64,000 nucleotides of DNA from Ruegeria pomeroyi. Its GTDB lineage: Bacteria; Pseudomonadota; Alphaproteobacteria; Rhodobacterales; Rhodobacteraceae. Location: the NCBI RefSeq assembly GCF_021405525.1, contig NZ_JAGQAG010000004.1:62001-126000 (forward strand). The letters are read 5' to 3'. The translations under genes were made by a program, and so were the position numbers. Positions within the stretch are counted from its first letter, which is position 1, and each line of letters begins with the position of its first letter. Below, piece after piece: positions 1-64,000 of the stretch. The notes below the pieces were generated by a model. The model worked only from the letters and a program-made list of their open reading frames with translations, was not told the origin of the DNA and did not search any database.

Positions 1-360
1 GGACATGAAGATGATCAGCGCAGTCAGTTGATCGTCCGAACAATCGAGGCAGAGGCCCATCGCGGGCATGTTCCCGAATCCGTTGCGCGCCGATAGCAAC
101 AGGCCATGTTCCCCGCGCTCTTTTTCCCGCGCAGCCCACGCCGGGGCAAAGCCTGTCAAAGGCGCCTGCGCCTCGACCAGCGCATGACAGGCCATGCAGG
201 ACCGTTCATAGATCGTCGCCAACTCCGGGTCGGTCGGGCGCAGGGTCTCGGCCCTGGCTATATCACCCGCCTCGGGTTCCGGAGGTGCCCCGTCACCGGA
301 GAGCCACCACCAGAGCGCCGCCAAAACAAGTACCGAGACCAACAGGATCAACGCGCGCAT
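1..360 (-). CDS. class I c-type cytochrome (partial, cut by window edge)
   Basis: The reading frame from the ATG at 360 encodes at least 120 residues and runs off the left edge. It starts with an uncleaved anchor or signal peptide (MRALILLVSVLVLAALWWWL), then a haem attachment motif CMACH near residue 55 and a Met-rich segment (GFGNMPAMG) that could supply the axial Met ligand. This is the pattern of small monohaem cytochromes of the c5/c-551 type. The start overlaps the stop of the TetR gene by one base (TGATG), so it is probably the last gene of the hpa operon. No specific redox partner can be deduced. The missing C-terminus should be short. Confidence 0.8.
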   Translation of the reverse strand, partial: MRALILLVSVLVLAALWWWLSGDGAPPEPEAGDIARAETLRPTDPELATIYERSCMACHALVEAQAPLTGFAPAWAAREKERGEHGLLLSARNGFGNMPAMGLCLDCSDDQLTALIIFMS

Positions 361-1016
361 CAGCTCTCCTCCGCAGGAGAGCGCCGCAGGTAGAGCGACA
401 GATAGGCATCCAGCGCGCGCACCATTTCTTCGTGATACTGTGCCTCCAGCGCGGGCGTGGCCTGTCGCGCCATCCGGTCCTCCAACGTCAGGGCGATCTG
501 CACGGCGGTGGTCGCCACCACCTGCGGATCGCCGCCGGTAAACCCGTCCAGCCCCCGCGCCCAGCGGTCGACCAGAAAGCCCACCAGTTCCGCATTGTCG
601 TCATCCTCGACGCTCTGCACCCCGCGCAGCGAGGCCAGCAACAGCAGGAGGCCCCGGTAATAGGGATGCTCGGCCATGAACACGCGGATCCCCTCCAGCG
701 TGCGGCGGATGCGCAACACCAGATCGGGCTCGCTCTCGGTGGCGGCAATCGTTTCCATGAAATGGTGGCGCAGGTCGCCCGCGGCGCGGGCCGACAGCTC
801 GTCGAGCAGGTCGCGCAGGGTGGGAAAGTAGCGATAGATCGAGCTGACGGGCACGCCGGCCCGCTCGGCAATCAGCGAGGTGTTCAGATCGCCCGGCGGC
901 CGCTCGGCCAACAGCGCGGCGGCGGCATCCAGGATATCGGCAACCCGCTGGCGCGCGCGGGCCTGTTTCGGCGTCGCGCGGGTATGCATCGGGGTGTCGG
1001 TTTCAGATGAACCCAT
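360..1016 (-). CDS. TetR/AcrR family transcriptional regulator
   Basis: This 218-residue protein has an N-terminal TetR helix-turn-helix at about residues 20-70 (RVADILDAAAALLAE, then the recognition segment GVPVSSIYRYFPTLRDLL) and a helical C-terminal ligand-binding domain. It lies downstream of hpaH in the same orientation, and a strong GGAG site precedes the ATG at 1016. Its position suggests it regulates the homoprotocatechuate operon or the adjacent cytochrome. Classical E. coli hpa operons use the MarR-type HpaR, so a TetR here would be a different solution. The ligand is unknown. Confidence 0.88.
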   Translation of the reverse strand: MGSSETDTPMHTRATPKQARARQRVADILDAAAALLAERPPGDLNTSLIAERAGVPVSSIYRYFPTLRDLLDELSARAAGDLRHHFMETIAATESEPDLVLRIRRTLEGIRVFMAEHPYYRGLLLLLASLRGVQSVEDDDNAELVGFLVDRWARGLDGFTGGDPQVVATTAVQIALTLEDRMARQATPALEAQYHEEMVRALDAYLSLYLRRSPAEES

Positions 1017-1103
1017 GGCTCCGCTCTCCTCTCGTCAGAAAGCGGAAACTTTTTCCGAAAAATTTTCAACTTCTTTCGCGCCTGACGTGGCCGCAGCCGC
1101 GCG

Positions 1104-1904
1104 TCAGGCGAAATGGACCGAGACCGCGCCGAAGGGGCCGAAATCGGCCTCGATCCGGGCGCCGGGCGGGCATTCGACCGGGCGGATGAAGCTGCCCGAC
1201 AACACGATATGCCCCGGTTCGATGCTTTGCCCGTATTGCGCCATGCGACGGGCCAGCCAGACCACGCTTTCGACCGGGTCGTTCAGAACGCCGGCGCCCA
1301 GCCCGGTCTCCTCGATCTCACCGTTGCGAAAGGTCAGCGCCCCGACCCAGCGCAGGTCGAAGGCATCGGGCGCATGGCGCTGCACCCCCAGCACCACGCC
1401 CGCATTGGCCGCATTGTCGCTGATCGTGTCGCAGACATTGCGCGCGCGCCCCGTGTCGGGATCGACCCGCAGGATGCGGGTGTCGAGGATTTCCAGCGAC
1501 GGGGCGACATAGTCGGTGGCCGCCAGCACATCGTCGCGCGTCACCTCTGCCCCGCCCAGCGGCGCCTTCATCACAAAGGCGATCTCGGCCTCGACACGGG
1601 GTTGGATGAACCGCCCCTTGGGCACCGTGGCGCCATCGTCAAACGCCATGTCGTCAAACAGGATGCCGCTGTCGGGAATGTCGATGTTGAGCGCATATTG
1701 CATCGCTTTCGAGGTCAGCCCGATCTTCCACCCGATCACGTGGCGCCCGGCGGTCTGCTTATGTGCCGCCAACGCCTGTTGGATGGCATAGGCATCGTCC
1801 ATGTCCATGCCCGGATAGGCCAGCGACAACAGCCCGATCTGGCGGCCGGTTTCCTCGGCCTCGATCAGCCGCGCGGCGGCATCGGCGTGCTGTTCGGGCG
1901 TCAT
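1104..1904 (-). CDS. hpaH: 2-oxo-hepta-3-ene-1,7-dioate hydratase
   Basis: This 266-residue cytosolic protein of the hydratase/decarboxylase (MhpD/HpcG) family adds water to 2-oxohept-3-ene-1,7-dioate, the last hydration step before the aldolase in homoprotocatechuate meta-cleavage. Typical features are visible: GWKIGLTSKAMQ near residue 60, the metal-binding stretch RVEAEIAFVM, and SLEILDTRI. The start codon overlaps the hpaG stop by four bases (ATGA), showing translational coupling. The aldolase HpaI is not in the window. Confidence 0.9.
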   Translation of the reverse strand: MTPEQHADAAARLIEAEETGRQIGLLSLAYPGMDMDDAYAIQQALAAHKQTAGRHVIGWKIGLTSKAMQYALNIDIPDSGILFDDMAFDDGATVPKGRFIQPRVEAEIAFVMKAPLGGAEVTRDDVLAATDYVAPSLEILDTRILRVDPDTGRARNVCDTISDNAANAGVVLGVQRHAPDAFDLRWVGALTFRNGEIEETGLGAGVLNDPVESVVWLARRMAQYGQSIEPGHIVLSGSFIRPVECPPGARIEADFGPFGAVSVHFA

Positions 1905-2752
1905 GCCTCGTCCTCCACCCCGTTGACCAGCGTGCCGACGCCCGTCACCTCGACCTCGACCACGTCGCCGGGTTTCAGGTAGCGCGGCGGGTCGAACCGC
2001 GCGCCCGCGCCGGTGGGGGTGCCGGTGACGATGATGTCGCCGGGGTTCAGGGTGGTAAAGGTCGAGATATAGGCGATCTCGTCACGCACGGAAAAGATCA
2101 TGTTGGCCAGCGCATCGTCCTGCCGCACCTCGCCATTGACGCGGGTGGTGATCCGCGCCGCGTCGATCTGGGCGGGATGGGTGAAGGGCACCATCCACGG
2201 CCCGATCGCGCCCGACCGGTCCCAGTTCTTGCCTTGTGTCACGTTGAACTTGGCATGCCGCACCCAGTCGCGAATGGTGCCCTCGTTGCAGACGCTCAGC
2301 CCGGCGATATGGTCATAGGCATCCTCGGCCCGGATGCGCCGGCCCACCTTGCCGATCACCACCGCCATTTCACCCTCGTAATCCAGCGTATGGTTCTCCG
2401 GCGGGCGGATCAGCGGCTGGCCGTGACCGACAAAGCTCGAGGCAAAGCGGGGAAACAGCGACATGTATTTGGGCTGCGAACTGCCATCCTGATACTCGGC
2501 ATTGCGGTCGGGAAAATTGACGCCGACACAGATGATCTTGCCGGGGTTGGGGATCGGAGGCAGATAGGTGAAATCGGTATGCGTCACCGCCCGACCCATC
2601 GCCGCCTTGGCCAGATCATGCAGGCCACCCGCCGCGATCACCGCGCGCAGGTCGGGCCAGTGCGGGAAATCGGGCGACAGCACCACGAACCCGTCGTCAC
2701 GGATGATGCCGTAAAGCTCCTGCCCGTCGGCGGCAATGGTGGCGAACTTCAT
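1901..2752 (-). CDS. hpaG: FAH-family 5-carboxymethyl-2-oxo-hex-3-ene-1,7-dioate isomerase/decarboxylase
   Basis: This fumarylacetoacetate hydrolase-family enzyme has 283 residues from the ATG at 2752, which is preceded by GAGAGGAAC; an in-frame upstream ATG at 2782 lacks this support. The metal-ligand motif DYEGEMAVVIG and the family signature GTPTGAG are present. It should convert the ring-cleavage product downstream of HpaE towards 2-oxohept-3-ene-1,7-dioate. E. coli HpaG is a tandem two-domain protein of over 400 residues, so this is a single-domain form. Whether it does both isomerisation and decarboxylation cannot be read from the sequence. Confidence 0.85.
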   Translation of the reverse strand: MKFATIAADGQELYGIIRDDGFVVLSPDFPHWPDLRAVIAAGGLHDLAKAAMGRAVTHTDFTYLPPIPNPGKIICVGVNFPDRNAEYQDGSSQPKYMSLFPRFASSFVGHGQPLIRPPENHTLDYEGEMAVVIGKVGRRIRAEDAYDHIAGLSVCNEGTIRDWVRHAKFNVTQGKNWDRSGAIGPWMVPFTHPAQIDAARITTRVNGEVRQDDALANMIFSVRDEIAYISTFTTLNPGDIIVTGTPTGAGARFDPPRYLKPGDVVEVEVTGVGTLVNGVEDEA

Positions 2753-2778
2753 GCTGTTCCTCTCGTATGGCCCGGAGA

Positions 2779-3630
2779 TCAAACCGGGAAAATCACATTG
2801 GTCTGTCCGGTGCCGGAGGACGGGAAGTACTCGGTCACCACCTCGCAGGGCTTGTCATAACTGTCCCAGCCAAGCGCACCGTACAGCATGGCGGTATCGT
2901 GCATCGACCCCTCGCCACAGCAGAAGCGCGCATAATCGCCCAGCATCTTGAGGAAGGTCGCATGATCGCCGCGCTTCCACATTTCCAGCACATGCAGGTC
3001 CATCTGCCGGTTGAATTCGGAACTGATGGTAAAGGTGCCATTATTGGCGGCATAGTCCTTGTTGGGCCAGATCTTGTGCGACAAGGAGCCCGAGGCCACC
3101 AGCAACACCTTGCTGTCGGAGGCCTCGACCGCGGCGCGGATCGCCTCGCCCACGATGCGGCTTTCGTCGTGGTCATGCACCGTGCACCAGGCCGCGACCG
3201 AGACCACCTTCATCCGGTGTTCCCGGCTCATGAACCGCATCGGCACCAGCGTGCCGTATTCCAGTTCCAGGCTGTCCAGGTGATGCGCCAGCGTATAGGC
3301 ACCGCGCGCGCTGGCCTCTTTGGCGATGGCATCGCCCAGGCCCGGATTGCCCTCGTAGTCATAGGGCATGTTCTGGATGAACTGCGGAAACTCGTTCGAG
3401 GTGAACAGCCCCTGAAACCGGCTGTTTGCGTTGATGTGGAACCCTGCATTGATCACCCAATGGGTGTCGCAGATCACCACGGTATCGGCGCCAAGCGCGC
3501 GGGCGCGGCGGGCGATCTCCAGATGCCCGTCGATGGCCGCCTGCCGCTTGCCCTTCACTGGCCCCTCCTGTTCCGACATCAGCATGGTCGGCACATGGGT
3601 GCATTTGGCGGCAAGGACGATCTCTCCCAT
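2779..3630 (-). CDS. hpaD: 3,4-dihydroxyphenylacetate 2,3-dioxygenase
   Basis: This 283-residue class III (LigB-type) extradiol dioxygenase performs ring cleavage of homoprotocatechuate using Fe(II) and O2. It starts MGEIVLAAKCTHVPTML with a conserved early His, and continues with CDTHWVINAGFH, a His-rich AHHLDSLE and SGSLSHKIWPN, all typical of HpaD. The ATG at 3630 is chosen because CGGAGGAG precedes it; a longer frame extends into hpaE and is an artefact. It lies 46 bp downstream of hpaE and 26 bp upstream of hpaG. Confidence 0.92.
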   Translation of the reverse strand: MGEIVLAAKCTHVPTMLMSEQEGPVKGKRQAAIDGHLEIARRARALGADTVVICDTHWVINAGFHINANSRFQGLFTSNEFPQFIQNMPYDYEGNPGLGDAIAKEASARGAYTLAHHLDSLELEYGTLVPMRFMSREHRMKVVSVAAWCTVHDHDESRIVGEAIRAAVEASDSKVLLVASGSLSHKIWPNKDYAANNGTFTISSEFNRQMDLHVLEMWKRGDHATFLKMLGDYARFCCGEGSMHDTAMLYGALGWDSYDKPCEVVTEYFPSSGTGQTNVIFPV

Positions 3631-3676
3631 TTCTCTCCTCCGTGACGGGATGGTCGCGCGTTTCCCGGTGAGTGGT

Positions 3677-5185
3677 TCAGGCGCCGAGGCGCTGGATCTT
3701 GTGCTGGCCGGTGGCAAAGCCGATATGCTTTTGCTCCATGTAGAATTCAAACGACCAGTCGCCGCCGTCGCGGCCGATACCGCTGGCCTTGACCCCGCCA
3801 AAGGGGGTGGGCAGGTGGCGCACGTTCTCCGAGTTCACCCAGATCATCCCGGCCTCAAGCTTGTCGGTAAAGCGCAGCGCGCGGGTCAGGTCGTTGGTCC
3901 AGAGATAGCCGGTCAGCCCATAGGGCGTGTCATTGGCGATTTGCAGGGCCTCTTCTTCCGTCGAGAACGGGATCGAGGTCAGCACCGGGCCGAATATCTC
4001 TTCGCGCGCGATGCGCATCTGGTTGTTGGCACAGGTAAACAGCGTGGGGCGCACGAAATAGCCCGTATCGCCCACAACCTCGCCCCCCGCCGCAACGGTG
4101 GCGCCGTCCTGACGCGCAATGTCGAAGTAACTGGTGACCTTGGCAAAATGCTCCTCGCCGATCAGCGGCCCGATCTCGGTCGCCGGATCCAGCGGGTGGC
4201 CCACCTTGATGTTGTTCACCCGTTCGACCAGCCGCGCCTCGAACTCTTCGCGGATCGTGTCCTGCACCAACAGGCGCGAGGAGGAGGTGCAGCGTTCGCC
4301 GTTGATCGAGTAGATCATGAAGATGACCGCATCCAGCGCGCGCTCGATATCGGCATCGTCGAACACGATCACCGGGTTCTTGCCGCCCAGTTCCAGGTGC
4401 ACACGCTTCAGCGTGTCGGCCCCCTGTTTCACGATCATGCTGCCGGTGCGGCTTTCGCCGACAAAGGCCACGGCCTTGATCAGCGGATGTTCGGTCAACG
4501 CCTTGCCCGCATCCTCGCCAAACCCGTTGACCAGGTTCAGCACACCGGGGGGCAGGCCCGCCTCTTCGGCGATCTCGATCAGCAGCCGCGCGCTCAGCGG
4601 GCTGAGTTCGGCAGGTTTGTGCACCACGGTGCAACCGGCGGCCAGCGCAGGGGCAATCTTCCACGTCGACAGCATGAAGGGCGTGTTCCACGGCGTGATC
4701 ACCCCCACCGGGCCTATCGGCACGCGGGTGGTGATATTCATCAGCGTGGGCGATTTCAGGTGCTGGCCATCGCGCGCCTGCACCACCTGATCGGCGAAAT
4801 AGCGGAAATTCTCGGCCCCGCGCAGCGCCGCCTTGGACATGAACCGCCAGGCCTGCCCGGTGTCCCAGCATTCACACAGCGCAATCTCCTCGGCCCGCGC
4901 CTCGATCCCTTCGGCGATGCGGATCAGGATCGCGCGCCGCTCGGTCGCGGGCATGTCGCGCCAAGCGGGGAAGGCCGCATGCGCGGCCCGTGCTGCCGTA
5001 TCCACATCGGCGGCATCGGCCCGCGCCACCGAACAGATCACCGACTTGTCGACCGGAGACGTGCTGTCGAACCGGCCCGCGCCGCCGGGCATGTCCTGAC
5101 CGCCGATCCGGTTCATCACCCCGTCGCGGCGGAATCGCTCCAGATGTCGGTCAAGATCGGCCAGCCGTGCGCTGAGGTCGGGCAT
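3677..5185 (-). CDS. hpaE: 5-carboxymethyl-2-hydroxymuconate semialdehyde dehydrogenase
   Basis: This 502-residue NAD-dependent aldehyde dehydrogenase oxidises the semialdehyde made by HpaD. The ALDH signature is intact: VITPWNTPFML in the cofactor fold, the general-base Glu in LELGGKNP, the catalytic Cys in NGERCTSSSR, and EIFGPVL near the C-terminus. It is the first gene of a minus-strand operon (hpaE-D-G-H-tetR-cytochrome). A palindrome 27 bp upstream of the start is a plausible operator. The symbol follows the family and its position next to hpaD and hpaG. Confidence 0.92.
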   Translation of the reverse strand: MPDLSARLADLDRHLERFRRDGVMNRIGGQDMPGGAGRFDSTSPVDKSVICSVARADAADVDTAARAAHAAFPAWRDMPATERRAILIRIAEGIEARAEEIALCECWDTGQAWRFMSKAALRGAENFRYFADQVVQARDGQHLKSPTLMNITTRVPIGPVGVITPWNTPFMLSTWKIAPALAAGCTVVHKPAELSPLSARLLIEIAEEAGLPPGVLNLVNGFGEDAGKALTEHPLIKAVAFVGESRTGSMIVKQGADTLKRVHLELGGKNPVIVFDDADIERALDAVIFMIYSINGERCTSSSRLLVQDTIREEFEARLVERVNNIKVGHPLDPATEIGPLIGEEHFAKVTSYFDIARQDGATVAAGGEVVGDTGYFVRPTLFTCANNQMRIAREEIFGPVLTSIPFSTEEEALQIANDTPYGLTGYLWTNDLTRALRFTDKLEAGMIWVNSENVRHLPTPFGGVKASGIGRDGGDWSFEFYMEQKHIGFATGQHKIQRLGA

Positions 5186-5211
5186 CGGGAATGTCTCCTG
5201 CGGTGAGCTTA

Positions 5212-5235
5212 TTATTCACATGTTAATGAAAATAA
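5212..5235. promoter_or_regulatory. candidate operator upstream of hpaE
   Basis: This is an imperfect palindrome of the form TTATT-N2-CAT-N4-ATG-N2-AATAA, in an AT-rich patch within otherwise GC-rich DNA, 27 bp before the hpaE start. Its size and two-fold symmetry suit a dimeric repressor of the MarR or TetR type. It could be the site of the TetR protein encoded in the operon. The palindrome is visible in the sequence; the regulator assignment is inference. Confidence 0.45.
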
Positions 5236-5558
5236 TGGCGCGAGTCAACCCGGCGGCAGGCGTGACACTGCTGCGCTGCGGCATTTTCGCCCGACCTGTT
5301 TCGGCAAATTTGCAAATCTGGATTGGAAAAATGCCTGTTAGCGACCAAACAACCGGGAAAATCCGACACAAATCTGCCAAGTGTGTTTGATTTCGCCGCC
5401 CCCCTCCCGTAAAGCTGCGCGCCAAGCGGGACATTATTCAAATCAGATGCCTCGGCATCATGCGAAGCTCTCAGGGTTTCCGGGTATTTGCCCGGGCCGT
5501 CCCATGAAATAGGTAGGGCCCGCGACGGGATTCGGACACGAGAAGACGTAGCGATCAT
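5236..5558. other. divergent intergenic region between hpaE and nqrA
   Basis: About 320 bp separate the hpaE operator from the nqrA start. It must hold the nqr promoter, and the leader just before nqrA includes a weak purine-rich AGAAGA stretch. I see no small gene, riboswitch-like element or clear hairpin here. Confidence 0.4.
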
Positions 5559-6902
5559 ATGCAGAATTTCAGATTGAAAAAGGGATTGGACCTGCCGGTG
5601 AAAGGCGCACCGGTTCAGACCATTCATCCCGGCCCGACAATCGGCTCGGTGGCCGTGCTGGGTGCTGATTATCTGGGGCTGAAACCCCGGATGCTGGTTC
5701 AGGAAGGCGACGAAGTGCGCCGGGGCACGCCGCTCTTTTGTCACAAGGACGCGCCCGAGGCGATGATGGTGGCACCGGTGACGGGGCGTGTCGCCGCGAT
5801 CAACCGGGGCGCCCGCCGGGTTCTGCAAAGCGTTGTGATCGAGGTGACCGATGCCGCCGATCCCGGCCTCGATTTCGCCACCACCGGCAACGGCAAGACG
5901 CGTGAAGGACTGATCGAGAAGCTCTGTGCCGCCGGTCTGTGGACCGCGTTCCGCACCCGGCCCTATTCCAAGATGCCGGTGCCGGGCGATACGCCCGACG
6001 CGATCTTTGTCACCGCGATGGACAGTGAACCGCTGGCCGCGGATGCCGCCACCATCATCGCCGACGCGGGCAGCGCCTTTGCCAGCGGTCTGGCGGCGGT
6101 GGCGCTGCTGAGCGACGGGCCGACCTGGCTGTGTCACAAGCCGGGCGATGCGATCCCGGGCGGCGATGTGGCGGGCGTATCGGTGGCCACCTTCGACGGG
6201 CCGCACCCGGCGGGCCTGGCGGGCACCCATATCCATTTCCTGGCGCCGCTCTCGTCGGAAAAATCTGTCTGGACCATCGGCTATCAGGACGTGATCGCCA
6301 TTGGTCGGCTGATGGAAACCGGCCATCTCGACCCGTCGATGGTGATTGCCCTTTCGGGACCCGCCGCGCGCGAGCCGCGCCTCATCCGCACCATCATGGG
6401 CGCCTCGACCGGCGATCTGACCACCGCCGAGATCTCGCTTGACGCGCCGGTACGTGTCATCTCGGGCTCGATCCTGAGCGGACGGCAGGCCGAAGGGCCG
6501 TTTGGCTATCTAGGTCGGTTCGCCCGGCAGGTGACCCTGATCGAGGAAGACCGCAAGCAGCACACGATGGGGTGGATCCTGCCGATGCCGTCGAAATTCG
6601 CGGTGCAGCCGGTGCTGGGCTCGGCCTTTTCGCGCAAGCTTTACAGCTTGACCTCGAACCTGAACGGGGGCCGCCGCGCCATGGTGCCCACCGGCACGTT
6701 CGAAGAGTTGATGCCGCAGGATTATCTGCCGACGCAGCTCTTGCGCGCGCTTCTGGTGATGGATACCGACACCGCGCAGGCACTGGGCGCGCTGGAGCTG
6801 GACGAAGAGGATCTGGGCCTTGTCGGCTTTGCCTGTCCGGCGAAATACGAATACGGGCTGGCGCTGCGCGACAGCCTCTCCAAGATCGAAAAGGAGGGCT
6901 GA
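5559..6902 (+). CDS. nqrA: Na+-translocating NADH:quinone reductase subunit A
   Basis: This 447-residue NqrA is the peripheral cytoplasmic subunit of the six-subunit sodium-pumping NADH:ubiquinone oxidoreductase. The N-terminus (KGLDLPVKGAP) and biotinyl-like region (PRMLVQEGDEVRRGTPLF, MVAPVTGRVAAINRG) match the family, as does the C-terminal NGGRRAMVPTGTFEELMP. It is the first gene of nqrABCDEF, with nqrB starting four bases after its stop and an AAGGAGGG site at its 3' end. The operon would give the cell a sodium-motive entry point for NADH electrons. Confidence 0.96.
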   Translation: MQNFRLKKGLDLPVKGAPVQTIHPGPTIGSVAVLGADYLGLKPRMLVQEGDEVRRGTPLFCHKDAPEAMMVAPVTGRVAAINRGARRVLQSVVIEVTDAADPGLDFATTGNGKTREGLIEKLCAAGLWTAFRTRPYSKMPVPGDTPDAIFVTAMDSEPLAADAATIIADAGSAFASGLAAVALLSDGPTWLCHKPGDAIPGGDVAGVSVATFDGPHPAGLAGTHIHFLAPLSSEKSVWTIGYQDVIAIGRLMETGHLDPSMVIALSGPAAREPRLIRTIMGASTGDLTTAEISLDAPVRVISGSILSGRQAEGPFGYLGRFARQVTLIEEDRKQHTMGWILPMPSKFAVQPVLGSAFSRKLYSLTSNLNGGRRAMVPTGTFEELMPQDYLPTQLLRALLVMDTDTAQALGALELDEEDLGLVGFACPAKYEYGLALRDSLSKIEKEG

Positions 6903-6906
6903 GCCC

Positions 6907-8115
6907 ATGGGGTTGCGCAACTTCTTTGACCGGATCGAGCCGAATTTCACCAAGGGTGGCAAATACGAAAAGCTGTTCCCCATCTACGAGATGGTCGAAA
7001 GCTTTATCTACACGCCCAAGACGGTGACAACGGCGGCGCCGCATGCCCGGTCTTATGTCGATATGAAGCGGATCATGACCTATGTCGTGATCGCCACCAT
7101 CCCCTGTATCCTGTGGGGGATGTGGAACACCGGCTATCAGGCCAACTCGGCCATCGCCATGCTGGGCACCGATGCGGCCACCGGCTGGCGCATCGCGATC
7201 CTTCAGGCGCTTGGCATCTCGCTGGATGCGGCCAACCCGCTGGCCAACGTGGCGCACGGGTTTCTGTATTTCCTGCCGATCTACCTGACCACACTGATCG
7301 TCGGCGGCATCTGGGAGGTGGTTTTCGCCACCGTGCGCGGGCATGAGGTGAACGAGGGCTTTCTGGTCACCTCGATGCTCTACACCCTGATCATGCCGGC
7401 CAGCGCGCCCCTGTGGCAGGTGGCGCTTGGCATCTCGTTCGGGGTGGTGATCGGCAAGGAAGTGTTTGGCGGCACCGGCAAGAACTTTCTCAACCCCGCG
7501 CTGGTCGGGCGTGCGTTCCTGTACTTCGCCTATCCCGCCAACATGTCGGGCGACAGCGTCTGGACCCCGGTCGACGGGTTTTCCGGCGCCACCGCGCTGG
7601 CGGTGTCGGCGGCGGATGGCTATCAACAGCTGGCGGCCAATGGCATCACCTGGATGGATGCGTTCTATGGCACCATTCAGGGCAGTTTTGGGGAAACCTC
7701 GACGCTCGCCTGCCTGATCGGGCTTGCCTTCCTGCTGATGACGAAAATCGCCAACTGGCGCCTGATCGTGGGCTGCATGGCGGGCATGATCGGCTTTTCG
7801 CTGCTGCTCAATGTCATTGGCTCGGACAGCAACCCGATGTTCGCCATGCCCTGGTACTGGCACCTGGTGCTGGGCGGCTATGCCTTTGGCCTGGCCTTCA
7901 TGGTGACCGAGCCGGTTTCGGCGAGCCACACCAATACCGGCCGCGTGATCTATGGGGCGCTGATCGGGGTGATGGTGGTGCTGATCCGCGTGATCAACCC
8001 GGCCTTCCCCGAGGGGATGATGCTGGCCATCCTGTTCGGCAACGTCTTTGCGCCGCTGATCGACTATTTCGTCGTGCAGGCCAATATCAAACGGAGGGCG
8101 CGCCGCCATGTCTGA
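6907..8115 (+). CDS. nqrB: Na+-NQR subunit B (covalent FMN)
   Basis: This 402-residue polytopic membrane subunit contains the sodium path and binds a covalent FMN. The SGAT motif at residues 226-229 carries the Thr esterified by FMN. The first residues (MGLRNFFDRIEPNF) match the family, and the ATG at 6907 has a strong Shine-Dalgarno sequence inside the end of nqrA. It overlaps nqrC by eight bases. FMN attachment requires ApbE, which is encoded about 5.6 kb downstream. Confidence 0.96.
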   Translation: MGLRNFFDRIEPNFTKGGKYEKLFPIYEMVESFIYTPKTVTTAAPHARSYVDMKRIMTYVVIATIPCILWGMWNTGYQANSAIAMLGTDAATGWRIAILQALGISLDAANPLANVAHGFLYFLPIYLTTLIVGGIWEVVFATVRGHEVNEGFLVTSMLYTLIMPASAPLWQVALGISFGVVIGKEVFGGTGKNFLNPALVGRAFLYFAYPANMSGDSVWTPVDGFSGATALAVSAADGYQQLAANGITWMDAFYGTIQGSFGETSTLACLIGLAFLLMTKIANWRLIVGCMAGMIGFSLLLNVIGSDSNPMFAMPWYWHLVLGGYAFGLAFMVTEPVSASHTNTGRVIYGALIGVMVVLIRVINPAFPEGMMLAILFGNVFAPLIDYFVVQANIKRRARRHV

Positions 8116-8911
8116 GACCGAGAGCAAGGGCGTGATCGCCCGTTTCCTCGCCGCGCCGCCGGATTCGGTGGGCAAGACCATCTTTGTCGCCGTGGCCGTC
8201 TGTCTTGTCGCTTCGATGATCGTGTCCTCGGCCGCCGTCGCCCTGCGCCCGGTGCAGGAGGTCAACAAGCTCAAGGACAAGCAGATGAACATTCTGCAAG
8301 TCGCGGGGCTGTTCGAGCCGGGTCAGAACGTGGCCGAGGCCTTCAAGGCGTTCGAACCGCAGGTGCTGGAACTGGCCACCGGCCAGTTTACCGACCAGTT
8401 CGACGCGGCCACATTCGATGACAAGGCCGCCGCCAACGATGCCGAGCTGAGCCGCGCGCTGAGCGACGACCCCGCCGGGATCGGCCGTCAGGCGCTCTAT
8501 CGCACCGTCTATCTGCTGCGGGACGAGGCCGGTGGTATCGACAAGGTGATCCTGCCGATCCACGGCTATGGCCTGTGGTCGACGCTTTATGGTTTCATCG
8601 CGGTCGAAGAGAACGGCAACGACATCTTTGGCCTGCAATTCTATCAGCATGGCGAAACGCCGGGCCTGGGCGCCGAGGTGGACAACCCGCGCTGGAAGGC
8701 GATGTGGAACGGCAAGAAGCTGCGCGACGATGCGGGTGAATTGCAGATCACCGTCGCCAAATCGCAGCCCGCCGCCGGTGCCGATTTCTATGTCGACGCG
8801 CTGGCCGGCGCCACGCTGACCTCGGTCGGGGTGGACAACCTGGTGCGGTTCTGGATGGGCGAGCAAGGCTATGCGCCCTTCCTCGAGGCCCTGAAAGCGG
8901 GAGAGATCTGA
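8108..8911 (+). CDS. nqrC: Na+-NQR subunit C (covalent FMN)
   Basis: This 267-residue protein has one N-terminal membrane helix (about residues 23-45) and a soluble FMN-binding domain. The flavinylation motif AGAT (233-236) followed by LTS provides the acceptor Thr. [10 protein letters not shown] near 182-191 is a family signature. It overlaps nqrB at its start and shares one base with nqrD at its stop. It relays electrons within the complex and is a substrate for ApbE. Confidence 0.96.
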
Positions 8912-9564
8912 TGAGCCAGACCAAGAAAGAACTGCTGGTCGATCCGCTGGTCGACAACAACCCGATCACGCTTCAGGTGCTGGGCATCTGCTCGGCTCTG
9001 GCGGTCACCTCGTCGCTGCAGGTTGCCTTTGTCATGGCGCTGGCGGTGACCTTCGTGACGGCGTTTTCCTCCTTCTTCATCTCGATCCTGCGCAACCAGA
9101 TCCCCAGCTCGATCCGGATCATCGTGCAGATGGTGATCATCGCCAGCCTCGTGATCCTGGTCGACCAGATCCTCAAGGCCTATGCCTTTGAAATCTCGAA
9201 AACCCTGTCGGTCTTTGTGGGCCTAATCATCACCAACTGCATCGTGATGGGCCGGGCCGAGGCGTTTGCCATGAAAAACCCGCCGGTTGCTTCGTTCATC
9301 GACGGTGTCGGCAACGGGCTGGGATATGGTCTGATCCTGATGCTGGTGGGCGTGATCCGCGAGCTGTTCGGCTCGGGCAGCCTCTTTGGCGTGACCATTC
9401 TGCAAACCGTCAACAATGGCGGCTGGTATGTGCCCAACGGTCTGCTGCTGCTGCCGCCATCGGCCTTCTTTGTGATTGGTCTCTTGATCTGGGCCTTCCG
9501 TACCTGGAAGCCCAAGCAGGTCGAGGAACGTGAATTCAAGATCCAGTCGGTGGAGGCGCATTGA
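8911..9564 (+). CDS. nqrD: Na+-NQR subunit D
   Basis: This 217-residue integral membrane subunit has about six hydrophobic segments. [18 protein letters not shown] and [17 protein letters not shown] are characteristic of the NqrD/RnfE family, where a conserved Cys helps coordinate an intramembrane iron centre shared with NqrE. The start overlaps the nqrC stop (TGATG), and the stop overlaps the nqrE start. Rnf homologues exist, but the full nqrA-F context rules out Rnf. Confidence 0.95.
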
Positions 9565-10172
9565 TGGAAGGGCTGATTTCCCTCGCGGTCAAGGCCGTAT
9601 TCGTCGAGAACCTGGCGCTCAGCTTCTTTCTCGGCATGTGTACCTTCATCGCGGTGTCCAAGAAGATCTCGACCGCACTGGGCCTGGGTATCTCGGTCAT
9701 GGTGGTGCAGGCGATCACCGTGCCGGCCAACAACCTGCTGCTGAATACGCTCTTGAAACCCGGCGCGCTGGCCTGGGCGGGCTTTCCGGATGTGGACCTG
9801 ACCTTTCTCGGTCTGATCTCGTATATCGGGGTGATCGCGGCGATGGTGCAGATCCTCGAGATGATCCTCGATAAGTACTTCCCGCCGCTCTACAACGCGC
9901 TTGGCATCTTCCTGCCGCTGATCACGGTGAACTGCGCCATCCTGGGCGGCTCGCTGTTCATGGTGGAGCGGGATTACAACTTTGCCGAGGCAACGACCTA
10001 TGGCCTGTCCTCGGGCTTTGGCTGGGCGCTGGCCATCACCGCGATGGCGGGCGTGCGCGAGAAGCTGAAATATTCCGACGTGCCGGACGGGCTTCAGGGT
10101 CTGGGCATCACCTTCATCACCGCGGGGCTGATGGCGATGGCCTTCATGTCCTTCTCGGGCGTCAAACTGTAA
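9564..10172 (+). CDS. nqrE: Na+-NQR subunit E
   Basis: This 202-residue membrane subunit is homologous to NqrD and RnfA. It begins [26 protein letters not shown] and contains VNCAILGG, whose Cys belongs to the intramembrane iron site formed with NqrD. The ATG at 9564 overlaps the nqrD stop by one base; an in-frame TTG just upstream is not needed. A 12-bp gap with GGGGG leads to nqrF. Confidence 0.95.
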
Positions 10173-10184
10173 GGGGGCGGACAG

Positions 10185-11405
10185 ATGGAAACCTTTTCGC
10201 TAGGCGTCGTCCTCTTTACCCTGATCGTGATCGCGCTGGTTACCGTGATCCTGATGGCCCGTTCGCGGCTGGTCTCGACCGGCAATGTCAACATCACCAT
10301 AAACGGCGAGAAAACCATCTCGGTCCCCGCCGGTGGCAAGCTGTTGCAGACGCTGGCGGCTGAAAAACTGTTTGTGCCCTCGGCCTGCGGTGGCGGCGGT
10401 ACCTGCGCGCAATGCCGGGTCAAGGTGCATTCGGGCGGCGGCTCGATCCTTCCGACCGAGGAAAGCCATATCACCAAGCGCGAGGCCGCCTGTGGCGACC
10501 GCCTGTCCTGTCAGGTCGCGGTCAAGCAGGACATGGACATCGAGGTGCCGGAGGAAGTGTTCGGCGTCAAGAAATGGCGCTGCAAGGTGCGCTCGAACGA
10601 CAACGTCGCCACCTTTATCAAGGCGCTGGTGCTGGAACTGCCCGAGGGCGAGAACGTCAATTTCCGCGCCGGCGGCTATATCCAGATCGAGGCCCCCGCG
10701 CACCAGCTGTCCTATACCGATTTCGATGTTCAGGACGAGTATCGCGAGGACTGGGACCGCTTCAATCTGTGGCAGTACAAATCCGTCGTCGACGAGCCGG
10801 TCGAGCGCGCCTATTCGATGGCGAACTACCCCGAGGAGAAGGGCATCATCATGCTCAACGTCCGGGTCGCCTCGCCGCCACCGGGCAGCAGCGACATTCC
10901 GGCGGGCAAGATGTCGTCCTACATCTTCAACCTGAAACCGGGGGATGAGGTCACCATCTCTGGCCCCTTCGGCGAATTCTTTGCCCGTGATACCGACAAG
11001 GAAATGGTGTTCATTGGGGGCGGCGCCGGCATGGCGCCGATGCGCAGCCATATCTTCGACCAGCTGAAGCGGTTGAAATCCAAGCGCAAGATCTCGTTCT
11101 GGTATGGCGCACGGTCCAAGAAAGAGATGTTCTTTGTCGAAGATTTCGACATGCTGGCCGCCGAGAACCCGAATTTCGAATGGCATGTGGCCCTGTCGGA
11201 TGCGCAGCCCGAGGATGACTGGAAAGGGTATACCGGCTTCATCCACAACGTGCTGTTCGAAGAGTATCTCAAGAACCACCCCGCGCCCGAGGATTGCGAG
11301 TTCTACATGTGCGGACCGCCGATCATGAACCAGTCGGTGATCAACATGCTGCTGGATCTGGGCGTGGATCGCGAAGACATCATGCTCGACGATTTCGGGG
11401 GATAA
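10185..11405 (+). CDS. nqrF: Na+-NQR subunit F (NADH dehydrogenase, 2Fe-2S/FAD)
   Basis: This 406-residue electron-input subunit has an N-terminal membrane anchor (residues 5-25) and a ferredoxin domain with Cys68, Cys74, Cys77 and Cys109 as 2Fe-2S ligands ([11 protein letters not shown]). A ferredoxin-reductase domain follows, with RAYSMANYP for [15 protein letters not shown] for NADH and a C-terminal YMCGPPIMN. It oxidises NADH and passes electrons to the covalent FMNs. It ends the core operon, and a terminator follows directly. Confidence 0.97.
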
Positions 11406-11411
11406 ATTGGG

Positions 11412-11439
11412 AACCGGCGCAGCAATGCGCCGGTTTTTT
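11412..11439 (+). terminator. Rho-independent terminator of nqrABCDEF
   Basis: A perfect 10-bp stem (AACCGGCGCA pairing with TGCGCCGGTT, GCAA tetraloop) is followed by a run of T six bases after the nqrF stop. It is a textbook intrinsic terminator. It implies that the accessory genes apbE and nqrM are transcribed separately. Confidence 0.9.
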
Positions 11440-11639
11440 CGTGCCGGGGCTGCCCATGGTTCGTTCCGGGCACATCGCCTCGGGATCAGTTCTTTCGAAA
11501 CAACGGTTTTCCAGGCTCCGCCGGTCAAGAGCATCAGGCTCGGCACAACACACTCATACGGCAGAGATGCGTCCGGTTCCGCGAACGGTTTCTAAAGACG
11601 GGACACACCGCTACCGGGCTGACCCGGTTCAGGCCGATG

Positions 11640-12647
11640 TCAACCGAACGAGGTACGTGTCCGGTTGGCAAAGGCCACCAGCGACAGCATCACCGGCACC
11701 TCGACCAGAACTCCGACCACCGTGGCCAGCGCGGCGCCAGAATTCAGGCCGAAAAGGCTTATCGCTACCGCGACCGCAAGCTCGAAGAAATTCGAGGTGC
11801 CGATCAATGCACAGGGGGCTGCGATCCGGTGCGGAACCCGCAGCGCCCAAGCCGATGCATATGCCATCGCGAAGATACCATAGGACTGGATCAGGATCGG
11901 CACTGCGATCAGCGCGATAACCTGAGGCCGGTCAAGGATCACCTGCCCCTGAAGGCCGAACAGGATGACAACCGTCGCGATCAGGCCCAGGATCGACCAT
12001 GGCTTGACCCTGTCTCGGAACCGGTCGATGCGCTCTGCACTGCCAAGCCGCCGACGCGTCCAGATACCTGCCGCCAGCGGCAGCGCAACAAACAGCACGA
12101 CCGAGAGAAACAGCGTCTCCCATGGCACGGCGATATCCGTGACACCCAACAGAAAGGCGACGATGGGCGCAAAGGCGAAGACCATGACCACATCGTTTAC
12201 TGAAACCTGCAACAGCGTATAACTCTCGTCGCCACGTGTAAGCTGGGACCAGACGAACACCATCGCTGTACAGGGCGCGGCCCCAAGCAGGATGAGCCCC
12301 GCAATGTATTGTTGTGCATCTTCGGGTGCGATGAAATCGGCAAAGACATAGTCAAAGAACACAACGCCAAGCGCGGCCATTGTAAACGGCTTGATCAGCC
12401 AGTTCACCGCCAGCGTGATCGCCAAACCCTTTGGCTGTTTTGCCGCGCCTTTGAGGCTGCCGGGATCGACCCCCACCATCATCGGGTAGACCATCGCCCA
12501 GATCAGAACCGCAACCACCAGGTTGACGTTGGCAATTTCGGCGGCGGCAACCGCCTCTACCAGACCGGGAACCGCGCTGCCCAGCAGGATCCCGGCGGCC
12601 ATCGCCAGCGCGATCCAAAGAGAGAGATACCGCTCGAAGACACTCAT
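11640..12647 (-). CDS. ACR3-family arsenite efflux transporter
   Basis: This 335-residue, roughly ten-helix permease of the bile/arsenite/riboflavin transporter superfamily exports As(III). The conserved Cys126 lies in the substrate motif [13 protein letters not shown], and the second family motif is [17 protein letters not shown]. No arsR or arsC sits beside it, which is unusual because acr3 is normally in an ars operon. It is on the strand opposite to the nqr genes and separates nqrF from apbE and nqrM. Confidence 0.92.
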
Positions 12648-12811
12648 CGTAGGTCAAATACTTTGCTGCGCGAACCAAATCGAGAACTTGCGCTCGCAAT
12701 TTCTAGAACATCGGCGCCTTTTCCCCTATCCCGGTTTTCGCCGTGACCAGCAAGGATGACGCGCTTCGCAAAAGCCGCCTTCGACTTCAGATCTGGTTTC
12801 GGGGTCCGACC

Positions 12812-13336
12812 CTAGCCGACGATCATCTGCTTCATTTTCAGCGCCTCGTATTCAAGCTCGCGCAGGCGGAAATTCACCACATCGCCGATTGTCACCATGC
12901 CGCAGAGCTTGCCGTCGCGCAGCACCGGCAGGTGACGGAACCGGCCTTCGGTCATCCGTTTCAGCACCGCGTTCAGCGTTTCGTCCGGCGTACAGGTCTG
13001 GACCTCGCGAGTCATCAAACCCTCGACCTGTTGCGGCAGCGTCTGGCCCGGCGTGTCCGCCATGCGGCGCACGATATCGCGTTCGGACAGGATACCCACC
13101 AGGGCGCCGTTCTGGTCGGTCACCAGCACCGCCCCGATCCGCTTGTCCTTCAACACGTTGACGACCTGCCCGATCGTGTCGCCCGGCCGAACCGAGAACA
13201 CCGCGTCGCCCTTGCCGCCGAGCAGATCGGCAACGGTCGATTGCGACTGTGCCAGGTTCGAACTGGCCGACTGGCTATAGGTCGTCTTGTCGGCCTTGTC
13301 GCCACGGGTCGGGGCCTGATATGAGGATGGGGCCAT
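12812..13336 (-). CDS. CBS-domain protein
   Basis: This 174-residue soluble protein consists of a tandem pair of CBS domains (about residues 40-100 and 105-165). Typical segments are RIGAVLVTDQNGALVGILSERDIVRR and GRFRHLPVLRDGKLCGMVTIGDVVNFRL. Such Bateman modules bind adenine nucleotides and usually act as energy sensors. The first 30 residues are Ser/Ala/Gln-rich and probably disordered. No effector domain is attached, so its target cannot be inferred. Confidence 0.85.
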   Translation of the reverse strand: MAPSSYQAPTRGDKADKTTYSQSASSNLAQSQSTVADLLGGKGDAVFSVRPGDTIGQVVNVLKDKRIGAVLVTDQNGALVGILSERDIVRRMADTPGQTLPQQVEGLMTREVQTCTPDETLNAVLKRMTEGRFRHLPVLRDGKLCGMVTIGDVVNFRLRELEYEALKMKQMIVG

Positions 13337-13442
13337 GGGCTGGGTCTCCTGCTTTCTTGTTGCGGGTCAGCCCATCTTACCCCGGCATCCCGATCCGCAA
13401 AGGGCCAATCGGCCGCAGCCAGGACAAAACCGCAGCCAGCCC

Positions 13443-13631
13443 ATGTTCGACACCCTGTACCTGACCCCGGCCAGCGCGGCGCTGATCTTCTTTGTGGTGG
13501 TGGTCTGTGGCCATGGCTACCGCAAAAGCTGGAAAGCCGAGCCACCCGCGCCGCGCTGGCATCTCTGGGCCTATGGGGTGCCGGCGGCAATCGGCCTTCT
13601 GGCGCTCGCCTTCCTGCCGCTCAAGGGCTGA
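13443..13631 (+). CDS. small two-helix membrane protein upstream of apbE
   Basis: This 62-residue protein from the ATG at 13443 has two hydrophobic segments (about 11-23 and 44-58) separated by a basic/proline linker (GYRKSWKAEPPAPRWHLWAYG). It ends just before the apbE region on the same strand, so it probably belongs to an operon with apbE and nqrM. I do not recognise a family. Its position suggests a role in Nqr maturation or membrane insertion, but that is inference only. Confidence 0.6.
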   Translation: MFDTLYLTPASAALIFFVVVVCGHGYRKSWKAEPPAPRWHLWAYGVPAAIGLLALAFLPLKG

Positions 13632-13694
13632 GCCGGTTTGACTCCACCGCGCCGCTGGCCTATGCCGCAGCAGCGAAATATCCGAGGTTGGCCC

Positions 13695-14723
13695 ATGTCC
13701 CGTTGGCTTGCACTGCCCGTTGCCCTCATGCTGTCCGGCTGTCTTTTCGATGCCGAGCCGGAGGTGGTGAAACTCTCTGGCGACACGATGGGAACGACCT
13801 ATCATATCACGGCCATCGGCGAAGACCTGGACCCCGAAGCGCTGGGGGCCGCGGTCGAGGCGACATTGGCCGACGTCAATGCCAAGATGTCGAACTGGGA
13901 TCCGAAGTCCGAGGTTTCGACCTTTTCGGCCCGCGCGGACACGGCGCCGATGCAGGTCTCGCCGGAATTCGTCACAGTGATCGGGGCCGCAAACGAGGTT
14001 CATGAAAAATCGGGGGGCAAGTTCGACATCACGCTGGGCCCGCTGATCGAGCTTTGGGGTTTTGGCCCGCGCAAGCCCGAGGATCCGATCCCTTCGGATT
14101 CCGAGATTACCGCTGCGCTTGAGGGCGTTGGACAGGCAAGGCTGCTGACGCTGGACCAAGCCACCAGCACGCTGGCCAAGGCGCGGCCCGAGACAGGTAT
14201 CAACCTGAGCGCAATCGCCAAGGGATACGGTGTCGATGCCGTGGCCGAGACGTTGCGCGGGTTCGAGATCGACGACTACATGGTCGAGATCGGCGGCGAT
14301 CTGGTGACACGCGGCAAGAACGACAAGGGCGAGGCCTGGCGCATCGGCATCGAGCGGCCCGACCATGGCGCGCAGAGCGTGCAACTGGTGGTACCTGTCA
14401 GTGATTACGGCATGGCCACCTCGGGCGATTATCGCAACTATTTCGAGCATGAGGGTCAACGCTATTCCCACATTCTCGATCCGGTAACCGGGCGCCCGGT
14501 CACCCATCGCACCACCTCGGTCACCGTGATTGCCGACAGCGCCATGATGGCCGATGCCTGGGCCACCGCGATGCTGGTTCTGGGGCTGGACCAGGGGCTG
14601 AAGGTCGCAGAGGCGCATAAACTTGCCGTGTTCTTCATCGAAAGGGATGCGCAGGGCGGCGCCGAGGCTTATATGACGGCGCAGAGCAGCGCATTCGCCG
14701 ATCTGCTAAACGCCGCCGACTGA
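13695..14723 (+). CDS. apbE: FAD:protein FMN transferase
   Basis: This 342-residue ApbE lipoprotein acts on the periplasmic face and attaches FMN to Thr residues of NqrB and NqrC. From the ATG at 13695 there is a lipobox (MLSGC), so it is membrane-anchored. Family motifs include DTMGTTYHIT, GGKFDITLGPLIELWGFG, INLSAIAKGYGVDAVAE, IGGDLVTRGKN and YSHILDPVTGRPV. An upstream in-frame ATG at 13638 would place charged residues ahead of the signal and is less likely. It is followed 20 bp later by nqrM. Confidence 0.93.
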   Translation: MSRWLALPVALMLSGCLFDAEPEVVKLSGDTMGTTYHITAIGEDLDPEALGAAVEATLADVNAKMSNWDPKSEVSTFSARADTAPMQVSPEFVTVIGAANEVHEKSGGKFDITLGPLIELWGFGPRKPEDPIPSDSEITAALEGVGQARLLTLDQATSTLAKARPETGINLSAIAKGYGVDAVAETLRGFEIDDYMVEIGGDLVTRGKNDKGEAWRIGIERPDHGAQSVQLVVPVSDYGMATSGDYRNYFEHEGQRYSHILDPVTGRPVTHRTTSVTVIADSAMMADAWATAMLVLGLDQGLKVAEAHKLAVFFIERDAQGGAEAYMTAQSSAFADLLNAAD

Positions 14724-14743
14724 CACCGCGAAAGGGTTTCGCC

Positions 14744-14986
14744 ATGACGACCTTCCTGCTGGCCTTCTTTCTGCTGATGATTGTCGTGCTGGGAATGTCT
14801 CTGGGCGTGATGCTTATGGGCAAGCGGATCAAGGGCAGTTGCGGTGGGCTCAACGCGATCTCGGGGGCGGACCGCTGCGTCGTCTGCTCCAAGGAGATCG
14901 ATCCCGACAGCCCGCTGCGTGAGCGGCTTCAATGCCCGCGCGCCCGCAAGATGGCAGAGCAGCTAGAAGCGCAAAAGGGCAGCTAA
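14744..14986 (+). CDS. nqrM: Nqr assembly factor NqrM (DUF539)
   Basis: This 80-residue protein has one N-terminal membrane helix and four Cys residues (GSCGGLN, CVVCSKE, LQCPR) in the spacing typical of NqrM. That factor is needed for Nqr maturation, probably in delivering iron to the NqrD/NqrE site. Its place directly after apbE supports the assignment. The accessory genes are split from nqrA-F by two minus-strand genes. Confidence 0.9.
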   Translation: MTTFLLAFFLLMIVVLGMSLGVMLMGKRIKGSCGGLNAISGADRCVVCSKEIDPDSPLRERLQCPRARKMAEQLEAQKGS

Positions 14987-15087
14987 TCCTCATCTAATCC
15001 TGCTTTTGGCTGGTCAAGGTATACGGTCATAGACGGGTTTATTCCAGCGAGAGCCCTTGCGCTGGTGCTGTTCCGTCTCGCGCTGTT

Positions 15088-16389
15088 TTATCCGTTCAAC
15101 CGGTCAAGCCGAGCCTGAACCGAAAGGCCGTGCGCCTCGAGGCTTTCCGAACGCGCCAACTGCGCCGCCGCCGGGCCGATGGCGCGCAGTGCCTCGGGGG
15201 TCATGCGCGACAGGGTGGTGCGCTTGAGGAAGTCCATCACGCTCAAGCCGGAAGAGAACCGGGCCGAGCGCGCGGTGGGCAGCACGTGGTTCGGGCCACC
15301 CACGTAATCGCCGATCGCCTCGGGCGTATACTGGCCCAGGAAGATGGCGCCGGCATGCACGGTTTTGGCCGCCAGCGCCTCGGGATCGGCGACGCACAGC
15401 TCCAGGTGCTCGGGTGCGATCTGGTTCGACAGCGCCGCCGCCTCGTCCAAGTCCGAAACAGTGATGACGGCGCCGAAATCGCGCCAGCTGACCCCGGCGA
15501 TGGCGCGGCGTTCCAGTGTCTCCAGCCGCTTGTCCACCGCATCGGCCACCGCCCGGCCAAAACCGGCGTCATCGGTGATCAGGATCGACTGGGCGCTCTC
15601 GTCATGTTCCGCCTGGCTGAGCAGATCGAGCGCGATCCAGTCGGGGTCGTTATCGCGGTCTGCAATTACCAGAATCTCGGAAGGGCCGGCGATCATGTCT
15701 ATGCCCACCTTGCCGAACACCCGCCGCTTGGCCGCTGCAACAAAGGCGTTGCCGGGGCCGGTGATCTTGTCGACAGGCGCGATGGTATCGGTGCCATAGG
15801 CGAGCGCGGCAATCGCCTGCGCGCCGCCGATGCGATAGACCTCGTCAACGCCCGAGATCTGTGCGGCCAGCAGGACCAGCGGGTTGACCTGCCCATCCGG
15901 CGTGGGCACGGCGATGGCCAAACGGCCCACGCCCGCCACCTTGGCCGGGATCGCATTCATCAGCACCGACGAAGGGTAGGAGGCCAGACCACCCGGCACG
16001 TAAAGCCCTGCCGCCGAGACCGCCGACCAGCGCCAACCAAGCCGCGCGCCAGTGTCGTCGGTCCAGTCCGCGTCCTGTGGCATCTGCCGTTCGTGATAGG
16101 CCCGGATGCGCGCGGCGGCCAGTTCCAGCGCGGCGCGTTCGGGGGCGGGCACCTCATCGACCGCCTGTGCGATCTCTTCGGCAGAGAACCGCAGCGTTTG
16201 TGGTGTCAGCGCGATACGGTCGAACCGCTCGGTCAGCTCGATCACCGCCGCGTCGCCGCGGGTCCGCACATCGGCAATGATGTCCGCCACCACCGCATCG
16301 ACATCCGGGCTGTCCTCGCGCTTGGCACCCAGGAGGGCGGCAAAGGCGGTCTCGAAATCGGGCTGACGGCTGTCGAGGAACTGGGGCAT
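15088..16389 (-). CDS. hisD: histidinol dehydrogenase
   Basis: This 433-residue zinc enzyme catalyses the last two steps of histidine biosynthesis (L-histidinol to L-histidine with two NAD+). Signatures include YVPGGLASYPSSVLMN, the GAQAIAALAYGT region, KITGPGN, DMIAGPSEILV, SQAEHDESAQ and the C-terminal GPNHVLPT. The ATG at 16389 is used because AAAGGAGAG precedes it. It follows murA, DUF2948 and a GNAT gene on the same strand. Confidence 0.96.
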   Translation of the reverse strand: MPQFLDSRQPDFETAFAALLGAKREDSPDVDAVVADIIADVRTRGDAAVIELTERFDRIALTPQTLRFSAEEIAQAVDEVPAPERAALELAAARIRAYHERQMPQDADWTDDTGARLGWRWSAVSAAGLYVPGGLASYPSSVLMNAIPAKVAGVGRLAIAVPTPDGQVNPLVLLAAQISGVDEVYRIGGAQAIAALAYGTDTIAPVDKITGPGNAFVAAAKRRVFGKVGIDMIAGPSEILVIADRDNDPDWIALDLLSQAEHDESAQSILITDDAGFGRAVADAVDKRLETLERRAIAGVSWRDFGAVITVSDLDEAAALSNQIAPEHLELCVADPEALAAKTVHAGAIFLGQYTPEAIGDYVGGPNHVLPTARSARFSSGLSVMDFLKRTTLSRMTPEALRAIGPAAAQLARSESLEAHGLSVQARLDRLNG

Positions 16390-16490
16390 CGGGCTCTCCT
16401 TTGGCGCTGACATAACCGGACTGCCCGCGCGCCTCAAGCGTTACACGCTGCGGCGCGGCAGCGCGCGGTGGGTTCAGTCGCCGAGAGCGT

Positions 16491-17030
16491 TCAGCAGGCG
16501 AGTGTCTTGGTCATCGGATGACCCAGTATCCAGCGGCCTTGCCGGGCTGGGCCATCGGCCTGCCAGCCACGCGACAGGTAGAAATCGCGCGCAGTGGCCG
16601 TGCTGGTCAAAACTCCGCGCGTGATGCCCTGATCGCTCAACCGCGCCTCCATCCCGGCCAGCAGGGCCGTGCTGGCGCCCTGACCGCGACAGGCGGGATC
16701 GACATAGTTGAGCGTGATGCGCCCGGTACCAGCGCCCCGGTCGATCTCGGCCAACGCGCCTACGGCCGCAATCTGACCAGCGCGGATGAGCAGCCAGAAC
16801 TCCCAACCCTCTGCCATCATCTGCGCGCGCAGCGCCTGCGGCGTCTTGTTGGCGCACCAGCGCGCAATCGCCTCGGCATTGCCGCCATGATCGGCAGTGC
16901 ATAGCTGGCTGATCGAACGGGTCAGCACCCGCGACATGTCGAAAAGGTCAAAGGGGGTGGCCCGGCGCAACAGCTCGCCCCCGGTGCAGGCGGGGGAAAA
17001 GGCCTGCGATATCCCCCGCTTGTTCTGCAT
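16491..17030 (-). CDS. GNAT-family N-acetyltransferase
   Basis: This 179-residue protein has a single GNAT fold. The acetyl-CoA pyrophosphate loop is DPACRGQGASTALLAGME (about residues 111-128), followed by TSTATARDFYLSRGW. It overlaps the DUF2948 stop by one base at its start, so it is co-transcribed with murA. A later start at MSRVL (residue 32) is possible. The substrate is unknown. Confidence 0.8.
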   Translation of the reverse strand: MQNKRGISQAFSPACTGGELLRRATPFDLFDMSRVLTRSISQLCTADHGGNAEAIARWCANKTPQALRAQMMAEGWEFWLLIRAGQIAAVGALAEIDRGAGTGRITLNYVDPACRGQGASTALLAGMEARLSDQGITRGVLTSTATARDFYLSRGWQADGPARQGRWILGHPMTKTLAC

Positions 17031-17506
17031 CAGTCCGAGTGATGCGGGGCCTGGCGCGAGGGGGCCAGATAGGGCCGGGTCACGTCCTTGAGCGTGACGT
17101 CCACCGCCTCGACCATCAGCCGGATGGCGCCATCGCCCGCCAGCGTCAGGAGGAGCTGCCCGGCGCCATCAGTGTCCGGCTCGAATGTCACGGACAGCAG
17201 CGACAGAACGGTATCGGTGTCGGACCGGTCGATACCCTGACTGGCAACGCCCAGCACGCTGTCGATCACCAGCAGCGACTGCACCCGCTCGTACCCGCGC
17301 CCACGCTTGTCGGCGGCGGCGCGATCCTCCCACCGGAACCGGTTCAGCAGCAGGGCAAACCGGCGCGAGCCGGGGCGCCAGGACATTTCGGTGATCGGAA
17401 ACACCGCGTCCTGTACCAGGGTCGAGATGATCTTGAGGTCCTCGCCATCCTCGGCGCCCAGGTTCAGCGGCGCCTCGCGCCCGTCCTTGAATGTTGCGTC
17501 CGACAT
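17030..17506 (-). CDS. DUF2948 family protein
   Basis: This 158-residue soluble protein matches the alphaproteobacterial DUF2948 family, which commonly sits between murA and hisD. Recognisable segments are LNLGAEDGEDLKIISTLVQDAVFP, RFALLLNRFRWED and the C-terminal LTLAGDGAIRLMVEAVD. It overlaps both the murA stop and the GNAT start by one base each. No catalytic motif is visible and no function is established. Confidence 0.85.
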   Translation of the reverse strand: MSDATFKDGREAPLNLGAEDGEDLKIISTLVQDAVFPITEMSWRPGSRRFALLLNRFRWEDRAAADKRGRGYERVQSLLVIDSVLGVASQGIDRSDTDTVLSLLSVTFEPDTDGAGQLLLTLAGDGAIRLMVEAVDVTLKDVTRPYLAPSRQAPHHSD

Positions 17507-18771
17507 CAGCCTTTGATCCGTTCGATTTTGGCGCCCACCGCTTCGAGCTTTTGCACCACATGCTCATATCCGCGGTCCAGATGATAGACCCGGCTGACCA
17601 GGGTTTCCCCTTCGGCGGCCAGCCCCGCCAGGATCAGCGACACGCTGGCGCGCAGGTCGGTGGCCATCACCGGCGCCCCCTTCAGCCGTTCAACCCCGCG
17701 CACGGTAGCTGTCCCACCATGTACCTCGATCCGGGCGCCCATGCGGGTCAGTTCGGGCGCATGCATGAACCGGTTCTCAAAGATCTTCTCCTCAAGCACG
17801 CTGGTGCCTTCGGCCGTACACAAGAGCGCCATCATCTGGGCCTGCAAGTCGGTGGGAAACCCTGGGAAAGGCTCGGTGGTGACATCGACGGCCGAGACGC
17901 GGCCATTGCGGCGGCTGACCTTGAGGCCCTTGTCGGTCTCTGCAACGTCGATACCGGCGGCGTCCAGCTTTTCTACAAAGGCGCCGATCAGGTCGAGCCT
18001 GCCGCCCAAAAGCTCGACCTCGCCGCCGCAAATGGCGGGGACCAGCATATAGGTGCCCAGTTCGATCCGGTCGGTCACCACCTGGTGAGTGGCCCCATGC
18101 AGCCGGTCGACGCCCTGGATTTCGATGGTCGAGGTGCCCTCACCCGCGATCTGCGCGCCCATCGCGCGCAGGCAGTGCACCAGGTCCACGATTTCGGGTT
18201 CGCGCGCGGCGTTCTTGAGTACAGTGGTGCCCTTGGCCAGCGTGGCGGCCATCACCATGTTCTCGGTCGCGCCGACCGAGGCAAAGCGCATCTCGTGTAC
18301 CGCTCCTTTCAGCCCGCCGGGCGCCTTGGCGTGCAGATAGCCGTCGCGCAACTCGATCTCGGCCCCCAGCGCCGCGAGCGCCTCGATATGCAGATCCATC
18401 GGCCGGGCGCCGATGGCACAGCCACCCGGCAGCGAAACCACGGCCTGGCCCAGCCGCGCAAGCATCGGCCCCAGCACCAGATTCGAAGCGCGCATCTTGC
18501 GCACGATATCGTAATCGGCGGTGTGACTGGTCAGGTCGTGGCTCGACATCGCCAGCACCTTGCCGTCCTGCAGCGACGACACCTCGGCCCCCAGCGACTG
18601 CAACAGCAGCGTCATCGTCTTGATATCCGAGAGGCGCGGCGCGTTGGTCAGCGTCAGCGGTTCGTCGCTGAGCAGCGTAGCGGGCATCAATGCGAGGCAG
18701 GCATTCTTGGCCCCTGCAATCGGAATCTGGCCATTCAGCGGCCCATTGCCGGTAACGAGAATCGAATCCAT
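17506..18771 (-). CDS. murA: UDP-N-acetylglucosamine 1-carboxyvinyltransferase
   Basis: This 421-residue enzyme catalyses the first committed step of peptidoglycan synthesis, transferring enolpyruvate from PEP to UDP-GlcNAc. The catalytic Cys118 lies in [16 protein letters not shown], the loop also targeted by fosfomycin. The EPSP-synthase-like inverted alpha/beta repeat is apparent, with [13 protein letters not shown] at the N-terminus and [17 protein letters not shown] near the C-terminus. It leads the murA-DUF2948-GNAT-hisD run. Confidence 0.97.
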
Positions 18772-18777
18772 CTGCTC

Positions 18778-18933
18778 TTAACCTTTTTTGTTTTGGTCCG
18801 CACCGACCTGGGCGGTTCGTGCCTTGGCCTGCGCCTTGCGCCGGGCCAGATTGGCCTTGAGCGCGGCCTTGAGCCTGTCCTCGCGGCCAGCGGGTGCGGA
18901 TTTGCTTTTCGAAGGGTTTTTTTGCTCTGCCAT
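18778..18933 (-). CDS. small basic hypothetical protein upstream of murA
   Basis: A 51-residue frame from the ATG at 18933 to a TAA at 18778 encodes a Lys/Arg/Ala-rich helical protein (core REDRLKAALKANLARRKAQAKAR). AGAAAGG lies just upstream of the ATG. It ends six bases before the murA start, so it would be translated from the murA message. Its length, charge and position suggest a real small protein, perhaps nucleic-acid binding, but no function is known to me. Confidence 0.6.
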   Translation of the reverse strand: MAEQKNPSKSKSAPAGREDRLKAALKANLARRKAQAKARTAQVGADQNKKG

Positions 18934-19196
18934 GACCTTTCTCTACAGGAGGCGAAAAAAACCGTCCAGATGCCCTTGCGCCGCGTTTCGTTTGAGTCTA
19001 ATCACCCGCTCACCGCGACGCTGCGAGCCCGGATATGGAGATGGCCGCGTCGGCACAGTGAGTTACCTTGGCTCAGGGGAATGACATTCCCTAGTCATGG
19101 GCAGGCTCAGAGTTGTGAAGGTGTTGAAATAGAGGGTTCATTCAGAGCCCGCTTGAAACGGTGTAACGCCGGGGATAGCAATCTGAAGAAAGGTGT

Positions 19197-19271
<75 letters not shown>

Positions 19272-19321
19272 GAAACTCCTGAAAACAAACGAAAAATCCA
19301 CTCTCTTAAACGGATTTGTCT

Positions 19322-19357
19322 ACCCATCCAGCAATGCTGGATAAGTGCTGGATGGGT
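19322..19357. repeat. inverted repeat downstream of tRNA-Thr
   Basis: ACCCATCCAGCA (19322-19333) pairs perfectly with TGCTGGATGGGT (19346-19357). The 12-nt loop contains a further copy of ATGCTGGAT, so alternative hairpins can form. There is no T-run, so it is not a classical terminator. It may be the end of an old mobile element or a processing structure. Confidence 0.6.
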
Positions 19358-19429
19358 GTTCCTGATTTGGTCCCGTGTCTGCTTGTCTGGGGGCGCAGAC
19401 CTACGGCGATTTTTCTCTCTTCGGACTTA

Positions 19430-19720
19430 TCACCGCGTTCGCAAATGTTGCCGCCACCGTGCTGGACGAAAGGGTTTGCATCGCGCGCCTCCTGGACGCC
19501 GAGCACACTTCTTCGATTGCCTGAGCACCGTGTCATCGCCGATCCCAAGGCCCAAACGGTGCAAGAGCCGCGCAGCAGACCGCCCGCCGGTCGCATGCCC
19601 AAGATGGTCGACAATCCCCCCGACACGTGAGGTGCGCCGCGCATAGGGGCGTGCAATCGAGGCGATCTGGTTAGAGAAAGCCCGGCGCGGGCAAACGGGC
19701 GGAAAACGTCGCAACGGCAA
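19430..19720 (-). pseudogene. ISL3-type transposase remnant (N-terminal part)
   Basis: The minus-strand frame contains LRRFPPVCPRRAF, then ARPYARRTSRVGGIVDHLGHATGGRSAARLLHRLGLGI and DDTVLRQ. This matches the zinc-ribbon and helix-turn-helix N-terminal part of ISL3-family transposases as I know them. The rest of the transposase, including its DDE domain, is missing, and upstream similarity seems to shift frame. It is a decayed insertion sequence next to tRNA-Thr. Identification is by motif pattern only. Confidence 0.5.
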
Positions 19721-20109
19721 ACCACAAGATCAACCATTACCTTGTCTCCATGCGCGGAATAATCTTTGAGACACCGACGCTGCCAGCCGTGACGGTGTTG
19801 TGAATGCTATCCATAGTCTGGGCAGATGCCGTTTGGTGCGAAACTGCCCGCTACAATCCACCCGCTAGATTCGCTTTGCGCAACGCTTTGAACCGAAACA
19901 TCGCCTCCGGGCAACCTGTGCCTCTTCGAAATCATGACTATCCCTTACGATTTTTCAAATATCAGGTTAGTGTCGCCACACAAATTGAGGATGGCCCGGT
20001 GAAAGGCCAAAAGGATACGTGTGTTATCGTGAAGCGATTGGATACGAATGCAGCGACCGTTAGACGCCCAATGATCTCGAAGTCCCGGGGCGGATACCCG
20101 GCTGCAAGC
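19721..20109. other. intergenic stretch without a convincing gene
   Basis: About 390 bp lie between the transposase remnant and the XRE regulator. An open frame at 19804-20118 encodes about 104 residues with no recognisable family, no clear ribosome-binding site and mixed composition. I treat it as non-coding or decayed mobile-element DNA. Confidence 0.4.
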
Positions 20110-20904
20110 TCAGTCTGACGCTTTGGTATGGCTGCCCAACAAGATCGACCTGGCTCTTGGGTCCAGTTTCGCCGAATTGATGTCGTAGCGACCGACCTTA
20201 CGCATCACATCTCTCAATGAGTCAAATTCGTCTAGATAGCGCCATACGATGGGCGAGGTGAAGGGGGTGCGCTGGCGGCTTGTGATGCCGAAGGTGGTGC
20301 CGCGCAGGTACTGCAGTTGACCGCGACCGACCGGGTAAAGGACTGTCTCGACCAAAGCGTCCCGGGCCAGTGACTGGTACTCCAAAACAAAGATCCTATT
20401 CCCCAGCATCGCAACCCGACCCTCATATTTTGACAGATAGAGACTGCCGTCGTCAGGGTCGACCGAGCGTTCGAAAGATCGGGAGCGCACCATGCCGTCG
20501 AATTCATCCAAGCGAACAATCGCGCAGATGATCGAGTTCTCCCATGTTTCAGTAAGAAAATAGCTCAAATAATAGCCCAGATAACGACGAAGCGGGATAG
20601 TCTGACCGCGGAAGGCCGCGTCGAACCCGCCTCTTTGTTGACTGCCCCGTTGCGGACCCGCCAGTTTACCCGCAACCGAGGGGTGGCATTCGAATTCGTC
20701 GATCGGCAGGTGAAACTCGGCCGGACGCACGCCGAAATGTGTGGCGATCTTGCGCAAGTTGGCCGGTGAGGGACGTGCTGCGCCGCTGAGATACTTGCTG
20801 AACTGTTGCCGGTTGACGCCGATCTGTCGGCAGATGGCCGAGACCGAGGATTCGGTCGAGCACAAGAGCTTCAGGTTTGTCGCAAAATCATCTTCCATCG
20901 GCAC
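20110..20904 (-). CDS. XRE-family transcriptional regulator with C-terminal sensor-like domain
   Basis: This 264-residue protein has an N-terminal Cro/C1-type helix-turn-helix (about residues 18-62, with ICRQIGVNRQQFSKYLSGAARPSPANLRKIATHFGV). A roughly 170-residue C-terminal domain of unknown fold follows, which may bind a ligand. It is divergent from the ABC transporter operon, 170 bp apart, and is the obvious candidate regulator of that operon. It is not a phage-type repressor by length. Confidence 0.8.
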   Translation of the reverse strand: MPMEDDFATNLKLLCSTESSVSAICRQIGVNRQQFSKYLSGAARPSPANLRKIATHFGVRPAEFHLPIDEFECHPSVAGKLAGPQRGSQQRGGFDAAFRGQTIPLRRYLGYYLSYFLTETWENSIICAIVRLDEFDGMVRSRSFERSVDPDDGSLYLSKYEGRVAMLGNRIFVLEYQSLARDALVETVLYPVGRGQLQYLRGTTFGITSRQRTPFTSPIVWRYLDEFDSLRDVMRKVGRYDINSAKLDPRARSILLGSHTKASD

Positions 20905-21074
20905 GCCCGTCCACGCGTATTCCGATCCAGATTAGTTTGCGACATGAAGTCAGAATAGCATAAAATCGCATACACATGCTAAAGCTTGCTAAATTGCTGA
21001 AAAGCAGCACCTCAGATGAACTCCGTGACAACAAATGCGTCGGGTAGGCGCTTACTCAGTCAGGGAGACAATCA
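20905..21074. promoter_or_regulatory. divergent promoter region, XRE regulator / ABC operon
   Basis: This 170-bp region is AT-richer than its surroundings, especially at 20950-21000 (ATAGCATAAAATCGCATACACATGC). It should carry both promoters and the regulator's operator. I cannot assign -35/-10 boxes with confidence. GGGAGA precedes the start of the binding-protein gene. Confidence 0.4.
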
Positions 21075-22643
21075 ATGACCACACCCAATATCTCATGGAC
21101 CAGAATCGGCCTGCCGCGTCGGTCTTTCCTGAAGGGCGCGACCGCGCTTGGAGGCCTGGCGGCTACGGGCCTGATGCTGCCACGCCCGGCCCATGCGGCA
21201 GAGGGTACGCTAAAGACGCGCACCTATGCCGACATCCGGTCGATGGACCCGGCGTTCAGCCAGGGCGTCGTGGATGAGGAAATCCAAGCCGCGATCTACA
21301 ACAAGTTGATCCAGTATAATCCGGGCCGCCAATGGGGGTGGCAGCTGGACGCGGCGGACATGATCGAACAGGTCGACGACACGCACATCAACTTCGCGCT
21401 CAAGGACACGATCGGCTTCACGAATGGCTTTGGCGCGATGACGGCCGAAGATGTGAAATTCTCATTCGAGCGGATCATCGACGACACGCTTGAATCGACC
21501 AACAAGCCAGACTGGGGCCCTCTGGACCATGTCGAGGTGACGGGAGAGCGGACCGGAACAATCGTTCTGAAGAACGCGTTTCAGCCGCTGTGGTCGATTA
21601 CGCTGCCCTATATCGCGGGAAACATCGTGTCGAAAGCGGCGTTTGAAAGCGTCGGCGGCAAGATAGACACCCAGCCGGTGGCAACTTCCGGCCCCTATCT
21701 GCACGCTGGATGGGAACAGAAGCAGAAGACCACCTTGCGCCGCAACCCTGACTGGCAGGGCGAACCGGCTGCCTTTGACGAGATCCAGATCTACCACATC
21801 GATGACGAGAAAGCGGCAGAGATCGCCTTTGAAGCAGGCGAGATCGACTTCACCCGCGTCAGTCTGGATTCGGTAGAACGTCTGAAGTCGTCGCCGATCG
21901 AAGGCACAACCCTCGACGAGTATCCATCGCTCTATTACGTCTGGGTCGGCATGAACCTCGACAACCCGAAGATGGCCAATCCGAAGCTGCGGCAGGCGAT
22001 CCAGTATGCCATTGACGTGCCAACAATCATGGCGGCAGCCTATTTCGGCGCGGCGGAGCCGTCGACAGGGATCATCGCGCCGGGCCTGCCGGGCCATCGC
22101 GAGACCTCGCTGACGGGTGCTGCCGCCAATTTGGAGAAAGCGCAGGCGCTGATGGCGGAGTCCGGCGAGGGCAACGTATCGCTGACCATAAGTGTCCTGA
22201 ACAAATCCGCGAACGTCACCGCGGCACAGATCATTCAGGCCAACCTGGCCGCCATCGGCATCACGCTGGAGATAAGCCTCCATGAAGGCGCGACCTTCTG
22301 GGAACTCGGAAGCGACGCCAACGTCGAAATGGTCCTGAACCGCTACTCCATGACGCCGGACCCCTACTACGCGACGTCCTGGTTCATCAGCGAACAGGCC
22401 GGCATCTGGAACTGGGAGCGTTTCAAGAACGAGGAGTTCGACGCTCTGCACCTGACCGCACAATCCGAGGCCGATCCGGTCAAGCGGGCTGAGATGTATG
22501 TCCGCGCACAGGACCTGATGGAAGAAAGCGGTGCCTACAAGTTCCTGACCCATGAAGCGACGCCGGTGATCTACCGAAACAGCATCGTTCCGGCGCTGCG
22601 CCCGGATGGCCTGCCACTCTACCGATACTTCGGCGCGGCCTGA
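21075..22643 (+). CDS. ABC transporter substrate-binding protein, family 5 (peptide/opine type)
   Basis: This 522-residue periplasmic protein of the SBP_bac_5 (DppA/OppA) family begins with a twin-arginine signal (RRSFLKGATALGGLAATGLMLPRPAHA), suggesting Tat export. Typical segments are TYADIRSMDPAFSQG near the mature N-terminus and MTAEDVKFSFERIID. It captures peptides, opines or related amides for the permeases and ATPases encoded downstream. The downstream hydrolases hint at an N-acylated or amide-linked substrate. Confidence 0.92.
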   Translation: MTTPNISWTRIGLPRRSFLKGATALGGLAATGLMLPRPAHAAEGTLKTRTYADIRSMDPAFSQGVVDEEIQAAIYNKLIQYNPGRQWGWQLDAADMIEQVDDTHINFALKDTIGFTNGFGAMTAEDVKFSFERIIDDTLESTNKPDWGPLDHVEVTGERTGTIVLKNAFQPLWSITLPYIAGNIVSKAAFESVGGKIDTQPVATSGPYLHAGWEQKQKTTLRRNPDWQGEPAAFDEIQIYHIDDEKAAEIAFEAGEIDFTRVSLDSVERLKSSPIEGTTLDEYPSLYYVWVGMNLDNPKMANPKLRQAIQYAIDVPTIMAAAYFGAAEPSTGIIAPGLPGHRETSLTGAAANLEKAQALMAESGEGNVSLTISVLNKSANVTAAQIIQANLAAIGITLEISLHEGATFWELGSDANVEMVLNRYSMTPDPYYATSWFISEQAGIWNWERFKNEEFDALHLTAQSEADPVKRAEMYVRAQDLMEESGAYKFLTHEATPVIYRNSIVPALRPDGLPLYRYFGAA

Positions 22644-22662
22644 GGTTCCTCCCTGAACCTAC

Positions 22663-22694
22663 GGGGCGCGGCTCAACACCGCGCCCCCCTTTTC
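22663..22694 (+). terminator. attenuating hairpin after the binding-protein gene
   Basis: A perfect 9-bp GC stem (GGGGCGCGG/CCGCGCCCC, 7-nt loop) is followed by CCTTTT between the binding-protein and permease genes. Such hairpins usually stabilise the upstream message and reduce read-through, so the binding protein outnumbers the permease. Confidence 0.65.
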
Positions 22695-22716
22695 AAGACA
22701 GGGAGACAGGTAGGCA

Positions 22717-23661
22717 ATGTTGTCATACGTCATCAAAAGGATCGGTCTGGCGGCAGTCATCACGGTTCTGGCCGTAAGCGCGCTGTTCCTGATCGTGCAC
22801 ATGATCCCCGGCGATCCGGTGTCGACTATGCTGGGGCCCCGCGCGACCCCGGAAATGCGCGCGGCGCTCGAGGCACGGATGGGGCTCGACAAGCCGCTGA
22901 TCGCTCAAATCGGCCTTTTCTTCGCAAACATGCTGCGGGGCGATCTGGGCATGGACGTGTTTTCCAACCGTCCGGTGACGGATATCGTGTTGAATCAGGT
23001 GCCCTATACGTTGACGCTGATCCTGGTTTCCATCAGCTGGTCGGCGGTTTTGGGTATTGCGCTTGGCTGCTACTCTGCCGTGAACCGTAATTCCCTCGGC
23101 GACCGCTTGACCGGAATCCTCTCCGTTTCGGTCATTGCGGTTCCAGCCTTTGTCGTCGCGCTCTATTCGCTGCTGATCTTTGCGGTGAAGCTTCAATGGT
23201 TTCCGGCTATCGGGGCGGGCGACGCTGGCGACTGGGGCGATCAATTGCATCACCTCGTCCTGCCAAGCCTGGCCATAGGTCTCAGCTGGGTCGGCTATAT
23301 TGCACGGCTCGTACGGGCCTCGATGCTGGAAGTGCTGGGCGAGGGGCATATCCGCACCGCGCGCGCTTTCGGCTTGCCAGAAAGACGGATTGTCTTTGGC
23401 TACGCGCTGCGCCTTGCCATCCTGCCCACCGTGACTGTGATCGGGGTCGGCATGGGCTTCCTTTTGTCAGCGGCGGTCTTCACCGAGATCGTCTTTTCCC
23501 GCCCTGGTCTGGGCAAGCTGGTGATCGACAGCATCACCACCCGTAATTACCCGGTGGTCATGGGTTCGGTCCTGTTTTCCACTCTGATCTTCGTCGCCTC
23601 GACCACGCTGGCCGACATCATCAACGCCATTCTGGATCCCCGGATCCGTGCTGGCAAGTGA
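22717..23661 (+). CDS. ABC transporter permease (DppB-like)
   Basis: This 314-residue membrane permease has six predicted helices. It opens MLSYVIKRIGLAAVITVLAVSALFLIVHMIPGDPV, the classic DppB/OppB N-terminus. The EAA loop near residues 210-235 (ARAFGLPERRIVFGYALR) contacts the ATPase subunits. It follows the binding protein after an attenuating hairpin and is paired with a DppC-like partner. Confidence 0.93.
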   Translation: MLSYVIKRIGLAAVITVLAVSALFLIVHMIPGDPVSTMLGPRATPEMRAALEARMGLDKPLIAQIGLFFANMLRGDLGMDVFSNRPVTDIVLNQVPYTLTLILVSISWSAVLGIALGCYSAVNRNSLGDRLTGILSVSVIAVPAFVVALYSLLIFAVKLQWFPAIGAGDAGDWGDQLHHLVLPSLAIGLSWVGYIARLVRASMLEVLGEGHIRTARAFGLPERRIVFGYALRLAILPTVTVIGVGMGFLLSAAVFTEIVFSRPGLGKLVIDSITTRNYPVVMGSVLFSTLIFVASTTLADIINAILDPRIRAGK

Positions 23662-23671
23662 GGGCCCAACC

Positions 23672-24550
23672 ATGACCGACTTGACCGTGCCAAAGCCCCG
23701 TTCCGAACTGGGAGAGATCGTCTACCACCTTGTGCGCGATCCGCTAGGGCTCACGGGGCTTGTGATCGTGCTGCTGATATTGGCGTCTGCGCTCTTTGCC
23801 CCTTGGATCGCACCCTATGATCCCATCGCGCTCAATGTGCCGGACCGACTGCAAGGCCCCGGAGCTGCGCATCTGCTCGGGACGGACCAGCTTGGCCGCG
23901 ATACGTTTTCACGGGTGATCTGGGGCGGACGCGTGGCGCTTCAGGTGGCGCTTCCGACGATCGGAGGGGCGATCCTCATCGGTCTGCTATTGGGAATGAT
24001 CGCAGGATACGGACCGAAATGGATCGACAACCTGATCGTGCTCCTGTTCGACACGGTCCGATCCTTCCCTACGGTCATGTTCGCTCTGGCCGTGGTGGCG
24101 CTGGTCGGGCCCAGCCTGAACACGGTGATCGTCGTGATCATGGTGACGTCGGTTCCCACTTATGGACGGGTCGTCCGGACGTTGACGCAATCGCTGAAAG
24201 AGGCGGAGTTCATCACCGCCGAGAAATCGCTTGGCGCGTCCACCCCCCGGATCATGACGGTTCATATCCTGCCCAACGTGCTGGGGCCGCTCGCGGTGCT
24301 GGCGGCAATGGATATTCCAACCGTCGTGGGATTGGAGGCCGGCCTTTCGTTCCTTGGCATGGGGGTCAAACCGCCGACGCCGTCCTGGGGCTCGCTTCTG
24401 AACGATGGCTACAACCTGATCCGTAACACGCCGTGGCTGATCATTGCGGGGGGCATTCCACTGATCCTGACAACAATAGGGTTCACCTTTCTGGGCGAGG
24501 CGCTGCGGGATGTGGTCGATCCGAAACTGCGCGGCAAGGGAGGCAAATGA
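23672..24550 (+). CDS. ABC transporter permease (DppC-like)
   Basis: This second permease has 292 residues from the ATG at 23672, 10 bp after the DppB-like stop. It has the DppC hallmarks LFAPWIAPYDP, LLGTDQLGRDTFSRVIWGGRVAL and an EAA loop (AEKSLGASTPRIMTVHILPN). The stop overlaps the start of the first ATPase gene (ATGA), showing tight coupling. Confidence 0.93.
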   Translation: MTDLTVPKPRSELGEIVYHLVRDPLGLTGLVIVLLILASALFAPWIAPYDPIALNVPDRLQGPGAAHLLGTDQLGRDTFSRVIWGGRVALQVALPTIGGAILIGLLLGMIAGYGPKWIDNLIVLLFDTVRSFPTVMFALAVVALVGPSLNTVIVVIMVTSVPTYGRVVRTLTQSLKEAEFITAEKSLGASTPRIMTVHILPNVLGPLAVLAAMDIPTVVGLEAGLSFLGMGVKPPTPSWGSLLNDGYNLIRNTPWLIIAGGIPLILTTIGFTFLGEALRDVVDPKLRGKGGK

Positions 24551-25521
24551 TGGCCGTTCTTGATATCCAGAAGCTATCGGTCAGCTATGCCACCCCGCGC
24601 GGAGAACTGAAGGCACTGCGCGACGTCTCCATAACCGTGCCGGATCGCAAGATCGTCGGCATCGTCGGAGAGTCGGGCTGCGGGAAATCCACTCTCATCT
24701 CCGCGATCATCCGGCTCATGGCGCCCAATGCGCATGTCGGTTCGGGGCAGGTGGCGTTCAAGGGAGAGGATCTTCTGACCAAAGGCGAGGCGCAGATTCG
24801 CGCCCTGCGCGGCACCCAGATTTCCATGGTGTTCCAGGACCCGATGCAGACGCACAACCCGGTGCTGACCGTCGGACGACAGATGATCGACATCCAGTAC
24901 CGCGACGCCCTGTCCAAGGCCGAAAAACGCAAGCGCGCGGTGGACATGCTGGCGCTGGTCGGCATCCCGGACCCCGAGGCGCGGCTGAATCAGTATCCTT
25001 TCGAATTCTCCGGCGGGATGCGTCAGCGGATCGCGATCGCCATGGCGCTGATGGCAAGGCCCGCGCTTCTGATCGCCGACGAGCCGACGACCGCGCTTGA
25101 TGCGACGCTGGAGGTGCAGATCATCAAGCGGTTGCGTGAATTGCAGGATGAGATCGGGTGTTCGATCCTGTTCATCTCGCATCATCTGGGGGTCATCGCC
25201 GAGCTTTGCGATGAGGTCGTCGTCATGTATGCGGGCGAGGTCGTCGAGGCCGGGTCGGTCCGCGACGTGTTCCATAGCCCGGCGCATCCCTATACGCGCG
25301 CCCTTCTGGAATGCGATCCCGGCCACATTAAGGAAAAGACCCGCAACCTGCCGACGATCCCCGGCAATATCCCCGATCTTGTGAACCTGCCTTCGGGCTG
25401 CATTTTTGCGGCGCGGTGTCCGCGACGGTTTGATGCCTGCACGGCGCGCCCCGCGATGGCGGAGGCCTCGGCCGGACACGGGACGGCCTGTCATCTGATT
25501 GGCATGGAGATGACGGCATGA
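24547..25521 (+). CDS. ABC transporter ATP-binding protein (DppD-like)
   Basis: This 324-residue ATPase has Walker A GESGCGKST at 41-49, signature SGGMRQRIAIAMAL, Walker B ALLIADEPT and an H-loop ISHHLGV. The C-terminal oligopeptide-transporter extension (GCIFAARCPRRFDAC) with Cys residues is present. The start is ATG 24547, overlapping the DppC-like stop; ATG 24550 directly after is equally possible. It forms a heterodimer with the next gene product. Confidence 0.93.
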   Translation: MMAVLDIQKLSVSYATPRGELKALRDVSITVPDRKIVGIVGESGCGKSTLISAIIRLMAPNAHVGSGQVAFKGEDLLTKGEAQIRALRGTQISMVFQDPMQTHNPVLTVGRQMIDIQYRDALSKAEKRKRAVDMLALVGIPDPEARLNQYPFEFSGGMRQRIAIAMALMARPALLIADEPTTALDATLEVQIIKRLRELQDEIGCSILFISHHLGVIAELCDEVVVMYAGEVVEAGSVRDVFHSPAHPYTRALLECDPGHIKEKTRNLPTIPGNIPDLVNLPSGCIFAARCPRRFDACTARPAMAEASAGHGTACHLIGMEMTA

Positions 25522-26504
25522 ACACGCTTCTCGACATCAGCGATGTGGTGGTGCGGTTTGGCGTGCGCGGCGGGGTCTTCCGCAGCGCAGGCACCATTGA
25601 CGCAGTCTCGGGCGTGAGCCTGAAGATCGAAGAGGGGCAGACCTACGGCATCGTGGGCGAAAGTGGATCGGGCAAGACCACGCTTGCGCGGGCGGTGGCG
25701 GGGCTGCATCACGCCTCTGAAGGCTCGATCCTCTATCTCGGGAAGGAACTGCGCAACCTGCCCGAGACGCAATTCCGCAAGTTGCGGCGCGAGATCGTGA
25801 TGATGTTCCAGGACCCCATCGGTTCGCTGTCCCCACGCCTGTCGATCAAGTCGCTGATCACGGAACCTTTTCGCATACAGGGCATGACCGACCGCGATCT
25901 CGATGCCGAAGCACGGCGGCTCTTGCAGATGGTTGGCCTGCCGCCCGAGTTCGCCGCGCGCTACCCTTACCAGATTTCCGGCGGTCAGGCGCGGCGTGTT
26001 GGCGTCGCGCGAGCGTTGGCGCTGGACCCGAAGCTTTTGATTGCGGACGAACCGACGGCTGGTCTCGATGTATCCATTCAGGGAGAGATGCTCAATCTTC
26101 TGGCGCGGCTTCAGGATGAGCTGGGGCTGGCCATCATGATCATCACGCACAACCTCAACGTCGTACGCCACATCACCGACCGCGTCGGTATCATGTATCT
26201 GGGCAAACTGGTTGAGGAGGGCGATACGGACACCGTTTTCGCCAGCCCGCAGCATCCTTACACACTAGCCCTGCTGGCAGCCAACCCGGAGCCGGACCCG
26301 GATGCGCAACTGATGCGGATCGAACTTCAGGGCGAGCCGCCGAGCATTCTCCGCCGCCCAAAAGGGTGCGAATTCCACACCCGGTGTCCGTTTGCTCAGG
26401 CCCGGTGCGCAGCAGAGGTCCCTGACTGGCAGGTCAAGGGCGCGGCGGCGCATCGCTGTCACTTCCCGTCCGCGTGGGAGGAAAACCGGATGGAGAAGCT
26501 ATGA
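25518..26504 (+). CDS. ABC transporter ATP-binding protein (DppF-like)
   Basis: This 328-residue ATPase has Walker A GESGSGKTT at 47-55, signature SGGQARRVGVARAL, Walker B LLIADEPTAGLD and H-loop ITHNLNV. Its C-terminus contains the Cys-rich GCEFHTRCPFAQARC found in oligopeptide ATPases. It overlaps the preceding gene by four bases and the amidohydrolase gene by four bases, so all seven genes form one transcription unit. Confidence 0.93.
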   Translation: MNTLLDISDVVVRFGVRGGVFRSAGTIDAVSGVSLKIEEGQTYGIVGESGSGKTTLARAVAGLHHASEGSILYLGKELRNLPETQFRKLRREIVMMFQDPIGSLSPRLSIKSLITEPFRIQGMTDRDLDAEARRLLQMVGLPPEFAARYPYQISGGQARRVGVARALALDPKLLIADEPTAGLDVSIQGEMLNLLARLQDELGLAIMIITHNLNVVRHITDRVGIMYLGKLVEEGDTDTVFASPQHPYTLALLAANPEPDPDAQLMRIELQGEPPSILRRPKGCEFHTRCPFAQARCAAEVPDWQVKGAAAHRCHFPSAWEENRMEKL

Positions 26505-28117
26505 CGGGAACGATCTTTGCAGGTGGGCCCATCCTGAGCATGGATGCGGACGACACCCGCCCAGAAGCCATCGGTATCCTTGCCGACAGGATCGTATCTG
26601 TCGGCGCGCTTTCGCATGTCCGTAATGTCCTGCCGAATGCCGCTTTCTGTGACCTTGCGGGTCGCGTTCTGATCCCGGCCTTCATCGACTCGCATGGCCA
26701 TTTTCCCGACAGCGCCATCGTCTCTCTGCTGCGTGTCGATCTGTCAGGCCGCGCCGGTTGCCGAAGCCTTGCCGATGTCCGCGACCGCCTTGCAAGAAAG
26801 GCTGCGCAAACACCGTCCGGAGACTGGGTGATGGGCGCGGCGCTGGACGAGTGTCAGCTGAGCGAGCGGCGCATGCCCACACGGGACGAGCTGGACGCGG
26901 TTTCGACCGACCATCCGATCTGGGTGATCCACGCCTCGGGGCATTGCGGGGTTGCGAATTCGCTGGCACTGGCGCGACAGGGCATTGCCGAAGACAGCGC
27001 CGACCCGGACGGGGGGCGTTTTTTGCGCAACAGCGCGGGCCGCTTGACTGGGAGGATCGAGGACCTGTCGGCCATGGGAGAGATGGGCGACACGCATTTT
27101 CTTCTTGATGACACCTCTTTCCAACGATGCTTTGCGGCGGCGCGCGAGGAATACCTCGCACAAGGAGTGACATTGGCCCAGAACTCCTGGGCGGCGGCGC
27201 CTTTGCTGCATCTATTCAGGGGCATGGCGGAACGGGGCGATCCGGGGATCGACCTGATCCTTTTGCCCGTGGCGGAAATCGAACCGGAGTTCTCGCGCAC
27301 AGGGAGCGGCAGCAACTGGCCGCAAGGGCCGATCGCGCTAGGGCCACGCAAGCTTCTGACGGACGGATCGTTCCTCATGCACACGGCCTTCCTGACCATG
27401 CCGTATCTTGATACGGGTGATACCGGGCTGGCCTATATGGACCGTTCGCTACTGTTTTACGAAGTTGAGAAGCTGCATCGTCTGGGGTTTCAGATCCATT
27501 GCCACTGCAACGGAGACGCGGCGTCCGACATGTTCCTCGATGCGGTCGAAGAGGCGCAGTCCAATGATCCGCGCGCCGATCACCGGCACACGATCATCCA
27601 CGGACAGGTCATGCGGCGGGACCAGATCGTGCGCTGCGCGGGTCTGGGCGTTACCGTCAGCTTCTTCCCGGCCCATATCTGGTACTGGGGGGATCAGCAT
27701 CACGACGAGATTCTTGGCCACGCGCGTGCACAGCACATCTCGCCCACCGGCTGGGCCGAGGCCGAAGGCGTGCGGTTCACCATACATAATGACGCATCCG
27801 TCACACCGACGCGCCCGCTGGAACTGATCCACACGACGGTCAGTCGCCGCACACAGAGCGGGCGTGTGCTTGGCCCGGAACAACGTCTGTCGCCGCTTGC
27901 TGCATTGCGCGCCCACACAATTGATGCCGCATGGCAAGTGTTCTACGAAGAGGAGCGCGGCTCGCTGGAGCTGGGGAAGCTGGCAGATCTGGTGATCCTG
28001 GAAGCAAATCCGCTGTCGTGCCCGGAGGCGATCGCGTCGATCAAGGTCAGCGAGACATTGCGGCGTGGCGCACGGGTCTATCAACGCAATGCAACGAAAG
28101 TAGGTGAACCCGCATGA
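26501..28117 (+). CDS. amidohydrolase family 3 protein (YtcJ-like)
   Basis: This 538-residue metal-dependent hydrolase of the amidohydrolase superfamily has the HxH metal motif at His65/His67 (FIDSHGHF), GFQIHCHCNGD with further His ligands, and RHTIIHGQVM. The C-terminal GSLELGKLADLVILEANPL is diagnostic of the family, which includes N-substituted formamide deformylases. There is no signal peptide, so it acts in the cytoplasm on imported substrate. The ATG at 26501 overlaps the transporter ATPase stop. The exact amide bond cleaved is unknown. Confidence 0.85.
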   Translation: MTGTIFAGGPILSMDADDTRPEAIGILADRIVSVGALSHVRNVLPNAAFCDLAGRVLIPAFIDSHGHFPDSAIVSLLRVDLSGRAGCRSLADVRDRLARKAAQTPSGDWVMGAALDECQLSERRMPTRDELDAVSTDHPIWVIHASGHCGVANSLALARQGIAEDSADPDGGRFLRNSAGRLTGRIEDLSAMGEMGDTHFLLDDTSFQRCFAAAREEYLAQGVTLAQNSWAAAPLLHLFRGMAERGDPGIDLILLPVAEIEPEFSRTGSGSNWPQGPIALGPRKLLTDGSFLMHTAFLTMPYLDTGDTGLAYMDRSLLFYEVEKLHRLGFQIHCHCNGDAASDMFLDAVEEAQSNDPRADHRHTIIHGQVMRRDQIVRCAGLGVTVSFFPAHIWYWGDQHHDEILGHARAQHISPTGWAEAEGVRFTIHNDASVTPTRPLELIHTTVSRRTQSGRVLGPEQRLSPLAALRAHTIDAAWQVFYEEERGSLELGKLADLVILEANPLSCPEAIASIKVSETLRRGARVYQRNATKVGEPA

Positions 28118-29544
28118 GCTACGCCCTATATGTCGGGAGGAACCATAGCCGCACAGGTCATGCTTGGCTCGGCGGATACGGTGACGAACCCTCGTCGCAC
28201 TGGCTCGAGATCGTGCCCGCGACCGATCATGCTCTGGGCAGCATGATCGAGGTCGGCGTCGGGCCCGAGGCGCATATGCCTGGGCGCCGGATTTCCGTGC
28301 CGCAGGCCGCGCATACGCTGCGTCACATGCGGGTCAGCTATTCCTACTACCTCGGTGTGCCAGCGCCGATCACAAACGGCGGTTTGAACGAGGCAGGCGT
28401 CGCTGTGCGGGATGTCTGGTCAACTTCGCGCCGCGACCTCATAGAGATGACGCCGAAGGACCAGCAAGGGCTCAACTATAGCGATCTGGCCCGCGTGGTT
28501 CTTGAACGCGCGACCAGTGCACGTGGCGCGGTTGAGCTGTGTGCCGATCTGATCGCAGAGCACGGTGAAGCAACTTATGGCGGCAATTCCCACATTTTCG
28601 CGGATGCAGACGAAGCCTGGGTGATGATCCAGTTCGCGGGTGGGCAGGGGCTATGGGTGGCCGAGCGCCTTGGTCCAGACAGCATCCGTGCCTCCCGCCC
28701 CGGCTATGTGATGGAGGTGCCGGTCGACGACCCTGCGCATCCGGACTTCCTGTGGTCACCCAACCTTGTCAGCTTTGCTCGTGCGCAAGGCTGGTATGAT
28801 GGTGGCCCGTTCAACGTCAATGCCATTTACGGCGATGATAAGGGACGCTGGGACGGCATCGCCTGGATCGAGGCCGAGATGCAGACCCGCGCAGCGCGGC
28901 CAGAGAAGATCGGGCTCGAGGACATGATCTGGGCCATCCGTACCGAGAAGCTGACCGGGGACACCGCCGGTTATGGCCAGGTGGTTCCCTTGACCTCTTC
29001 CGCCGATCCAGCTCTGGCCGTGATGTGGCACGCGGCATGCGGTGCGCTGGCCGCGCCGTTTTCGCCGGTCTTTCTGGGGCAGGAGGTGATCCCGCCGGAA
29101 TACAGTGCTCACCGTTACCTGACGACCGGCGAATCCCATCGGTTTCAGGATATTCGCAAGGCGGTGAGTGGTGGGATTGATACGATTTCACTGGTGCCGC
29201 AGTTGCACGAGACCTCCGTCGGGGCCTTTCAGGACAGCAAGCGCCTGATGTATCTGATGCAACTCCTTGGAGATGCCACTCTTGCGCCCGTGCACGAAGC
29301 TTTCGGTAGGCATGAAGCGCGTGTGTCAGATCTGTTGCAGGCTCATCTGCATGTAGCGGAGGAGGCCATTCGCGCGGGGCTATACGCGGAGGCGATTGCG
29401 GTTCTGTCGGCATTTTCCAACAGTGAACTGATGTCCGCGCTGTCCCTGACGCGCAACCTTGCCACGGGTCTTTCGGTTCAGGCGACGGTTGCAACGCCGT
29501 CAGATGCGCAGGGCTCTCCCATAGGGTTCAACCAAATCTGGTAG
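28114..29544 (+). CDS. C69-like Ntn hydrolase with Ser2 at the nucleophile position
   Basis: This 476-residue protein resembles peptidase family C69 (PepD-type dipeptidases). It shows the VG-R/K step after the N-terminus, a GGLNEAGVAVRDVWSTSR segment, YGGNSHIFADADEAWVMIQFAGGQGLWVAERL and a C-terminal helical region. In C69 enzymes the mature N-terminus is Cys (CTTxxVG). Here the aligned start is M-S-Y-A-L-Y-V-G, so Met removal would expose Ser2. It may be a Ser-dependent N-terminal nucleophile hydrolase. It ends the ABC/amidohydrolase operon. Confidence 0.7.
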   Translation: MSYALYVGRNHSRTGHAWLGGYGDEPSSHWLEIVPATDHALGSMIEVGVGPEAHMPGRRISVPQAAHTLRHMRVSYSYYLGVPAPITNGGLNEAGVAVRDVWSTSRRDLIEMTPKDQQGLNYSDLARVVLERATSARGAVELCADLIAEHGEATYGGNSHIFADADEAWVMIQFAGGQGLWVAERLGPDSIRASRPGYVMEVPVDDPAHPDFLWSPNLVSFARAQGWYDGGPFNVNAIYGDDKGRWDGIAWIEAEMQTRAARPEKIGLEDMIWAIRTEKLTGDTAGYGQVVPLTSSADPALAVMWHAACGALAAPFSPVFLGQEVIPPEYSAHRYLTTGESHRFQDIRKAVSGGIDTISLVPQLHETSVGAFQDSKRLMYLMQLLGDATLAPVHEAFGRHEARVSDLLQAHLHVAEEAIRAGLYAEAIAVLSAFSNSELMSALSLTRNLATGLSVQATVATPSDAQGSPIGFNQIW

Positions 29545-29792
29545 CCCACAACCGTTGCGTCGTGGTTGGGCCTCCTACACGCAGCGCCAAACGTGATCTC
29601 GTAATACCTCGACGTGAAAAACTCGTGGCAGGTCTGAGCGAGCGAAAGAATGGTTCATTCGGCGTCACTCAAAGGCTAAGATCATCACGTCGAGCGATCC
29701 AAATGGATGACCAATGAGCAAGGCGAGCGAGAGAGGTGGTTCGGTTTGTTTGAACAGGTTCCTGGCGTTCTGTAGGTGTTTTTCCGCCTGGG
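29545..29792. other. intergenic region and left end of decayed IS3 element
   Basis: About 250 bp follow the operon. The right part presumably includes the downstream end of the IS3-type element, but I could not find convincing terminal inverted repeats. No other gene is visible. Confidence 0.4.
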
Positions 29793-30675
29793 TTACGCCG
29801 CTGCCGCATCACGTATTGGCTTGTTGAAGTAGGCCTGATCGGGGGTTCTCCCGTCAAGCGATGAGTGCGGTCGACGGCTGTTGTAGAAGCCCAGGTATCG
29901 GCCGATCCCGACCCGGGCTTCGGCCACGCTGGCATAGGCCCGCAGGTAGACTTCCTCGTATTTGATAGTCCGCCGCAGACGCTCGACGAAGACGTTGTCG
30001 CGCCAAGCTCCCTTGCCATCCATGCTGATCTTGATTTTGCGGGCGGCCAGCACCTTGATGAAGCCGGTGGACGTGAACTGGCTGCCCTGATCCGTGTTGA
30101 AGAGCTCGGGTGCGCCGTGTCGCGCCAGTGCTTCCTCGACAGCCTCAATGCAAAAATCCGCCTCCAGCGTGATCGACACCCGCCATGCCAGGACACGCCG
30201 TGTGAACCAGTCCAGCACGGCGGCCAGACAGATGTACCCGCGGGCGATGCAGTGCCCGGCATGCGAATGCGTAGCATTCTGCCGAGAGGGGGATGTAGGT
30301 GATATCCATCGCCCAGACCTGGTTGGGGCGGGTGATGGGCAGCTTTCTCAGAAGATAGGGGTAGATCTTGTGCCCCGGCGCCGGTTTCGAGGTGTTGGGC
30401 TTGCGATAGAGCGCCTCGATACCCACCCGCTTCATCAGGGTCGCGACATGCAGGCGCCCGACCTTGAACCCTTCCTGGACCAGCAGCCCCTGCAACATCC
30501 GGCTGCCCGCGAACGGGAATTCCATGTGCAGCTTGTCGATCCGGTGCATCAGCTTCAGGTTCGTGTCCGAGACCGGGCGGGGCTTGTAATACACGCTGCC
30601 CCGGCTGATCCCAAGTACGGTGGCCTGGCGACTGACGCTCAGCTTCGCGGTGGGATCGATCGTTTTCTTGCGCTC
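29793..30675 (-). pseudogene. IS3-family transposase OrfB, frameshifted
   Basis: The frame starts with SVSRQATVLGISRGSVYYKPRPVSD, continues through MHRIDKLHMEFPFAGSRMLQGLL, RPNQVWAMDITYIP, then changes frame to ICLAAVLDWFTRRVLAWRVS, LFNTDQGSQFT and FYNSRRPHSSLDGRTPDQAYF. This is the rve/DDE integrase core of an IS3-family OrfB, with the Asp residues of DITYI and NTDQGSQF and the downstream Glu region (FVERLRRTIKYEEVY). A 40-bp insertion between the first catalytic block and ICLAAV breaks the frame, so the gene is inactive. Confidence 0.85.
30249..30288. repeat. 40-bp palindromic insertion inside the transposase gene
   Basis: Comparing the two reading frames, 40 bases sit where the transposase should read directly from ITYIP into IARGYICL. 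Most of this segment forms a hairpin: CGGCA (30257-30261) and GAATGC (30265-30270) pair with GCATTC (30274-30279) and TGCCG (30280-30284). It may be a tiny mobile palindrome or a repair scar. The expected uninterrupted sequence comes from knowledge of the family, not an alignment. Confidence 0.5.
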
Positions 30676-30796
30676 GGCAACAGACCCGCCTTGCCGAGCG
30701 CGCCGGACAAAAAATCATTCTCCAGCGTCAGCTCTCCGATCTTCGCGTGCAGCGTCTTCACGTCGATGGTCGTTTCCGGATCGCTCTTCGGCGCCT
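30660..30796 (-). pseudogene. IS3-family OrfA fragment
   Basis: The minus strand reads APKSDPETTIDVKTLHAKIGELTLENDFL followed by SGALGKAGLL. This is the C-terminal leucine-zipper end of an IS3 OrfA. The helix-turn-helix half is missing, and the sequence joins directly to an HsdR fragment, so the element has lost its upstream end. Confidence 0.75.
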
Positions 30797-30976
30797 CTCC
30801 ACCACGTTGGTTTGAAGGCGGCTCTTGATTTCGCCGTTAAGAAGTTTCTTCAAGGCTTCCAGTGCCAGGTTCTTGCGTTCCATCCCTTGCAGCTCTGCAA
30901 GAAAATCGTCGGACAAGATGGAAATGTCCGGGCTTTCGATACCGGCAGCGCGCAATACATCGATAATCTCAGGCGG
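30797..30976 (-). pseudogene. HsdR C-terminal fragment (type I restriction subunit)
   Basis: About 60 residues (PPEIIDVLRAAGIESPDISILSDDFLAELQGM, then KNLALEALKKLLNGEIKSR and LQTNVVE) match the C-terminal region of type I restriction R subunits. The helicase and nuclease parts are absent. The fragment is fused upstream to the end of the Mrr-like frame and cut downstream by IS3 sequence. It is a relic. Confidence 0.75.
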
Positions 30977-31292
30977 GATCGTTCGGCTCGAAACGATAGC
31001 CTTCCGCGACGATACCGTGATGCAGAAGCTCGGTGTTGTTGTCCGGGGTGATGACAATGTCGCCCGGCTGAATTTCGAGAAGGAAGCGGGCGATCTGGCC
31101 GACTTGCTGGCCGATCACGATGTTGCTGGTGTCCTGCGGATAGGCCTCGCGGTAGAAAAGATGGATGTCATCGCGGCTTTTGCAGTCTGCCAGGCTCTTG
31201 TCCTCGATCCAGCCAATCGCGGTATAGCCGCCCTTGAGGAACGCCTGCGCGTATTTCCCGAACTCGGCGCGGACACACCACACGTTAATCAT
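30969..31292 (-). pseudogene. Mrr-like restriction endonuclease, N-terminal domain only
   Basis: From the ATG at 31292, 107 residues read MINVWCVRAEFGKYAQAFLKGG, then YTAIGWIEDKSL, IHLFYREAYPQ, NIVIGQQVGQIARFLLEIQPGDIVIT and LLHHGIVAEGYRF. This resembles the N-terminal PUA/EVE-like modified-base-reading domain found ahead of Mrr-type nuclease domains (COG4127 type). The nuclease domain is missing because the frame runs into HsdR sequence and stops. Confidence 0.6.
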
Positions 31293-31458
31293 CAAGCCTG
31301 CCCTCCGATTGCGGTTCAGCAAGCCCGTGCTGGGTGCGATACTCCTTGGCGTAGAAATCAACGATGGCGTTCACGGCTGCATCACGCCGCGACTCTGGGA
31401 AGCCAAGCGCATTCATCAAGCGGCGGATGCGAACCGTGACTTCCTTCTGTCCGCTCAC
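31285..31458 (-). pseudogene. unrecognised C-terminal gene fragment
   Basis: The frame upstream of the Mrr-like gene encodes about 57 residues (including [20 protein letters not shown] and VNAIVDFYAKEYRTQHGL) and its stop overlaps the Mrr-like start. It has no start of its own and is entered by frameshift from HsdM sequence. I do not recognise the family. It looks like the tail of a gene that once preceded the Mrr-like gene. Confidence 0.4.
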
Positions 31459-31792
31459 ATGGACCGGCCATCACGCCCATCTTGCGCGCGTCGATGAACA
31501 GAAACTCGCCGCGCCGGTCCCTATGCCCATTGGCGCTTTTGTCCTTGGCCAGAAACCAAAGGCAGGCGGGGATTTGGGTTGAATAGAACAGCTGGCCGGG
31601 CAGGGCGACCATGCAATCGACCGCGTCCCCAACCCACAGGCCGTTCGCCGTGATCAGCGACAAGGTCGCCCACAGGAACATACCTTTGAACAGGTAGTAC
31701 AGCGGTCCGAACAGCAGGCACCACAGCCGGTGCCAGTTCCCGAGAATAACCTTACTCTCTCCGTTGAAACTCCACTTCGCGCTGATGGCCAT
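31382..31792 (-). pseudogene. chimeric relic: small membrane protein N-terminus fused to HsdM fragment
   Basis: The ATG at 31792 has a good GGAGGA site. Residues 1 to about 54 form a hydrophobic protein resembling DUF2628-type membrane proteins ([20 protein letters not shown]). Residues of about 55-107 ([28 protein letters not shown], then [12 protein letters not shown]) match the C-terminal half of type I methyltransferase HsdM. The remaining frame is out-of-phase. This records a deletion joining two unrelated genes. Confidence 0.7.
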
Positions 31793-32085
31793 TTTAATAT
31801 TCCTCCGTGGAAAGTTGGTTGATGAAATCTCGATAAGAAAGTCGAGGAGTCCGGTCAGGTGAAACCCTGCTGGGCAGCGCAGAGGTCGCAGGAGTGGCCA
31901 AAGACAGGTTTTGCCAGACCTAAGCGGCCGAGATGACAGGACAGCTTCTCAGCGGGCCACACAGCGCCCCTGGCTGAATTTCGCAGGGTGTGCTCGGAAA
32001 ATGTCGAAACTGGCGCTGCTGGCGCATTGCAACGCGGCCACGCGCGCCCTTCGCTCTCGATCCTTGGGGTTAGTTGCAGGTAGCG
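31793..32085. other. intergenic region, no gene recognised
   Basis: About 290 bp lie between the relic and the GIY-YIG gene. Only short frames of unusual composition occur (for example 31911-32111, plus), without a ribosome-binding site or family. It includes the promoter for the 31792 gene. I see no repeat or RNA structure of note. Confidence 0.4.
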
Positions 32086-32661
32086 TCAGTCGCGCCCCAG
32101 CGCCTTCCTGAACGCGCTCAATGTGGATTTGAAGGGATGGCCTGACATGCTCAGGTTCAGAGGCAAAGGTGGGCCGTTTCTGACCAACGCTTCCTCTAGC
32201 TGCCAAGGGGCGTCATGGTGGACCACAGAAATTCCGGCATGGTCTTCGATCCAGTCGGTTAGGTTTTCCTCATGATCTTTGGCCATACGCACCCGATCAC
32301 CGGCATCCCTGTAGAACTCGAATCCCAGTTGATCCTTCAGTAGCGCAGCGAGTGATTGACGAAGAGTTGAGGATCGGACTGAGCCACGTAGGTGGTTGCG
32401 CCAAAGACGCTTTCTGACAGGCGTAGCTGAACCCGACTTTGCCGGTCGGTCCTTCGGGGGCGCTATGCCGATATAGAGCAAGTGCTTGCCGTCAAATTCA
32501 CAGCAGCCGCCTCTGGGAACTTCAGGAAGCGTGTCATCGAACCACCAGCCGTACAGCCCATGCGTGACTTCATGTTCTTCAATGTGGGTCAATATGTCGG
32601 CTGGCCGAACGAGCTTGGCCGGTTCCAAAACCTGTTTGGCTGCTATCTGGTCGGCTTCCAT
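32086..32661 (-). CDS. GIY-YIG-type nuclease-like protein
   Basis: From the ATG at 32661, 191 residues contain the GIY half as HGLYGWWFDD and the YIG half as KHLLYIGIAP. RKRLWRNHLRGS with a catalytic-type Arg, STLRQSLAALL and a conserved C-terminal MSGHPFKSTLSAFRKAL follow. This matches a stand-alone GIY-YIG subfamily common in bacterial islands. The ATG ten codons upstream (32691) has no ribosome-binding site. It appears intact, unlike its neighbours, and its role is unknown. Confidence 0.7.
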   Translation of the reverse strand: MEADQIAAKQVLEPAKLVRPADILTHIEEHEVTHGLYGWWFDDTLPEVPRGGCCEFDGKHLLYIGIAPPKDRPAKSGSATPVRKRLWRNHLRGSVRSSTLRQSLAALLKDQLGFEFYRDAGDRVRMAKDHEENLTDWIEDHAGISVVHHDAPWQLEEALVRNGPPLPLNLSMSGHPFKSTLSAFRKALGRD

Positions 32662-32972
32662 GCCCACCCCAATCTGCGAGCGCCCTCGCATTGACTGGTG
32701 ATCGGGGTGTTGGAAATCCGCACGTACACGGACCCTGTGCCTTTAGCCGGGGCCTGTTGTATAACACAGGCACCCCGACCATAGGGTCAAGGTTTCAGCC
32801 GATTGCTCGGCCTAGTACGTGAGGGGTTTCCACGCCCCAACATGGCCGCGTCTGCCATGTCGAGATCAGTGGTAGCAGCAATGCAAGAAAAGCTAAAGAC
32901 GTTCTGGGGTTATCCCTGACAGCGGCGACATGGGAGTCTTATCGATCTGCATCAGTAACCAAGGAGATCGAC

Positions 32973-33173
32973 ATGCCCGACATCATCACGCTGAAGGCCC
33001 TTTGCGAAGAACTGAAGATTGACCCGCGCGAAGCACGCGAACGCCTGCGCGCTGCCGTCACCGACGCCAAGGCGAACCCTGAACTGGCCAAGGCGAGGAA
33101 GCCGCGCACCCCGTGGCAATGGGTGAAGGGGTCAGCCGCGGAGAAGGAGGCGAGAAAGGCCTTAGAGGTATGA
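32973..33173 (+). CDS. small conserved hypothetical protein
   Basis: This 66-residue protein has a clear AAGGAG site before the ATG at 32973. It is highly charged and helical (LKALCEELKIDPREARERLRAA, then RKPRTPWQWVKGSAAEKEARKAL). Similar short proteins occur widely in Rhodobacterales, to my recollection, but without a known function. It is the only plus-strand gene in this island segment. Confidence 0.65.
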   Translation: MPDIITLKALCEELKIDPREARERLRAAVTDAKANPELAKARKPRTPWQWVKGSAAEKEARKALEV

Positions 33174-33268
33174 TGCGCCTCAGAGCATTCTTTGCTGTGA
33201 GTGCGTGATACGGAAGTCCGCTTTAACGAGTGAGCAGTTCTAGTATGATTGGATTAGTCAGGCAGGGC

Positions 33269-34083
33269 CTACTTTAGCTTCAAAACAGGCAACGCCCGAG
33301 GAGCTTGACCTCCATCGTAGCAGGAAAACACGACGCTGTCGTTGACTTTGGGTAGTTCGCCAAAGACGCTGTCTTTATGAAAAAAGACATCATCACCTGT
33401 GGTGCGAATATAGCCATAGGCGTCATACAGGTAGCTCTTGACCGAACCGAGCTTTCGATCTGAGACCGTGTAGCATAGCGTGTCACACATCTCTACAAGT
33501 TGGTCGGCTGTCGGCCGGTCTTCTGGATTGGACTGCAGGCACCGGCCAGCAAGCTCAATGATTTCCTCTGCGAGAGGCCTAAACTGCGATTTTGATGTAA
33601 CAAATTTGGGTGTGCTGATAGGAGAGTTCTTGGTGATATTGCCCACCGCCCGAAGGCCTGAGCCATAAGGATAATCACCGTAAAGAATGTGTAAGGCAAT
33701 CGCACCAATTGACCAAACATCCGCTGGAAGGCCAACAGTCTCTGGCGCATCGATTGCTTCAGGTGCCATATATGGAATTGCGCCTAGGGCGGTCGCCGAC
33801 GCCGAAAGTGGGGCGTCGCCTCCCTCAGCAGCTTCATCCAACTCTGCTTTGGCCATTTTTGCGATGCCGAAATCAGTTACTTTCAATTCTGTAACATTGT
33901 AGCCACCTACGACCATAATATTTGTCGGTTTGAGATCACGGTGGACCACATCATTGTGGTGCGCAGCAGCTACGCCTTTCGCTAAGTGCCGAAAAATCTT
34001 CGCGGCAAGGTAAGGGTCAACATAGTCTGTTCTGGTAAGCAGTGCTGCTTCTGGGTCTTGCCCTTCGATCAATTCTTCTACTA
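33269..34083 (-). pseudogene. Ser/Thr protein kinase with C-terminal cold-shock-like domain, N-lobe lost
   Basis: The frame begins in the kinase hinge (LVEELIEGQDPEAAL) at the IS boundary and has an intact C-lobe. This includes HRDLKPTN (catalytic loop), VTDFGIAKMA (Mg-binding), an APE motif (MAPEAIDAPE) and ADVWSIGAIALHILYG. The glycine loop and VAIK Lys are missing. After the kinase, the last 55 or so residues (YGYIRTTGDDVFFHKDSVF, then VNDSVVFSCYDGGQAPRAL) look like a cold-shock/OB fold. The lost N-lobe and IS junction make it non-functional. Confidence 0.8.
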
Positions 34084-34934
34084 GGACATGTTGACAAAAG
34101 GGATTCACAGGGCGCGCTGATCGTTATTCAAGCTGGTATCTGCGATGGAGACCAGCTTGGCACGAGACCTGATGTCGGACGAGGAATGGGCGTTCTTTGA
34201 GCGTTTCATCCGGACAGTCCGCGCCCCGAACGGGCGCAAACCTTCCAACCACCGCCTTGTTCTTGATGGGATTTTCTGGATCGCGCGCACAGGCTCTCCC
34301 CGGCGCGATCTGCCGGAAGAGTTCGGCAAGTGGTCAAGCGTCTACCGCCAGTTCCGGCGTTGGACGCTGGCGGGGCTCTGGGAGCAGATCATGGACGCCC
34401 TGAACGAAAGCGGCGTGGTCCCGCACGCACTGCAAATGATCGACAGCACCGTGGTTCGCGCCCATCATCAGGCAGCGGGCGCAAAAGGGGGACTCCGCGA
34501 CAGGGTTTTGGCCGTTCGCGTGGCGGCTTCTCGACCAAGATCCATCTCCTCGTCAATGCAGCAGGGCTGCCCATGAGGACCGAGATCACAGCGGGGCAAA
34601 CCTCCGACTATCTCGGCTTCGATCTGGTCATGGTCGACAATTTGCCGACACCAAGTGTTCTGCTGGCCGACCGAGGCTATGACGCTGACAGCATTCGGGA
34701 AACCATGGACAAACGGGATGTCCTACCGGTCATTCCGATGCGCAAGTCGCGCAAAAAGCGCGTTGGCGTGGACCGATCACTATACCGGCTGCGCAACCTG
34801 GTCGAACGGTGCTTCAACAAGCTGAAGAACGCCCGCCGCGTCGCCACCCGCTACGACAAGACTGCGGAGAGCTTCCTCGGCTTCATCGACATCACGTCAA
34901 TACGCCTTTGGGTGCGCCATTTGTCAACATGACC
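34084..34934 (+). mobile_element. IS5-family (IS427-type) insertion sequence
   Basis: This 851-bp element has imperfect terminal inverted repeats: left GG-A-CATGTTGACAAA, right complement GG-T-CATGTTGACAAA. TA flanks each end (34082-34083 and 34935-34936), consistent with a 2-bp target duplication. It carries one transposase split over two frames. It sits exactly between the truncated PP2C and kinase genes. Confidence 0.85.
34145..34932 (+). CDS. IS427-type transposase (two frames, programmed frameshift)
   Basis: The first frame (143 codons from 34145) holds the DUF4096-type N-terminal part (LMSDEEWAFFERFI, then NHRLVLDGIFWIARTGSPRRDLP) and the first catalytic Asp in MIDSTVVRAHHQAAGAKGG. The second, in the -1 frame to 34932, holds GFGRSRGGFSTKIHLLVNAAG, LADRGYDAD with the second Asp, and RNLVERCFNKLKN with the Glu. 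The frames meet at AAAAGGGGG (34483-34491), a plausible slippery site. Fusion restores a normal DDE transposase, so the element may be active. Confidence 0.85.
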
Positions 34935-35321
34935 TAACGTCGAACCACCCCTTCCGAGATAATCGCGATAAACAGCTTCATTGGCAAAATGTGCCGCCTG
35001 CTTCAATTGTGCTAACGGTGACGAAAAGCCAACTTGAGACAGGACGCTGATTTCAGACGTAAATGCCGCAATTGCAAGGGCTGCACACGCTGCGCCATCA
35101 TCCATCCCACCAATACCATCGGCAACAACAGCTACAGCGTATTCGCGTCCTCGAGCGTCAAATCCCTTGAAGGCAATCGCTTTGTCTTGGTTGTCGCTGC
35201 GAACGTTCCCTATCTCGCTCGCGATTGCTCCGTGTAAAGAAGCAACCTTGCGAACACCAGAAGAGCCTGTCTCGCGACGCAACCAGTTGTATAGCTTTCT
35301 CTGTATGAAACTGCTTTCCAT
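34935..35321 (-). pseudogene. PP2C-family protein phosphatase, N-terminal part
   Basis: From the ATG at 35321 the frame encodes about 128 residues. They include the PP2C motifs VRSDNQDKAIAF and VAVVADGIGGMDDGAA (metal-binding Asp residues), then AHFANEAVYRDYLGRGGSTL. The conserved GG-T-T-L block is reached exactly where the IS begins, and the rest of the catalytic domain is missing. Removing the IS in silico joins this frame in phase to the kinase fragment. It probably once opposed the neighbouring kinase. Confidence 0.8.
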
Positions 35322-35579
35322 GAATACCGATTTTTGGTGGCCACTCGCCTAGCGTATCTTCCTTCGTGAAACATAGCGTTAGCTGTAGGGAGGAGGCAAT
35401 CTCTGACTGTGATTTTCAGTGTGTTCCTAAGTTCTGCCCACCTTTGGAAGTCGTCATCCCACCGACGTCGCACGTATCAGCACTCGTTTCGAACAGTTGG
35501 CACCCACGCGACACCCAGTTCGGAATGCTTTCAGAGCAAAATCGCGGCGCAAAAGGTAACACGCTGATATTGTTTGATA
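35322..35579. other. intergenic region before attL
   Basis: About 260 bp upstream of the PP2C fragment and left of the integrated element. It should hold the phosphatase promoter. No gene, repeat or RNA structure is evident. Confidence 0.4.
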
Positions 35580-35630
35580 AAATGGTGCCCGGGGGCGGAA
35601 TCGAACCACCGACACGAGGATTTTCAATCC
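35580..35630. repeat. attL, 51-bp direct repeat
   Basis: Identical over 51 bp to 45498-45548. Within it, 35583-35630 copies the 3' part of tRNA-Phe (from the CCA to the anticodon region), on the minus strand. It lacks the 5' half and is not a functional tRNA. Confidence 0.92.
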
Positions 35631-35735
35631 CTCGCTATTCTCGAAAAAACAGGTACTTGTAAGGTTGAGGCACGTCAAACCGGAGACGGAGCGTCAAGCA
35701 CTTACGCAGCGATTGTCAAACCCGATCACAGGCGC

Positions 35736-35927
35736 ATGTCGAGAATGTTGGGCTGCGCTTTGGTTTTCGCCGATGTAGATGGTTGGACGGCCTTCACGCA
35801 CGCATCTACCGCCTTTCTGACGGCTTCAGAGAGGCAGGAGCTGGCAGTAGCCGCCCTCAAGGCAATACCACCAGACGATCAAATTACGTTGTTCAGTCAC
35901 TTCTTGAACGCGGAGGTGGCGGCATGA
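35736..35927 (+). CDS. small hypothetical protein at start of head operon
   Basis: From the ATG at 35736 there are 63 codons (core LVFADVDGWTAFTHASTAFLTASERQELAVAALKAIP). A longer frame starts inside attL but translates tRNA sequence. Its stop overlaps the connector start (ATGA), supporting real translation. I do not recognise it. A small-terminase function cannot be excluded but has no support. Confidence 0.45.
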   Translation: MSRMLGCALVFADVDGWTAFTHASTAFLTASERQELAVAALKAIPPDDQITLFSHFLNAEVAA

Positions 35928-36472
35928 AGATGCTTGTTAGCCGAGCGTACACGAGCGCAAACGACCCGTTCAACATGGCTGAACTCAAAGACCATCTAAG
36001 GGTGGACTTTGACGAGGATGACAGCGCAATTCGGACCATTGGCCGGGCAGTCGCCTCAGAGATTGAACAGGTTACCCAGGTCGCGCTGCTGACCCAGACA
36101 ATCACGGTGACAATCTTCGATCCTGGTTGCGATGTAGGCTTGAGCCTGCCTATCGGCCCCGTTGCCACGGACACGACACCGACCATTACCGTAGACGGTG
36201 TAGCCTTCACCGCGTTTGCCTTCATGGGCGGCATCCGGCCCTACATCCGTTGGGGCGACAGTTTCTTTGATCTGACCCCCAGTCGGATAAGCATCGAGTA
36301 TGTGGCCGGGTTTGGCGAAGACATGTCCGCCGTACCTGAAGACCTTGCACAAGCCCTCATGGATCAGGCCGCGCTGCACTATGACGGCCGGTCCCCCATG
36401 AACGCCAAATCGTTGACCACTTCCCCCCACATGGCGCGCATCGCGGCCCGGTATCGCGGGGTGCAGGCATGA
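35924..36472 (+). CDS. phage head-tail connector (phiE125 gp8 / HK97 gp6-like)
   Basis: This 182-residue protein follows a GGAGG site. It has the family layout: MAELKDHLRVDFDEDDSAIRTIGRAVASEIEQVTQ near the start, a beta-rich middle, and the C-terminal ISIEYVAGFGEDMSAVPEDLAQALMDQAALHYDGR. Such proteins form a ring under the portal and gate DNA in the head. It is placed at the start of the operon instead of after the capsid gene. Confidence 0.8.
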   Translation: MKMLVSRAYTSANDPFNMAELKDHLRVDFDEDDSAIRTIGRAVASEIEQVTQVALLTQTITVTIFDPGCDVGLSLPIGPVATDTTPTITVDGVAFTAFAFMGGIRPYIRWGDSFFDLTPSRISIEYVAGFGEDMSAVPEDLAQALMDQAALHYDGRSPMNAKSLTTSPHMARIAARYRGVQA

Positions 36473-37170
36473 CCCTGAATCGCTTCGATTGGTTGAAATC
36501 CGTGATGCGCTCTGACGTGAGCCCCTCTGCGAAGAACGTGGCCACGGTGTTGGCAGTGCAGTTTGCAAATGACGAGACAGGCCAGCTCAACCCGTCGCGC
36601 GACACCCTGGCGGATTATCTCAATGTTCATCGCGACACCATCAAAAGGGCGATCCGCGAGCTCAGGAATGCCGGTTGGTTGATCGTCTTCGAGGGTCGCG
36701 GGCGCGGCAATTCGAGCGGCTTCCGATTGGTTTCTCCTGGCAAGGTTGTGGCCATTACAGCGGCCAAAAAGCGGGCAGATTTGCACCGGGAAAAGGGGGC
36801 GGACATGCACCCTTATTCCGAAGAAAAGGGGGCAGATTTGCACCGAAAAGGGGGCAGATTTGCACCCTCCTATATAAGGCAGGAACAATCTATTGAACAA
36901 AGGGCGCGCGAGGCAAAGGCCGGAGGCTGCCCTGTCGACCGGCTTTCCCGGATCGATCCCGGTTCGTACCGGGTGACAGCGTGGGACGAATGGTTGACCG
37001 AGCGCGGGTGGCCATGTCTCGCCGATCTGCAAGTGAAGCAGGAAGGCGGCTACCTCGTGCCCTACGCCATGCCACCCGAAGACCCGGATGGCGCGGCGGC
37101 GCGAGTGACGAACCGCTACCTGTCCTGGGCGTGTAACCGGGGAAGCGAACGGCACGAGGCAAGCGCATGA
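36469..37170 (+). CDS. helix-turn-helix replication-initiator-like protein with internal iterons
   Basis: This 233-residue protein has a winged helix at about residues 17-75 (SPSAKNVATVLAVQFAN, then SRDTLADYLNVHRDTIKRAIRELRNAGWL), as in HTH_36-type phage initiators. Residues of about 100-133 are a repeated K/R-GADLH segment created by DNA iterons. The C-terminal part (AWDEWLTERGWP) resembles other phage replication proteins. It overlaps both the connector and terminase genes by four bases. Lambda O and similar initiators also contain the origin within their own gene. Confidence 0.65.
   Translation: MTLNRFDWLKSVMRSDVSPSAKNVATVLAVQFANDETGQLNPSRDTLADYLNVHRDTIKRAIRELRNAGWLIVFEGRGRGNSSGFRLVSPGKVVAITAAKKRADLHREKGADMHPYSEEKGADLHRKGGRFAPSYIRQEQSIEQRAREAKAGGCPVDRLSRIDPGSYRVTAWDEWLTERGWPCLADLQVKQEGGYLVPYAMPPEDPDGAAARVTNRYLSWACNRGSERHEASA
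36773..36866 (+). repeat. four iterons inside the initiator gene (candidate origin)
   Basis: GGGCAGATTTGCACC occurs at 36773-36787, 36830-36844 and 36852-36866. A variant, GGGCGGACATGCACC, lies at 36797-36811. Start-to-start spacings are 24, 33 and 22 bp, near multiples of the helical turn. An AT-rich stretch (TATATAAGG) follows at once, a typical place for strand opening. Confidence 0.75.
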
Positions 37171-38858
37171 GCGAGGCCCGGCAAAAGACCAGAAAATGGT
37201 GCAAGGCGGATGGTTCGGAGCTGCCGCCTGCCGATGTTGGGCAAGCCGACCTCTTCGCGGATGGTCCCAATGCCGCAACTTTGGCCTGCCCTGGTCACCG
37301 CGCATCCAAGTTGTCAATTTTCGCGCTCGGGCCGGAACTGGCCGACGCGACCCCCGCTGAAAAAGCTATGCAATTCATGCATAGCCTACGCATCCCCGAG
37401 GGGCCGAATGCCGGGAAACCTGTTTCACTCGCACCATTTCAGCGCCAATTCATCGAAGGCGCGATGGCCGAAGACACCGCCAACGCCATTCTCAGCATCG
37501 GGCGCGGCAACGGCAAATCTGCGATCACGGCGGGCCTTGCGCTCGGCGGTCTCATTGGCGTCTGGGATCGCCAGCCCCGGCGGGAGATCATCGCAGCCGC
37601 GCGGACGCGGGATCAAGGCCGCATCATCTGGGACTTCGTGGCCGGGTTCGCTGCCACCCTACCGCTCGAGCTGCAACGCCGCCTGATCTATCGCCGGGCC
37701 CCGCGCCTCGAAATCGAGTTTGAGGGCGACGGCGGCGGGCACGTCCTTCGCGTCATCGCCGCTGACGGCAAGTCCGCCCTGGGCGGCGCGCCGACGATGG
37801 CAATCCTGGACGAACGCGGCCATTGGGCGCTTGATCGCGGCGACGAGCTGGAACACGCGCTGCTGTCTGGTCTCGGCAAGCGGGACGGACGCGCCTTCCT
37901 CATCAGCACGTCCGCAAGCGACGACACGCACCCGTTTTCCCGGTGGATCGACGATCCGGCACCCGGTTCCTACGTCCAGGAACACCGACCTGCGCCGGGC
38001 CTGCCCGCCGATGACCCCGAAAGCCTACTGATCGCCAACCCCGGCGCGCCGCACGGCATCGGTGGTTCGCTGGAATGGCTGGAAGCACAAGCCAAGAGGG
38101 CGATTGCGCGCGGCGGATCCAGCCTCACGAGCTTCCGGCTCTACAACCGCAATGAGCGCGTGTCCGGCGAATCCCGCGACCTGCTGATTACCCTCGATGA
38201 GTGGCTGAACTGCGAAACCGACACCCTGCCGCCGCGCCAGGGCGGCGTTGTCATCGGGATCGACCTGGGCGGCTCTGCCTCGATGACGGCGGCGGCATTC
38301 TACTGGCCCGAGACCGGCCGGCTGGAAGCCCTCGGCACCTTCCCGTCGCAGCCGGCGCTGCTGGACAGGGGCCAGGCGGACGGTGTGGCCGGGCGCTATG
38401 TCGAGATGCACGACAGGGGCGAATTGTCCATCCTGGGCGACAAGACGGTTCCCGTGGCCCCGTGGCTGGTCGAGGTGATGCGCCATGTCGAGGATCAGCC
38501 TGTTATCGCGATTACGATGGACCGCTACAAACAGGCCGAGCTGGGCGAAGCGATCAGCCGGGCGGGCATCCGCGCTCCGCTGGTCTGGCGCGGGCAGGGA
38601 TTCCGCGACGGTGGCGAGGATGCAGAGCGGTTCCGCCGCGCCGCCTTCGATGGCCTAGTGAAGGCCAAGCCGTCCCTGCTGTTGCGCTCCGCCTTCGCGG
38701 ACGCCGTCTGCCTGCGCGACCCGGCGAACAACATCAAGATTGCGAAGGCCCGATCCACGGGCCGGATCGACGCGGCGGCGGCTTCCGTCCTCGCCGTGGC
38801 GCAGGGCGCGCGCATCGCGGCTCAACCCCAGACAAAGGCAAGAATGGCATGGTTCTGA
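37167..38858 (+). CDS. phage terminase large subunit
   Basis: This 563-residue packaging motor has an N-terminal ATPase with Walker A SIGRGNGKS (about residues 112-120) and Walker B-like MAILDERGHW. Its C-terminal RNaseH-fold nuclease has IGIDLGGSASM and a later Asp in AITMDRYKQ. It is full length for the family (Terminase_1/P27-like). No small terminase is recognisable nearby. Its presence means the element can package DNA itself. Confidence 0.92.
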   Translation: MSEARQKTRKWCKADGSELPPADVGQADLFADGPNAATLACPGHRASKLSIFALGPELADATPAEKAMQFMHSLRIPEGPNAGKPVSLAPFQRQFIEGAMAEDTANAILSIGRGNGKSAITAGLALGGLIGVWDRQPRREIIAAARTRDQGRIIWDFVAGFAATLPLELQRRLIYRRAPRLEIEFEGDGGGHVLRVIAADGKSALGGAPTMAILDERGHWALDRGDELEHALLSGLGKRDGRAFLISTSASDDTHPFSRWIDDPAPGSYVQEHRPAPGLPADDPESLLIANPGAPHGIGGSLEWLEAQAKRAIARGGSSLTSFRLYNRNERVSGESRDLLITLDEWLNCETDTLPPRQGGVVIGIDLGGSASMTAAAFYWPETGRLEALGTFPSQPALLDRGQADGVAGRYVEMHDRGELSILGDKTVPVAPWLVEVMRHVEDQPVIAITMDRYKQAELGEAISRAGIRAPLVWRGQGFRDGGEDAERFRRAAFDGLVKAKPSLLLRSAFADAVCLRDPANNIKIAKARSTGRIDAAAASVLAVAQGARIAAQPQTKARMAWF

Positions 38859-39190
38859 ACTCGGGAAGCCTCAACCGGCGCATTCAAATTCTTCGGCAGT
38901 CAACGACGCCGGACGGGTACGGCGGTTCCGAAGTGACATGGGACAACCTTGGCGGCCCCCTGTATGCCGCGCGGCGCGACGTATCGGATAGTGAGCGCCT
39001 TCGCGCTGGGGCTTGGGACAACAAGCTTGTGACCCGTTTTACCATTCGCGCTTCCGCCTTCAGCCGCGGCATCCGGCGCACGGACAAGATTGTTCACGAG
39101 GGAACGACGTACGAAATCAGCGGGATCAAAGAGGTTCAAGCCAATCGAGCCTTTCTCGAATTGACGGCCGAGACGGAGGAACCGCTTTGA
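38849..39190 (+). CDS. phage head closure / head-tail joining protein
   Basis: This 113-residue protein begins MVLNSGSLNRRIQILRQSTTPDGYGG and continues WDNLGGPLYAARRDVSDSERLRAG. These are features of the SPP1 gp16 / HK97 gp7-like head-completion family. It overlaps the terminase stop by 10 bases. With the first connector it completes the neck to which a tail docks. Confidence 0.85.
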   Translation: MVLNSGSLNRRIQILRQSTTPDGYGGSEVTWDNLGGPLYAARRDVSDSERLRAGAWDNKLVTRFTIRASAFSRGIRRTDKIVHEGTTYEISGIKEVQANRAFLELTAETEEPL

Positions 39191-39522
39191 GCATCCGCAA
39201 GGAACATCACCGGTACTCCCGAAAGGTTACCTGCACAAAACGCTGGAAAGTGCTGCGGGCCGAAATACTCGAACGCGACCGTTACAGGTGCCGTTCCTGC
39301 GGCTGCGGCGGGCGGCTTGAGGTGGATCATATCAAGCCCGTCCGGACAAACCCCGAGCTTTCCTATGAACCGGGCAACCTTCAGGCGCTTTGCCCGGGTT
39401 GCCACACGAAAAAGACCAGAATCGAGTGCGGGCACCTCCCGCCCCGAGAAGACCGCCAAGACTGGCGGATAGCCGTCGAGTCGCTTGAGCGTCCCGGCAA
39501 ACCTGTTGAGCAGAAAGGATAG
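39187..39522 (+). CDS. HNH endonuclease
   Basis: A TTG start at 39187 overlaps the previous stop and has GGAGG eight bases upstream. The 111-residue product has CRSCGCGGRLEVDHIKPVR and NLQALCPGCHTKKTR, a zinc-finger-associated HNH motif. In HK97-like cos phages an HNH protein beside the terminase is required for cos cutting and head maturation. The same role is likely here. Confidence 0.85.
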   Translation: MSIRKEHHRYSRKVTCTKRWKVLRAEILERDRYRCRSCGCGGRLEVDHIKPVRTNPELSYEPGNLQALCPGCHTKKTRIECGHLPPREDRQDWRIAVESLERPGKPVEQKG

Positions 39523-39525
39523 AAA

Positions 39526-40791
39526 ATGCTCGAATCCGTGAAGATCGCCCGGCGGCAAAGCGAAATCCGCCAGAACCTCGCCGAGCTGGCGGGCAAGGAA
39601 AACCCGTCCGAGGATGAAGTCCGCCAGATGACTGACCAGGACCGGGAATACCGCTCCAACGAGACCCGCTATCGCGCGGCCTTGATCGCCGAAGACACTG
39701 AACGCCGTGACGCAGGTTCCGAGCTGGAAACCCGTTCCGCCCAGGAATGGGCCGAGCTGATGGCCGGGTTCGAGATGCGCCAGGTTGCGCTTGCCCTGGA
39801 CGAAGGGCGGCAACTCGATGGACAGACGGCCGAGATCGTAACCGAGCTGCGCAGCGCGGGCGGCTTCCGTGGTATCCCGGTGCCGTGGCAGGCGCTGGAA
39901 ATCCGGGCCGGTGAAACCGTGGCCAGCGGCACCCCGAACCCGATCCAGACCCGCCCCATCATCGACCGGCTTTTCCCGGACAGCGTGGCGGCGCGCATGG
40001 GGGCGCAGATGATCAGCATCGAGGCGGGCGCGGTGGAATGGCCGGTCACGACCTCGGCCGTCACGGCAGGCTGGGCGGATGGCGAGACGGCCAACGTGGC
40101 CGGGCCGACCACCTACGCCACCACCGACCGCGCCATGTCGCCGGACCACAACCTCGGCATTCAGATGCGCATCACGCGCAAGACGCTGAAACAGTCCGGC
40201 GCGGCGCTTGAACAGGCGGTGCGGCGCGACATGAGCGGGGCCATGGGCGCGGCGATGGATCATGCCGCATTCCTCGGCACCGGCGCCAACGGGCAACCAC
40301 TGGGCGTGATCACTGGCGCGGCAACCTACGGCATCACGTCCACGGCCGTTGGTGCATCCGCAAGCTGGTCCGCGTTCCGCTCCGCTGTGACACGGTTCAT
40401 GACCGCCAACGCGGCCGGTTCGCCCGATGCGGTGCGGGCCCTGATCCGGCCCGAGCTGTGGGACTTCCTCGATGACAGCTTGATCGACGGCACCGCCGTG
40501 TCCGAGTGGGACCGCCTGGTGAAGAACATCCCCGCAGGCAACATCGCCATGACGAACAACGCGCTGGCCGCCCCGTCCGGTTCCCCGGTCGAGACGCAGG
40601 CGCTGTTGACCACGGCAGCGGGCGGCGTGGCCCCGATCTTCATCGGCGCATGGGGCGCGGTGGACATGATCCGTGACCCCTACAGCGATGCGCAGTCCGG
40701 CGGGCTGCGGATCACCGCGCTAGCCACGATGGATGTGACGGTGGCGCGTCCGGCTCAGCTCGAACTGCTGACCGAGCTGGATCTGGCGTGA
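39526..40791 (+). CDS. HK97-family major capsid protein
   Basis: This 421-residue capsid protein has an N-terminal coiled-coil scaffolding (delta) region of about 110 residues (EIRQNLAELAGKENPSEDEVRQM). The HK97 fold follows, including DRLFPDSVAARMGAQMI, FLGTGANGQPLGVI and IFIGAWGAVDMIRDPYSDA. The fused delta domain implies cleavage by the protease encoded next. The gene order MCP-protease-portal is the reverse of the usual one. Confidence 0.93.
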   Translation: MLESVKIARRQSEIRQNLAELAGKENPSEDEVRQMTDQDREYRSNETRYRAALIAEDTERRDAGSELETRSAQEWAELMAGFEMRQVALALDEGRQLDGQTAEIVTELRSAGGFRGIPVPWQALEIRAGETVASGTPNPIQTRPIIDRLFPDSVAARMGAQMISIEAGAVEWPVTTSAVTAGWADGETANVAGPTTYATTDRAMSPDHNLGIQMRITRKTLKQSGAALEQAVRRDMSGAMGAAMDHAAFLGTGANGQPLGVITGAATYGITSTAVGASASWSAFRSAVTRFMTANAAGSPDAVRALIRPELWDFLDDSLIDGTAVSEWDRLVKNIPAGNIAMTNNALAAPSGSPVETQALLTTAAGGVAPIFIGAWGAVDMIRDPYSDAQSGGLRITALATMDVTVARPAQLELLTELDLA

Positions 40792-41429
40792 TGCTCTGGG
40801 GCGCTAGGTCAGGCGGCTTAGAGCTGCGACAAGAAAGCGGCGGAGATGTGGTCATGACCGGGCGCTTTCCTTACAACAAGTCCGCCGTCCTCACGGACGG
40901 CGGGAAGAAAGGCCGCCCGCGCAAAGAACGGATCGCATCGCGGGCTTTCGGATATCGGATCAACACGCCGTCCGATCACGGTGGCAAGAAGGACATTCAC
41001 TTCCTTGTCGGCCACGACTGGGATCGCCCTCTTGCCTCTACGCGGTCTGGGACTTTGGATATCACGGACACGGATGAAGCAGTTATCTTCGTTGCGACAA
41101 TCACCGTCGAGTTGCAGCAAGCCAACTATGTCCGGGACTTTCTGGCGGGGTATGCCGCTGGGCTGATACTTGGCCTTTCGCCCGGCTTTCGCATTCCACC
41201 TGAGCGCGTTTCGCCGAAAGCCGAAAGCGTAGAAGAGGAAGATCCATCGGAAGGTATGGCGATTATCCGCACGGTTCATGACGCGCTGCTTTACGAATTG
41301 TCCGCAGTCACCCGGCCAGCCTATACCGAAGCCCAGATCGAGGCCCGGAACTGGATAACCAACGCGGAAACACCCGCCCTGGCAAGTGACGTTCGCCGTG
41401 TCCTGAACGCCCGCAACCGGTGGAGGTGA
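40791..41429 (+). CDS. HK97-family prohead protease
   Basis: This 212-residue serine protease of the U35 type has GRFPYNKSAVL, the active-site His region FLVGHDWDRPLASTRSGTLDI and a C-terminal ELSAVTRPAY containing the nucleophile Ser. The start overlaps the capsid stop (TGATG); a GTG one codon upstream is an alternative. It should remove the capsid delta domain. Confidence 0.88.
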   Translation: MLWGARSGGLELRQESGGDVVMTGRFPYNKSAVLTDGGKKGRPRKERIASRAFGYRINTPSDHGGKKDIHFLVGHDWDRPLASTRSGTLDITDTDEAVIFVATITVELQQANYVRDFLAGYAAGLILGLSPGFRIPPERVSPKAESVEEEDPSEGMAIIRTVHDALLYELSAVTRPAYTEAQIEARNWITNAETPALASDVRRVLNARNRWR

Positions 41430-41431
41430 CC

Positions 41432-42496
41432 ATGCTCGGATGGCTCATTAACAAGCTGCGCCCGATCGAGGCCCGGTCCAGCGGATCGGGCTACACGGCC
41501 CAGGTCATGGCGGCGCGTGACAGCTTCATCAGCGGCCGGCGCGGCGTGGCCGAGCTGACGGCGACGGTGCAGAGTTGCGTCAGCCTGTGGGAAGGCGGGT
41601 TTGCCATGGCGGACGTATCCGGCACCGATCTGCTGACCCGGCAGGCGATGGCGATGATCGCCCGTGGCGTGGCCCTCAATGGCGAAGCGGTCTATCTGAT
41701 CACCGAGCTGGGGCTTGTCCCCGCGACAGACTGGGACGTGACCACCCGCGACGGCCGCCCGCGCGCCTATCGGCTGTCCATCCCCGAGGCGGGCGGCGGG
41801 CGCACGATGACAGCTCTTGCGGCCGAGGTTCTGCACCTTCGGATCGGCTCGGACAACCTGACGCCCTGGATCGGAACCGCCCCGCTGCGGCGGTCCAGCC
41901 TCACCGGGGCCATGCTGCACGCGGTGGAATCGGCGCTGTCCGAGACCTTCGAGAATGCCCCGCTCGGCTCTCTGATCGTCCCCCTGCCGGACACCGGGGC
42001 CGAAGACATGGCCTCTATGCGCCATGCCTTCCGGGGGCGGCGAGGTTCTACCCTGGTCATCGAGGGCGTGGCACAGGCGACGGCCGCAGGCATGAACCCC
42101 CAGATAGGGCAAAAGCCGGATCAGCTCTCGCCGGACCTGTCTCGGAGCATGACAGCCGAGACGCTGGCAGCGGCCCGTGAGGGCATCCTGATGGCCTATG
42201 GCGTCCTGCCGTCCCTAGTGAACCGCGCGGCCACCGGCCCGGCCGTCAGGGAAGCGCAGCGCCAGCTTGCAATCTGGACCCTGCAACCCATTGCCGTGCT
42301 GCTGGCCGAGGAAGCATCCGCCAAGCTGGGCGCTACGGTCGAGATCGACACCATCCGGCCGCTGCAAGCGTTCGACGCTGGCGGACGCGCCCGTGCCCTG
42401 TCCGCGATCATCAAGACGCTGGCCGAGGCGAAAAAGGCGGGCATTCCGCCGGGCGACGTGTCCGGGGCCATGCGCATGGTGGATTGGGAGAGATAG
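41432..42496 (+). CDS. phage portal protein
   Basis: From the ATG at 41432 (GGTGGAGG upstream), 354 residues carry HK97-type portal features: VQSCVSLWEGGFAMADV, GEAVYLITELG, EVLHLRIGSDNLTPWIGTAPLRRS and AYGVLPSLVNRAATGPAVREAQRQ. The portal is the dodecameric vertex for DNA packaging. It is somewhat shorter than typical HK97 portals. It is the last gene of the rightward head operon. Confidence 0.88.
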   Translation: MLGWLINKLRPIEARSSGSGYTAQVMAARDSFISGRRGVAELTATVQSCVSLWEGGFAMADVSGTDLLTRQAMAMIARGVALNGEAVYLITELGLVPATDWDVTTRDGRPRAYRLSIPEAGGGRTMTALAAEVLHLRIGSDNLTPWIGTAPLRRSSLTGAMLHAVESALSETFENAPLGSLIVPLPDTGAEDMASMRHAFRGRRGSTLVIEGVAQATAAGMNPQIGQKPDQLSPDLSRSMTAETLAAAREGILMAYGVLPSLVNRAATGPAVREAQRQLAIWTLQPIAVLLAEEASAKLGATVEIDTIRPLQAFDAGGRARALSAIIKTLAEAKKAGIPPGDVSGAMRMVDWER

Positions 42497-42649
42497 GGCC
42501 TGGTCGCGCTCTCAGGGGCTTACATGGCTCCGCCCCAGCGACCCGGATCAGTCGGTGAGTACCGCAACAACCCCGACAGCGAGCGGCCTGTTTACACGGC
42601 AGGCGCGGCGCGCAACCCCGAGGCGGGTCATGCCTGGCGCTGGCCCGCC
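42497..42649. other. convergent gap between portal and repressor genes
   Basis: About 150 bp lie between the head operon end and the 3' end of the leftward repressor. No gene or clear terminator hairpin is visible. A plus-strand open frame across 42524-42895 is antisense to the repressor and is not believed. Confidence 0.4.
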
Positions 42650-42877
42650 TCACCCTTTCTTGAGACGCACCCCGGCCCCGCCGCCATTCTCTGCGATGAA
42701 CTCAACTCCGGCGGCTTCGAGGGCTTCTCTCATCCTGATTTGCGCCGTGGTCGAAACCACCCGCCGCTCTTTCTCGAAATCCACGATGGTGGAAAGGCCG
42801 AACCCTGCCGCCGTCGCCAATTCCGGTTGTGTCATTCCGATCAGGGCGCGCGCCGCCCGACATTGTGCTGGGGTCAT
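42650..42877 (-). CDS. XRE-family repressor of the satellite
   Basis: This 75-residue single-domain Cro/C1 protein contains AQCRAARALIGMTQPELATAAGFGLSTIVDFEKERR. It is the only leftward gene of the element and faces the rightward int operon across 81 bp containing two matching palindromes. It has no peptidase or sensor domain, so SOS-type self-cleavage is not expected. Induction by a helper-phage protein, as in PICIs, is more plausible. Confidence 0.85.
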   Translation of the reverse strand: MTPAQCRAARALIGMTQPELATAAGFGLSTIVDFEKERRVVSTTAQIRMREALEAAGVEFIAENGGGAGVRLKKG

Positions 42878-42878
42878 C

Positions 42879-42895
42879 TCAACATTTTCTGTTGA
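42879..42895. promoter_or_regulatory. operator O1 (TCAACA-N5-TGTTGA)
   Basis: A perfect 6-bp palindrome with a 5-bp spacer begins two bases before the repressor start codon. It is identical in arms and spacing to O2, 39 bp away. Binding here would block repressor translation initiation or transcription (autoregulation). Confidence 0.75.
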
Positions 42896-42914
42896 CGCGG
42901 TGTGCGCCTATCCT

Positions 42915-42937
42915 ATATCAACATAAACTGTTGATAT
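42915..42937. promoter_or_regulatory. operator O2 (extended palindrome)
   Basis: ATATCAACA-TAAAC-TGTTGATAT forms a perfect 9-bp inverted repeat with the O1 core TCAACA-N5-TGTTGA. It sits 22 bp before the start of the 148-residue gene, where a repressor would block the rightward promoter of the xis-int operon. Confidence 0.8.
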
Positions 42938-42958
42938 CCTATTCAGGAGACCCTGACA

Positions 42959-43405
42959 ATGACCAAAAACTGCGTTTCCGCGAACGGCCCCGCTATGTCC
43001 CGCCGCGCGATCCTGTCCGCTTTGCCCGCCTCTGGCGTGGCCCTCACCGCCCCTCAACTCGCCCAGGCACAAACACATGACCCGATTTTGCCTCTCTACC
43101 AAGAATGGCTGGACGCGCGCGGCGAATGGCGCGAGTTGGCCGACCTTCCGGGCAACGGAAACTGGGATGATCCCAGATCGGCTGCCGCTGCGGCCCGTGA
43201 AGATGTAGCCGAACAGCAAATGTTCACACTACAGCCAACGACATTGGAAGGTATCGGTGCACTAGCAGCTGTTGCCTGGTGCTATGTCAAACCGGACTGC
43301 ACAGATCCCGAGGAGTTTGCAGAGCTGGCGAAGTCCTACGACTGCCGCGCCGTCATGGCGATCTGGAAAGCCTGCACCGGCCAGGACGGCTACCCGGTCA
43401 CCTGA
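42959..43405 (+). CDS. hypothetical protein, first gene of the satellite's operator-controlled operon
   Basis: This 148-residue protein has AGGAGA upstream. Its N-terminus resembles a twin-arginine signal (MSRRAILSALPASGVALTAPQLAQA) though it follows 12 extra residues. The mature part includes LYQEWLDARGEWRELADLPG and paired Cys residues. Similar short proteins occur in Rhodobacterales prophages, to my recollection. Its position as first de-repressed gene makes it worth attention. Function unknown. Confidence 0.65.
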   Translation: MTKNCVSANGPAMSRRAILSALPASGVALTAPQLAQAQTHDPILPLYQEWLDARGEWRELADLPGNGNWDDPRSAAAAAREDVAEQQMFTLQPTTLEGIGALAAVAWCYVKPDCTDPEEFAELAKSYDCRAVMAIWKACTGQDGYPVT

Positions 43406-43493
43406 CCGCGCCGCTCTATCGGGCAATCGCTCCTATGGCTTGACTTGCGAAGCAATTGGAGTGATTATCCAATAGAAAGCGGTGGAGCGAACC

Positions 43494-44105
43494 ATGCATC
43501 TTGGGCAAACAGCATCCTTCCTGGCTCTGGTCCTGAATCGTCCCGAGCCGACGACAAGAATGCTCAGCCGCCTTTTGCGCGAGGGTGAGTGGATCAAGAA
43601 GGGATCGAGGGGGCGCAATGCGCCCCACATCGACGGCCCCGAACTGTCCAGTTTCCTCATCGCGTTCATGTGCTGCCCTGATAGCCCTGCCGTCGCAATG
43701 GAAAGGTTGCCCCACTTCGCCAGCCTGCCCTTGGACAGCGAAACCGGCACCAAAGCGACCTTCGCGAAGGGCCTTGCGCTCTTGCTTGAACGGCTCGCCA
43801 AGGAAACGTGGGAGGAAGCGCAGGGCAAGAAATGGAGCGTCAGCCTCTACGTGGATATGTCGGCAGCGACGATCAGCGCGGACCCGTCCGAGGAAAGCGA
43901 AATTGCGCCGGAGGAGCACGTGTTCTCGGCGCTTGTCGAAGCCCCTGACGATCAACCGATTAAGGATGCCCTGCCGTATTTCGGCGGACTGGAGACATCT
44001 TCCAAGATTCGAGACTTCACCCTCTTTCGCATCGCGAAGGTCATTCTGGCAGGCGAGCCTGACCCTCTCGATGAGATCAAGAAATCGCTTGAGGATGACG
44101 CATAA
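43494..44105 (+). CDS. hypothetical satellite protein
   Basis: This 203-residue protein is read from the ATG at 43494 (a GTG at 43482 is in frame). The N-terminal third looks like a small helical DNA- or protein-binding domain (LNRPEPTTRMLSRLLREGEWIKKGSRGRNAPH), and the C-terminus is acidic. The stop overlaps the AlpA-like start (TAATG). No family is recognised. It could be a regulator, or a factor that interferes with the helper phage. Confidence 0.55.
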   Translation: MHLGQTASFLALVLNRPEPTTRMLSRLLREGEWIKKGSRGRNAPHIDGPELSSFLIAFMCCPDSPAVAMERLPHFASLPLDSETGTKATFAKGLALLLERLAKETWEEAQGKKWSVSLYVDMSAATISADPSEESEIAPEEHVFSALVEAPDDQPIKDALPYFGGLETSSKIRDFTLFRIAKVILAGEPDPLDEIKKSLEDDA

Positions 44106-44341
44106 TGGGCAATGCGAACCTGAATATCAGCGTCATCGAAAAGCGGATGCTGAAACAGTCTGAGGCGGCGGACTATACCGGCCTGCCCGCAAAACACTTC
44201 AATACGACATGCCCGGTTCAACCGGTCGAGATGCGCCCTGGAACTAAACTTTGGGACAAGCGCGACTTGGACAAGTGGATTGATGCAATGAAGGAAGGGG
44301 CTGAGATGGCAACGCAAGACGCCATTCTTAGCAAGCTGTAA
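44105..44341 (+). CDS. AlpA/excisionase-like DNA-binding protein
   Basis: This 78-residue protein has a MerR-like winged-helix pattern (LKQSEAADYTGLPAKHFN, then LWDKRDLDKWIDAMKEG), as in AlpA and other recombination directionality factors. It lies directly before the integrase gene with a one-base overlap, the usual xis-int arrangement. It probably directs excision. Confidence 0.7.
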   Translation: MGNANLNISVIEKRMLKQSEAADYTGLPAKHFNTTCPVQPVEMRPGTKLWDKRDLDKWIDAMKEGAEMATQDAILSKL

Positions 44342-45459
44342 TGACGCGGATCAGGGTAAAGGGCTTTAAGATTTGGACGCAGAAGAAGACCCGCAAGGAT
44401 GGGTCTGTCTGGGAAAGCCGTCCCTATTGCGAACACCGCGCAACGGGCCACAAGATCGACCTTCAAAAAAAACCGCTGGGATCGGCCGAGTTTTTCGCGG
44501 AATGCGCCCGCATTGCAGCCATTGCCGAGGCGAGGAAGGCGCAAGCCCCCAAGCCGGGAACGCTTGGCGGGCTGATCAGTGCCTATTTCCAGACTGAGCA
44601 CTTTGCCAATCTTGCGGACGCCACAAAGCGCGACTATCGCAAGTGCGCTGACTTCCTGCACCCGATCCGCGACACGCCCGTTTCCGCGATCACAACGCCC
44701 CTTATGTCGGGCATACATGACAAGGCGGCGGGCAAGATCGGCTGGCGGCGGGCAAACATGGTCCGCACCTTCCTGAGCCAAGTTTTCCGCTATGCCATTC
44801 CGCGCGGCCTGATCGACCGGGACTATGCGGCGGGCGTCATTCCCAAGCCGCGTCCGAAAGATCGGCCCTATGCCAACCGGCCCTGGGCGGTCGAGGAACG
44901 CGCCGTTGTGCTGGAACGGGCCGCGCCTCACGTCCGGGTGGCGGTCGCGCTGATTATGAACACGGGCCTTGATCCGTCCGACGCGCTCAAGCTGACCCGT
45001 CGCCAGATCGACGGCAACACGATCTGGGGCGTCCGGGGCAAAACCGGGCATGAGGTCGCCATTCCTATCGGCCCGACGCTGCAAGCGGCTCTGGACGCTG
45101 CACCGGCTCACGACGCGGTGACGATCCTTGCCACGTCCACCGGGAAGCCCTGGACTTACAACGGCTTTTCGACGGTCTGGCACCGCTTCAAGAAAAAGCT
45201 GGAAGCTGAGGAAACCGTGCAACCCGGTCTGACCCTTAAGGGGCTGCGGCATACCGTGGCAACGACGCTACGCGAGGCTGGGCTTGAGGAACGCCAGATT
45301 GCGGACCTGCTGGGGCAGAAAACCCCGTCGATGGCCCGCCACTATTCCCGGTCCGCCAACCTTGCGGACCGCAACCGGATCACGATGGAAACACTCGAAA
45401 AAGAGAACGAACGCAGATCGAAAGTTGTCAAACCCTTCAAGAAAACTGTCAAACTCTGA
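44341..45459 (+). CDS. int: tyrosine-type site-specific integrase
   Basis: This 372-residue integrase has an N-terminal arm/core-binding region (AYFQTEHFANLADATKRDYRKCADFL) and a C-terminal catalytic domain. The second Arg (GLRHTVATTL, Arg303), Lys234 and the nucleophile Tyr335 (MARHYSR) are present. The first Arg position reads Asp211 (TGLDPSDAL), the His of HxxR is Lys300, and LGH is LGQ, so the active site is divergent. It ends 39 bp before attR. Confidence 0.9.
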   Translation: MTRIRVKGFKIWTQKKTRKDGSVWESRPYCEHRATGHKIDLQKKPLGSAEFFAECARIAAIAEARKAQAPKPGTLGGLISAYFQTEHFANLADATKRDYRKCADFLHPIRDTPVSAITTPLMSGIHDKAAGKIGWRRANMVRTFLSQVFRYAIPRGLIDRDYAAGVIPKPRPKDRPYANRPWAVEERAVVLERAAPHVRVAVALIMNTGLDPSDALKLTRRQIDGNTIWGVRGKTGHEVAIPIGPTLQAALDAAPAHDAVTILATSTGKPWTYNGFSTVWHRFKKKLEAEETVQPGLTLKGLRHTVATTLREAGLEERQIADLLGQKTPSMARHYSRSANLADRNRITMETLEKENERRSKVVKPFKKTVKL

Positions 45460-45497
45460 AAGGCTCAAGAATGAATATCGAGCAATATCAAGAGCTT

Positions 45498-45548
45498 AAA
45501 TGGTGCCCGGGGGCGGAATCGAACCACCGACACGAGGATTTTCAATCC
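45498..45548. repeat. attR, 51-bp direct repeat
   Basis: Perfect match to 35580-35630. It covers the 3' two-thirds of the intact tRNA-Phe gene and three flanking bases, so integration preserves the tRNA here. Confidence 0.92.
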
Positions 45549-45575
45549 ACTGCTCTACCCCTGAGCTACCCGGGC
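45501..45575 (-). tRNA. tRNA-Phe(GAA), integration target
   Basis: A complete tRNA on the minus strand has acceptor GCCCGGG with CCCGGGC, anticodon loop TTGAAAA (GAA, Phe), T-loop TTCGATT and an encoded CCA. The anticodon stem has one T-T mismatch. It is the intact copy of the satellite attachment gene and is downstream of yacG. Confidence 0.95.
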
Positions 45576-45654
45576 ACGGGAACGGCTTCTGCCGCTGGGT
45601 GGAGGCCTTCTAGGACGTGGCTGAGGCGGTGTCCAGAGGCTTTTTCAAGTTTTT

Positions 45655-45837
45655 TCAGTGCCGCAGCTTGGCCTGAGTTTCGGCCTCATCATCAAGGGCT
45701 TCGTCTTCCTCTTCAGACGAAGACGGGATCGCATAGGAGCCATTCAACCACTTGGCCAGATCAAGATCGGCGCAGCGTTTCGAGCAGAAGGGACGATAGG
45801 CGGGAACGGTTTCGGACCCGCAGATCGGGCAACTCAT
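45655..45837 (-). CDS. yacG: DNA gyrase inhibitor YacG (zinc-binding)
   Basis: This 60-residue protein has the zinc motif CPICGSETVPAYRPFCSKRCADLDLAKWLNG (paired CxxC and CxxxC) near the N-terminus and an acidic tail. YacG binds GyrB and inhibits DNA binding in E. coli. It overlaps the RNase E/G gene by four bases, a common alphaproteobacterial arrangement. Confidence 0.92.
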   Translation of the reverse strand: MSCPICGSETVPAYRPFCSKRCADLDLAKWLNGSYAIPSSSEEEDEALDDEAETQAKLRH

Positions 45838-46856
45838 GACAGCGCCTCCGACACCGGCACCCGACCGCGCTTGCGTTGCAATTCGTAATGACCCAACGGG
45901 GTCCAGCCCGCCAGGGTCGTCTCTTCGCTATCGGCCTTCAACGCGGCCCGCAGGGCGGCTTCGAACCCGCGCCTGTCCTTCTTGGCCATGGGCGCCAGAT
46001 CCAGCGTGATCTGGCCGCCCAGGCCCCGCACGCGCAGGGCGCGCGGCAGCAGTTTCGCGCAGGCGAAATTTGCCTTTTGCCCTGCCGCAAGCGAGGTATC
46101 GCTGCCGGTATTCACATCCACCGCCACCAGCGCGCGGGTGGGCTGGATATAGAGGTGGCCGCCGCCCGGCAGTGGCTCGGCGATGCCGCGCACCCGCTCT
46201 AGCGCGTCGAGCACGCCATGATCCTCGAACCCGCCCGCCTCGGTCACAACTTCGGCCGGATCGGTCCAGTCGCGCCAGGCCAGAACATGCGGGCTGTCAC
46301 CTTCGATCAGGGTCTCGCAACCCTTGCCTTTGTCCTCCAGCACCTGCCGGGCCTGAGAGATCATCGCCTCGATATCCTCGGCAATCACCTCGGCCGCGAC
46401 CTCGGCACAAGACGAGCGCAGGATCAGGCCAAAGCCATGGCCCTCCATCACATCATGCGCGATTTCCAACAGGCGGTCACGCTCGGCCTCGTCGCGGATG
46501 CTGCGCGACAGGTTCAGCCCCGGCGCCTCGGGCGTCACGATGGCATAGCGGCTCTTGAACAACAGCTTAGCCGTGGCCGGAATCGCCTTGCCCGGCTCCG
46601 CATAGCCGGTGACCTGCACCAGCAGATGGGCACCGGGAGCCAGCCCCTTGACCTGACGCAGAAAGGCCGGGCCGTCGGGGGTGGTCAGGAACATGCCACC
46701 CTGGCCCTTGACCGGCCGGTCGGCGCGGGCGCGATAGATGGTGCCGGGTGGGGGCGCGTCGCCAGCGATCAGGAAATCGTCCAACTGACCATCGACCATC
46801 AGGGCCGCGGCCTCGCGACCTGCGACATGGTCCAGTACGATGGTGCGGCCCTTCAT
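45834..46856 (-). CDS. ribonuclease E/G family protein (short form)
   Basis: This 340-residue protein has the RNase E/G catalytic DVNTGSDTS and the following [11 protein letters not shown] segment. It lacks most of the N-terminal S1 part and any C-terminal scaffold. This compact form sits between maf and yacG in Rhodobacterales. It probably processes rRNA or tRNA ends, but whether it is fully active is unknown. Confidence 0.85.
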
Positions 46857-47431
46857 GTGTCACCTTTGAATATGGGATGTCCTGCGGCGGTCAGAAGGGC
46901 GGCGGTTTCCGCCAGCGGCAGGCCGACGATGGCGCTGAACGAACCCGAGATCCAGGGAATGAACGCGCCAGCCGGGCCCTGAATGGCATAAGCCCCGGCC
47001 TTGCCCTTCCAATCGTCAGTGGCGAGATACCGGTTCACTTCGGGGTCCGAGAGCCGCTTGACCTTGACCTGGCTTACCACGTCCCGCTCCCACAGACGGC
47101 CACCGCATCGCACCGCCACAGCGGTGATCACGCGATGCCGGCGCCCGGACAGCGCATGCAGGAACTCGGCCGCCTCTCCCGCGTCTGCCGGTTTGCCCAG
47201 GATACGACGGCCAAGCGCCACGGTGGTATCGGCGCACAGCACGATATCGTCCGGCCCGGCCTCGACGGCGGCCACCTTCTCACGACTGATGCGGGTGCAA
47301 TAGGCGCGGGGCAGTTCGCCCTTGGCCGGGGTCTCGTCGATCTCGGGTGGGCGCACCGCATCCGGCGTGATGCCAAGCTGCACCAGCAGGTCCAGCCGCC
47401 TTGGGCTGCCCGATCCGAGAATGAACGCCAT
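46853..47431 (-). CDS. maf: Maf-family nucleoside triphosphate pyrophosphatase
   Basis: This 192-residue Maf protein has the N-terminal [10 protein letters not shown] and [10 protein letters not shown] segments and a C-terminal [28 protein letters not shown]. The family removes non-canonical nucleotides (dTTP/UTP-type pyrophosphatases). The start lies 10 bp after the infA stop, and it overlaps the RNase gene by four bases. Confidence 0.92.
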
Positions 47432-47441
47432 GCGAAAGGCG

Positions 47442-47660
47442 TTACTTGAAGCGGTAGTTGATCCGACCCTTGGTCAGATCATAGGGGGTCATCTCGACCT
47501 GCACCTTGTCGCCAGCCAGAACACGGATGCGGTTCTTGCGCATCTTGCCTGCCGTATGCGCGATGATCTCATGGCCGTTTTCAAGCTCGACCCGGAACGT
47601 CGCATTGGGCAGGAGTTCCTTCACGACACCGGGAAATTCGAGCGTATCTTCCTTGGCCAT
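47442..47660 (-). CDS. infA: translation initiation factor IF-1
   Basis: Seventy-two residues from the ATG at 47660, exactly the usual IF-1 length. It begins [13 protein letters not shown] and has the S1/OB-fold [20 protein letters not shown] and [14 protein letters not shown]-1 binds the ribosomal A site during initiation. A longer upstream frame is not used. Confidence 0.97.
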
Positions 47661-47730
47661 GTTGTCTCCATCATTGCGTTTAGCCCGCGGAATCCGCAGG
47701 CACTGGCGCTTAAATGCGCTCATTTCCCCC

Positions 47731-48627
47731 CTAATTCAAGGGTGCTTTTGCGCGCAGGCAAGAGTTTGTGACCGATTGGGCGCGCCCGTCCTGCTCGGCC
47801 CAATGGCTGCGGTTCAGGACACCGCCATCGGCGCGCACATGGGCGATGGCCGACAAGTCGACCTCGGCATAGGTCCAGCCAGGTCGGTTCATCTGCCCTT
47901 CGGCCAGGATGCCGGTGCCGGGAAAGCCCTTGTCAGGCGGGCCGAATATGCCGCCCATGCCGGTATTGCGGTCCACCGCCTCGGACCAGTCGTTGTCACC
48001 CACAAGCGAGGCCATGGCGGTCACGCACTGGTTTTCCAGCGCCCGTGCCATGGCGCCGATCCGTACCCGGCTGTATCCTGCCAGTGCCTCGGTACAGGAC
48101 GGGACCAACAGGATATCGGCCTCGCTCAAAGCCCGGCCCAAGAGCGGGAATTCGCTGTCATAACAGATCAAAACGCCGATCCGACCCAGAGCGGTGTCGA
48201 ACAGTTTCAGCGGCCCGCCGGGTGCTATGTCCCAATCCTCGCGCTCGAACCGTGTCATGATCTGCTTGTCCTGATGGTCACGTCCTCCGGCGGGCGTGTA
48301 AAGTTCCGCCCGGTTCACCGGACGACCTGCACCGGGATCAACCGGCGCTGACGCACCCAGGATATGCACGCCATGTTCGGCGGCCAGTTTCAAATGCAGG
48401 GCAGCGGCGTCTTCCATCCGCTCACTGACCGCGCGGATCGACCCTTCGAGATCGGCAGCGACCGCAGGCCCGGACAACGTGCTCAGCTCCATGGCGCCGT
48501 ATTCGGGAAAGACCAGCAGATCGGCCCCTTGTCCGGCGGCCTCGGATACCCAATGGGCCAGCTTGTCCTCGTATTGCGCCCAGCTGTCGAGCCAGTCGAG
48601 CGGATAGGCGGCGGTGGCGATTTTCAT
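47731..48627 (-). CDS. carbon-nitrogen (nitrilase-superfamily) hydrolase
   Basis: This 298-residue enzyme has the catalytic triad Glu42 ([10 protein letters not shown]), Lys121 ([10 protein letters not shown]) and Cys155 (LICYDSEFP). The ATG at 48627 gives a canonical MKIATAAYP start; the upstream extension overlaps the GNAT gene and is rejected. It is cytoplasmic. The family hydrolyses amides or nitriles, and the substrate is unknown. Confidence 0.88.
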
Positions 48628-48650
48628 CTGCGGTCTCTCCAAGGGCGGGA

Positions 48651-49244
48651 TCAGAGATCCCTGAGCCAGAATTGCAGCGGCTTGTCGGTCTCGTGGTCCT
48701 GATCCAGATCTTTCCAGCTGAAATGCGCCACGGCTCCGGGCAGTTTCTCGTACCCCCGCGCGCGCCAGAACGCATCGAGCGGGCGATAGCTGTCTGGCTT
48801 CAGCGGGTGATCGGCGGGGCGCTGCACGCCGCAAAAGGCGCATTTGGCAAAACCCAGCGCGCGGGCATGGCCCTCGCGCAGGTCAAAGAACCGGTGCCCG
48901 ACACCATGGCCGCGATACTCGGGCAACAGCACGGATTCGGCGCAATAAAACACCTCCTCCAGTGTCAGGCCGGTACCCTCAAAGGCAGCACCGAAATCAT
49001 CGGCATGATCGGTCAGCGGCATGCCGGTCGAGGCGCCGATCAACCGATCACCGTCAAAGGCGCCAACCACGATAGCCCGATCACTGTTGCGATAGGCCTG
49101 CAGATACTTCCGCTCATAGTCCAGGTCACCGTCGTAAAGATAGGGCCAGGCGCGGAACACCGCGATCCGCAGCCGGGCCACATCGTCCAGCGCGGCATCC
49201 AGCGCCGCGCCGGTCAGCGCCCGGACCTCGGTCACCTCAGCCAT
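48651..49244 (-). CDS. GNAT-family N-acetyltransferase
   Basis: This 197-residue protein contains CAESVLLPEYRGHGVGHRFFDLREGHAR (acetyl-CoA loop R-G-x-G-x-G/H) and FWRARGYEKLP. Its start overlaps the SnoaL-like stop by eight bases and it precedes the nitrilase-type gene by 23 bp, so the three are probably co-transcribed. Substrate unknown. Confidence 0.82.
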   Translation of the reverse strand: MAEVTEVRALTGAALDAALDDVARLRIAVFRAWPYLYDGDLDYERKYLQAYRNSDRAIVVGAFDGDRLIGASTGMPLTDHADDFGAAFEGTGLTLEEVFYCAESVLLPEYRGHGVGHRFFDLREGHARALGFAKCAFCGVQRPADHPLKPDSYRPLDAFWRARGYEKLPGAVAHFSWKDLDQDHETDKPLQFWLRDL

Positions 49245-49635
49245 TCGAGACCTGTTTCACCCAATCGGCCAGGTTGTAGAACGTCGTCACGCGAGAGATC
49301 TTGTCACCCGTCAGCGTAAAAAACGACCCCGCCGGCAGACGATAGGTCTGGCCATGCGCCTCGGGCAGGCCGGAATCGGTTTGCAGATAGGTCCCGTTGA
49401 CGATGAACTCCGCCGCCGCGCGGGTGCCGCCCTCGGCCTCGAACACGACGATGTCGGTCAACAGCTCTTTGTAGCAGCGGTTCATGTGGGCGCAGAAATC
49501 GGCGAATTTCTCTTTGCCGACACGGATTTGGCCCTCGTTCACGTGATGGGCCACATCCTCGGACAGGCAGTCCAGCATGCCCTGCACATCGCCCGCGTTG
49601 AAGGCGTCGAAATAGCGTTTGACGGTCTCGCTCAT
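49237..49635 (-). CDS. SnoaL-like (ketosteroid isomerase-related) protein
   Basis: This 132-residue NTF2-fold protein starts at 49635 (MSETVKRYFDAFNAGDVQGMLDCLSEDVAHHVNEG), the classic SnoaL-like opening, and ends with RVTTFYNLADWVKQV. It overlaps the phosphatase stop by four bases. These proteins have diverse roles, and no specific one can be assigned. Confidence 0.82.
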   Translation of the reverse strand: MSETVKRYFDAFNAGDVQGMLDCLSEDVAHHVNEGQIRVGKEKFADFCAHMNRCYKELLTDIVVFEAEGGTRAAAEFIVNGTYLQTDSGLPEAHGQTYRLPAGSFFTLTGDKISRVTTFYNLADWVKQVSNG

Positions 49636-50093
49636 GATCTCTCCGTTGGCTCTCCCCAGCGCTCTTTCAGATGTTTGATGATCTGATCGCGGGTCTGACG
49701 ATAGTGGTGTAGCTTCTCCGCCCGCGTCTCGCCCAGTCCGGTAGGGTCCATAATTGGCCAATATTCGACATCGAGGTGAAAAAAACGGGTCAGTTCCAGC
49801 GCCCGACGCTGGCTGGCCGGCGACAGCGCCACCACCAGATCGAACGAGCTGAGATCGTCGCCCCATTCCTGCATCATGTCGAAGGATCGCGACCGGTGAC
49901 GCGCCAGTTCTACGTCGATCTCCTGGCAGACGGCGATGCAGAACCCGTCGATTTCCATGTCGTTATGAACACCGGCGGATTGCACATAGGTGCCGGTGCC
50001 ATAGAATTTCTTCATGATGCCTTCCGCCATGGGCGAGCGGACCGCGTTGTGGTCGCAGCAAAACAGGACCGACTGCGGAAGCGGGTGCACCAT
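49632..50093 (-). CDS. low-molecular-weight protein tyrosine phosphatase family protein
   Basis: This 153-residue protein has the P-loop C-x5-R at Cys13-Arg19 (CDHNAVRS) near the N-terminus and an Asp-Pro in WPIMDPTGLG, the general-acid motif. This fits low-Mr phosphotyrosine phosphatase or arsenate-reductase folds. It follows UPF0262 with no gap and is commonly found there in Rhodobacterales. Confidence 0.88.
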   Translation of the reverse strand: MVHPLPQSVLFCCDHNAVRSPMAEGIMKKFYGTGTYVQSAGVHNDMEIDGFCIAVCQEIDVELARHRSRSFDMMQEWGDDLSSFDLVVALSPASQRRALELTRFFHLDVEYWPIMDPTGLGETRAEKLHHYRQTRDQIIKHLKERWGEPTERS

Positions 50094-50573
50094 TCAGCCC
50101 CCGAAATGCAGAACGCAGATCAGGGTGAACAGGCGACGCGCGGTGTCGGTGTCGATCTCGGCCTTGCCGTCCAGCCGTTCCTGCAACACCCGGCTGCCCT
50201 CGTTGTGGATGCCGCGCCGGGCCATGTCGATGGTCTCGATCTGGCTGGGCGGCAGGGTCTTGACCGCGTTGAAATAGCTTTCGCAGATCTGGAAGTAATC
50301 CTTGACCACCTGCCGGAACGGGCCCAGCGACAGGTGGAATTCGGCCGCCTTCTCTTCGTCCTCGGTCTGGATGTCAAAGACCAGCCGCTTGTCGCGGATA
50401 GACAGGTTTACCCGGTAGGGCCCGTCTGGCACCGCGCGGTCGTCGCGTGCCGGCAGGGCAAAGCTGTTTTCCTCCAGCAGATCATAGATCGCGACTTTGC
50501 GCTCCTGCTCGATCTCGGGCGTGGGCGGGGGAAGGTTGCTGTCATCCAGCTCGATATGAGAAATACGGCTCAT
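50094..50573 (-). CDS. UPF0262 family protein
   Basis: This 159-residue protein has MSRISHIELDDSNLPPPTPEIEQERKVAIYDLLEEN at the start and the C-terminal DMARRGIHNEGSRVLQERL and IDTDTARRLFTLICVLHF. This matches the alphaproteobacterial UPF0262 family of unknown function. The ATG at 50573 is preferred over one two codons upstream. Confidence 0.9.
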   Translation of the reverse strand: MSRISHIELDDSNLPPPTPEIEQERKVAIYDLLEENSFALPARDDRAVPDGPYRVNLSIRDKRLVFDIQTEDEEKAAEFHLSLGPFRQVVKDYFQICESYFNAVKTLPPSQIETIDMARRGIHNEGSRVLQERLDGKAEIDTDTARRLFTLICVLHFGG

Positions 50574-50651
50574 CGTCACGGGTGCCTGTTCGATAGATCG
50601 GGACAGACCTACACCATGGGTTTGCGATGGGCAACGTGTCGCGATGCGCGA

Positions 50652-51440
50652 TCAGCTGCCGGGGCGCCGCGTGGGTACCCGGTTCTCCAGCCAGCGAAAC
50701 GCCAGCGCGATCAGCCCCGCGATGACCATATAGACCAGCGCCAGCAACAGGAGCGGTTCGTAGATCACGAACGTGTCCTGCCGCACCCGCGAGGAGACAG
50801 CGAAGATCTCGACCACCGTGATCGTCGCCACCAGCGGCGTTGCCTTCAGTTGCAGGATGGTCTCGCCCCCTAGTGTCGGCAGCACGTTGTTGACCGCCTG
50901 AGGCAGCCAGATCCGGCGGAACAGGGTGAACCGAGGCATCCCGAACGAGCGCGCGGCCTCAAGCTGGCCGCGATTGACCCCGGCGAATGCGCCGCGCATC
51001 ACCTCACCCTCGTACCCGGCAAAGGACAGCGTCAGCGCCAGCAGAGCATAGGGCCAGGCCTGCCGCAGATAGGGCCACAGAACGCTGTCTCGGATACCGT
51101 CGATCTGGGGAAAGACCGAACCCAACCCGTAATAAAGCAGCCAGATCTGCAACAGCAGCGGCGTGCCCCGGATCAGGGTGCAGAACACCCGCGCGGGCGT
51201 CGACAGGTACCAGGGCCCCACCGCCTGGGCAAAACCCAGCGGCACCGCCAGCAGGAAGCCCAGGAATGTACTCGCTGCGAGCAGCCAGACGGTGCGCCAC
51301 AGCCCCTCCATCGCCAGCGGCATGTACTTTGGCAACCAGTCCCAGCGCAGCGTCAGCGCGCACCAGACCACCAGCGCCACAGCCAGCCCGATCAGCACCA
51401 ATCGGTGCGGCATCAGCATCGGACGGATCAACCGCATCAT
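50652..51440 (-). CDS. polar amino-acid ABC transporter permease (HisM-like)
   Basis: This 262-residue membrane permease has an EAA loop (EAARSFGMPRFTLFRRIWLPQAVNNVLPTLGGE) and the family TPLLLQIWLLYYGLG. It overlaps the HisQ-like permease stop by four bases. With the other three genes it forms an octopine/arginine-type importer. It is the last gene of the minus-strand operon. Confidence 0.92.
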   Translation of the reverse strand: MMRLIRPMLMPHRLVLIGLAVALVVWCALTLRWDWLPKYMPLAMEGLWRTVWLLAASTFLGFLLAVPLGFAQAVGPWYLSTPARVFCTLIRGTPLLLQIWLLYYGLGSVFPQIDGIRDSVLWPYLRQAWPYALLALTLSFAGYEGEVMRGAFAGVNRGQLEAARSFGMPRFTLFRRIWLPQAVNNVLPTLGGETILQLKATPLVATITVVEIFAVSSRVRQDTFVIYEPLLLLALVYMVIAGLIALAFRWLENRVPTRRPGS

Positions 51441-52189
51441 CGGCCCGCCCCCTTGAGAGAGGGCTGCCCGCGCCGCGACCGCCGCTCGAGCAGCTGGAAC
51501 AGCGCGGACGACATCAGCGTCACCATCAGGTAAAGCGCGCCCGCGGCGAGGAAAAAGGTGAAATAGGCCCGCGTGCTCGACGCCGCCTGCCGGGTTTCCA
51601 GTGTCAGCTCGCTAAAGCCCACAACCGCCAGCAGCGCGGTATCCTTGGTGGCGATCAGCCACAGGTTCGCCAGCCCCGGCAGGGCAAAGGACAGCATTGC
51701 CGGAATGGTCACCCGCCGCATCAGCATCACCGGCGGCATGCCAAAGGCGCGCGCCGCCTCGATCTGGCCCTGCGGCACCGCCAGAATGGCGCCGCGCAGC
51801 ACCTCGGTCGAATAGGCGCCCTGCACCACGCCCAGCACCCAGATGCCGGCGGCAACGCCGCTGATCTCGACCCGGCCATATCCCAGCGCCTCGGACGCGC
51901 GGTTGATCAGGTCGGTGCCAACAAAATAGAGAATAAGGATCAGCACCAGTTCGGGCACGGCCCGGACAACGGTGGTGTAAATGGCGAGCAGGTCACGGAT
52001 GACCGGCCCGCCATAAAGCTTGCCATAGGCTCCGAACAGCCCGATCACCAGACCGAAACCAAAGGCCCCGAACGCGATCTGGAGCGACTTGCCCAGACCG
52101 CGCAGCAGGTTCATCCCCCAGCCCGGTGGTGACAGCGACAACAGCTCGGCGCTTTTCGCCAGGCCGAGCAGGTCCAGAAGCCCCTCCAT
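51437..52189 (-). CDS. polar amino-acid ABC transporter permease (HisQ-like)
   Basis: This 250-residue permease contains VRAVPELVLILILYFVGTDLI, the HisQ hallmark, and an EAA loop (EAARAFGMPPVMLMRRVTIPAMLSFALPG). It follows the binding-protein gene by nine bases. Its start codon lies in the 3' arm of a hairpin formed with the end of the binding-protein coding sequence. Confidence 0.92.
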   Translation of the reverse strand: MEGLLDLLGLAKSAELLSLSPPGWGMNLLRGLGKSLQIAFGAFGFGLVIGLFGAYGKLYGGPVIRDLLAIYTTVVRAVPELVLILILYFVGTDLINRASEALGYGRVEISGVAAGIWVLGVVQGAYSTEVLRGAILAVPQGQIEAARAFGMPPVMLMRRVTIPAMLSFALPGLANLWLIATKDTALLAVVGFSELTLETRQAASSTRAYFTFFLAAGALYLMVTLMSSALFQLLERRSRRGQPSLKGAGR

Positions 52190-52215
52190 CTACAGTGATT
52201 ATTCGCTGTAGATGG
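52186..52215 (-). promoter_or_regulatory. hairpin enclosing the HisQ-like start codon
   Basis: CCATCTACAG and CTGTAGATGG form a perfect 10-bp stem around a 10-base loop. In the mRNA the 5' arm is the end of the binding-protein coding sequence and the 3' arm includes the permease ATG. Ribosomes finishing the binding protein would open it, giving translational coupling. The role is inference. Confidence 0.55.
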
Positions 52216-52969
52216 GCGCGGTGAAGTAACGCGCGGTGATCGCCTCGTGCGTGCCATCGGCCAGGATCGCGGCGATGCCCTTGTTCAACGCCTCGCGCAG
52301 CGCATCGTCACCCTTGCGCACACCGGCGCCTACGCCCTTGCCCAGGATCGCTTCGTCATTGGCCACGTTGCCCTTGATCTCGCAGCACTGGCCCGCATCG
52401 GTTGCAACGAAATCGGCCATGGCGATGCTGTCGGCCTGGGTGGCGTCGATACGACCGGCATAAAGGTCCTGATTGGCCTCGTCCTGGGTCTGATAGACAC
52501 GGATCTCGGCATCACCGAAATACGCGTTGGCATAGGCCTGGTGAATGGTCGAAGCCTGCACCCCGATGATCTTGCCGGCCAGCGAGGCGGGTGTCGCGTC
52601 AATATCCAGCGACTTGTCGGCCACGATCACGGCGGGCGTGTTGTAATAGGGGTTCGAGAAGTCGATGGTCTGCATCCGCTCTTCGGTGATCGACATCGAG
52701 GCCATGATGGCGTCGATCTGTTTGCCGGTCAGCGAGGGGATGATGCCGTCCCATGCGACCGGCGTCAGCACGCAATCCAGTGCGGCGGCCTTGCAGACGG
52801 CGTCGATCACCTCGACCTCCCAGCCGACCCAGTTGCCGGCGGAATCGGGCGAGGCGAAGGGCGGATAAGGCTCGGCCGCGATGCCGATCTTGACCTCTTC
52901 GGCGGCCACGGCACCCGCGCCCAGGGCCAATGCGGCCAGACCGGCCAGCAGCGATGTCTTGAGTTTCAT
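52199..52969 (-). CDS. polar amino-acid ABC transporter substrate-binding protein
   Basis: This 256-residue periplasmic protein has a Sec signal peptide (KTSLLAGLAALALGAGAVAA, then EE). The family 3 binding-protein features are KIGIAAEPYPPFASPDSAGNWVGWEVEVIDAVC and DFSNPYYNTPAVIV. It resembles LAO/octopine-binding proteins. With arginine-catabolic genes on the other side of the divergent promoter, arginine or methylarginine is a reasonable ligand. Confidence 0.92.
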   Translation of the reverse strand: MKLKTSLLAGLAALALGAGAVAAEEVKIGIAAEPYPPFASPDSAGNWVGWEVEVIDAVCKAAALDCVLTPVAWDGIIPSLTGKQIDAIMASMSITEERMQTIDFSNPYYNTPAVIVADKSLDIDATPASLAGKIIGVQASTIHQAYANAYFGDAEIRVYQTQDEANQDLYAGRIDATQADSIAMADFVATDAGQCCEIKGNVANDEAILGKGVGAGVRKGDDALREALNKGIAAILADGTHEAITARYFTAPIYSE

Positions 52970-53001
52970 ATTTTGGTCTCCCTGTTTTTCATTCTTAAGG
53001 T

Positions 53002-53802
53002 TCAGTTGATTGATTTCAGAAACTGTTTCAGCCGCTCGGATTGCGGATTGCCAAAGATCTGGTCGGGTGGCCCCTGTTCCTCGATCCGGCCTTGATAAAG
53101 ATACACCACATGGTCGGCGACCTCGCGGGCAAAGTTCATCTCATGCGTGACCACCAGCATGGTGCGCCCCTCTGCGGCAAGGTCGCGCATCACGCCCAGC
53201 ACCTCGCCCACCAGCTCGGGGTCCAGCGCCGAGGTCGGTTCGTCAAACAGCATCACCGCCGGGTCCACCGCCAGCGCGCGCGCGATGGCGGCGCGCTGCT
53301 GCTGACCACCGGACAGGAACAGCGGATAGGTGTCCTCCTTCTCGGCGAGGCCCACCCGCGCAAGCAGGGCGCGCGCCTTTTCGATCGCCTGCGCGCGCGG
53401 CACTTTCAGCACATGCACCGGCACTTCGATCACGTTTTCCAGCAGGGTGCGGTGGGTCCACAGGTTGAACGACTGGAACACCATCGCCAGCCGGGTGCGC
53501 ACCCGCTCCAGCTGCTTGCGGTCGGCAGCGGTGCCATCGGCGCGCATGCGGATTTCCTCGCCGCCGATCACGATCCGGCCCGAGCTGGGGGTTTCCAGAA
53601 AGTTGATGCAGCGTAGCATGGTCGACTTGCCCGAGCCCGAGCCGCCGATGATCGCGATCACATCGCCCCGGTTCGCGGTCAGCGACACGCCCTTGAGCAC
53701 TTCGAGATCGCCAAAGGATTTATGCAGATCCTCGATCAGCAATGTCCCCGCCAAATCGCTGGCGGCCCCCGCGTCGGGCGTCAGTTCCTGCGTTGCTGTC
53801 AC
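53002..53802 (-). CDS. polar amino-acid ABC transporter ATP-binding protein (HisP-like)
   Basis: This 266-residue ATPase has Walker A GGSGSGKST, signature LSGGQQQRAAIARAL and Walker B AVMLFDEPTSALDPE. The start is taken as the GTG at 53802 preceded by AGGGGGA; an upstream in-frame start at 53874 overlaps the palindromic operator. It leads the minus-strand transport operon divergent from the TetR gene. Confidence 0.9.
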   Translation of the reverse strand: MTATQELTPDAGAASDLAGTLLIEDLHKSFGDLEVLKGVSLTANRGDVIAIIGGSGSGKSTMLRCINFLETPSSGRIVIGGEEIRMRADGTAADRKQLERVRTRLAMVFQSFNLWTHRTLLENVIEVPVHVLKVPRAQAIEKARALLARVGLAEKEDTYPLFLSGGQQQRAAIARALAVDPAVMLFDEPTSALDPELVGEVLGVMRDLAAEGRTMLVVTHEMNFAREVADHVVYLYQGRIEEQGPPDQIFGNPQSERLKQFLKSIN

Positions 53803-53852
53803 GCCATCCCCCTGACTTTCCGGTTGCCTTTTCGGCCCGGCTCTGTTTATAT

Positions 53853-53868
53853 TTATACAGATGTATAA
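53853..53868. promoter_or_regulatory. TetR-type operator in divergent promoter
   Basis: TTATACA-GA-TGTATAA has perfect 7-bp arms with a 2-bp centre in an AT-rich patch. It lies between the importer operon and the TetR gene, well placed to control both directions. Assignment to the adjacent TetR is inference. Confidence 0.65.
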
Positions 53869-53922
53869 CAACATGAGCGACGCAAATCAAGCCCGCTTTT
53901 CACCCCGCAGGAGGCCCCGCCC

Positions 53923-54570
53923 TTGGACAGCCCACGCCGCAGCTTTACCCGCGAATCCGCCGAACACCGGCGCGAGGCGCTGATCCGGGCGACGCTGACC
54001 CTGATCGGGCGCAAGGGTGTGCAGGCAGCGACCGTGCGCGGCATCGCGGACGAGGCGGGCGTGACGCTGGGTCTGATCCGGCACTATTTCGATGGCAAGG
54101 ACGAACTGATCTATGCCGCCTATCAGGCACATATGAGCCAGCTGACCGATGCCACGATGGAAGGCCCCCGCCGGGCGGGCGAACCGGCGGCGCACCAATT
54201 GGCGCGCATTGTGCGCGCCAGCCTGACCCCCCCGGTCAGCAGCCCACAGGCAGTGGGTCTGTGGGCCGGGTTCCTCAACATGGTGCAGCGCGACCCGCGC
54301 ATGGCCGAGGTGCACAGCCGCACCTATTACGACTTTCGCGACCGCTTGCAGGCACTGATCGCCCCTGCGCTGGAAGAGGCAGGTGAAACCCCCACGCCCG
54401 AGCGGCTGCGCGCGTTGGCCATCGCCTGTAACGCCGTCATCGACGGGCTCTGGCTGGAGGGCGGCGCTCTGCCCGATGCCTTTGATCCGGGCGAACTTGT
54501 GAACATCGGCCTGACCTCGGTCGGCGCCATTCTGGGACTGACCCTGAACGATCCGGGAGAAGAGGCATGA
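53923..54570 (+). CDS. TetR family regulator (BetI-like)
   Basis: This 215-residue protein starts at TTG 53923. It has a BetI-like helix-turn-helix (REALIRATLTLIGRKGVQAATVRGIADEAGVTLGLIRHYFDGKDEL) and a C-terminal domain with AIACNAVIDGLWLEGGAL, common to TetR_C_6. It overlaps the transaminase start by four bases. It is the likely regulator of both the importer and the catabolic genes. The inducer is unknown. Confidence 0.87.
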   Translation: MDSPRRSFTRESAEHRREALIRATLTLIGRKGVQAATVRGIADEAGVTLGLIRHYFDGKDELIYAAYQAHMSQLTDATMEGPRRAGEPAAHQLARIVRASLTPPVSSPQAVGLWAGFLNMVQRDPRMAEVHSRTYYDFRDRLQALIAPALEEAGETPTPERLRALAIACNAVIDGLWLEGGALPDAFDPGELVNIGLTSVGAILGLTLNDPGEEA

Positions 54571-55754
54571 AAACAACCGCCATTACCCGCCGCCTGGCCG
54601 ATCTGGGCGGCGCCAAATGGGGCATCTACCTGCGCGCCAAGGCGATGATCGCCCAGGGCGCCGATGTGATCAGCCTGACCATCGGCGAGCCGGACGTGCC
54701 GCCACCGACCGAGTTGATGGATGTGGCCGAGGCCGCGATGCGCGCCGGGCGCACTACCTATTCCGACGGCGCGGGCGAGCCGGGCCTGCGCGCGGCACTC
54801 GCCGAACGCTACAGCGCCAACACCGGGCGGGCGATTTCGGACGCGCAGGTCATGTGCTTTCCGGGCACCCAGACCGCGCTCTACGCGGTGTTGATGGGCG
54901 TGGCCGAGGAAGGCGACGAGGTGCTGGTGGGCGATCCCATGTATGCCACCTATGCCGGGGTGATCCGCGCCACCGGCGCCGATCTGGTGCCGGTGCCGCT
55001 GCGGCCCGAAAACGGGTTTCGCATTTCAGCCGACGATATCGCCGCGCGCATCACGCCGCGCAGCCGCGCCATCCTGCTTACGACGCCCCACAACCCCACT
55101 GGCGCCATCCTGACGCCCGAGGATATCGCCGCAATTGGCGACCTCGCCCGCAAGCATGATCTGTGGATCATCTCGGACGAGGTTTACGAGCAGCTGGTTT
55201 TCGACGGGCAACGCTTTACGTCGCCGCTTGCCCGGCCTGATCTGGCCGAGCGGGTGATCGTGGTCTCGTCGATCTCGAAATCCCACGCCGCGCCGGGGTT
55301 CCGCAGTGGCTGGTGCATCGGACCCGAGGTGTTTACCGCCGCGCTGCTGCCGTTGTCGGAAACCATGCTTTTCGGCAACCAGCCCTTTATCGCCGACATG
55401 ACCGAGGCGGCGGTGCGCAACGGCTCCTCTGTTGCACCGGGCATGCGGGCACGGTTCGCCGCGCGGGCGGACCGGCTGGCCGCGCGGCTGAACGGGCAGA
55501 CCTGCCTGCGCGTGCTGAAACCGCAGGCCGGCATGTTCGCGATGATCGATGTCACCGGCACCGGCATGACGGGCGAGGCCTATGCCGAACACCTGCTGGA
55601 TCATGCCGGAGTGGCGGTGATGCCGGGCGCCTCGTTCGGCGACACGATCGACGGCTGGGTCCGGGTGGCGCTGACCGCCGGGGACGCGGCCTTTGACACC
55701 GCCTGCGAGCGCATCGCCGCCCATGCGGCGCAATTCCAGAGCGAGGACGCCTGA
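54567..55754 (+). CDS. aruH: PLP-dependent aminotransferase, arginine:pyruvate transaminase-like
   Basis: This 395-residue fold-type I transaminase has TTPHNPTGA, ISDEVYEQLVF and the PLP Lys238 in SSISKSHAAPGFRSGW. Its pattern follows AruH (ITPRSRAILLTTPHNPTGA, GMFAMIDV, GVAVMPGASFG). AruH converts arginine to 5-guanidino-2-oxopentanoate. The next gene looks like the matching decarboxylase, which supports this. Other alpha-amino acid substrates remain possible. Confidence 0.75.
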   Translation: MKTTAITRRLADLGGAKWGIYLRAKAMIAQGADVISLTIGEPDVPPPTELMDVAEAAMRAGRTTYSDGAGEPGLRAALAERYSANTGRAISDAQVMCFPGTQTALYAVLMGVAEEGDEVLVGDPMYATYAGVIRATGADLVPVPLRPENGFRISADDIAARITPRSRAILLTTPHNPTGAILTPEDIAAIGDLARKHDLWIISDEVYEQLVFDGQRFTSPLARPDLAERVIVVSSISKSHAAPGFRSGWCIGPEVFTAALLPLSETMLFGNQPFIADMTEAAVRNGSSVAPGMRARFAARADRLAARLNGQTCLRVLKPQAGMFAMIDVTGTGMTGEAYAEHLLDHAGVAVMPGASFGDTIDGWVRVALTAGDAAFDTACERIAAHAAQFQSEDA

Positions 55755-57355
55755 TGACAACTGTGGGAGAGGCGCTGGTGGCAGGTCTTGCCGCACGCGG
55801 GGTGACCTGTGTGTTCGGCATTCCCGGCGTGCACACGATCGAGATGTATCGCGGTCTGGCTGCTTCGGGTATCCGTCATGTCACCCCGCGCCACGAGCAG
55901 GGCGCCGGGTTCATGGCCGATGGCTATGCCCGGGCCTCGGGGCGGCCCGGCGTGGCCTTTGTCATCACCGGACCGGGGGTGACCAACACGCTGACCGCGA
56001 TGGGACAGGCTCGCGCAGACAGCGTGCCGATGCTGGTGGTTTCGGGCGTGAACACCCGCGCCAGCCTGGGGCGCGGCATGGGGCATCTGCACGAATTGCC
56101 CGATCAGCTGGCGCTGGTCTCGCAGGTGGCGCTGGAGGCGCATCGCATCTCGCAGACGGATCAGCTGGCCCCGGCATTGGGATCGGTGTTTGACCGGTTC
56201 GCCACAGGTCGCGGCGGTCCCTGTCATATCGAGGTGCCGCTGGACGTGGCCGGGATCGATTTCGACGGTGCCCTGCCCGCCGCTGCTCCCGCAAAGCCCG
56301 ATGAACCAGAGGCCACGTTGCTCGACTCTGCTGCCGCACGACTCGACGCCGCGCGACGCCCGGTGATCCTGATCGGAGGCGGGGCAAAGGGCATTGAAGC
56401 GGCTGTTCTGGCGCTGGCCGAACGGCTGGATGCGCCGGTGGTGCAGACGGTGAACGCGCGCGGGCTGATGCATGGCCATCCCCTGACCGTTGCCGCCAGC
56501 CCCAGCCTTGATGCGGTACGCAACCTGATCGCAGGCGCTGACCGGGTGCTGGCCATCGGGACCGAGCTCGGCCCGACCGATTACGACATGTATGCCACCG
56601 GCACCATGCCACAGATGGCTGGGCTGATCCGCATCGACATCTGCGACGCTCAGCTTGCCGGCCACCCCGCCGACCTGACGATCCGGGGAGACGCGGGTAC
56701 CGCCGTGGCGGGGCTGTTGGCGCGGCTGCCCGAGGGTGCGCGCAACCACGACGGCGCCGCCCGCGCCAGCGCCGCCCGGCATGCGGCGCGTGAGGAAATC
56801 GGCCCCTATATGCGCAGCATGGTCGAGATGCTGGAAGCCGCGCGCGATGCGGTGCCAGGCGCGCTGATGGTGGGGGATTCTACCCAGCCGATCTATGCCG
56901 GCAACCTTGTCTACGACCACGACCGCCCCGGCGGCTGGTTCAACGCCGCCACTGGGTTCGGCGCACTGGGCTATGGTATCCCTGCCGCCATCGGCGCCGC
57001 CATCGCAGCCCCCGAAACGCCGGTGATCTGCATCGCGGGCGATGGCGGGGCGCAGTTCAGCCTGACCGAGTTGATGGTCGCCCGCGACGAGGCGCTGCCC
57101 ATCACATTCGTGATCTGGAACAGTCGCGGTTATCGCGAGATTGACATGTCGATGCGCGCGGTGGGTGTCTCGGTGGTGGGTTGCGATCCCACCCCGCCCG
57201 ATTTCGCCGCTATCGCCGCTGCCTGCGGCATGCCCTACAGCATTTGCGCCGCCGACAATCCGGCGGGCTTTGCCACCGCCCTGACCAAGGCCTGGCGCCA
57301 TGCCGGTCCCACGCTCATCGAAATCGACGCGCCCTATGCGCCGGAACAGGATTGA
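55754..57355 (+). CDS. aruI: ThDP-dependent 2-oxoacid decarboxylase, 5-guanidino-2-oxopentanoate decarboxylase-like
   Basis: This 533-residue ThDP enzyme of the acetolactate-synthase fold has the catalytic Glu48 (RHEQGAGFMADGYAR) and a ThDP/Mg motif GDGGAQFSLTELMVARDEALPITFVIWN. It overlaps the transaminase stop by one base. As the partner of an AruH-like enzyme it fits AruI of the arginine transaminase pathway, giving 4-guanidinobutanal. Acetolactate synthase is less likely because no regulatory subunit is nearby. Confidence 0.78.
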   Translation: MTTVGEALVAGLAARGVTCVFGIPGVHTIEMYRGLAASGIRHVTPRHEQGAGFMADGYARASGRPGVAFVITGPGVTNTLTAMGQARADSVPMLVVSGVNTRASLGRGMGHLHELPDQLALVSQVALEAHRISQTDQLAPALGSVFDRFATGRGGPCHIEVPLDVAGIDFDGALPAAAPAKPDEPEATLLDSAAARLDAARRPVILIGGGAKGIEAAVLALAERLDAPVVQTVNARGLMHGHPLTVAASPSLDAVRNLIAGADRVLAIGTELGPTDYDMYATGTMPQMAGLIRIDICDAQLAGHPADLTIRGDAGTAVAGLLARLPEGARNHDGAARASAARHAAREEIGPYMRSMVEMLEAARDAVPGALMVGDSTQPIYAGNLVYDHDRPGGWFNAATGFGALGYGIPAAIGAAIAAPETPVICIAGDGGAQFSLTELMVARDEALPITFVIWNSRGYREIDMSMRAVGVSVVGCDPTPPDFAAIAAACGMPYSICAADNPAGFATALTKAWRHAGPTLIEIDAPYAPEQD

Positions 57356-57361
57356 TCCGCC

Positions 57362-58144
57362 ATGACCGACCCGACCTATGAATTCACCCGCGCGATCACC
57401 CGCCGCCCCGCGCCCAGCGTTATCGACGGACTCAGGGCCGAGGATATCGGCACCCCCGATCTGGCCCGCATGCAAAAGGCGCATGACCACTATGTCGCCA
57501 CCCTGAAAAGCACCGGTGCCGAGGTGATCGAACTGCCGCCGCTCGATGCCTATCCCGACGCGCTGTTTGTCGAGGATACCGCGCTTTGCCTGCCCAAGGG
57601 CGCAGTGCTGATGCGCCCGGGCGCCCCCAGCCGCATGGGCGAGGTGGCCGAAATGGCCCCGGCCCTGCGCGTCTGTTACGCCGAGCTACGCGAAATCACC
57701 GGCCCCGGCCATATCGAGGGCGGCGATATCCTGGTCACCGGGCGCGAGATCCTGGTGGGTCGCTCGGACCGGACCGATGCCGCCGGAGTGGCCGAACTGA
57801 CCGATATCGTCGCCGACTGGGGCCATACCCTGCGCGAGGTCTTTACCCCGCCCGGCGTGCTGCATTTCAAGACCGACTGCTCGCTCCTGGATGGCGAGAC
57901 CATTCTGGCGACCGAGCGGCTGGATGCCTCGGGCTGTTTCGAAGGTTACCGGGTGATCCACACCGCCCCGGGAGAAGAGGCCGCAGCCAACTCGATCCGC
58001 TTTAACAATCTAGTGCTGATGCCTGCCGGGTTTCCGAAAACAGCCGAGACCCTCGACAAGGCCGGATTTGAGGTTGTGGAAATCGACAACAGTGAATGCG
58101 CCAAGCTGGATGGCGGCATGTCCTGCCTATCGCTGCGGTTCTGA
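57362..58144 (+). CDS. dimethylargininase (NG,NG-dimethylarginine dimethylaminohydrolase)
   Basis: This 260-residue amidinotransferase-fold enzyme has TRAITRRPAPS, LFVEDTALC, GHIEGGDILVTGREILVG, His168 in LHFKTDCSLLD and the nucleophile Cys255 in DGGMSCLSLRF. It hydrolyses methylated arginine to citrulline and methylamines. Starting six bases after the decarboxylase stop, it ends the operon and links it to methylarginine use. Confidence 0.9.
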   Translation: MTDPTYEFTRAITRRPAPSVIDGLRAEDIGTPDLARMQKAHDHYVATLKSTGAEVIELPPLDAYPDALFVEDTALCLPKGAVLMRPGAPSRMGEVAEMAPALRVCYAELREITGPGHIEGGDILVTGREILVGRSDRTDAAGVAELTDIVADWGHTLREVFTPPGVLHFKTDCSLLDGETILATERLDASGCFEGYRVIHTAPGEEAAANSIRFNNLVLMPAGFPKTAETLDKAGFEVVEIDNSECAKLDGGMSCLSLRF

Positions 58145-58153
58145 CCTTGGAGA

Positions 58154-58178
58154 AGAGAGGCGCAGAGCGCGCCTCTCT
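58154..58178. terminator. bidirectional hairpin between convergent operons
   Basis: AGAGAGGCGC and GCGCCTCTCT form a 10-bp stem with loop AGAGC, 10 bases after the dimethylargininase stop and abutting the stop of the exporter gene. No strong T-run follows, so efficiency is uncertain. Confidence 0.6.
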
Positions 58179-59164
58179 CAAAGCTCGGTCAACAGGACAA
58201 AACCGATGGCGATGGCCAGCAGAAACAAGGTTTCAACCACCAGGATCACGCCATAGCTCGGCTTGACATGGGCAATGGTGGCGAGGCTTGTCTTGACCCC
58301 CAGGGCCGAGATGGCAATCACAAGGCACCAGCGCGACAGGGTGCCGATGGCGTCGATCACCGCTTGCGGGAGCCCGCCGGTATTGGCCAGCACCGCCAAC
58401 ACGATGAACATCACCAGGAACCAGGGCAGGGTGACCCGCTGGCTCTGCGCGCCGCGAAAGCTGAACATCACGACCAGCATCACCACCGGCAGCAGCGCCA
58501 CCCGCACCATCTTGACGAATGTGGCGATGACGCCCGCCTCGTCGCTGATGGAATAGCCCGCGCCGACCACCTGCGCCACGTCATGGATGGTCGCCCCGAT
58601 CAAGAACCCTGATTGCAGATCGCTCATACCCAGGCTGGCGAACAGGATCGGATAGGCGATCATCGCGATAGTCGACAGCGCGGTCACCCCGATCACCACG
58701 AACAGCGTGTCCTGCTCGCGATCGGCCCGCGCCGGCAGGACCGAGGCGATGGCCAGCGCCGCCGACGCCCCGCAGATTGCCACCGAACCGCCCGCCAGCA
58801 GACCAAAGGCCATGCGCCGCCCAAAGAGATAGGACAGCATGGCGCCACAGGCGAGCGTGGCGAGCACAAAGCCCCCCACCGCCGCCACAGCGCCATAGCC
58901 GATGCTTTCCACATCGCCGATGCTCAGCCGCAGGCCCAGCAACCCGACCCCGAACCGCAACAGTGTCTTGGCCGAGAAATCGAGGCCGGGGGCAAAGGCG
59001 GCATCGCGATGCAGAAAGTGAAAGGCCATGCCGATCAGCAGCGCGAACAGCATGGCCGGCGCCCCGTAATGCTCGGACAGAAAGGTAGCGGCGGCGGCCA
59101 CAACGCAGACCAGAAGAATGCCACCAAAGTGGGTGTCCCAACGGGACTTGAGCGCCGATACCAT
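58178..59164 (-). CDS. cuyZ: YeiH/UPF0324 family exporter, probable sulfite/sulfate export
   Basis: This 328-residue protein of about ten helices matches UPF0324 (COG2855): LRFGVGLLGLRLSIGDV, GGSVAICGASAALAIASVL and GATIHDVAQVVGAGYSIS. In sulfonate-degrading bacteria such proteins are encoded beside desulfonating enzymes and are proposed to export sulfite or sulfate. It lies 37 bp downstream of the cysteate sulfo-lyase gene. The symbol follows that context. Confidence 0.8.
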   Translation of the reverse strand: MVSALKSRWDTHFGGILLVCVVAAAATFLSEHYGAPAMLFALLIGMAFHFLHRDAAFAPGLDFSAKTLLRFGVGLLGLRLSIGDVESIGYGAVAAVGGFVLATLACGAMLSYLFGRRMAFGLLAGGSVAICGASAALAIASVLPARADREQDTLFVVIGVTALSTIAMIAYPILFASLGMSDLQSGFLIGATIHDVAQVVGAGYSISDEAGVIATFVKMVRVALLPVVMLVVMFSFRGAQSQRVTLPWFLVMFIVLAVLANTGGLPQAVIDAIGTLSRWCLVIAISALGVKTSLATIAHVKPSYGVILVVETLFLLAIAIGFVLLTEL

Positions 59165-59201
59165 CGGTTATGTCCTTGGCAGGAAGGGGGTAGGGGTGGC
59201 C

Positions 59202-60221
59202 TTAGGCCACCCAGCGTCCCGAATAGTCAAACGCGTTGTCATAGCCGAACAGCGCCACCGCGCCGCCGGTATGCAGGAACACAACCCGCTCGCCCTTCTT
59301 GAAATGCCCCTTGCGGATCAGGTCGATGAAGCCTGCGGCGCCCTTGGCCGAATAGACCGGGTCAAGCAGGATCGCCTCAAGCTCGGCAAACATGCGGATC
59401 GCCTCCAGCCCGCTTTCGGTGGGAATGCCATAGCCTTCGCCGACATAGTCGGTATTGGCGACCACGTCCTCGCGCGCGACGACACCGGGGCAACCCAGCT
59501 TCTCGGCGGTGGCGCAGGCCAGGTTATAGACATTCTCTTCCTGCTTGGGCTTGGGTGCCCGCACACCGATACCCAACAGCGGGATCTGTGCGTTCATCGC
59601 CTGAAGCCCGGTGATCAGACCGGCCTGGGTGCCCGCGCTGCCGGTGGCGTGCACGATATGATCCACCTTCAGCCCGCGCTCGTTGAACTGGTTCAGCATC
59701 TCGAAGGCGCAGTTCACATATCCCAGCGCGCCGGTCGGGTTCGAGCCGCCACCGGGGATGGTATAGACCTTGCGGCCGTCGGCGCGGAACTTCTCGGCGA
59801 CCTGTTCCATCTCGGCATTCATGTCCAGACCGCTGCCCGGACGCTTTTCGGTGGTGGCGCCATGCAGATGGTCCAGCAGCACGTTGCCGTTGTTGTTGTA
59901 GTTCGCGTTGTTCGAGCCGGTCCGGTCCTCGAGAAGGATATGGCAATCCATGCCCAGCTTGGCGGCGAATGCGGCGGTCTGGCGCGCATGGTTCGACTGG
60001 GTCGCGCCCTGCGTCATCACCATGTCGGCGCCCTGCAACTCGGCCTCGGCCATCAGGAATTCCAGCTTGCGGGTCTTGTTGCCGCCGGTGGACAGGCCGG
60101 TGCAATCGTCGCGCTTGATCCAGATCTCGGGCCCGCCCAGTTCGGCGGTCAGCCGGTCCAGCCGTTCCAGCGGCGTCGGCAGATGGGCGATGAAGCGGCG
60201 GGGATAGCGGGCAAGATGCAT
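59202..60221 (-). CDS. cuyA: L-cysteate sulfo-lyase (D-cysteine desulfhydrase/ACC-deaminase family)
   Basis: This 339-residue PLP enzyme has the Lys motif [17 protein letters not shown] and the phosphate-binding [13 protein letters not shown]. CuyA of Ruegeria pomeroyi, which belongs to this family, releases sulfite and ammonia from cysteate to give pyruvate. The downstream UPF0324 exporter and divergent LysR regulator match the cuy arrangement. D-cysteine desulfhydrase is the alternative. The start at 60221 has CAGGAGT upstream. Confidence 0.82.
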
Positions 60222-60332
60222 GGTGTTAACTCCTGAATTGGGTTTAAGGCAACTTACCCTCGAATTTCCGGGCAATCTAATGCAAACTGCGCGGGATAAC
60301 ATGCATGATCGGCATATTAGCGGGGCAGGGCG

Positions 60333-61220
60333 ATGCAACTGGACTGGATCGACGATATCCTGGCGGTGATTGACACAGGGTCGCTTGCGGCGGCGGCGGA
60401 ACGCCGGCTGTTGACCCAGCCCGCCTTTACCCGCCGGGTGCGCGGGATCGAGGAGCGGATCGGCGCGGCGCTGTTCGACCGCAGCCGCAAGCCGGTGGCG
60501 GTGCTGCCCGGCGTACTGGCACTGGAACCCGAACTGCGCGAGTTGAGCGGCCGCTTGCGACGATTGCAGCAGGATCTGCGGGTCTCGGCCGAGGATGCCC
60601 GGCGCGGGGTCACCCTGGTCTGTCAGCACGCGATCACCACCACCATCTCGCCCCGGATCGTGCGGGATCTGACCGCGTCTCAGGATATCTCGGTCCGGGT
60701 GCGCTCGGGCAACCGGGACGAATGCCTGATGCTGCTGTTGTCGGGCGAGGCCGATTTCGCGGTCGCCTACGAGGTGCCGGGCGAGCGTGATCCGATGCTG
60801 CCACAAGCCTTTGACCGGGCCGAGCTGGAAACCGACTTGTTGGTGCCCGTGCACGCATCGGGGCTTGAGACGGCAGAGGCCCGCACCGCGATGCCGGTAA
60901 TCGGTTATCCGCCGGATGTGTTCCTGGGACAGGTGTTCGACCGCTTCGTCGCGCCGCGTCTGCCGGCGGGATTCACCTATGAGGTGCGGGCCGAGACCGC
61001 ACTGACGCTCGCGGCCTGTGAATACGCATTGGGTGGCATCGGAGTGGCCTGGTTGCCGTTGACACTGGTGGCACCACATCTGGCGGCGGGGCGACTGTGC
61101 CGGGCCGAGGGCCTGCCGGACCAGCCGCTGACCGTTACCCTGATGCGGCTGTCGGGTGGCAGCCCACGCCGGAGCGATCAAAGCTGGCAGATGCTCAGCG
61201 GCCAGCCCGGCCCCTCATAG
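60333..61220 (+). CDS. cuyR: LysR family regulator, divergent from cuyA
   Basis: This 295-residue LysR protein has an N-terminal winged helix ([44 protein letters not shown]) and a two-lobed effector domain. The 111-bp region shared with cuyA is the expected operator site. It is likely to activate cuyAZ in response to cysteate, by analogy to other sulfonate loci. It ends six bases into the convergent LysR gene. Confidence 0.75.
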
Positions 61221-62099
61221 GGCGTTCCATACTTTCTGGCCGGTCTCGTCCAGACGGTCGCGCGAACAGAACAATGACAGGGTCAGCGGCGCCTGCCAGT
61301 CCGGGCCGCCGATGATGGTGACCCGCCCGGCGGCCAGTTCCTCGGCAATCACGCTTTCGGGCAGCCAGGCCATGCCGCTGCCCGACAGCACCCGCCGCTT
61401 GATCGCCTCGGTCAGTGCATCCATGTAGCGGATCGCCAGCGGCGGGGTGCGATTGCCGATGGTCTGATCGACCACGGTGCCCAGGAAGCTGCTCGGGTCG
61501 TAGCTGAGATAGGGGATCGGCTGACGCCCGTCGCCGTCCAGATCCCAGCCACCCGCCCGCGCGGCGCCGCTCTCGGCCACCGGATACATCAGCTCGACCC
61601 CGATATCCTTGCGCGCGAACTGCTTCTCCTCGAATACCGGCTGCACATCCTGATGCCGATAATAGAGCAGGAAATCGCAGGTGCCGTCCGACAGCAGCTG
61701 GCAACAGGTGCGCAGGTTGTCGGAATAGACCCGCACCCGCAGGTTGGGGATCAGGTCCTCGAACTCGGCGATGCGCCGGGTCAGGTAATTGACCGAGATC
61801 GTGTGCAGCACCGCAAAGCGCTGGAACGCGGTCACCCCCTGTTCCTGCGCGCGCAACACCTGCCGGATATCGGTAAGGCTGGCGATGGCTTCCTGTGCCA
61901 CCGGCAGGAATTGCTGCCCCGCCTCGGTCAACTGAACCGGATAGGTCGAGCGTTTGATCAGTGGGATCCCAAGCCAGTTTTCCAGCGATTTGATGCGGCG
62001 ACTGAACGCGGATTGGGTGATGTTGCGCTCTTCCGAGGCGCGGGTGAAATTCAGCGTCCGCGCCAGGCAGGTGAAATCGCGCAGCCAGTTGATATCCAT
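61215..62099 (-). CDS. LysR family regulator, divergent from TRAP transporter
   Basis: This 294-residue LysR protein has MDINWLRDFTCLARTLNFTRASEERNITQSAFSRRIKSLENWLG and a substrate-binding domain of about 200 residues. It faces the TRAP operon across 216 bp. It probably controls that transporter with the substrate as co-inducer. Confidence 0.85.
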   Translation of the reverse strand: MDINWLRDFTCLARTLNFTRASEERNITQSAFSRRIKSLENWLGIPLIKRSTYPVQLTEAGQQFLPVAQEAIASLTDIRQVLRAQEQGVTAFQRFAVLHTISVNYLTRRIAEFEDLIPNLRVRVYSDNLRTCCQLLSDGTCDFLLYYRHQDVQPVFEEKQFARKDIGVELMYPVAESGAARAGGWDLDGDGRQPIPYLSYDPSSFLGTVVDQTIGNRTPPLAIRYMDALTEAIKRRVLSGSGMAWLPESVIAEELAAGRVTIIGGPDWQAPLTLSLFCSRDRLDETGQKVWNAL

Positions 62100-62315
62100 C
62101 TTTGCGCCCCCGTTTTCACCATAATTGCCTGATTTCGCTTATTTATGCAACATTCGCATAGTTTAATGATGTATTTGAGTTGGCCATAACGCCCGACCCG
62201 TGCCTAGCCTTTTACCAGCATCCGACCGTCACCAGCTGAGGACGCGGAGCACATATGCGGGGCAGACGGCACCAAGAACCGAACCACCCCCGCCCATCCA
62301 ACCGGGAGACACTGA
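62100..62315. promoter_or_regulatory. divergent promoter region, LysR / TRAP operon
   Basis: A 216-bp region with an AT-rich core (62120-62190: CTTATTTATGCAACATTCGC, TAATGATGTATTTG). LysR-type T-N11-A sites are plausible but not unique. GGGAGA precedes the start of the binding-protein gene. Confidence 0.4.
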
Positions 62316-63311
62316 ATGACCCTGAACCTGAAAACCGCAACCGCAAGCGCGTTGGCCCTGACCTGTGGCCTGGTGGCGGGCACGGCCTCGGCCGAAACCA
62401 CGCTGCGGCTGAGCACCTATGTGAACGAAGCCGATATCCGCTACGCGGGCTTTACCCATTTCGCCGATCTGGTCGCTGAAAAGACCGGCGGCTCGGTCAA
62501 GGTCGAGGTGTTCCCCTCGGCCACGCTGCATGGCTGGTCCGAGGGCGTCGATTCCGTCCAGGGCGGCGTGTCCGATATCAGCTGGATCAATGCCGACAAC
62601 CGGCTGCCCTGCTATGCGGTGACCTCGCTTTATCCCGCCGAGGTGAGCCTTGAGAACCAGACCGGGCTGGACGCCGCCTATGCCGAACTGATCCGCGACG
62701 AGGCCGCCAATGCCGGTCTGGTGCCGCTCTTTAACTCCAACTACTCCTACGATCAGGAATGGTGGTTCGAAGAGCCGGTTGCCGATATCGGCAATCTGGA
62801 CGGCAAGCTGGTGCGCTCGATCGGGCCGCTGGTCTCGATGATGATCGAAACCTGGGGCGGCGAGCCGGTCTTTGTGGCCCCCAAGGAAGTGTTCCAATCC
62901 GCCGAGCGCGGCGTGGTCGACGGCATCAACATGGGCGTGGCCACCTATTCATCGTGGAAGCTGTGGACCGTGATGCCCTATATGGTCAACGCCAACCTGT
63001 TCTATGGCAACATCCAGTACATGATGAACAAGGCCAAGTTCGACGCGCTGAGCGCGGATGAGCAGGCCGCACTTACCGCCGCGGCGGCCGAGACCGAAGC
63101 CTGGCTTCAACCCCGCTACGAGGCCTGGGTCGACCAGCAGGTCGGCAATGCCGTCATGCAGGGCGGCGGGGCTGCCGTATCCATCTCGGACGACCAGCGC
63201 GCCAGCCTGATCGCCAGCGTCAAACCCAAATGGGACGAGACCGTGAACAGTGCCTGCGGCAACGAGCTTGCCGACAGCATCCGCTCGCTGCTGGCCAGCC
63301 ACGCGCCCTGA
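62316..63311 (+). CDS. TRAP transporter substrate-binding protein (DctP family)
   Basis: This 331-residue periplasmic protein has a signal peptide ending near TASAE. DctP-type features include LRLSTYVNEADIRYAGFTHFADLVAEKTGGSVKVEVFPSATL and GVVDGINMGVATYSSWKL. These bind organic acids or related solutes. The ligand cannot be predicted here. Confidence 0.9.
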   Translation: MTLNLKTATASALALTCGLVAGTASAETTLRLSTYVNEADIRYAGFTHFADLVAEKTGGSVKVEVFPSATLHGWSEGVDSVQGGVSDISWINADNRLPCYAVTSLYPAEVSLENQTGLDAAYAELIRDEAANAGLVPLFNSNYSYDQEWWFEEPVADIGNLDGKLVRSIGPLVSMMIETWGGEPVFVAPKEVFQSAERGVVDGINMGVATYSSWKLWTVMPYMVNANLFYGNIQYMMNKAKFDALSADEQAALTAAAAETEAWLQPRYEAWVDQQVGNAVMQGGGAAVSISDDQRASLIASVKPKWDETVNSACGNELADSIRSLLASHAP

Positions 63312-63325
63312 TCGGCGGATAATTC

Positions 63326-63353
63326 CTGTGGCCCCGCATGACCGGGGCCACAG
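63326..63353 (+). terminator. hairpin between TRAP binding-protein and permease genes
   Basis: CTGTGGCCCCG and CGGGGCCACAG form a perfect 11-bp stem with a 6-nt loop, 14 bases after the stop. Without a T-run it more likely stabilises or attenuates the message than ends it, giving excess binding protein. Confidence 0.6.
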
Positions 63354-63385
63354 TTGCCGCTTAATCAAAACCTGAGAGGTCTGTC

Positions 63386-63895
63386 ATGAGTGACGGAATC
63401 GACCGCCTGATCCGGGGTGTCGAGCGCGGCGTCGTATGGCTCGCTGGGCTGGGGGCCGTCATCGTTCTGGTCCAGATGGTCTGGATCACCTACGGCGTCT
63501 TTGTCCGCTATGGTCTGGGCAAGCCCGACCGGATGGTGACCGAGGCCACCGCGCTGTTGCTGTTCCCGGTGGCCTTTGCCGGGCTCGCCTTTGCCCTGCG
63601 CGAGGATGCCTTTCCCAAGGTCACCATGCTGACCGACCAGATGCGCCCGGGGGCGCGGCGGTTCTTTGACATCCTCAATCACCTGCTGATGCTGGGGGTC
63701 GGGGGGTTCTTTGCCTATGCCGGCGTCAGCGCCACGGTCCGCTCGTTCAACTCGGGCGTGGCCTCCGAGATCCTGCACTGGCCCCGCTACATGTTCTGGG
63801 CACCGGGCGCGGTCGCGCTGGTCCTGTTCACCCTTTACACCGCATTGCGCCTGATCCGCCTGATCACGCGCCCGGCCCCGACTGGAGACCTCTGA
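63386..63895 (+). CDS. TRAP transporter small permease (DctQ family)
   Basis: This 169-residue membrane protein has four hydrophobic segments and the DctQ-type VRYGLGKPDRMVTEATALLLFPVAFAGLAFALRED. It pairs with the large permease. Its stop overlaps the next start by one base (TGATG). Confidence 0.9.
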   Translation: MSDGIDRLIRGVERGVVWLAGLGAVIVLVQMVWITYGVFVRYGLGKPDRMVTEATALLLFPVAFAGLAFALREDAFPKVTMLTDQMRPGARRFFDILNHLLMLGVGGFFAYAGVSATVRSFNSGVASEILHWPRYMFWAPGAVALVLFTLYTALRLIRLITRPAPTGDL

Positions 63896-64000
63896 TGGAA
63901 TGGTATGTTGTCGGCCTGGGGCTGCTGGGCCTGTTGATGCTCTTCATCTCCATCGGGTTGCCGATCCCCTTTGCGCTGGCCGCCGCCTCGCTGCCGTTTC
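63895..64000 (+). CDS. TRAP transporter large permease (DctM family), partial
   Basis: The first 35 codons (WYVVGLGLLGLLMLFISIGL, then PIPFALAAASLPF) before the window end match the N-terminus of DctM large permeases. Its position directly after the DctQ gene supports this. The remainder is outside the window. Confidence 0.85.
   Translation, partial: MEWYVVGLGLLGLLMLFISIGLPIPFALAAASLPF

What the first reader, a model, noticed from the sequence alone, without database searches (positions are those of the whole stretch)
35580..45548. Tail-less, head-encoding satellite (cf-PICI-like) in an alphaproteobacterium
The 10-kb element has its own integrase, att repeats, repressor, initiator with iterons, TerL, HNH, capsid, protease, portal and two connectors, yet no tail, lysis or clear small-terminase gene. 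All frames look intact. Capsid-forming PICIs with this logic (own heads, borrowed tails) are established in other bacteria. A compact version here would be a marine alphaproteobacterial branch with its own gene content.
Basis: partly seen in the sequence, partly recalled or inferred. Interest (0 to 1): 0.85.

Follow-up and report, generated by a model that had tools for sequence, protein, structure and literature searches.

The report
Tail-less head-making phage satellite
A 9.9-kb piece of DNA parked in a bacterial tRNA gene encodes a virus head but no tail, looks like a satellite that would borrow tails from another phage, and carries a small folded RNA that matches no catalogued RNA family.

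Summary
Window 35580-45548 is a 9.9-kb insertion between 51-bp att repeats at tRNA-Phe. It carries integrase, small repressor-like protein, O-like initiator with internal iterons, TerL, HNH, capsid, protease, portal and two connectors; no tail, lysis or recognisable small-terminase gene was found.

It is unlikely to be a decayed prophage. Relatives occur in 34 genome loci and 124 viral contigs (125 distinct capsids). In 19 of the 34 a repeat pair at a tRNA spans 9.3-10.9 kb. Head genes are under purifying selection. Tail searches were negative. Capsids of 54% identity or more occur in 30 of 295 genomes of the host family. Of five head proteins compared with phage records, only tail-facing Hc1 has closer relatives (44%, Paracoccus siphophages), as expected if tails are borrowed.

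It works like a capsid-forming PICI, but I do not file it as one: no TerS was found and kinship with known cf-PICIs was not tested.

New: at the portal stop begins a ~120-nt pseudoknotted RNA with strong covariation and no Rfam match. It follows the portal in 64 of 112 eligible relatives and recurs in elements with unrelated heads (lambda-type terminase and portal), which partly share replicon and repressor. Its function is unknown.

The parts
35580..35630 (.). attL, 51-bp direct repeat of the tRNA-Phe 3' end
   Evidence: D2, 100%; G004 without the element
35924..36472 (+). head-tail connector/adaptor Ad1 (gp6-like)
   Evidence: phrog_442 E 4e-19, PF05135 over cut-off; start codon read by eye
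36469..37170 (+). replication initiator, O-like (HTH_36 winged helix, low-confidence linker, C-terminal domain)
   Evidence: phrog_270/391 and PF13730; model pLDDT 65, pTM 0.37; Foldseek: winged-helix hits only, none at E <= 0.001
36767..36876 (+). iterons inside the initiator gene (putative origin)
   Evidence: D1/D3; function inferred
37167..38858 (+). large terminase TerL
   Evidence: phrog_9 E 7e-60, PF20441, PF03354
38855..39190 (+). head-closure protein Hc1 (Phage_HCP)
   Evidence: PF05521 E 2e-19; 44% to Paracoccus siphophages
39187..39522 (+). HNH endonuclease
   Evidence: PF01844, phrog_144
39526..40791 (+). major capsid protein, HK97 type
   Evidence: PF05065 E 6e-17
40788..41429 (+). 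prohead protease S78
   Evidence: PF04586
41420..42496 (+). portal protein
   Evidence: PF04860
42495..42614 (+). structured, pseudoknotted RNA beginning at the portal stop codon
   Evidence: model R1 92.5 bits; covariation; no Rfam match
42650..42877 (-). small Xre/HTH repressor-like protein
   Evidence: phrog_7241, HTH_31 just under cut-off; relatives
42959..43405 (+). u148, conserved protein of unknown function
   Evidence: relatives; no family
43482..44105 (+). u207, conserved protein of unknown function
   Evidence: relatives; no family
44105..44341 (+). small excisionase-like protein
   Evidence: phrog_66 E 0.003 only
44341..45459 (+). tyrosine integrase
   Evidence: PF00589, phrog_1; 81-91% identical in L023, L061, L063, which hold the same att core
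45498..45548 (.). attR inside tRNA-Phe
45501..45575 (-). tRNA-Phe(gaa), integration target

Best explanation
It is a compact phage satellite that makes its own head. Shown by sequence: it sits in tRNA-Phe with a tyrosine integrase and att repeats, carries an initiator and a head and packaging set that is complete apart from a recognisable small terminase, and has no detectable tail or lysis genes. Inferred: a helper phage relieves the small repressor; the element excises, replicates from iterons inside its initiator gene, packages about 10 kb with its own TerL and HNH into its own small head, closes the head with its own connectors, and uses the tail (probably siphovirus-like) and lysis of the helper.
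For: Insertion at tRNA-Phe, absent from a same-genus genome. Core order TerL-HNH-capsid-protease-portal kept in relatives. 19 of 34 genome loci have a repeat pair with one copy at a tRNA (eight kinds), 9,317-10,859 bp apart. No tail or lysis Pfam family in 96 of 230 accessory ORFs plus two shorter ones from 20 elements. No hit of 12 tail-region proteins in the relatives, Hc1 control positive. Median dN/dS 0.10-0.30 for seven head genes. A contig with a 99-bp terminal repeat (L129) and one with permuted gene order (L248) suggest circular or concatemeric forms. Hc1 is 44% identical to Paracoccus siphophage proteins, while portal and Ad1 find no phage record and the listed TerL and capsid matches are 22-30%.
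Against: No TerS was found, so packaging is incomplete on paper. No helper was identified; the host genome has no PF10145 tape-measure match and its only other PF05521 match lies in a GTA-like cluster. Nothing here shows induction or particles. The protease diverges as much as the connectors (median identity 0.58 against 0.60-0.62), so divergence of the neck is not a clean sign of tail matching.
Confidence: 0.82

Rival explanations
1. It is a prophage that lost its tail and lysis genes and is decaying.
For: Single TerL copy, no helper seen, no TerS.
Against: Relatives with 125 distinct capsid proteins share the compact plan; constant 9.3-10.9 kb where delimited; purifying selection; no tails found.
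Confidence: 0.03
2. A satellite of the resident gene-transfer agent: it builds its own head and uses GTA tails, so no phage infection is needed.
For: The host has a GTA-like cluster with tail genes (recognised from recalled gene order), and GTA clusters are common in this order (recalled).
Against: Hc1 is only 26% identical to the GTA head-completion protein but 44% to siphophages.
Confidence: 0.07
3. A domesticated capsid island that packages host DNA or serves the host instead of itself.
For: Same gene kinds as a GTA head module.
Against: Own integrase, att sites, initiator with iterons, scattered occurrence (30 of 295 family genomes, my count of capsid matches of 54% identity or more), many tRNA sites.
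Confidence: 0.04
4. For the RNA: it is a DNA packaging site (cos/pac) rather than an RNA.
For: Lies beside the head genes; HNH-type packaging needs a cos site somewhere (recalled).
Against: The same structure sits beside unrelated terminases; 98 G-U against 14 A-C cells in the helices argue for RNA read from the + strand (on an alignment fitted to the model); absent from 48 of 112 eligible relatives.
Confidence: 0.08

Closest known systems
Capsid-forming PICIs (cf-PICIs; Alqurainy et al. 2023, not held; definition seen in passages of PMC10690885 and PMC10803314)
   Same: Integrated, tail-less, own capsid, protease, portal, connectors, TerL and HNH; said to depend on helpers only for tails.
   Different: About 10 kb against an average of 14 kb given in PMC10803314; no TerS found; O-like initiator and no primase in the window; [quoted passage not shown] carries the new RNA.
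Streptomyces satellites MulchRoom/MiniFlayer (PMC10690885, passages)
   Same: Satellites with own capsid and packaging genes, described there as unlike PICIs by sequence.
   Different: Helpers are virulent Streptomyces phages; genomes with terminal repeats; no sequence relation was tested here.
cf-PISP satellite-plasmids of Vibrio (PMC13230959, passages)
   Same: Head-only element with HNH and terminases; comparable to the circular-looking relative L129 without a recognised integrase.
   Different: The window element is chromosomal with its own integrase.
P4-like satellites
   Same: Small satellites (average about 10 kb in PMC10803314, passages).
   Different: P4 redirects helper capsids (recalled); this element encodes its own.

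Membership tests
cf-PICI | Own major capsid, protease, portal and connectors | tested here: met
cf-PICI | Large terminase and HNH | tested here: met
cf-PICI | Small terminase | tested here: not met
   No TerS family in Pfam or PHROGs beyond phrog_141 E 0.007 on the initiator; a diverged TerS cannot be excluded
cf-PICI | No tail genes | tested here: met
   window; relatives
cf-PICI | Integrase and att sites | tested here: met
cf-PICI | AlpA/excisionase-type regulator (recalled as part of PICI models) | tested here: inconclusive
   phrog_66 E 0.003 only; no Pfam match
cf-PICI | Primase/replication gene (recalled) | tested here: inconclusive
   O-like initiator, no primase in the window; Prim-Pol and D5_N in some relatives
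cf-PICI | Sequence kinship with known cf-PICI capsids | not tested
   no reference cf-PICI was fetched
cf-PICI | Induction by a helper phage and chimeric particles | not testable with these tools
   needs experiment
GTA (RcGTA-like) | No integrase, no self-replication, fixed cluster with tails (recalled) | tested here: not met
   integrase, att, initiator, no tails
Known RNA family (Rfam 15) | Match to any of 4227 models | tested here: not met
   window 35000-46000 at E <= 1 gave only tRNA; L020, L011, L030, L129 at gathering scores gave only tRNA

The most novel reading that the evidence does not exclude
Rhodobacterales harbour a modular satellite lineage in which one backbone (tRNA integrase, small repressor, either of two replicon cassettes, and a new pseudoknotted RNA) is combined with interchangeable, unrelated head modules (HK97-type here; lambda-type terminase/portal with a protease-capsid fusion elsewhere). 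The RNA would be a dedicated late-stage effector made from the end of the head transcript, acting on the helper or on particle assembly.
Probability: 0.4. Interest if true: 0.85.

Novelty: new variant of a known kind. Interest (0 to 1): 0.74.

Why it matters
Head-making satellites are described mainly from enterobacteria and Gram-positives (list in PMC10803314). A compact alphaproteobacterial lineage found in about one in ten sampled genomes of the host family (30 of 295) broadens how widely 'own head, borrowed tail' is used, offers a natural test of which parts must match a helper tail, and supplies a conserved, unnamed RNA that recurs with unrelated head modules, so that its role can be tested in one small element.

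Tried and rejected
Stop-codon read-through stimulated by the RNA: the frame after the portal stop is open for 35 codons or more in 25 of 50 loci, against 22 and 16 for the other frames; rejected. RNA unique to tail-less elements: rejected, since it also lies beside tail-chaperone and tape-measure-like genes (L236, L274 and others of that cluster; the tape-measure match is below Pfam's cut-off), beside tail-like genes in L308 (read by eye) and in a Paracoccus podophage. RNA universal in the lineage: rejected, 64 of 112 eligible loci, or 61 of 101 after collapsing identical portal ends; a second search with R2 of 41 loci that had no match, plus L315, L316 and L306, found only L306. Initiator as small terminase: not supported, though the model is poor. 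Neck genes diverging because of tail matching: weak, the protease diverges as much. Single-sequence folding energies of the RNA were no better than shuffles (z -0.84 to 0.57 for four sequences); the case rests on covariation. Alignment A3 is fitted to model R1 and leans to its structure; the MAFFT seed A2 shows the same with smaller numbers. Shuffle controls do not keep relatedness. A first profile of the 390-nt region wrongly included initiator-type rows; one search used a cleaned set of 47. PHROG scan of the accessory ORFs listed only 25 of 73 families. The weak phage match in GEC_PNG14 was not confirmed by the model; Phi05_1400 B was not tested. RNAs of L200 and L271 found no phage record. 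Loci L317-L321 were fetched and not analysed.
Full report
Observation. The element lies between identical 51-bp repeats, 35580-35630 and 45498-45548, 9,918 bp apart. The right copy overlaps tRNA-Phe. Family searches give, left to right, a gp6-like connector, an O-like initiator with a winged-helix domain, TerL, a head-completion protein, HNH, HK97-type capsid, S78 protease and portal, then a small HTH protein on the other strand, two proteins without family, a weakly excisionase-like protein and a tyrosine integrase. A same-genus genome, G004, has tRNA-Phe without the element; the contiguous left-flank match there is only 15 bp beyond the att core, and similarity to the left flank resumes further away. 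That fits a clean insertion but another island may sit at the site in G004.

Relatives. The TerL query found 34 loci in the species genome collection, 58-90% identical; 29 bear Rhodobacterales names and five are other alphaproteobacteria (grouping by recalled taxonomy). In viral contigs capsid found 94 and TerL 84 relatives, 80 kept of each, 124 loci together. Some contigs are the same elements as the genome loci; 153 loci give 125 distinct capsid sequences. TerL-HNH-capsid-protease-portal keep their order; in a second clade the Ad1 query does not match and there is a gap between protease and portal. In 19 of the 34 genome loci a direct repeat pair has one copy at a tRNA (Phe, Glu, Arg, Cys, Thr, Leu, Lys, Asn), 9,317-10,859 bp apart; ten of these repeats are only 15-24 bp. 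The other 15 gave no such pair, several because the contig is short. One relative (73%) lies in a 1.58-Mb plasmid record of Pseudorhodobacter turbinis. In a sample of 295 family genomes I count 30 with a capsid match of 54% identity or more; the next match is 34%. In a class sample of 289 one genome outside the family had such a match (G574).

Phage records. Against 50,697 records all 140 TerL and all 28 capsid matches are below 60% identity, and the 20 listed of each are 26-29% and 22-30%. Portal and Ad1 find nothing. HNH and protease were not searched.

Not a wreck. For 18 to 21 loci of the closer clade, median pairwise identity is TerL 0.86, portal 0.87, HNH 0.83, capsid 0.77, head closure 0.62, connector 0.60, protease 0.58. 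Median dN/dS is 0.10-0.30 over the pairs not saturated at silent sites; a single gene, head closure, reaches 1.33 in its highest pair. Of 230 accessory ORFs of 100 aa or more in 20 delimited elements I scanned 96, with two shorter ones; the 20 Pfam families found are integrase, DNA-binding, replication or head-completion domains. Twelve proteins from tail regions of a Paracoccus siphophage, of an RNA-bearing tailed element and of the host's GTA-like cluster hit none of the held loci L001-L159 at E 1e-3, while the siphophage Hc1 did. L129 is a 10,022-bp contig with a 99-bp terminal repeat and no integrase recognised in its ORF list; L248 has portal ahead of TerL, a permuted order.

Tail. Of the five head proteins compared with phage records, Hc1, which faces the tail (recalled), is the one with closer relatives: 10 records, best 44% in Paracoccus phages Pthi1 and Shpa, where it sits just before the tail genes. 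It is 26% identical to the head-completion protein of the host's GTA-like cluster. This favours siphovirus-like tails, as an inference.

The RNA. At the portal stop codon begins a conserved non-coding stretch. A seed of 30 sequences (from 48 sources with the motif, aligned) supports three helices and a pseudoknot: 95.1% of cells paired against 86.4% in shuffles and 37-46% when slid; 68 double-change cells against 22.5. With 80 model matches, 22 of 26 pairs have double changes, 300 cells against 80.6. The pseudoknot, tested on 57 distinct rows, scores 9.59 against 8.08 +/- 0.22, above all 500 shuffles, with CGG-CCG, CCC-GGG, GGG-CCC, GGAC-GUCC and others. G-U cells outnumber A-C 98 to 14, which points to the + strand. 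Rfam gave no match. Of 137 relatives searched (of 158 held), 112 were eligible and 64 have it after the portal: 43 of 54 with Ad1 and 21 of 58 others; 59 of the 64 begin -6 to +47 nt from the stop. Collapsing identical portal ends gives 61 of 101. In the rest other sequence fills the slot.

Elsewhere. The model hit 23 of 295 family genomes, 26 places; 3 of 385 in a class sample including the own genome, and 8 of 398 in a phylum sample including the own and four other family genomes. Of the 25 places besides the own one, 11 are in this lineage and 14 are not, one of which (L202) is cut by the contig end. Two scans for the RNA core gave 87 viral contigs; 73 came under new ids, of which 15 repeat held elements. 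Of the 73, 50 have this lineage's head (35 not held before) and 23 do not. In 19 of the 37 other loci a GpA-type TerL is present, in 14 with its stop within about 8 nt of the RNA start, which is approximate for the viral contigs. Representatives of its neighbours are a Nu1-like TerS (just below cut-off), a lambda-family portal and a protease-capsid fusion. Of eight genome loci tested for repeats, L203 (48 bp, 9,851 bp apart), L210 (46 bp, 10,154) and L200 (30 bp, 13,673) have them at tRNA-Cys and L213 (57 bp, 8,959) at tRNA-Thr; the other four have none at a tRNA. L213 holds integrase, Toprim and DUF3987 proteins, an HK97 capsid and TerS. Some RNA-bearing loci are tailed. Among the 19 GpA loci, 7 share the 75-aa gene and the 390-nt non-coding stretch of this lineage (two of them, L210 and L255, the same element), two share the initiator, and 8 the repressor-like gene (12 of all 37). 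So replicon, RNA and repressor appear to travel between unrelated heads.

Reading. The element works like a cf-PICI. I do not file it as one, because TerS is a stated component (PMC10690885, passages) and was not found, and because capsid kinship was not tested. PMC10803314 (passages) lists cf-PICIs mainly in other groups with a mean of 14 kb; PMC10690885 calls them widely distributed. The two primary surveys are not held, so an earlier listing in alphaproteobacteria cannot be excluded. Searches for satellites with capsid and Rhodobacterales, Alphaproteobacteria, Roseobacter or Rhodobacter terms and for such an RNA gave no paper that, from its listing or the passages I read, describes either; I read no supplementary files.

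Noticed in passing
window 42495-42614 (+): New covarying pseudoknotted RNA at the end of the head operon, shared with elements carrying unrelated heads and a few tailed phages.
   Followed up: partly
L020:9376-10000 and about 70 relatives; not in the window: A 75-aa gene followed by about 390 nt of conserved non-coding DNA ahead of TerL; replaced in the window by the initiator gene with iterons, so perhaps an alternative replicon.
   Followed up: partly
L203, L210, L200, L219, L237, L268: Second kind of compact RNA-bearing element with Nu1-like/GpA terminase, lambda-family portal and protease-capsid fusion; three of them with repeats at tRNA-Cys.
   Followed up: partly
L213:6100-15200: 8,959-bp repeat-bounded stretch at tRNA-Thr with integrase, Toprim/DUF3987 proteins, its own HK97 capsid, the RNA and a TerS, but no portal or TerL seen in the ORF list.
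   Followed up: partly
L129: Circular-looking 9.9-kb relative with head genes and a 411-aa polymerase-like ORF (read by eye) but no recognised integrase: perhaps a satellite-plasmid.
   Followed up: no
window 31600-35350: Kinase gene and further genes with a transposase-like gene on the left flank; part is also present in G004 beside tRNA-Phe, where a second partial att copy lies about 15 kb away.
   Followed up: partly
L306:2961-3071 (Paracoccus phage KLEP18-1): The RNA in a podophage between the lysozyme gene and genes on the other strand (57.8 bits).
   Followed up: no
L309, L310, L311: Weaker RNA matches in genomes of other families of the phylum, in mobile-element-like or chromosomal settings.
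   Followed up: partly
G250:C1:1199426-1200658 and 1212204-1212322: A capsid of this lineage and an RNA beside a GpA-type TerL lie about 12 kb apart: possibly two satellites in tandem at tRNA-Cys.
   Followed up: no
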